A stretch of DNA of 64,000 nucleotides from the NCBI RefSeq assembly GCF_002775205.1, contig NC_036447.1:27836245-27900244 (forward strand), written 5' to 3'. The position numbers and the translations under genes were made by a program. Shown piece by piece: positions 1 through 64,000 of the stretch. The first letter of the stretch is position 1. The number at the start of each line of letters is the position of its first letter. The stretch comes from Xiphophorus maculatus (Eukaryota > Chordata > Actinopteri > Cyprinodontiformes > Poeciliidae). The notes under the pieces are model-generated. The model had not been told where the DNA came from. It did no database searches and saw only the letters and a list, made by a program, of their open reading frames with translations.

Positions 1-434
1 AAAGAACATTTTTATGACAGTTTTATGACCAGAACGCAAGTCCCATCACTTTTGTGTCTGGTTCAGATCTCTTCGTCTTTCCTTAGTGTATTGCTCGGAT
101 CCTTTGATTTTTATTAGTAATGATATGAAATCTTCATATCATTCTCTATAAACATTTTGGTAAAACTCTTGAATAACAGTTTTGTACTGTGATATTTGTA
201 GGTAATTTAAAAATGAGTGTGAATTGTAGTGTAAATATGCTTTTGAATGAGAGGAGGGTTGTTTGTCGGAACAGCTCCAAAAGAATTCTGTGATCAATAA
301 CAGGTAATCATCAACTAAAATTGCTAGACTATCATTTATCAGCATAAATCAATATGTCTATTCTCAGTGCTGGCATTTGCGACCTCCAGGGTCCTGAACA
401 ATATGACTTTTTCTATTTTCTCGTTTGTGTGAAG
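1..434 (+). other. man2b1 intron (5' end of gene lies outside window)
   Basis: No coding exon is recognisable here. The stretch is AT-rich and ends in a pyrimidine-rich tract with a plausible AG acceptor at 433-434, directly before the first visible man2b1 exon. The roughly 100 N-terminal residues expected for this enzyme family, including the signal peptide and the first active-site His/Asp pair, must lie upstream of the window. Confidence 0.7.
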
Positions 435-3400
435 ATCGTAACGACATCCAACACGCCGGCGTTCAGTACATCCTGGACTCGGTGGTGGATCAGCTGCTGA
501 AGAACCCAGACAGACGGTTCATCTACGTGGAGACAGGCTTCTTCTACCGCTGGTGGAAGCAGCAGAGCTCCAGCATGCAGCAGACGGTCAAGCAGCTGGT
601 TAACCAAGGTGCGCCGCCCGGTGCCGTGTGTTCGCGTCAACGGCGAACACACGGCCGTGTTCGCACAGCTCAGGATGAGCTTGGGTCAGGAAGCTCATCC
701 TTACCCAACTCTTGCTCCTCCAGGTCGGCTGGAGTTTGTAAATGGCGGCTGGTGTATGAGCGACGAGGCCACGACGCACTACAGCGCCGTCATCGACCAG
801 ATGACCATCGGCCTGAGGTTTCTGAACGAGACCTTTGGGATCTGCGGTCGCCCCCGGGTCGCCTGGCACATTGACCCCTTTGGCCACGCCCGCGAACACG
901 CCTCTCTCTTTGCACAGGTAGCTGAAGCTTAGCAGGACTGTTACAAAATGAAGCTTTAGTCAATATTTGGTGAATAATTGCCTTTAATATTAATCACACT
1001 CCTTGCTGCCATGGTTTGACCTGAAAGTTACTTTCCTGGAACGAAGATATTTTCTTAGTTGAACAAAGATTCTCTTTGGGGGCTTAGATGTTACAGAGAC
1101 AATATGGCAGTTATTTAAACTTTATCCGTAAGTTAACTTGGTAACAGCTAAGTTACAAATTTTAGTCGATACTCTTTTGAAACTTAGCCATTGCAGTTTT
1201 AGCTGTTACTCTTTCGTGAAACTTACCAAAACTTTCCTGTGAAACGACAGTCGCTTTCGCAGAACCTACATGGAACTTTCTTGTTATATTTGTGGAAAAC
1301 GTACTAAGCTTACATTTGGTTTGTTTATGTCCAAAACCTTGTTAATGCAGGGTTACATTTAGAGCTTTTATTAAGGATTAAAGGGGCTAAGAAGATGCTA
1401 GACAGTATGTATTAATTTGTAGAGTAATAAAGATGGAGGGTAGGACAAAATAAACCCGTAACAAAGAAAAATAAAGCAAGACTTCCAGTTTCAGTTGATT
1501 AATTCACGTTGCGTAACAAACTGGAGTTATTGTTTCATCCTCTTATTTAAAGGCTATTTTTTTATTAAAGCACATTCTCGACATTATGTCAAATTACTGG
1601 GATGTAAATAAACTGGTCAGGGTTTTCTACAATAAGCTGAGCTGGCAGACGAGACGGGTTCTGTTAAGTCCAGTTGACCACCATGTTCAGGTTACTGACT
1701 CTGGTCAGACCTCCATCCTGGAGTAAGTTGGAGGTTATTCTCCACCTTTTATGTTGCACACTCCTGGGTGCTTTATTTTTTTCTTTTCTTTACACTCTTT
1801 ACCTTCACCGGTGAGCCGGGGTTTGGTTTTAGTTTACGTTTATTTGTTTATTTATTTTTTGGAGAAACGCCTCACTGATCAGGTGGGGACGGTGTCGCTC
1901 ACTTTAAGATCCAAACGTGGTGCAGGTAAAAAACAGCTTTTATTGTGAGATTCAGTCGAAGCACCGATTCATTTGTCCTCCAGATGGGATACGACGGCTT
2001 CTTCTTCGGTCGCCTGGACTACCAGGACCGGACTCGCAGGATGAAGGCGAAGGAGCAGGAGCTCCTCTGGAGAGCCTCAGACAGCCTCCCACCACCCATG
2101 GCCGACCTCTTCACCGGTAAAAAAAAAACAAAAACAAAACCAGAACTCCTCCGCCATGCTTCATGACCTGAGACTGCTGCTGCAGCAGAGTGTTTTTTTT
2201 TTTTACTGCGTTCAGGAATCCTTCCCAACGGGTACAACCCTCCAGAAGGGTTCTGCTGGGACCAGCTGTGCGCCGACGCACCAATCAGAGACGACCCCGA
2301 CCTTGAGGATTATAACGTTGACGATGTTGTCCAGCGCTTCCTTCGCGCCGCCAAGAGTCAGGTCTGTTGAGACGGGTTTCTCCTCAATGGTTGAATTTTA
2401 CAGCTGCATAAAAAAATGTAATCCATTTTTGCTTTATCTGTTAAGCAGGCACTAAGCTAAGTTTTATCTAAATACAGTACATTTGAGGTAAAGGCTTCTT
2501 GTTTTGAAGACATGAATACATAAACCTCTGGCATATCCTTTGTCTTTCTGAGAGGTGTGGGAAAAGAAAGAAAGAAATGGGAGTTTATGGAGAAAAAGAA
2601 AGGAACAGGAGTCGGTAGAAATCTGCTTCTACACCTGCAGAAAGAGAAAAAATATATAAAACCAGAGAAATCACTGTTTCTAAATAAACTATTTTTAGCA
2701 TCAGAACCATAAAAAGTGCTCATAAAGTTTTGGAAAAACTTACAGACAATGTGGTTATTTTTATGTTGAAATTTTAGAACTAAAGTCTTTATACTTTTAT
2801 TTTTCTACTTTTGTAGAAAACATCAACTCTTTCAAAAAGGAGAACAACCTGATTTTCTTTATATACAAACAAGCAAGTTTTTTTTTTTTCCAGCTTAATG
2901 ACAAAACCCATTCTTGTGTTCATGAAAGCGTTCAGTACCATTCTGTATGAAACGTTTCCCAGTTCTATATTATTTGCCAAAATTACTATGCTCATACTTA
3001 CGATGAAAAACGGTAACGGACACCTTTCCAGCAAAAAGAGCTAAACCTTCAACTGTTAAAAAAATTAATAAATAAAAAAATTATGACTGTTTTAGATTTA
3101 TAACTATTTAATATTGCAGACAGAATTGCTGTATTTTCTCCACTTTTGTTCCTGTTGTTTGCGTGAATCATTCATTTTTCTGTTTTCTTTTCCCCTCTAA
3201 GGCGTTAGTGTACAAGACCAACCACATCATTATGACCATGGGCTCAGACTTCCAGTACGAGAACGCCAACCTGTGGTACAAGAACCTGGACAAGCTGATC
3301 CGCTACGTCAACGACCAGCAGGGCAACGGCAGCAACGTCAACGTCCTCTATTCCACTCCATCCTGCTACCTGCAGGAGCTTCACAAAGCTAACCTCACCT

Positions 3401-6400
3401 GGTGCAGCCGACGTCTGGAGCTCAAAACGTGACGCCTGACATCAGTTCATGTAAACGATTATATCAACCGCATTTCTCTTTATCAAGGCCTCTGAAGACG
3501 GACGATTTCTTTCCCTACGCGGACAACGCTCATAACTTCTGGACGGGATACTTCACAAGCCGACCGGCGCTGAAACGCTACGAGAGGATCAGCAACAGCA
3601 ACCTGCAGGTAACTACAGTTCACTTACTTTTCTGGTTTTAATCGCTTTTTCAGATTTATAGTTGGATGTATTTTTCTTTATTGCCCTATTTATTTATTTA
3701 TTTTTCAAATTTGACAGACTTGTAATCAGCTGGAGGTTCTGGGCGGTCCAGTTTCCAGGAATGGGCTGTTTGGACAGGGTGACAGCAAGACTTTGAGTGA
3801 GTTTGTTTTTTGTTTTTTTTTTTGTCCAGTTGATTGGTGGAAGGTTCTTGCGTTCAAACCTTTTTAATGAATATCTCTTTATTGGTGGCTCTACAGGCTT
3901 TCCAGAACTACACTGTACTGTCAAAACAATGAGAAGTGGTGGAAAGTTGCGCAAATTTCTAAAAGCTGCTTGTATTCTATTTGCTGAAGAAACAATAAAA
4001 ACATTCCTCACAGGGCCCGATTTATAATCACGTGGGCCCCTGGGCCGGAGCTGGCTTTGGTGCCCTCTCCACTAAAGAAAAATTCTTCTAGTAATTCAAA
4101 TTACAATACGTATTAATAGGTCGATCTATACATGAGTGGGTGTGAACTGAAGCATGGTATTAGATAGTATCTATCTACTTATCTAATATATCTATCTATG
4201 AAAAATCAAAAAATATTCATTCATTAATGCATTCATTAATAAATAAATCATAATAATAATAAAAAAATTTGTGGTAGCCCCCAAAGAATTGCCGCTCTGG
4301 GCTACTGCCTCTGTCGAATGTCCTAACAGCAGGAAATGCATTTCTCTTAGATTCGGTCTGTCACAATAACAAATTTTACTGGATGATAAATTGTCTCAGA
4401 AGTTATTGCGATAAACGATAATATCCTTGTTTTGAGTCCATTTCCAAATAATATAAAGTTCATGGCATAATAATGGTTTATTAATCTCAAAGATCAATAA
4501 ACTTTTAATCTCTAACAATCATTTAACACTGGAACGGCGAGACGTTTTAAATATCCAAAATAAGTAAACAAAACAACAGAAACGACAAATAAAATGAGTG
4601 ATGAAGGTGTGTAAACAGAATTGTCCTTCAAAAGAAGGAGCAGGTTGAGGCCAAAACACCAGGCTGAATGAAGACTTTTGTCATCCAGCTTTTGGTAGAA
4701 AGAGAGAAAATCATGCAAATGGAAATGATTGAACTTCTTTTAATTTATCATACGATTAGTTGATTTATTGATTATTGTGAGTGGCTTATGACAAGTTCTT
4801 CCATCACTTTTTGCACCTGATGGTCTATATGTAGTTTTTGACAGAGTTGTGGTTGTTTTTTTGTTTTTTTTATTATTTTACCATCATTAATAAACAGGAT
4901 GATTGGTGTGCATTAGAGAATATAGTGCTTTGACATAAAACTATCCACAACCTTCTATCTGCACCTTCTATTGGTGTTGGTGCATCTAGAGATGGTAAAA
5001 TACATCGAGTATTAGCTGTATACATATTTATTTCTTTTGCATTTCTACATGAATTTTGATGAAGTTTATGCCCTGGTCTGCAGGGAAAGCAATGGCTGTG
5101 GCTCAGCACCATGACGCAGTGTCAGGAACAGAGAAACAACATGTTGCCAACGACTACGCCAAGATGCTAGCCAAAGGCTGGCAACACTGCCAGGTACATG
5201 AGACGATGATCATATTTCGTTTAAACGTTCTCTCTTATCATTTTATGCTGAATAAAACATGCGTTCGTCATGTCTTTGTTTTGTTTTTTTGTTTTTTTTT
5301 CACTAACTGTCCTCGTCCAGGTTTTGGTCAGCAACAGTTTGGCTTCCCTCACTGGCTCCTCTGCTGAAAGAATCTACTGTGATAACCTCAACGTCAGTGT
5401 GTGTCCTCTAACCGAGTCCAGCAGCAAGGTGAACACACACACACACACACACTCAAAATATGATTCATTGTAAACCTGGATCTAGTAATAACCATGTCTT
5501 ATCCCTAATAATTGTTCTTAAAAACCCCGGTCTGCACTATCATCTTCTAATATAAGATTTTAACAGTGTGAAGCTGCATTGATTCTGTTATTAGAAGCTC
5601 AGTGTGTTTGTGTCTCGCCGCTCTGGTCCAGTTCTCGCTCAGTGTGTACAACCCTCTGGGTCGGTCCGTCACCTGGCCCATCAGGCTGCCGGTCAACGGG
5701 ACGGTGTACGCCGTCACTGACGCTCAAGGAAAACCCGTGGACTGTCAGGTTAGTCAATCTGTTGCTCCCAAACCCTTAGTTAAAGGAAACCTCCAAGTGT
5801 GCCACCCTATGACTTCTTCTTTGTGTTTTTATTTTTGTTTTGAAGGTGCTTCCTGTGTCCAGAGCCACACAGGAAGTGAGGAGGAGCCGCAGCTTCGCCA
5901 AGAACGAGCTGGTGTTCCAGGTCCGAGCTCCTCCTCTGGGTTACATCAGCTACTCTGTGTCCCTGCTGCAGGACGGGCCGCCATCGTCCTCGCCTCAACA
6001 CCAGGCTCCCACCAGCATCCAAAACAAGGTACATGTTCAGAAAGATGAGTCGGAGTCCGCCACGCTTAGAAATGAGCGTGATAAAATCAAAACTGACTAG
6101 TGACTGTTTCTTATATGATGTGCTTCAGTTTCTTCAAGTGACCTTTGACCCTGACACTGGCCTTTTGTCCGGTCTCAGCAACCTGGAAACCAAACAGACC
6201 ATAAAGCTTTCACAAAACTTCTACTGGTTGGTGTTTCTTCCAAAACAAAAACAAAATGTGTTTAAATTCAGGTTTTTGCCTAAAGTTTTCAAATGATAAT
6301 TGATAAAAAAAAACAACACGTGTGTTTGGGCGTTTTAGGTACAATGCCAGTGACGGCAACAACGACGAGAGTCGGCAGACCTCTGGAGCCTACATCTTCA

Positions 6401-9400
6401 GACCCAACTCCTCCACACCTGTCATGGTCAGCAGTAAGGCCAGAGTGGAGGTCTTTCAGGTAGCACTGCGTTGACTTTTAACCTCATGTTTATGTATTTA
6501 AACTCACAGGCTTCTAACTTTGACACTATGATTGATTTCAAGGTGTCCGTGGATCCATGTATCTAAAACGAAGGTCTTAAAATGTCTTGAATTCACAAAC
6601 AAAATGTAAACTCGCCTTAAATATGGTAACCACAGGTCTTAAATTTAGTCATATTTTATGTGTTATTATTATTATTTATTTATTTATTTTGCTCATTGGA
6701 GTTTTCTTTTAGGTAAAAACTTCAGAAGCTGCTAATAAGACCTTACCTGCCAGTTAGCTAGTAAGCTAGCTTAGGCTTAAAAATACAAACTGTTTTTCAT
6801 ACCAGATATGATTCTAATTTTTTTTTTGTTCTGTTTTTTGTTGGGGTTTTTTACGCAAGAGAATTACAAATGACCAAAAATATTTTCATAAAATGTCCTT
6901 TATTCCTATTAACTGTGAGTTGAATAACAGAATATACAGTTTCTTCCTCAACAGTTTTCCATGTTTTTGTTTCTTTATTTTGTACATTTTTACAGATTTT
7001 ATATTTCATTCATAATAGTCTTTAAAAGTCATTAAATTTGAGTTGGTGAAACCTGCAGAAACGCAGCATAAAGAAATGTGAAACTGCACATAGTAACTAC
7101 ATTTAGTCATATTTTCAAATGTATTTATCTGGAGAAATAATTACTGTTGCTGAACAAAGAGTGTAGAAAAAATGGTAAAGCTAAAAATCCTGACATCCTG
7201 AATCTTGGACACTTTAAGTTATAAAATAGATCCTTAAAGAAAAAGTTTTCTATTAATTCTGTAACGTCGTGTGAACAGAACTCGGTGGTGCAGGAGGTGC
7301 GGCAGCGGTTCGCTCCCTGGGTGTCTCAGGTGGTCCGACTCTACGCCGACAGCAAAGCCGTGGAGCTGGAGTGGACGGTCGGACCGGTGCCGGTCAAGTG
7401 AGTGCCAAATATTTATGAGTTGGGAAAATAATCTGCACCTGTAGTATGTGAATGTTTTCACAGACCACCTTGTTTTTAATGTGGTCTGTGAATGTTTGAT
7501 TTTATGTTTAAATCTGTTTATTGGCTAGTGATGACCAGGGGAAGGAAGTGATCACTCGTCTGGACACCAGCATTAAAACCGCAGAGTTTTTCTACACCGA
7601 CTCAAACGGCAGAGAAGTTCTCCAGAGAAAGTAAGAAAATGTCTTTTAGATATCATATCGTCTAAAAAAAAATAAATAGAAAACGTTAGATGAGTATTTT
7701 GGATTTGTTTCCAACAGGAAAGACTTCCGTCCCACATGGCAGCTCAAGCAAACGGAACCCATTGCTGGGAATTATTACCCCATCAACTCTCGCGCCTTTA
7801 TAAAGGTCTTAACTACTCTTTTCTTTTGCTAATCACTTTCTTCATCTTTTTCTTTTATTTCCTGCAATTCTACAAACATTTTACTGTATGTTTGTATTCA
7901 GGATGGCACGGACCAACTCACAGTAGTGACAGATCGCTCTCAGGGAGGAGCGAGTATATACAACGGATCTCTGGAGATCATGGTACAACATATTTACACT
8001 TTATATCTGTTTAAAACAAGCAGTAAGCACCAATACTGACTTTCATGGGTCCAAACATGAAAGGACCCATGATGTAAATGTAAAATTTACAGGAAGTAAA
8101 TGTAAAATGTACAGGGGGCTAACTACAACACATTGTATTAAATTACATATTTTCTGTGGTAATTGTCCATTTTTTTTTCTTTATCTTCAACTAATAACAG
8201 CAGTTGAGGGCCTAAAGTATGACAGTCATATAGTTATTAGCTAGATCAGAAAATTAGCCTGACTGCCTCGCTTTGGAAGCCATCTGAAGCATTCAGCATG
8301 CGGATGTGAGAAAATCTTCAATGGTGCAGACTGAGCATTTGCACAGTGTAGCATGAGAGTATGTTGGGTTGTCATTTTAATTGTTGATTGCATAAAAATT
8401 GTTTAAAAAAATGAGCAGAACTGACTGAGTTGTGTGTTTTTATGTTTTAACTTCCATTATTCGGAATCGTGTTCCTTATCCTCCCGGCTTTGTTTGGCTA
8501 ACAGTAATGCTACATGTTTAATGAGACCACTAACGTTCCTCTGCAGCTTCACCGCCGGCTGCTGCATGACGACTACCGCGGCGTCGGTGAAGCCCTCGAT
8601 GAGAGTTCGGAGCTCTTCCCCGACGGCCTGGTGGTCCGCGGTCGCCTCCTCCTCTCCCTGGAGCCGCCTGCCACCGCCGCAGACACACACCGCCCCCTGG
8701 CACAGGAAGTGGTATCACAACCCCTGCTGTCGTTCACCAATGGAGACCTGAACCCGAACGCACGACTGGAGGTTTGGGTTAACACACCACACCTCTGACA
8801 GATTAATAACAACTAAGAAATGAGGTTTTAGAATTGAAGAAAATTGGCTTTTTTCTTTTTCAGTTTTCAGGCCTTCAAGCATCGCTGCCCCCTGCTGTCC
8901 ACCTCCTGACACTGAGTCAGTGGGACGAGGAGTCCGTCCTGCTCAGGCTGGAGCATCAGTTCCAGAGCTGGGAGAGCAAAGCCAGCTCCCAACCCGTCAC
9001 AGTCAACCTTCAGGTCGGACATTCAGAACTCATGACATTCCTTAGAAAGAGAAATATTTCACCAATTCTCTTTCTAACAACTTTTAAGTTTAAAAATAGT
9101 GAATTAAATGTACTTGAACATCATGCCTTTTAAACGATTTTCTGTCTTTTTTTTGTGTGTGTGCAGAAGCTGTTTTCCACTCTGAATGTTCTGGGTGTTT
9201 CTGAGCTGAACCTTTCAGCCAATCAGTGGAAAGATGAGATGAAGCGTTTTGATTGGTCTCCTGAAAAAGGTACAGGTCATTCTAACAGGTGTCAAATACA
9301 CTGGGGGTTAGTGCGCGACATTTCAAGTTTACAGTATGGAAGGTGAAGAGTGGCAAATTATAGTGAATAAATACTAATTTATGAAATAATGAAATCTGTC

Positions 9401-10820
9401 ATTCATTTATTAGAAAATACCAAATAAATAAATACCAAAATTATTGTATGATTAAATATAGAATAATCATACATTCCTCACTGAAGTGTATTGATTTTTG
9501 TGTGGAAAAATTCAATATAATTATTTTATGTTCCTTTGCTGAAGCATTTGTTATGACTCTGAGGTTAATATTTCACTGGAAGTGTGAAAGCAACTTGAAT
9601 ATATTGATTTAATAAACTCTTAGAGTGGCTCCAGACTCTATTTTGTCTGAAATATCTCTAAGTGGTTCTGTGTAGAGGAAGCTGCCACAGACTTCAGACA
9701 GCAATACATTAGAGCCAGAGTTACTCACTCAGATTGTATGAAATAAATTACAGCAGCTTAATTGTTCTTCAAGTTATTTCTGCACTTTCTAGCAGAGACG
9801 TTGACCTCAGAGGTAAATTTGATGTGCCGTTTGAAGCAGCCAATCAGACGTCTTTGCAAGCTGCTCTAGTCCCGCCCACTTGGTTCAATGTACTTGTTTG
9901 CAAAGTGCTTCAGCACAATAAAATGATCTATTAAATCATTATTTAAAAAAAATCAAATCAATACATTTAACTGAGGACCATAATTAAATGTAATATGCTT
10001 AATAAATCATTTGTGTAATTATTTCAAGGTTTAGTAAATGACTGGCACTTCAATATTTCATAAACCAAAAAGGATTATTCAAATAATATTATATCAATAA
10101 AAATTGGACTAAGTTGCAGTTCATATTTTCCAAGTTTTATACTTGGAAAATATAAAGCTAATTATTACATGTAATTAGTTGCTGATTACATGTAGCAGTA
10201 AAATCTATCTTTTTGGGATAATAATGATAATAATGTGTTTTAGTTTCTACTCAGACATTTATCTGGAGATTAGCTGATGGTTCCTACTCAGCCAAATGTT
10301 TGGGGGTTTGCAATGTCTGGCAGCGGTCACTGCCCGGTCACTGGATGGTCACTGTCTGGTCACTGCTGACTTGTTGTGCAGCTCAGAGCAAACTGAGCAG
10401 AGGATGAACAGGAAGTGTCTGTCACATTGTAACTCTGCAGCAGCGGTGGCGGTAATCGCTGCCTCATTACAATCAGAACAACGCCCCCAGGCTCTAATTA
10501 AACTAGAATATAATGAGCCATAAATTTGTCTTAGTGTTTCACAGCAGGGTGGTTTAATAAAGACTCGTTTTATTTATGTGGCGTTCTCGGCTTGGGGACG
10601 GACTGTTTTACTACAGGCTGCTTTGTTTGATGCTAACAAGGTGTAAAGTAGGCTTTATTACACCTCTTACATATTTTTAGTTACACGCTCTAATAATTAA
10701 CATTTTGTCTTGACAGAAGAGAAACCCCTGCTGAAGACGTTTGAGGATCCGTCTGTGTGGGAAATCACCCTGAGGCCCATGGAGATCAGAACATTTTTAC
10801 TCAGGGTCACATTTCAATAA
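435..10820 (+). CDS. man2b1: Lysosomal alpha-mannosidase (GH38), 5'-partial, 21 exons
   Basis: A glycosyl hydrolase family 38 enzyme that removes alpha-linked mannose from N-glycans in the lysosome. Exons placed at 435-608, 724-917, 1984-2116, 2216-2361, 3202-3401, 3488-3608, 3718-3796, 5084-5193, 5321-5428, 5632-5748, 5846-6028, 6129-6226, 6339-6459, 7279-7397, 7529-7630, 7718-7805, 7902-7982, 8547-8771, 8864-9013, 9167-9269 and 10717-10820. All junctions have GT-AG borders and consistent phase, giving 917 codons before a TAA at 10818. Visible hallmarks: [15 protein letters not shown] at the start, AWHIDPFGH with the catalytic nucleophile Asp (exon 2), [13 protein letters not shown], and HHDAVSGT with the zinc-ligand His (exon 8, start of the mannosidase middle domain). 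The C-terminal beta-sandwich segments include TDRSQGG, and the end [12 protein letters not shown] is typical of MAN2B1 rather than the Golgi enzymes. Length fits the roughly 1000-residue family once the missing N-terminus is added. No frameshift or lost active-site residue was seen. Confidence 0.96.
918..1983 (+). other. man2b1 intron 2 of the visible set
   Basis: About 1.07 kb between two confident exons. I see no coding signal, RNA gene or clear repeat. It is AT-rich with ordinary homopolymer runs. Confidence 0.6.
4356..4785. mobile_element. MITE-like interspersed repeat in a man2b1 intron
   Basis: About 430 bp bounded by imperfect inverted ends (GTCTGTCACAATAA on the left, TTATTGTGAGTGGC on the right). 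It contains the phrase GATGATAAATTGTC followed by AT-rich sequence. The same unit recurs at about 25635-26060 and, internally deleted, at 42836-42930, which shows it is a dispersed family. No coding capacity. The ends look hAT-like but the superfamily is inferred; I could not define a convincing target duplication. Confidence 0.6.
6460..7278 (+). other. man2b1 intron, AT-rich
   Basis: About 0.8 kb separating the [10 protein letters not shown] exon from the [11 protein letters not shown] exon. Low-complexity A/T runs only; no gene, RNA or clear mobile element recognised. Confidence 0.55.
8036..8546 (+). other. man2b1 intron
   Basis: About 0.5 kb between the exon ending LEIM and the exon starting [12 protein letters not shown]. 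Contains a short internal repeat of CATGGGTCC and its complement near 8045-8075. Nothing else identifiable. Confidence 0.5.
9270..10716 (+). other. Last and largest visible man2b1 intron
   Basis: About 1.45 kb of AT-rich DNA before the terminal exon. There is a short stretch of GGTCACTG repeats near 10325-10365. No coding exon fits the conserved protein here, and I see no RNA gene. Confidence 0.55.
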
Positions 10821-11076
10821 CCAATCATGTCCATCCAATAGGTGGAAAGGTGTTCCAAACTGAGGATATCACTTAAATCTGCAGTGAAAGGGATTTGAAA
10901 ATAATTTTCATTTATGCCTGTCTTTTTATTGTTTCCACTAGTGACAGGCATTAAATCACACAACTTTCAAATTTTAGCTGAAGACACCTTCAGACGCTGC
11001 TGTAACCGTCTTGTTTTCAGAAAAGCAAGCACCCAAATTTCAGCTGATTTAAAGACAACAAACACTGCAGGAGTGA

Positions 11077-11082
11077 AATAAA
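11077..11082 (+). terminator. Candidate man2b1 polyadenylation signal
   Basis: AATAAA lies 257 bases after the man2b1 stop codon and is the first canonical hexamer downstream. It sits just before the left edge of the duplicated segment, so the duplication begins after the mannosidase transcript ends. Confidence 0.6.
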
Positions 11083-12584
11083 GTTTTTAAAAAAAGTTAG
11101 AATGTCGAATAATTGCAGTCATTTTAAAAGTTAGAGCCGTCAGTCAGGTTGAATGACGAGCTTTAGGTTTGGACCTGAAGGTTTGTTTGACTGTAACATA
11201 CAGCAGGAGCCACACAACATGAATAAAACCTGAAACAATTTATTATAACTGAAACTGCTGCTGAACAGCCCCAACACTTCCTATCATATCCCAAAAGATC
11301 AGCAATATTTTATACGATTCCCACTGCTGAAAGCTTTTTCCGTTTGCATTCACTTAGTATTACCAAATTGTCTTCATAGTACTTTTTTAAATCCACCCAT
11401 GATATTCCTCAGTATTATGCTGTTCCTGTTACCGCCCCCTTGTGGTAGCAACAAAACATTGCAACTAGACTATTAAGAATAAAATGAACCTTTTAAGAAA
11501 TTTGAATCTTTCCAACTTGGAGCAGTGACTGTATTTCTGCTGTAAAGCGCTTTAATCCTCTGATTTGTCTTCACTGAATTATGCTGCGCTATGAACAGAC
11601 TGTTTAAAACCCACTTTTTTGATTTTTTTTGGCAAATATTTAAATGGGTCCTTTGTTCATCTAAATCAGCTGCAGTTTAAGCTGCAGATATGAGAGTTCA
11701 GAGGGCAAAACATTGTGATTGTCTGTAGGTTCCATCTGTGGCTCAAAAACTAAATTCATTAATGGTTTGGACTAAAACTGGAGCTGTGATGAGGAATATT
11801 TTGGGTAAAAGGACAATCTATACATGGATTCAAGCAAAAATCTATTTTTTTAAATGGCTTATTCTTGAGGTATATAAAGAATAATGAATAAGGTAGTTTT
11901 TTTTCAGGAATTATCCATAACTGGATAAAAATCTTAATTTTGTCTCCACTGTGAAATTTCTGAACCATCTGTGCATTTATAAACAATTTGAAGATGTAGA
12001 TACAGGATTATTTCCATGTCTGTAGAAACAATTGACTGTTTTTGTTACCAACTGGTGCCAAAATATACTGACCAACATGTGCAATATTTTGTTTTACTCA
12101 TGTATGTACATACATGTTTTTACAGCTGAACAAGCATCTTATAATAAAATTCTGGTCATTTACATCCGTTGTCATTCTTGCTCCAAAAGTCAAGGTTTTC
12201 TAGAAAATTTCAGATTTTTTAAATCAAATCTCTGACTTTTCAAATAATAGTAATTTCCAAGTTTGTTTTTTTTTATTGCTTCAAGTCAAAAACTTTTGAC
12301 ATGTTAAGTAGATCGCTACAATTGTAATTGAGTCAACTGCATTTACCTTAAAACTTCACAAATTGGAATTACGAAAATGACCATTTTGAAGACACGTTTT
12401 CTGATGTTTGTGAAACTGTATTTTTTTCGACATCGGAATACCGACACAGTTTGTGCACATTTGTAGTGTGTGCATCTTGTCAAACATTTTCAACTCCAAA
12501 GCTTTCTATTCAAATTGTTGACTTTATAGCCAAATTCTGTGCATGTTCACCCACAGCAGCAACAAGAGCTTTCAAAAAACTCCA

Positions 12585-12590
12585 ACTTTA
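12585..12590 (-). terminator. Candidate polyadenylation signal for gpr108 copy A
   Basis: TTTATT on the plus strand reads AATAAA on the minus strand, about 1.4 kb past the copy A stop codon. Another candidate lies at about 11241. Which one is used cannot be decided from sequence alone. Confidence 0.3.
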
Positions 12591-13058
12591 TTGTGGCAAT
12601 TCTTACATTTATTAACCTTCTGTGACAATTAAAAAAAAATCTCTTCATCTGACTCCTGTAAATCTGTATGGACTGTTTACCTGTGGACTCCCGGTGGAGA
12701 CGGGCTGCCTGTGTGGCAACACTGCAGATCAAGGAGTGAACCAGGAGTGACTGTGGTTAAATCTCAGTCTCACTTTTCTTGTGATTGGGGTTCATTTCAA
12801 GGAATAAAAGAAAAGATTCAAAAATCTCACTGAATCATCCTGAAACACTGTGCAGTTCATAAAGTGTAATCTGTCTCTTCTTTTATGAACAGTCATATTT
12901 ACAAATCACCTGTTACTGAATGATCTTCTACCCTGTCCGGCTGCTGAAGTCAACTGGAATTAATCAAAAACTTCACATCAAGAGCAAAAAATGGTTAAAA
13001 ACCAAAAGTAGGTAAAGTGGACTCAGCTGTGCCAAAAATAACCGAAAAATATGTATGC

Positions 13059-13089
<31 letters not shown>

Positions 13090-13654
13090 TCTGGCCACAG
13101 CTCTGGTCACTTTAGAGCCTGGTGCCTGATCTGAAAGTACTGTCACTTTAATTAAAGGTCCTCAAGTCAGTATGGTGGAATAAGCAGGTTATCTTCAACC
13201 ACTAAAGCACTAAATTACAGCAGCACTCCAAAATGACACACTGGGAGGAAACGCCTCGTCCTCCGACACACACAATGATACTGGAAAACATTTCAATATG
13301 CAAAAGACAGCAACATACTGAATCCAAACAAATTAAATAAAATAAAATAAAATAAAACATCCTGCTGTTGATTATTCCAACCTAAAAATCAATGAGCAAA
13401 ACATGTACGGTGCAGTGGTGGGAAACGAAGCTGTTTCCTCCATAACATCAATTTTTCTTTTTTTTTGTCTTTTCACCTGAGAATGGGCTATTGCATCCAA
13501 ATGAGGGAAACCTAGATTTGTGTCACATTACGTTTGTTCCATGTTACACAAAAAAAAAGAAGAAGAAGAAAAAAAAAGATGTTACCTGCAGGATGCAGGA
13601 GTACCGTTTTTACATAGCCGGCATAAACACACCCAAGTCTTTGTCTATAATAAT

Positions 13655-13655
13655 G

Positions 13656-13692
<37 letters not shown>
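13655..13692. repeat. (TAA)n microsatellite, copy A
   Basis: Run of ATA/TAA triplets. In copy B the matching position (31918 onward) has far fewer triplets and is interrupted by the pogo-like element at 31294-31917, which used a TA within this tract as its target. Confidence 0.85.
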
Positions 13693-13695
<3 letters not shown>

Positions 13696-14004
13696 CAAGC
13701 TTTGGAGAAAAACAGAGAAGAAGAAAAAAGAATTTCAGAGCTGTGTTCCATTTTCCCACCCGTCCAGAAAAAAATAAACCCTCCTGGAGCTCTTCAGGTT
13801 TTGGGTGGAGCACCCCCAAAAGAAAATGGACAACCTCCGTCATGTTAGCCATCTTTTTTGTTGTTGTTTTTTTACGTTTTGCATAGCCAGACAGTGGGCA
13901 TGAAGCTTTGCAACCACTTGAAGAGTTTTGAACAGAGAGCCGTCAGCAGAAGTGGTGGTGGGGGGTCTTGGTCCATATGAGCCCCCACCCACTCAGCCTC
14001 CTGC

Positions 14005-27866
<13,862 letters not shown>

Positions 27867-28461
27867 CACAACACCTGCTAACGTTGACTGTTAGCTGTCG
27901 ACAATTCTGCCAGATGGCTAAACAACAAGCTTGCTAGCAGTCCTTCCGGTCTCGAGTCGTTACAATGAAATGTATCTTCAAAAACGACGCTCAGCCGCAC
28001 AAATGACCCACTTCGTTGTTAAATAACAACACCGTCTTTTATGCTTTCCAATGTATAAGTTCTTTCATTGCGTGAACTACCAGCCAGCTTGTCGTAGACG
28101 TTGGGAAGCTGCCACTTCCTGGTTTGCGATATCACGGAGGGTTCGGACGGAGCCGTCACAACCTGAAGAACAACAAATGATTTGTTCTACAGCTGGAATA
28201 AATATATCCCGCAGGCCAGTGAGGGGGAAACATGATTTATGGCGACTCTTCAGTCAAAAATGTTATTAACAGTGTCAAAAGTTTCTATTGACACGATTTG
28301 TCTATACCTTGTATTCGTTGTGCTACATTACGTCACGTGGTTTAACTAGGACGTGGACGTGAAGGGAACCACCCCTTCATACATAAGCTTATATATGTAT
28401 GAATGGTATCAGATCTGTGAGACTAGTAAAAAAATTATTAAATATTAATTATTAAGTTTCC
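27867..28461. promoter_or_regulatory. 5' flank and likely promoter of gpr108 copy A
   Basis: About 0.6 kb upstream of the copy A start codon, duplicated almost unchanged upstream of copy B (46358-46900). It is less AT-rich than the introns, shows no TATA box in a convincing place, and contains GTCACGTGG (an E-box core CACGTG) at about 28333. A 72-codon plus-strand frame at 28051-28269 is kept in both copies because the DNA is nearly identical, which is not evidence that it is translated. The last about 30 bases are AT-rich spacer at the duplication junction. Confidence 0.5.
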
Positions 28462-29895
28462 AGGCAGAAGGTTTGATTGGCTGTAACATACAGCAGGAGC
28501 CACACAACATGAATAAAACCTGAAACAATTTATTATAACTGAAACTGCTGCTGAACAGCCCCAACACTTCCTATCATATCCCAAAAGATCAGCAATATTT
28601 TATACGATTCCCACTGCTGAAAGCTTTTTCCGTTTGCATTCACTTAGTATTACCAAATTGTCTTCACAGTACTTTTTTAAATCCACCCATGATATTCCTC
28701 AGTATTATGCTGTTCCTGTTACCGCCCCCTTGTGGTAGCAACAAAACATTGCAACTAGACTATTAAGAATAAAATGAACCTTTTAAGAAATTTGAATCTT
28801 TCCAACTTGGAGCAGTGACTGTATTTCTGCTGTAAAGCGCTTTAATCCTCTGATTTGTCTTCACTGAATTATGCTGCGCTATGAACAGACTGTTTAAAAC
28901 CCACTTTTTTGATTTTTTTTTGGCAAATATTTAAATGGGTCCTTTGTTCATCTAAATCAGCTGCAGTTTAAGCTGCAGATATGAGAGTTCAGAGGGCAAA
29001 ACATTGTGATTGTCTGTAGGTTCCATCTGTGGCTCAAAAACTAAATTCATTAATGGTTTGGACTAAAACTGGAGCTGTGATGAGGAATATTTTGGGTAAA
29101 AGGACAATCTATACATGGATTCAAGCAAAAATCTATTTTTTTAAATGACTTATTCTTGAGGTATATAAAGAATAATGAATAAGGTAGATTTTTTTCAGGA
29201 ATTATCCATAACTGGATAAAAATCTTAATTTTGTCTCCACTGTGAAATTTCTGAACCATCTGCACATTTATAAACAATTTGAAGATGTAGATACAGGATT
29301 ATTTCCATGTCTGTAGAAACAACTGACTGTTTTTGTTACCAACTGGTGCCAAAATATACTGACCAACATGTGCAATATTTTGTTTTACTCATGTATGTAC
29401 ATACATGTTTTTACAGCTGAACAAGCATCTTATAATAAAATTCTGGTCATTTACATCCGTTGTCATTCTTGCTTCAAAAGTCAAGGTTTTCTAGAAAATT
29501 TCAGATTTTTTAAATCAAATAAAAAAAATTCCCAGTTTTTTTTCTTCTAAAAAATAGTTTTAAGGCAATTTTTTTGACATGAAACTGAGACCATTTCCAA
29601 AAGTTGAAACACTGGAAGTTTCCTAGGTATCCAAAATTTAAAATGTTCAACTTTTGAGAAACTAAGATCTTTCAGAAAAAAGTCTGACTAAAATATTAAG
29701 TTTCAGAAGACAAAAACTTGCTAAAATCTTTTTCTGAAAAACAAAATTGTTTCAGAAAAAGAAATTAAGCAAATTTAAACTTCTCAAGCTTCAATTGCTT
29801 TTTTGAGAAGTCAAAAATTTGAAGAAACTAAAATTTTGACACCTTACCCGCTTTTTAAGTTTTGAGAAATTCAGAAACTTTTTAGATGATTGTAT

Positions 29896-29918
29896 GGGGG
29901 GGGGGGGGGGGGGGGGGG
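29896..29918. repeat. Poly-G homopolymer (23 nt)
   Basis: Uninterrupted run of G, found only in unit B. Homopolymers of this length are prone to length error in sequencing, so the exact count is uncertain. Confidence 0.9.
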
Positions 29919-30803
29919 AGAAAGGAAGGAAATGAGGGTAACATAGATCACTACAATCTTAATTGAGTCAACTGCATTTCCATTTACCTTAAAACTTCAC
30001 AAATTGGAATTACAAAAATGACCATTTTGAAGACACGTTTTCTGATGTTTGTGAAACTATTTTTTTCGACATCATCAGAATACCGACACAGTTTGTGCAC
30101 ATTTGTAGTGTGTGCATCTTGTCAAACATTTTCAACTCCAAAGCTTTCTATTCAAATTGTTGACTTTATAGCCAAATTCTGTGCATGTTCACCTACAGCA
30201 GCAACCAGAGAGCTTTCAAAAAACTCCAACTTTATTGTGGCAATTCTTACATCTATTAACCTTCTGTAACAATTAAAAAAAAATAAAATAAAAAATCTCT
30301 TTATCCGACTCCTGTAAATCTGCACAGACTGTTTACCTGTGGACTCCCGGCAGGTGGAGACGGGCTGCCTGTGTGGCAACACTGCAGATCAAGGAGTGAA
30401 CCAGGAGTGACTGTGGTTAAATCTGATTTTGTACCCTGTCCAGAGCAAAAAATGGTTAAAAACCAAAAGTAAGTAAAGTGGACTCAGTAGTTAGTAGTTT
30501 ATATATATATAAAATTTATATATACAGTATATATGTATATACTGTATATATCCTGTATATCCCTGATCTGTATATATAGCCTGATCTGAAAGTACTGTCA
30601 CTTTAATTAAAGGTCCTCAAGTCAGTATGGTGGAATAAGCAGGTTATCTTCAACCACTAAAGCACTAAATTACAGCAGCACTCCAAAATGACACACTGGG
30701 AGGAAACGCCTCGTCCTCCGACACACACAATGATACTGGAAAACATTTCAATATGCAAAAGACAGCAACATACTGAATCCAAACAAATTAAATAAAATAA
30801 AAT

Positions 30804-31016
30804 TAACCTAACCCCCTGCGCCACCACAGCACGCTTCTTTTAAAATTTTATTTTATTTGTTTGGTTTGGAGGCCTTGGTCCTCAACGCGGATGTCGCGGG
30901 TTCGACTCCCGGTCCCGGCGACCTTTGCCGCATGTCCTCCCCCCTCTCCTGTCTGCTTACTGTCATAAAAAATACAAGCCACTAGCGCTGCAAAAACTCT
31001 TCGGAGAAAAAAAAAA
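30804..31016. mobile_element. Rearranged tRNA-derived SINE, copy B only
   Basis: The first part (about 30808-30833) is the tRNA-like head in reverse orientation (CCCCCTGCGCCACCACAGC). The rest (about 30870-31016) is in forward orientation: GGAGGCCTTGGTCCTC, box-B-like GGGTTCGACTCCCGGTCC, the body and a poly-A tail. The 5' head is therefore inverted relative to the body. Unit A has an uninterrupted AAATA-rich tract at the matching site (about 13335). Confidence 0.8.
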
Positions 31017-31293
31017 CATCCTGCTGTTGATTATTCCAACCTAAAAATCAATGAGCAAAACATGTACGGTGCAGTGGTGGGAAACGAAGCTGTTTCCTCC
31101 ATAACATCAATTTTTCTTTTTTTTTGTCTTTTCACCTGAGAATGGGCTATTGCATCCAAATGAGGGAAACCTAGATTTGTGTCACATTACGTTTGTTCCA
31201 TGTTACACAAAAAAAATGGGAAAAAAAAGATGCGACCTGCAGAAGTACCGTTTTTACATAGCCGGCATAAACACACCGGAGTCTTTGTCTATA

Positions 31294-31917
31294 CAGTGAA
31301 CCCTCGCTGTAACACGGTTGACCTTTCACGGCCTCGCTGCTTTGCAGAGTTTTTTGTGCAGTTTTTTTTTCCACAGTGCATTGTGTTCTGCGTCCTGATT
31401 GGATAAACAGTCTCCGCACTTCTTCTCTATATACTGTAATGTGCCAACAACGTTACGGTATTTAAATATACGTAATACAGCTTGGCAAATTTTGGCAAAT
31501 ATTTTTGCCCAGAAGAAAAAAAGAGCAACAACAACTACTGATAACTATGTTCTTCTCTTGAAACAACACACCTGCACCACACAGGCTTCAGAAGAAAAAG
31601 ACACCAGAGAGTGGAGTCAGGCGGCAGCGTCACAGTCACAGGCACAGTGAAATACACGAGTCACAATTTGTCCTACTGTACTTCGTTTTAATGATTAAAA
31701 TGATTATTTTACTGTAGTTATTTGTAAGAAAACATTCTATTTGTTTTAAAAAAAAATGCTTAGGCCTGAAAACAGTTTTTGTTCTTTGGTTTCAATGTAG
31801 AGTATTTAATTATGCTGCATATAACAATTGTAAAAAATAAAGGTAACTACTTCACGGATTTCGCCTATCACGGGATCCTTTTGGAACGCAACCCCCGTGA
31901 AAAATGAGGGTTCACTG
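31294..31917. mobile_element. pogo/Tigger-like DNA element, copy B only
   Basis: A 624-bp insertion whose ends are CAGTGAACCCTCG and its near complement GAGGGTTCACTG, flanked by TA at 31292-31293 and 31918-31919. It sits inside the TAA tract that is uninterrupted in copy A. The interior carries no intact transposase. The CAGTGAACCCTC terminus and TA duplication are characteristic of Tc1/mariner-pogo elements; the assignment to Tigger is by recall of the terminus. Confidence 0.88.
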
Positions 31918-32246
31918 TAATAATAATAATAATAACAAGCTTTGGAGAGAAACAGAGTAGAAAAAAAAAGAATTTCAGAGCTGTGTTCCATTTTCCCACC
32001 CATCCAGAAAAAAACTTTCTTTTGGAGCACCCCCAAAAGAAAATGGACAACCTCCGTCATGTTAGCCATCTTTTTTGTTGTTGTAATTTTATGTTTTGCA
32101 TAGCCAGACAGTGGGCATGAAGCTTTGCAACCACTTGAAGAGTTTTGAACAGAGAGCCGTCAGCAGAAGTGGTGGTGGGGGGTCTTGGTCCATATGAGCC
32201 CCCACCCCGACCCCGGCTGGTCCCCCCCACCCACTCAGCCTCCTGC

Positions 32247-46357
<14,111 letters not shown>

Positions 46358-46900
46358 CACAACACCTGCTAACGTTGACTGTTAGCTGTCGACAATTCTG
46401 CCAGATGGCTAAACAACAAGCTTGCTAGCAGTCCTTCCGGTCTCGAGTCGTTACAATGAAATGTATCTTCAAAAACGACGCTCAGCCGCACAAATGACCC
46501 ACTTCGTTGTTAAATAACAACACCGTCTTTTATGCTTTCCAATGTATAAGTTCTTTCATTGCGTGAACTACCAGCCAGCTTGTCGTAGACGTTGGGAAGC
46601 TGCCACTTCCTGGTTTGCGATATCACGGAGGGTTCGGACGGAGCCGTCACAACCTGAAGAACAACAAATGATTTGTTCTACAGCTGGAATAAATATATCC
46701 CGCAGGCCAGTGAGGGGGAAACATGATTTATGGCGACTCTTCAGTCAAAAATGTTATTAACAGTGTCAAAAGTTTCTATTGACACGATTTGTCTATACCT
46801 TGTATTCGTTGTGCTACATTACGTCACGTGGTTTAACTAGGACGTGGACGTGAAGGGAACCACCCCTCCACGTCGTATAAGATCTGAGACTAGTAAATAA
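46358..46900. promoter_or_regulatory. 5' flank and likely promoter of gpr108 copy B
   Basis: Nearly identical to 27867-28435 upstream of copy A, including the GTCACGTGG E-box at about 46824. Because the flank was duplicated intact, both copies probably began with the same regulation. It ends at the right junction of the duplication, after which (AAAT)n and unique sequence begin. Confidence 0.5.
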
Positions 46901-48463
46901 ATAAATAAATAAATGAGGAGAAAAACGAGTTTAAACAACTCCAAAAAGGTCAAAGTGATGTCAATAAAGTTGGATAACCTCACTAAAAATTCTGTTACTT
47001 GTAGAGACCCTTCATCAAAAGGACCCCGCCAACAAAACTGCTGTGAAACGTTTGTGCTCCACTTGTCCTGGTTTGTACAGCAACATTGTTGTGTTTTTAA
47101 TAAATATTTCCAGAGGTTTCGAAAGTTCAACCAGCCCCCCTCCACTTCTTCAAATCAATCAGAATCGGTGCCAGTCAACATAATGGCTAAATGTGTGCTG
47201 CAAAAATGTTTGCTTGTGCTACTTTTGCTTTGAAGATATTGGTGGAAGTTTGAATGTCAACAGGTCAACGCCTCTCCCATTACCCAAATCAAACGAAATT
47301 GGTGTCAAACATTTGTGCAACAAAAAGGAAACAAAACAAACAAAAAATCTTTGTTTTGGCCTTTAATCTTATGTGGAATCACACACATGCAGCAATACAA
47401 ACATGCAAAGATAATGAGAGAAATAAGTAACAAAATGTCTATAGGTAAGATATACAGTTGATGGAGTATGTCAGCTACTTCATATGCCATCTTTTAAAAA
47501 AAACATACCGGGATTGACAAAAGACAAAAAGAAACGACACATGCATAAATTAAAACGCAAAATAAATGAGACTGACAAAATGTTAATGCCTCTTTGTTGT
47601 CTTTTTGGGTTGCCAGCTGCATAGTAGCAACAACGATGCTGCAGTTGCAAATTTAAAACGCTTAATGTTTGTGATATGATCATTATTGCAATGAACATAT
47701 CACAAAGTTGTGAAAGAGAGGCAAGTATTCTGGAATGTAAATTTCTCAAACATTTGCTACTCTGAAGTCAACTGGTAATACAACATAAACCAGACAAGAG
47801 TGAAAAATTATAATTGTTCTTCAACACGACACACACACAAAAAAATCCCCTCCTAGATAAGACATCAGTTTTTCTTTCCACTGAAGCTCCGTTAAGTCAG
47901 CATAAAATAAATCCTGCATAAGTGCCATAACCTTTGGTTTGATCATACCTTTCTGTTTCATCGGAAGACACCCAAACATTTTGAAACATTTATTGTACAT
48001 ACCTCAGACTTTATTATTTGGGAATGCCAATAAACATGTATTATAACTAACAATGTGATATCTGCAGCCTAAGAGGAGCATCCGCAGACGGTGCGACCTC
48101 TGACACGGACAGACATGATGGCTGAAATACCTCTGAAGTAAAATTTTTTTAAAAATCACACACTTGATTTATTTGCAAATAGACAGATTTACTAAAACAA
48201 GGTTAAAGCAGATCCCTCTGAAAAAGAGTTGAAATGATGAGATACAATAGAACAGGAGCTGAACCAGCGTAATAAAAGGTAAACTGGTTCAGGATGCTTT
48301 GTGAGCCTCCGTTCATTTCGTCTACTTGGATTATTTGTATACAATGACAAATGATCATGCCTCTGAAAATGAAACTAAAATTGCAAGGGAAAAAAAAAGA
48401 CAGCACAATAAAGCCATTGTAAAACAGCACTAAAAACGGGCTGCGTTTCACGTGGAGCTTTCA
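46901..48463. other. Intergenic / 3' UTR of the pyrin-domain gene
   Basis: AT-rich sequence beginning with an (AAAT)n run. No coding exon recognised on either strand. Minus-strand polyadenylation-type hexamers (TTTATT on plus) occur, for example near 48010, and would suit the pyrin-domain gene upstream. Confidence 0.45.
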
Positions 48464-49060
48464 TTAGTTTTTGCTAAGAGTTATGTTCCATGTGCCGGAT
48501 TCACTATTGCTGATGATTGGAGCCAAGATCACACTTCCCTCCTGAGCTACCAATGAGGGACCAGCGGCTGCAGCAGCAGCAGGCGCCGCGGCTGCAGCAG
48601 CAGCAGCTGGGGCGGTCACAGGTGAGGCTTCAGGCGCGGTTCCAGAAGAGGAAGTGGTGGAGGACACAGCATTCAATTTTTCTGCACTTAAAGAAATTTT
48701 AAAAACAGCTGATTAGCGCACAGACATGGCAGAGGGTGAAAGTGTCGCCTAAAGAGGAGTCAAGTGATGGCATAATCACCTGGATGTGCGTTGGACAGCT
48801 TCTGCGCCAGGTCGTTCCGTTGTTGTTTCTTCAGGATGGTCACAGCAACCGTCACAGCAACGTCTTCTGTATAGTTCTCTATCATCTTACTCACTGTTTT
48901 AGTCCGCTCTGCCTGCTCTAGGTAAGACGTAGGAATCGACCTGTGACCTTCCAGCTCGTGCTGCTGCAGGTACCACTTAAAGGTCTGGAATTCGTCCCTG
49001 TTCAACTGTTCCAGGGAGTCCAGGAGCAGCTCTGTGACCCTCATGTCTATGGTGGTGGCC
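48464..49060 (-). CDS. Pyrin-domain (PYD) protein with Ala-rich tail
   Basis: Pyrin domains are six-helix death-fold modules used for homotypic assembly of inflammasomes. Coding exons are 49044-48780 (start MRVTELLLDSLEQL) and 48681-48464, 160 residues in all, joined in phase by GT-AG. A splice acceptor just before 49060 leaves 16 bases of 5' UTR (ending CACCACCATAGAC) before the chosen ATG. Residues 1-88 read as a PYD (LDSLEQLNRDEFQTFKWYL, then IPTSYLEQAERTKTVSKMIE and TILKKQQRNDLAQKLSNA). The second exon has Ser/Thr, then a run of Ala (CAG-rich on plus), then APIISNSESGTWNITLSK. That last motif resembles tails of some fish PYD/NLR proteins, which is recall-based inference. No NACHT, CARD or LRR exon was seen nearby, so it may be a PYD-only adaptor or decoy. 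An upstream non-coding exon is expected but not located. Confidence 0.82.
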
Positions 49061-49894
49061 CTGAAGCGCAAACCACATGCGCAAATGTAAAAACACATTG
49101 ACAGACATGGCAGACTACAAGAGAAGAAAATGCTTCAAGACGCATCAGCATGTTAGAGTGAACTTCGTGTATTCCCGTCTTTTGAAACGGCTGCTTGCGA
49201 GTCCGAAATGGGCCTCGTTTATGTCATTGAAGCAGCTTTTGCTGGACAATAATAACTGAAACAAATGTTAATTGCGACGGCTAATAATATGTCTGAACTG
49301 CTGAAGAGGCCTGAAAACTAATATCCCCCGTTTTCTGTTCAGTGAGCCGACATGGCATGAGCGCAAAATATTTCCTTTACGAAAGTGGAAGCGGGTACGA
49401 TGTGATCCTGCTGGGTACGAGACGGAGCGAATGACAAAGGATTAGCGACACACGAACCACATCTGCATCGAAATAGTCTGCAGTTTACTTCATCTGACAT
49501 ATTTTCGTGACTTTTTGCGCATACGAGCCTGTGTGAGAAACGTCTTAAAGATGCAACTAAAGATGTAAATAAACTACTTTTCTTTTCACGTGAAAGTCGT
49601 TATCTTTACATGGGCACGAGAGCAGAGTGAAATAGAAATAAGAGGTAAAACTAGACTAGTTTTTTTTTGTTCAAGAGGCCCGATGATAATGAAAAACGCC
49701 TCAAAAAAAAAGGGGGGGGGGGGGGGGGGAAATCTGGTCGTTTTTACGTACCTCTACGTCAGCACCGCGGGAAGGAGAGCACGCGCGCAGCCACAGGCAG
49801 CTTCTTAAAGCAGAGTCTTAAAAATCCTGACAAAGTTTCCCCGTCTGCCTTCAGCAGAACTTGTTGCTCCAAAGGACAGGCTCGTGGCTCTTCA
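49061..49894. other. Upstream region of the pyrin-domain gene
   Basis: About 0.8 kb likely holding its promoter and first non-coding exon. It includes a poly-G run at 49712-49729 directly after a run of A. No further coding sequence seen. Confidence 0.4.
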
Positions 49895-50737
49895 CTAGTG
49901 ATGTGTCGGTCGCTAACGATCCGGCTCTAAGAGCCGGCTCTTTGAAGTGAACGATTGGAACCGGCTCCGCAATGGGAGCCGTTTTAGGATCCTATTTGGG
50001 AGCCGGGTTTTTTTCTACAGTATATCGCTGTCTCTCCGCCTCCCTGTCGTTGTGCTTGTGCTCTGCAAGCGCCAGAGCCGATAGTTTTTCCCCACATCGT
50101 TTTTTTTTGTTTGTTTTTGTTCCCTCGGTCGGTCCACTGCCCTCATGTCAAGCGTGTGCTCCACACATCTGACCAATCACACATAGTTTCAATTAATAAT
50201 GTGGCGGGAAAACACTGAAAAAAAAGTTTATCTCCACTTTTTTTGTAGAAACGGCAGGCAATTGGCCAAGCTGTATAGCGTTCGTCGGCAGGTGTTTATG
50301 CACAGACACTCACTCAGCGGTCAAGAAGCACAGAAAGAAGGGGAGTCAGTGTGAGAACTGAATAGGTGAAAATAAACGAGTGACAGAAAACGGAGCAAGA
50401 TTTGGGCTCATTTTAATGCTACATCAAGCTCCAGGGCAGAGTGCAGACTGTGCAAAGTCAGCATTTCCTATCGTGCAGGCTCGACAAACAACCTGCACAG
50501 GCACATGCGGACATCACACGCATCGGTATTGCTATAGCATTGTTATGCGGCATTTTTACTCATCATAAGTGCTTAACAATGTCAATAATGAAACAAAATA
50601 TTATAAAATTAGGTTTAAGCCATTAATTAATTAATAATGTCAAAAATATACATGGGGAGCCGTTTGGGAGCCGACTCTCCACAGTAAGAAGAGCCATTAG
50701 AGCCGCATCTCGAAAAGGAGCCGAAAATCCCATCACT
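49895..50737 (+). mobile_element. hAT relic encoding a BED zinc finger
   Basis: An 843-bp element with a perfect 8-bp target duplication GCTCTTCA (49887-49894 and 50738-50745). Its ends share AGTGATG in inverted orientation (left CTAGTGATGTGTCGG, right AAATCCCATCACT). Both borders carry GAGCCG-rich sub-terminal repeats. From about 50394 a plus-strand frame reads SKIWAHFNATSSSRAEC, then RLCKVSISY, then NNLHRHMRTSHA: a BED finger with Cys-X2-Cys and His-X3-His. The rest of the transposase is missing, so this is an internally deleted, non-autonomous copy. Confidence 0.88.
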
Positions 50738-50909
50738 GCTCTTCACGCAAAAAAGATGAATCTATCCTCCTGGCGGCACAGAGAAGGAAATGGCGGCGGA
50801 GGATTTTTCATGTCAAGTTACGGTTTTGAAGAGCAGGAAGTGACATAGGAGGTGAAGAGGAAACGAGAAGTCTGACTAGTGATTACACCAAACAGATATA
50901 ATATCTATC

Positions 50910-51090
<181 letters not shown>

Positions 51091-51224
51091 GTTTTAATTT
51101 TTTACTTCAAATCTAAAAAGTGTGTGCATTTCTTATCAGCCTGCACAAAGAGTTCTTTGTACAAAAGCCTGTAAGCTCAGGATCAGCTGAAAATGCTTTT
51201 GAATATGTGTTCATCAGCTTTGGG

Positions 51225-51447
51225 CAGGGGTGTCAAACTCCAGTCCTCGAGGGCCGCTGTCCTACAGTTTTTAGATGTACCACAGGTACAAAACACCGGA
51301 ATGAAACGGCTTAATTTCCTCCTCCTTGTGTAGATCAGTTCTCCAGAGCCTTAATGACCTAATTATTCTATTCAGTTGTGGTGCAGCAGAGGCACATCTA
51401 AAAGTTGCAGGACTGGGGCCCTCGATAACTGGAGTTTGAGACCCCTG
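51225..51447. mobile_element. Short hAT MITE with long inverted ends
   Basis: A 223-bp element beginning CAGGGGTGTCAAACTCCAGT and ending ACTGGAGTTTGAGACCCCTG, an inverted pair with few mismatches. Near-identical 8-bp flanks are GCTTTGGG (51217-51224) and GCTTAGGG (51448-51455). No coding content. Confidence 0.9.
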
Positions 51448-52249
51448 GCTTAGGGCGTGCAGCCAACAGGGGGAGGAGCTTCATGCTTGAAGGCGGAGCT
51501 AGGCCCACCCAGGCATTTCACACAGCTGAATGGTTGGCACGGGAGACTAAAGGATTTCTCAAACATGTATGAATTAATCGAGGCAACGCCACAAAAACAT
51601 TCATTCCCTCATGAATGTTTTTGATGAGGGAATAAAATTAGAACATCATGTAAAGCTCCAAAAAGTACGTTTTACAAGTCTGAACACACAGCTAAACCTT
51701 AACGACACAAAGTTGTTGTAGCTGCAAATGCTCCCAATAAAATCAGTGAACCAGAAACCATCAGAGTATAAAACAATTTGATGTAAGAGGGAGAACTGCT
51801 GAGAAGGTGTACTTATATCTGCATAGCGCACTTTTTTTGTGTGTGTGTGTGTGTGGTCATTTGAGCTGATTAGCTGTCCAGCCCATGTTTATCACTCAGA
51901 AATACACTCATATGCAAACTCAATTCTTCCCCTCCAGTGTAATGCTGCAGCATTTCACTGGATTATTCTTGACCCTCCCTTCCTTCCTCTCCTGATATAC
52001 CAACAGAGAACGCCCAGGGTGGCTTTCAGAGCCCCAGAGCAAAAGGAACCGCCTGATCATCAGTCACAGGACAAGCACATACACACCCACATACACACAC
52101 ACCCACATTTTCATAAAAAGCCCAAAGTACCCTGTTGTTTTCTTAGAGCTCTCAGTTCGTGGTCCCAGTCAGCATCATCGGAGGATCGATTTCCAGTTTT
52201 TCCTTTTAGCAGAAGCAAAAAGCCTCGGAGTGAGGGAACGCGGGGAAGG

Positions 52250-55200
52250 ATGTGTGCAGCAGGATGGTCGCTAACGCTAGTGCTGATTCGCCTCGTTGGC
52301 TCAGGTGAGTTAAAGGAGCGTGGGATGAGCAAAGTGAGAAGGCGTCTGACTTTTTTTTTCCAAGGAACAGGCCGGGTGATGAAAGCGTAAGATCTGAAAT
52401 GGGGATTGTTTGTGTTGGTTTGGTACGCATCAAAAAGATCGGGTAAGACGCACACGCTCGTAACAGGTGGATGACATGTTGACTTTATATGGATTCTTAG
52501 TAGACCGAAAAAATAGAAACTGCAACCGTAAGAGTTTAAATCAGAAGTGGGTAATATGTACTGTATTTCAGGTCAAATATGAAAGCAAAACTATCTGTAA
52601 ATATGTCTGAAGGATATTTAATCTTTAACTTAGAAGTTAAGAAAAAGAGTCAGATTGTGAAATTGACACAAATTCAGCTAATTTCTCTGCTAACTAGAAG
52701 TTATGTGCCTAACTTAATTGATTTTAAGAAAAAAAATTTAACCTAGAAATGGGTAAATCAACTGACGTATTATAAAAATGAACTTTGTAACCTTCACGGT
52801 TTAGTTAGATTTGTAGAATTACACAATTAATAGATTGATCAATCAATCAGGCTTATTTGTATAGCACATTGCAGCAAAAAGGCAGTTCAAAGTGTTTTGC
52901 ATCATAAAAACAGAACGATGAAACCTCCTAAAAACAACAGTCACCAGTTTGAGGAAACCGGTAACGAACGTGATGGTACTCGAAATCAGCATTAACACAT
53001 CAGATACGTTGGTTGGTGTTTTCATTGGTCACGGTTCAAACAGGTGGGATTTAAATCTAGACTTAAAGGAGCTCAGAGTTTTGGCTCTTTGCAGGTTGGA
53101 TGTGAAACACCTTCGCTCCAAGAAATGAGTGTATAACTTTTTAATGTATTTTTTTGTTTGTTTTTGAATTTGAATCCCAAATTTAAAATGACTTCATGTA
53201 ATACAGTCATCTCTCTGACTGAAATAACTAAAGGGAAAAAAAAAAGAAAAGATTTCAGTTAATTTTATATAATTTTTCAAGCTCTTTTTAAGCTAAACGG
53301 TGCACCAGCAGACTGGTGAAGGGGAATTGGACCCATACCGTATAATCATTCTGACAGCCACCCCGTCTGCTGCGGGTGAGATCACCAGATAGGAGAACAG
53401 TCTCGGGGTTCGCTGGAACAATGGCCGATCCAAAAGGAGGAGTAGGTTCTTTTGACTTGGGCAGGGTGTCCTTCCTTCCTCAGAGGAACACGCTGGATGG
53501 ACTCGGCCCGCGAAGAAACAATGGCTCGCAACAGCTCAGCAGAATGGGTAATATTTCACTAGGTGGCAACATTCAGTTGACCCTGGCCTTCACTATGCAA
53601 AGGCAGGAGATTCTGAGTCATGAGGTCATGCCTCACAATGCCAAAGTAAATAGACGGAGGGACGCATTGTTGTATTCATAAATAGGTTGGGAGTCGGCAT
53701 TGTAAAGGCTTGTGGCGTGCAACACGGATGAGCGTAGCATGACTGACATGGTTCGGTTTGTAGATGTCCATGCAGTGGCTTCCTAAAGTATTCACACCCC
53801 TTGATGTTTCCCATATCTTGTCACCTTACAACCACAAACATAGTTCATTGGAATTTAGTGGAAAACACAAAGTGGTATACGACTGAGAAGGGGAAAGAAA
53901 ATTATTTGCAATTCAAAACATTTTTTTTTTTTTTAACCAAAAAAAAACCCCTGAAAAGTGCAGTGTGTACAAGTATGCAGCCCCCCCCCCGAGCTAGCAC
54001 TTTGTGGAACCACTTTTGCTAGTGTTCCAGGGTTTGTCTCTGCCAGCTGTGCATGGGGAGTGACTGAAAATTTTTGCTCTTCACAAAAGCAGCTGCAGCT
54101 CAGTCAGGTTAGATGGAGAGGAAACAGACATTTTCAGACCTCGCCACAGGTTCTCCACTGGGTTTTGGTCTGGACTTTGACTGGACCATTGCACACAGTT
54201 TTTCATTTGCAAAAAAAAAAAAAACAAACATTTCGAATCAGGCATAATTTTCTTTTTTACTTCGCAACATGACAAAAATGTATGAATACGTTTGCAAGCC
54301 ACTGTATAATTTCAATTTTAGTTGATGTAAACTAAATGAAGTTTAGTTTTACTAAATGAATCTCTCTATAAGTGGTTTTGGAAGTTCCAGTTAATCTAAA
54401 ATAATTTAAAAAAGAAGTTTAGTCTGATTTAATCAGTCAGTGAAGCAGTGAAGGAATAAAACTCAGTAGCTGTCTCTACTGCAAGAGTGTAACTCATTGT
54501 TTTGTGTTTTCAATTCAATTCCATTCAAAACTACTTTATTAATCCCAAAGGGAATTTAAATGTTGTTGTAACTCATTCTCTCGCTCTCTGTTCCCTCAGC
54601 TACCTCCTCTCCCATAACTCCTTCTGCCTCACATCTACCATCACAGATGTCGCCCCGCTCTCCTTCACCAACTGGCCCCCCGCCCCTGACCTCCTCTAGC
54701 AGCTCCATGGAGCGGACGACCACGGCCAGCTGCCGTCTACGGATTTCGCCTTCAACTCTTGTGGTCAGGTAAATTTAAGAAGCGGTTCTAAAGAGAAAAA
54801 AAAAGAACAGTTTCCAATAAACTCTCCTGTTTTAGGTTTGGAGATCCAGCCACGGCTAACTGCTCGAAACTAAACCCTGGGTATTCTATGATAGGCTGGG
54901 TAAATCTACCGGTAAGACAGAAACTCCCTGGCTACGATGTCATGCTTGATAAAGATGAGACGTCTGGAGTTTTAATTTAAAAAAAAAAGGGCTTCAGAAT
55001 TTTAGAGTTTTGAATAAACCATATTAGTGTTTTTATATTGAAGCATACATGTTTATATGTCGCTGATGCTGAACCTCTACTTGTTGCATAAATTCCCGTG
55101 CAGGGCTGGTCTAAGGTATGTGATTTTATTGGCTGCTTAGGGCCTCCACACCACCAGGGGGCGCCCAAGAGCAAAATGCTAGCAAAATATACATTTTTAA

Positions 55201-57897
55201 ATAATAAATACAAACTAAATGCTTTTAAACATCGAAAAACAATTTCTATATTACTTTCATTACTTTTACTACATTACTGACATAATAGTTTAATCTCTTC
55301 CTGTTTCCTGCTGCCTCTATTGGGGAAATATAAGACATCAAACTTGTTAACTTGTTTACTGTAAATTCAGTGTTTATCAGCTGATGTTACTTTCAAGTAC
55401 TTCGAATAATAAGTATTTGAAAGTACACTTAAATATCACTATTTAAGAATTCATTTTGGTACTCCTGTAACGTTAAAATCAGTAGCAATAATACTGTCGG
55501 TACGTCGTAAGCTAAATAGAAATAAGACTAATTATAGTAAGTATGTTACACAGAGTGTAGAGTAGAGCCTATGTTTAGGCCTGTTGCAATAAATCAATTA
55601 ATCACATGACAAATCAAAACAAGCTCAATAATTTCAATTTGTACGACTTATTGATTTTCTCATTTCTCTCTTTCTACCAAAAGAGAGAAACGCAAGAACC
55701 TTCATTTTACACAATGGAAAGTTTTCTGGTGTGGAGTGTGGACAGCTTTACTGAATGGACTCTCAGCCCTATATGTTATGCAACGTCTGATGAGGGAGGG
55801 CAGTGCAGCAGTTCTCTCTCTGTAATAGTCTACCGTGAGTTTCTGTTTTTTTTAACCATACGAGAAAATTGAAGGATATTAAGTTGCCTGACTCTCCGTC
55901 TGCCTCCACAGAGCCACCAAAAACAGTCTCCATCCAGTTTTTGAATCAAAGCGGCCCGATGTACGAGAGACGACAGTACGTTCTGGAGTGCACAGTTGAG
56001 GATGTCGCGCCCGTGGAAAACCTGGTGGTGACCTTCTACAAGGGACAAACGGCGCTGGCTGAGCTCCGCTCCAAAAGGAGCGCAGAGAAGACTCCAGTGA
56101 AAGAGAGCTTCAGTCTGCTCGTCGCTCCCTGCAGAGGGGACAATGGAAACCAGTACTGGTGTGAGGCGAAGCTGGAACTGGGGCGTTCAGGACCACAGCA
56201 GCCTCCAGCAGAGAGGTCACAGAACATCACCGCGACGGTCCTCTGTGAGCGAACAATTGGGATGTTTCCAATAAATAAATAAAATTATGATCACGAGTGA
56301 TTAAGCTTGTTTAGGCAACAAGTCAATAAAAATCATAGTGGCGACGGATGTACATAGCACTATGTACATACATGTACATAGTGGATGTAATCATGAGATA
56401 TATTCAGAGCTCAGTCATGGCTCTAGCGCTCATCACCCAATCAGAGGAGACGTCAGCGTTTTATTCTTTGGAGCAACCAACCCCTTACACTCTTATACTA
56501 GGCCTTTTGGGGAATTTATAGTCAGTGATTTTACATAAGAGCTATGGATTCAACAGGTGGAAATGACACACAGGTTTCTATGAACTGTATGATGCAGTGG
56601 GAGCTCAGGTTGAGCCAGCTGCACATTGGGAGAAAAAAACCCCAAACCATCCTCCTCCTACTTCCTGTTGTCTTTGACGTTTCTGCCAGTGGTAACATCC
56701 ATCTGTTGATCACATGACTTGTGATGCAAAAATGTTTCCATTGCAGTTTTGCGACATACATCTATTTTGATACGGCTAAAAAAAAAAAAAATGTAAAAAA
56801 CTCACCTCATCCTAGTGCAAAAACGTTTTAATCGAAAAATTAGCTTTTTTTGAAAATGCGAATATTTCGTAATTTCAATTTGTGCACATCTATAACAAAT
56901 GGATACATTGTCAGCTATGACAGTTAAAACTGTAATACCTGCAGCTGACAACGCAAGACAGAAACAGAATAAGGTTTCTTATAAGATGTTATATATTTTT
57001 TTTGCAGTGTCATGTAGTTAAATTAAATACAGTGAACGGAGAGGTCACTCTAGTCTGTCATTCCAGGATAACTTTGGAGCGCTCATCTTATCTAATTTTA
57101 GAATCATTTGAACCACGCTAAATCTGTCAGAGTACTGTTCATTAACCTCTTATTTGAATACAATTTTGACATTGAGAATACTTATTAATCAGCATTAAGA
57201 ATAATAACAGTCGTAAAGGAAACAATAGTAATGGTTAAAAAAAAACATTATGCGCCAAGTGTTTTACTTTATTTTTATAAGGAAAGATTGGCCAGAAATA
57301 GTGAAATATACATGATTAGCTGGCTTTAAAGCATTTGTTCTAGCAATTTCTTTCAGATCATTACTGAGGAAAGAACACAATGAACAAGCAGCAGAGAAAT
57401 CATTAATGGATTTGAACATCTGCAGGAAAATTGGTTGGAATTGATGGAAATGGAACTAAGAACAGGGAAGAAAACCTGTTAGACATGATCATGTTGTCTT
57501 TGCCTGATCACATAAAACATGAATACATTAAAAGATTGAAATGAGACAAAAATGTCAAAAGTTTAAGCCTATGCATGTTTTTGTAACCTTGTCAAATCTA
57601 AATGCCATTTGTTCCTCTCCCTCAAGGGGATCCAGAACATCTTCATCAATCCAAGCTGCACATGGAGGAAAAACCTCTGGACTGTGAAGTTCAAAACCAG
57701 ACACTAGGAGGAAACGGTAATATTCAGAATTAAACAAGTTGTTTCACCTCAACAGTGTTTCCTGCTAAATAATTTAGATCTCATTTACAATGAAAAGGAA
57801 AGACTTTAGAATTATGTCCGTTTCTTTTGCAGGAACTACAAACAGATGTCGAGGATGCTTCTTATTGATCGCTCTTCTTGCTCATTTGATTAAGTGA
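52250..57897 (+). CDS. ICAM-like immunoglobulin-superfamily protein, 7 coding exons
   Basis: Probable cell-surface adhesion or recognition protein. Exons 52250-52304, 54600-54768, 54836-54911, 55684-55834, 55912-56244, 57627-57716 and 57833-57897 give 312 residues with consistent phases. A signal peptide (MCAAGWSLTLVLIRLVGS) is followed by a Ser/Pro/Thr-rich leader (about residues 19-58). Then comes an ICAM-N-type Ig domain with DPATANCSKLNPGYSMIGWV and CYATSDEGGQC (about 59-150). A second domain has PPKTVSIQFLNQSGPMYERR, LECTVEDVAPVENLVVTFYKG and NGNQYWCEAKLELG (about 151-262), which is the part most like ICAM domain 2. The last two exons add a short linker and a C-terminal hydrophobic segment GCFLLIALLAHLIK, too short for a standard transmembrane helix with cytoplasmic tail and more like a GPI-attachment signal. 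Exons 1 and 6 are the least certain. The exact orthologue is unknown; human ICAM genes also lie on 19p13. Confidence 0.78.
52836..53090. mobile_element. Interspersed repeat fragment in ICAM-like intron 1
   Basis: Begins GATTGATCAATCAATCAGGC and continues TTATTTGTATAGCACATT and CAGTTCAAAGTGTTTTGCAT, phrases I recognise from a widespread fish SINE/LINE 3' tail. The right boundary is approximate. Confidence 0.5.
53773..54304. mobile_element. Tc1/mariner-type MITE in ICAM-like intron 1
   Basis: Inverted ends CAGTGGCTTCCTAAAGTATT on the left and AATACGTTTGCAAGCCACTG on the right. TA follows the right end (54305-54306); the left flank reads TG, one change from TA. The body includes TGTCACCTTACAACCACAAA. 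Non-coding. Confidence 0.85.
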
Positions 57898-58059
57898 CTG
57901 TGAAACCTGAGGGAACACACCAATTCCCGACTTGGACTGGTCCAGATGTGAGAAACGCATCCCAGAACCCGAGTCTGTCTTCAATGTACAAAATATATAT
58001 TTTTTAAATTGTGCCTTTTCCCCTTATATGTTGATTATGAAGACCTCAAACACCAGGGC

Positions 58060-58560
58060 AAGTCCCAATAAAAGCAAAATCTACTCTAAAGAGCCACTGC
58101 TAAGGTACATGTTCTGACAGCAGATCAACTCTTGCTCAAAATGTTAAAGCCCATTTTTATGAATGCTGCTTTGAAGAAAATGTTTATTTAATTTAGTGAA
58201 TTCTAAGTTTTGTTGGATGTTTGTTTTGTTTAATTCATATCCAGTGTACATGTTTTTTAGTCTACATTCAAATGTAAAATCTGCCTTCAGGATCAACTAT
58301 TCATGTTAATTGAGGCATGCTTCTTTTAATCTAAGCATCGGTTAAATTTTGTGATGTCATAATGTCAAGTTCATTTAGGATATTTGGAGTGTTTGTAAAA
58401 TACAGAAATGTTTGTCTCAACTGACCATCTTCCCTGAATTTAGCGTATTGTTCAGAATCAATGCTGCAGCCACCCAACACAGAGCTGTGAACAATTTTCT
58501 GACGTCTTGGGGAAAAAAAACACCATCAGAAGTCAAAGATAGCTTGAATAAAATAAAGGC
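58060..58560 (+). other. 3' UTR region of the ICAM-like gene
   Basis: Two AATAAA-containing sites (about 58067 and about 58548) follow the stop codon at 57895-57897. Either could set the transcript end. No coding sequence seen. Confidence 0.45.
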
Positions 58561-60200
58561 TTTCAAGTTTTATTTTTATCTTAAAAGTTATTTAAACCAA
58601 CTTTCTCAGACAGATCGGTAGAATCTAGAAATCGTTTAGAATCAATGTCACATCAGGCAGATTTATACCTGGTTCAATCGGCAAGATTTAGAAATCTTGC
58701 CGATCTTGCCGAAATCTTCAAAATTTTAAAGTATTGAAAAAAAGAAAACAGGTGGCATGATAAACCTGTAATGCCTGGGTGTGGTGTGGAGCGACATGGC
58801 AGGAGCAACACACCACACACAAATCAATTTCACTCCCCAACATTCAGGTGTCAAATGGGAAATCTCACAACATCTCTTGAGTCCAAACATGGCAGTTTGT
58901 GGACTACTTTATGAAGTAAAAGAAAAAAAAAAAAAAAAGGATGTCTGACGTTCACTAGACTTTCTGGTGCACCATGAAGCCATGTTCATTTAGAATTTCC
59001 ATCACTTCATAATTGGTCAAGCATCAAATTCAACAGGGCTTCATTCTTGGCTCACACACGTTGCGATACTGGAAGATGTATGAAGAAAAGACAACATGTT
59101 AAATATTCCTGATGTTAGATGAAAGCAAGCCTAACATCCACACACGGCAGGAAAATCAGCATAAAATTCTTACCATGTGAACCAGGAACGAGTTCTCACA
59201 AAGCAACGCATCTCTCAAATAGGAATTTAACAGATTAGAAAGATGATATGCTTCTTTGTAAAAACACTTATAAATCCATTTCTAATGGTAAATGGCTGGT
59301 ACGTGATAACGCTTTACCTAGTCCAGAAGACCACAAAGCAATTCACACTACATCCAATCATCCACCTATTCACACACTGACACTGGTAAGCTACATTGTG
59401 GCCACAGCTGACAGAAGCAAGGCTGCCATGAACCTCATGTCTACCACTGGGGACCTTTGACCTCCACCAGCAGACAAGGCAGGTGAAGTCTCGAGCCCAA
59501 GGACACAACGACCAAAACAGATGGAGGGTTTGAACTGGCAACTTGCCGTTTACAGGACAAACTCCAACCACCTTCCCCACCATCCAAGACTTTCCAACAC
59601 TGGTGAAGTGTGAAACAATTAGCAAAGAATAAAAAAAAAAAAAGAATGGTAAACTTCTTGGGTCAACCTCAAACACTTCTTCAAAGCAACAGCCTTCATT
59701 GCGACACTAATCTTAAGTAAACTTATCCAAACCACTGATGGTTTTAGAAAAGTGATCTGTTTAGACAGGTTTCTAACCATGCCACTGCACGACTTGAACA
59801 GATTTCTTTAAAAGGAAACAGGCTAGTTTCAAAGACACTTTTTCAATGAAAGGTTTTAGCGTTAGGATTAGGTGGAGGTGTTTTGGCCGTATTGGAATTG
59901 GTTTATTTTTGAATACCATTCAACAATATTCTGATGTTGCTCAGTAACAGGTTTCAGCTCTTGAGTTCTCCAAATGTCTCATTTGCAGCTTTATTTGCTT
60001 TTAATAAGGTGAATCACAATCCGACAGCACTGAAGACGAGAGTCATGTTTCTCACAATGTCAAAGTCAGAACTGTCCAGAAATTTAACAGTAACCCTTCA
60101 ATATTTATCAGAACGGACTGAGCTACTGTAAACCCTCAGGAATGACCAGGTTAGCAAGAGGTTCAGGCAGTATGCAATTACATGAAGGTTAAGGTTAAAT
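58561..60200. other. Intergenic spacer between ICAM-like and ubinuclein-like genes
   Basis: Convergent genes face each other here. The stretch has a small inverted/direct repeat of CGGCAAGATTTAGAAATC near 58679-58720 and several A-runs. Minus-strand polyadenylation-type hexamers (TTTATT on plus) near 59904 and 59989 would suit the ubinuclein-like gene. No gene or RNA recognised. Confidence 0.45.
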
Positions 60201-63200
60201 CTACTGTCCGTTTCTAAGTTGGGAAACTCCAAAAGATTTGATATCCCCAACCTGCAAAAGCTGAGGCAAAACAACCTGACTCTCAGGGAAATTGATTGGG
60301 CTTGAGTGAGGTGGTGGAGGAGGAAGAGGAGAACTTCTGTCGTCCATCCCAACGCTCCAGGGCCTGAAGACTGCCGCCGCCAAGTAGTCCCTGGAGAGAG
60401 TGAGGGGCTGCTCACAAGCCAGTGCCTGGTCGGCGAGGATATCCAGGAGGGAACATCCGGGAGTCTCTGGAGGTCCGTCTGCCTTTGGAGGAGAGAAGGA
60501 GACAGAGACGCCTGACTCCACCTTCAGTTCTTCAGTTCCCTGAGTGCTTGTGCACCTGTCTGGATGCTTCTCAGTTTGACAGCTCTTGGCCTTGTTTACT
60601 CTGAACACACGAGAACATGCACAGCATTTGAAAACGATCTAAAAAAACATTCAAACGCATTCCAAAGAGTTCGCTGGACTTTCTTACTGGAGTGAAGCAA
60701 AGAGGCCTGACAGCTTCCTGCTCTCCCTCATCAGCACCCTGAAATAACAATGAGGTAAAAATCTTTCTTTTATTAATGTGTCAGGTTTTGAAATAACAGA
60801 CCTGGACTGCATCCATCCTTTAGGCCAAAGAGGTTTCACTTCATTGTCAAGCACAGTCTTCATATACTCTTCAAGCTCTTGCCCTTCTTTCCCCTCCTTT
60901 TGACATGTCGCCAGTTTCTCTTTCAACAAGAGACCCAAGCAATCTCTGCACGTTATGAAAACAAGTGTTACAAGAATCGTCCACATTTCCCCTCAGATGA
61001 TCTTTGTAGCAGTCCACCTGATCTCCTGATTCCATTTGAACAGCTTCTTTGGAACAGCTTTTCTGGTACTTTTCTCCACCATCCTGTCCTCTTCAGTTTC
61101 CCTGAGGCAGATTTGGAAAGATGGATATGCTCAGCCTCCAGTTATATACATACACAACACGGTGTATATACTGTATGTTCAAAGTTTGGACAGTTGGGTT
61201 CAGTCTTCTGATTACTCTTATATTCTACATGCAGCATTAGTTTGATGATAAGGAAGGCCAATGGGATTTTGAGTCAGCTTCCAAAATGTCAACATTTGTC
61301 AAGCAGGTAGAAACTGAAATCAGCTTAAATAATGCATTTTGGTGAGAACTTGATTTTGACCGTTGACACCATTGAAGTGAGACATTTCTGCAGCAGAAGA
61401 GGAGATTTGGTAAACCTGGATGTAAACATTGGCTGAGTTTTCTCAAAGCTCTGAAATTCTGAAAGTGTCAGTGATGTGCATAACACAGGGCTGCCCAAAG
61501 TGGGTCCTCAAGGGCCGGCATCCTGCACATTTTAGTTCTCTCCCTGGTGGTACCAACAACCTTTTCAGCAGGTCAATGTTCTTCTTAGGGCCTTCTAATG
61601 AGCCATCATTGGATCCAGGTGTGTTAAACCAGGGAGAGAACTAAAACATTCAGGATGTCGGCCCTCCAGGACCCACTTTGGGCACCACTGGAACACTATC
61701 CCACCACTCTTGGTTCTGAGTACACATTCAAACAGACTTCTCCATAGAATTTGCTGTCAATGTGCAGAAAATTCAATTGTTGGCTCTAACATAGAAATGG
61801 GAGGCAGGTAGGAGCAGCATGTCTGCTTGGTGGAGGTATTTTAATGCGGATGACAGACATTGCACATGCAAACTTCACAATTCAAGGGGGCAAAGAAAGG
61901 TTGCATTCAATACAACAAACCATGATAAGTAATGTCAATAATAAAAAGGGACATGCAGGATGTATCTTTGGACTTTGTATCTGATCAGGACATTTCTAGT
62001 AGTACCAGATTTCAGTTCATTATTAAATGTCCTCCAAAAGATGAACATTCCCAACTTTATACGAGTGGTGTACTTCAACAGCGCTGGCAACTCAAAAAAA
62101 ATACTTAAAAGAACTTACTTTGAAGTCTTTGCTTGCTCATAGGCTTGGCAACTTTCCTGAAAGCAAGCCACCTGCTCTGGCATTGACCTTTCAATGGCCT
62201 CCTTAAGTTGCTGTAGTTGATCTTCTGCACCAGGAGTTTCCTCCTTAAAAGTTAGACGGGGTTAAAAGCAGAAGTCCCACACTGCTTATAAAGAAATGTC
62301 ATTCAATTCCTAAAACACGCTCACTTCATGTGTGATGAGCAGTTTCTTGACTCGTTTCAGCAGAGTATCTTTACTGCAGGGCATGAAGGAGGACAGGTGT
62401 TTGTAGACCTTGGAGCGAAGCTGGCTGCTCTGCTCCTGACACTGCAGCTCAATACTGGAGCAAGACAAACACCAGCAGAACGCCACACTCAGTACAATGC
62501 AGACGCACTAAATGTTAAACATTCAAGTTAGAGATATGAACTTAAATCTGCCAACCTTGATGTTTGACAGTGTATTAGCAGCTTAAACTAAGTGTGTTGC
62601 ATTCAGTCAGTGTCCAATTACATGTAGCTTTTAAGAATGAAAGCAGGATCAGCTGTTACAGTAAGGTTGAATAGCAAGACTGGTTGTTCAATTTAATCGC
62701 TTCTATACATTAGGATACTTTGGCTTGTGAAATTTCCCTAGTTTAGCTTGCTTATGTTATTTCACAAAAAAAAGAAAGAAAAGAAAAATAATTAAGTAAA
62801 ACCACAACAACAGTACTGATAATGATTCCTTGCTGTTTTATAGTTTCAACTATATATATTTTTAAAATGCTAATACAAGACAATCTGAAATTATACATGT
62901 TGGGGATTTATTTACTTGAGCAGAATTGAGTTGATATCTGGACTGAAGAACTTGAGTTTTGACTCCCCCTCTGATGTCTTGGCAGCCTAAACAAATAAAA
63001 GGTGGGTCTAATACACATCTTTTCATTCAAAAATGGTTCCAGTGATACACACAAAAAAAGTGACACAGGTTAAAAAAATTAAAAAAGATAAACTGATTAG
63101 TACAATATTACCACAAAAAAAATCACTATGCTGTAAATATTGTTTTACTCCAAGAATTTTGGGTCTAATTTCTAGATTTAATCTCTTGGTACACTTGAGA

Positions 63201-64000
63201 TAAACTAGCTTAAAAGCAACTTTTCAGCAAGAAATAACTTTTTTTTAAAATTCAGTCCTTTAATGTTGAAAAGTACCATTTCCTCTGGCAAATTATTTCA
63301 CTTGTTACATGGGAAAATGAAATATCTTGTTTTAAGTGGGATAATCCGCCAGTGGTGCTAGTAATTTTTCAACAAAATTAACTTAAAAACAAACTTCTAC
63401 ATCTTGTTTAAAAGTTACTTCTGAATTAGTCCCCCCACCAGATATTTGCACTATAAATGAGAAGATTTTGTAAGATTCTGTTTTTGCAGTGTACATATGT
63501 CAATTGATTTGGGTGAAAATCTCGACTTGATTAAGGTTTTTTTAAAGTTTACTAAAAAAAATAAATAAATAAATCCCCACATCTTACCATCACCAGGCTC
63601 CTAATGCTGTCCTCCAGTTCTGGGGGAAGTCCCTCAGGCAGAGGGGTACTCTGAGTCAGAACCACAGGACCGGCTTCAGCCTGGAGCTGAAGTTGCTCTG
63701 AGCGAGGCGTCGGGAGCAAGCTGGTCTTCGTGGTTAAAAACTGGGATTCACCTTCAGACTGAACGTTCTGCTGGATCTGATCATCCGATTTGATGTCAAG
63801 TTGTGCTTCAGCAGCTGTTTGGGGAAGAGATTTTGGCGACAGAGGCTCTTCGCTAACCTCTAACAAAGAGTCCAAATCTATGTCAAAATCCACCGTGCTG
63901 GCCGCTTGGATCAGAGCGTTATCATTGGTGGAGCCGATCAAACTGAGGAGAGGGTCCGTTAGACCGGAGCTGCCTCCCCCAGCTGCATCTGCTGTGGACA
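60201..64000 (-). CDS. Ubinuclein-like protein (HIRA-complex family), 5'-partial
   Basis: Ubinucleins bind histone H3.3 and HIRA in the nuclear chaperone complex. Exons in transcript order: 64000-63588 (continues outside), 62986-62916, 62454-62325, 62243-62119, 60945-60802, 60738-60688 and 60600-60201, all GT-AG and in phase. Family marks: [12 protein letters not shown] and [16 protein letters not shown] in the first visible exon. [67 protein letters not shown] and [17 protein letters not shown] belong to the ubinuclein middle domain. The protein then ends after only about 150 residues with [12 protein letters not shown] and a poly-Pro stretch, much shorter than the long C-terminus of UBN1/UBN2. 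The expected acidic and basic-aromatic segment between MPEQ and KPLWPKGW was not found. The last donor/stop choice at 60201 is uncertain. I cannot tell UBN1 from UBN2; it may be a third, divergent paralogue. Confidence 0.82.
61487..61690. mobile_element. Short MITE with inverted ends in ubinuclein-like intron
   Basis: CAGGGCTGCCCAAAGTGGGT on the left and ACCCACTTTGGGCACCACTG on the right form inverted ends. A second inner inverted pair (TTTTAGTTCTCTCCCTGG and CCAGGGAGAGAACTAAAA) makes it nearly palindromic. The flanks do not give a clear 8-bp duplication. Structurally similar to the 51225 hAT MITE. Confidence 0.8.

Follow-up and report, generated by a model that had tools for sequence, protein, structure and literature searches.

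Two complete gpr108-like genes lie in tandem in the window (the whole 64,000-nt stretch of DNA analyzed here), and we consider it probable that they are a real, young tandem duplication in which one copy is under relaxed constraint. Self-BLAST of the whole window gave 37 matches (E up to 1e-10), with one long collinear direct set. Together with a global alignment, this delimited two units and the junction between them:

11177 to 28379, minus strand: unit 1, 17.2 kb, direct, with gpr108-like copy 1 inside
28467 to 46870, minus strand: unit 2, 18.4 kb, direct, with gpr108-like copy 2 inside
28380 to 28466, no strand assigned: junction free of N, made of a degenerate continuation of the right end, after which 17 bp of filler without a match lead up to unit 2

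The left edges of the units are at 11177 and 28467 and the right edges at 28379 and 46870. The initial annotation had proposed that a complete gpr108-like gene was duplicated in tandem and had suggested a self-alignment of the window as a check; its coordinates were right, and the collinear match set, the global alignment, and gene models built exon by exon all bear the proposal out. The two units were 93.3% identical over all 13227 gap-free columns of the global alignment, some of which are misaligned, and 97.8% identical (259 differences in 11905 columns) after columns in 61-bp windows with <85% identity were removed.

The gene was located with GPR107 and GPR108 probes, and models were then built from splice sites:

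14005 to 27866, minus strand: gpr108-like copy 1, ATG at 27866, 18 exons, 559 amino acids, Pfam GOST_TM at 4.9e-53
32247 to 46357, minus strand: gpr108-like copy 2, ATG at 46357, 18 exons, 551 amino acids, Pfam GOST_TM at 2e-54

Rebuilt exon by exon, both copies have 17 introns, AG/GT at all internal boundaries, equal phases, and a single open frame, which agrees with the earlier description of two open copies of 18 exons each with splice sites and phase kept. Pfam PF06814 (GOST_TM) covers model positions 1-246 of 246 in both. For the lumenal GOLD domain of the GOST/LUSTR family, the sole match was CAND6-7_N at 3e-4 over residues 28-100, under the curated cut-off (21.4 versus 27.4 bits), and residues 1-19, where a signal peptide would lie, are strongly hydrophobic (Kyte-Doolittle, 2.37). 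Residues 1-281 had no match in NCBIfam, and an Rfam scan of the window gave 0 matches. Exon by exon, the genes matched the GPR107 as well as the GPR108 probes, and phmmer matched residues 251-541 to the TMEM87A structures 8hsi (1.8e-4) and 8ctj (1.9e-4). That one of the genes is a processed retrocopy, or an unrelated paralogue (e.g., gpr107) standing beside gpr108, has next to no chance of being right: introns and flanks are common to the copies, the proteins are nearly identical, and nothing was found in favor of this origin. The 17 introns per copy, together with the shared introns and flanks, rule out a processed retrocopy.

Several other features were seen around the pair. ORFs on the plus strand at ∼400-9900 converge on gpr108; one of them (501-929) matches Pfam Glyco_hydro_38N at 4.6e-23, and by eye the group resembles a lysosomal alpha-mannosidase gene, MAN2B1-like. 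An ORF on the minus strand with a PYRIN domain (48763-49134; Pfam, 1.1e-23) adjoins gpr108 copy 2 on its 5′ side. A perfect ATAG array of 44.8 copies (50910-51088) may hint at accurate long reads in the assembly. The 147-codon ORF at 55839-56279 on the plus strand had no Pfam match and may, by eye, be an Ig-type adhesion exon, and a self-complementary palindrome of ∼205 bp (61486-61690; 71.6%) is perhaps a MITE.

The window contains no N, seam included (0 of 64000 bases). Within the junction, 28406-28449 resembles 46875-46914 (∼44 bp, degenerate and gapped), with a score of 54 against a maximum of 41 in 100 shuffles, and this degenerate match beyond the right edge finishes in an A-rich tract. 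Homology between the two 600-bp breakpoint regions was at chance level, the best local score of 24 (shuffle mean, 20.9) being reached in 33 of 300 shuffles and the best inverted score of 23 in 55 of 300. Duplication through recombination between breakpoint repeats is thus without support, and because no above-chance homology joins the breakpoints, repair or replication-based joining is the likelier route. Upstream of the start codons, the units share the following flanks:

27867 to 28379, minus strand: flank upstream of copy 1 that both units share, 513 bp with 1 difference
46358 to 46870, minus strand: shared upstream flank of copy 2, the counterpart of the 513-bp flank of copy 1

The shared flank with exon 1 has a CpG observed/expected ratio of 1.02 and 0.88 in the two units versus 0.57 in the window, which fits a promoter. 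Matching 5′ flanks and a duplicated promoter had been described before. The match holds for the 513 bp above the ATG and then gives way to the ∼44-bp degenerate stretch, so that a core promoter at most, and nothing larger, can have been duplicated.

A different explanation, which we regard as unlikely, is that the assembler placed two alleles of one gpr108 locus in series. The units agree best at their two outer ends (99.8% identity for the 639 bp up to the right edge at 28379/46870, and 99.05% for 1054 bp at the other unit end), a pattern that also suits a graph bubble written twice. Intron identity of ∼97.5% with large insertions is possible between divergent haplotypes, and intron divergence of ∼2.5% is attainable in hybrids or in animals of very high heterozygosity. 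Mice without Gpr108 survive and are fertile (PMC6192633), so that a damaged allele could persist. The window, however, holds no further long repeat pair besides the two units among all 37 self-BLAST rows. The absence of N at the seam also counts against an artefact, but it is no proof of a real pair: according to PMC9516828, a false duplication is usually marked by a gap separating the two members, halved read depth, and discordant reads, although false pairs are sometimes joined gap-free by wrongly filled sequence.

The copies also differ by large segments. Gap blocks of at least 40 bp number 18 in the global alignment, 9 of which are at least 200 bp (4 copy-1-only and 5 copy-2-only), and self-BLAST boundaries imply further segments hidden in the alignment (25673-26005, copy-1-only; 43052-43278, copy-2-only). 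The following were characterized:

39287 to 41812, plus strand: transposon inserted in copy 2 (intron 7), flanked by a target duplication of 8 bp (GTCTAAAT), with ends matching at 14 of 14 positions
44858 to 46236, minus strand: copy-2-only segment of 1.4 kb in intron 1, with an ORF matching Dimer_Tnp_hAT at 0.0012, below the curated cut-off
14487 to 16151, no strand assigned: copy-1-only segment of 1665 bp in intron 17, from the global alignment and the gene models
21977 to 23028, no strand assigned: copy-1-only segment of 1052 bp in intron 9, containing a SINE-like repeat (22015-22232)

Copy 1 carries the empty site for the intron 7 transposon. In copy 2, the target duplication at 41813-41820 is found 20 bp beyond exon 7; judged by this duplication and by its termini, the element is probably hAT-like. 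It has a finger ORF (39509-39934) with zf-C2H2_12 and zf-BED matches below the curated cut-offs and, in a different frame, a 585-codon ORF (39684-41438) with no Pfam match. No clear terminal repeats were found for the segment at 44858-46236. A SINE-like repeat family has four members (19593-19766, 22015-22232, 30865-31013, and 43035-43273), and each of them sits in sequence missing from the other copy. These copy-specific insertions fit independent histories of the copies but do not settle duplication versus artefact, because haplotypes also differ in this way.

The initial annotation had treated the copies as equivalent, a view that did not survive the comparison: exons 8-18, which encode mostly the seven-helix half, are as divergent as the introns, and 8 residues are missing from copy 2. 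The exon 14 deletion, the nonsynonymous codons, the large copy-specific segments, and the split in divergence between exons 1-7 and 8-18 had all been absent from that annotation. Two exons of copy 2 are listed here:

34192 to 34211, minus strand: exon 14 of copy 2, 20 bp versus 44 bp in copy 1 (17610-17653)
36383 to 36500, minus strand: exon 12 of copy 2, with 9 base differences in 118 bp and 6 amino-acid changes by local alignment

Exon 14 of copy 2 has a 24-bp in-frame deletion that removes QEASSTDG, residues that probably fall between helices 5 and 6. In exon 12 (20735-20852 in copy 1), 6 amino-acid changes stand against 1 silent codon change; this exon adjoins a GT repeat, and intron 12 of copy 1 holds a 183-bp tandem array (19882-20263). 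In total, 31 codons differ between the copies, 14 silently and 17 nonsynonymously, with all 17 of the latter in exons 8-18. Overall dN was 0.0146 by NG86 (LWL85, 0.0147; YN00, 0.0156), and dS was 0.0425 (LWL85, 0.0375; YN00, 0.0356). Divided by region, NG86 gave a dN of 0 and a dS of 0.0067 for exons 1-7 and a dN of 0.024 and a dS of 0.067 for exons 8-18, where dN/dS is 0.36. Bases differed at 1 of 657 positions in exons 1-7 versus 55 of 2228 in their introns (P = 1.4e-5). Exons 8-18 without exon 12 differed at 24 of 881 bases versus 136 of 5607 in their introns (P = 0.56), and with exon 12 at 33 of 996. Exon 12 was left out of the 881-base count and of the window-filtered identity, its region being poorly aligned globally and outside the collinear chain. 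Silent divergence in exons 8-18 (13 over ∼205 sites, the site number being estimated) exceeded intron divergence (P = 0.002); thus, exons may mutate faster and introns may understate the neutral rate.

Two alleles evolving at an omega of 0.1, a value assumed from the strong seven-helix similarity to the human proteins, would be expected to show 6.9 differences in exons 8-18, where 24 are seen (P = 3.4e-7, which would soften because the exon silent rate exceeds the intron rate). With 17 amino-acid changes, a loss of 8 residues, and intron-like exons 8-18, the copies are unlike two working alleles, and we take this divergence as evidence against an assembly artefact, yet it is also a sign of one less constrained copy.

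Our preferred reading of a real duplication raises the question of which copy changed. Differences were tentatively polarized by eye against human GPR107 and GPR108; in pattern searches for relatives to serve as an outgroup, no stretch matched among viral contigs, and the 10 stretches that matched among genome contigs did not code for a relative. With these outgroups, 11 of the 17 amino-acid differences were assigned to copy 2 (residues 259, 363, 371, 374, 378, 381, 448, 468, 519, 522, and 528), as was the exon 14 deletion, and one (residue 368) was assigned to copy 1. The other 5 (243, 254, 273, 285, and 558) gave no clear direction, the first three leaning to copy 1. The excess on copy 2 has a binomial P of 0.006 as 11 versus 1 and of 0.12 as 11 versus 4, when the leaning sites are added. 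Copy 2 is probably the copy under relaxed constraint.

Copy 2 might go further and be a young pseudogene whose damage is not visible, a sub-case of a real duplication that we hold to be doubtful though not far-fetched. Its exons 8-18 diverge like introns, and most changes appear on its side when judged by the human outgroups. However, copy 2 has no stop, splice loss, or frameshift, its Pfam score is not lower, and exons 1-7 have 0 amino-acid changes versus a neutral expectation of 12.2, possibly in part through conversion. The full-length GOST_TM score is 185.2 for copy 2 and 180.7 for copy 1 (fragment, 187.9 versus 183.3). This independent measure runs counter to the polarization above, does nothing to favor decay of copy 2, and leaves the idea that it is straying from the family profile unsupported. 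When the 8 residues that copy 2 lacks were deleted from copy 1, the score rose by 2.0, and the substitutions add a further 2.6; the exon 12 changes alone cost 2.1 bits, S273P with A285V added 2.3, and M448K with Y468F added 2.4. It is important to note that GOST_TM is a weak judge of gpr108-specific constraint, because it covers distant relatives, one of them with a short loop: in the phmmer alignment, TMEM87A likewise has no counterpart of the 8 residues, so the loop that differs between the copies varies in the wider family.

We also compared the changes in the pair with random expectation, taking the pair as one rather than copy 2 separately. If 33 substitutions fell at random in exons 8-18, they would be expected to give 22.8 nonsynonymous codons versus 17 observed (P = 0.024), and 1.2 stops versus 0 observed (P = 0.30). 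At the intron rate, 3.3 frameshifts would be expected versus 0 observed (P = 0.037). These results suggest that some selection, though weak, still acts on the pair as a whole.

A second sub-case of a real duplication, whose probability, like that of the pseudogene, overlaps with the whole, is that both copies are functional and selection drove the cytosolic side of copy 2 apart, leaving the copies subfunctionalized or with new roles. The changes at 374, 378, 448, 519, 522, 528, and 558 and the deletion lie in stretches that we place on the cytosolic side, so that copy 2 would have a short third loop, a changed second loop, and an altered C-tail. Exon 12 has its excess of amino-acid over silent changes, and frame and splice sites are kept. 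Altered cytosolic partners for copy 2 are possible on these sequence grounds, and in PMC6192633, mouse Gpr108 without its C-terminal domain loses NF-kB activation in transfected cells. Nevertheless, a dN/dS of 0.36 in exons 8-18 is not positive selection, and relaxed constraint gives an equal pattern. Further, the loop-3 motif swapped in that report (AVPFQ), with little change in the MyD88 assay, corresponds here to TMPFQ, which is alike in the copies and outside the deletion. We find this divergence in function rather improbable.

The lack of change in exons 1-7 calls for a separate account. The longest identical run between the units is 681 bp (27676-28357) over the promoter and exon 1, a length reached in 0 of 2000 permutations (99% point, 464), and introns 3-6 differ at only 3 of 454 positions versus 52 of 1774 in introns 1-2 (P = 0.003). 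Gene conversion in patches, at the promoter and exon 1 and at exons 3-7, is likely. Purifying selection could replace conversion for the 681-bp run, because the run spans the promoter and exon 1; the idea that selection alone keeps exons 1-7 is weakened by the low divergence of introns 3-6. Conversion across the whole 5′ half is unsupported, since introns 1-2 are as diverged as the rest.

The same contrast between exon halves could be read functionally, with copy 2 as a split-constraint paralogue that makes a soluble lumenal-domain protein, a natural GPR108 decoy. On that proposal, the N-terminal lumenal half (exons 1-7) would be kept and the seven-helix half released, with the boundary at intron 7, where copy 2 alone has the hAT-like transposon just past the exon 7 donor, and intron retention or early polyadenylation in intron 7 would end copy 2 transcripts. 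Possible polyadenylation hexamers are present in intron 7 of copy 2 (41703, 41667, and 41046), but they are no evidence by themselves, because intron 7 of copy 1 has hexamers of this kind too (24312, 24097, and 23774), and so does the rest of intron 7 of copy 2. Conversion is the simpler cause of the kept exons 1-7 given how little introns 3-6 have diverged, and we consider the decoy very improbable.

Returning to a real duplication with one relaxed copy, we propose the following history. A tandem segmental duplication would have copied a whole gpr108-like gene with ∼0.5 kb upstream and 2.8 kb downstream, the breakpoints presumably being joined by a repair or replication-based route rather than by repeat recombination. 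From the ∼2.5% intron divergence, the split between the copies probably lies millions of years in the past. The ancestral role in Golgi trafficking and innate signaling may have stayed with one of them, copy 1 being the likelier, and the seven-helix half of copy 2 would be under relaxed, but not absent, selection, with some gene conversion at the promoter, exon 1, and exons 3-7.

What is known of GPR108 gives such a pair its interest. GPR108, a GOST family protein of the Golgi for which trafficking roles have been suggested, is critical for most AAV serotypes (PMC9711517), is missing in birds and most other sauropsids (PMC11118497), and modulates Toll-like receptor signaling, co-precipitating with Toll-like receptors and lowering MyD88 in cultured cells (PMC6192633). 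If confirmed by sequencing reads, the pair would offer a recent experiment of nature on a conserved protein of the Golgi, and copy 2, without the loop segment and with an altered C-tail, could reveal which parts tolerate change. No fish gpr108 tandem pair was found in the titles and abstract openings of the literature searched.

Compared with known systems, both copies resemble GPR108 (GOST/LUSTR family) in their hydrophobic N terminus, long N-terminal part, and seven-helix part matching the full GOST_TM model, and also in exon number, with 18 here versus 17 stated for mouse Gpr108 (PMC6192633). They differ in that there are two tandem copies here, copy 2 lacking 8 residues and having 17 further residues unlike copy 1. 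TMEM87A, related through the phmmer match, is a distant member of the same family and a different gene. The false heterotype duplications described in PMC9516828 share with our pair the adjoining near-identical genes and the highest identity at the edges, but here there is no gap at the seam and coding divergence is high for alleles. Ordinary young tandem duplicates of vertebrates share the direct repeat, the lack of breakpoint homology, the copy-specific transposons, the patchy near-identity, and the relaxed constraint on one copy. The duplication is an ordinary kind of genomic event, and its sole departure from such duplicates is that exons 1-7 have stayed unchanged whereas exons 8-18 have diverged.
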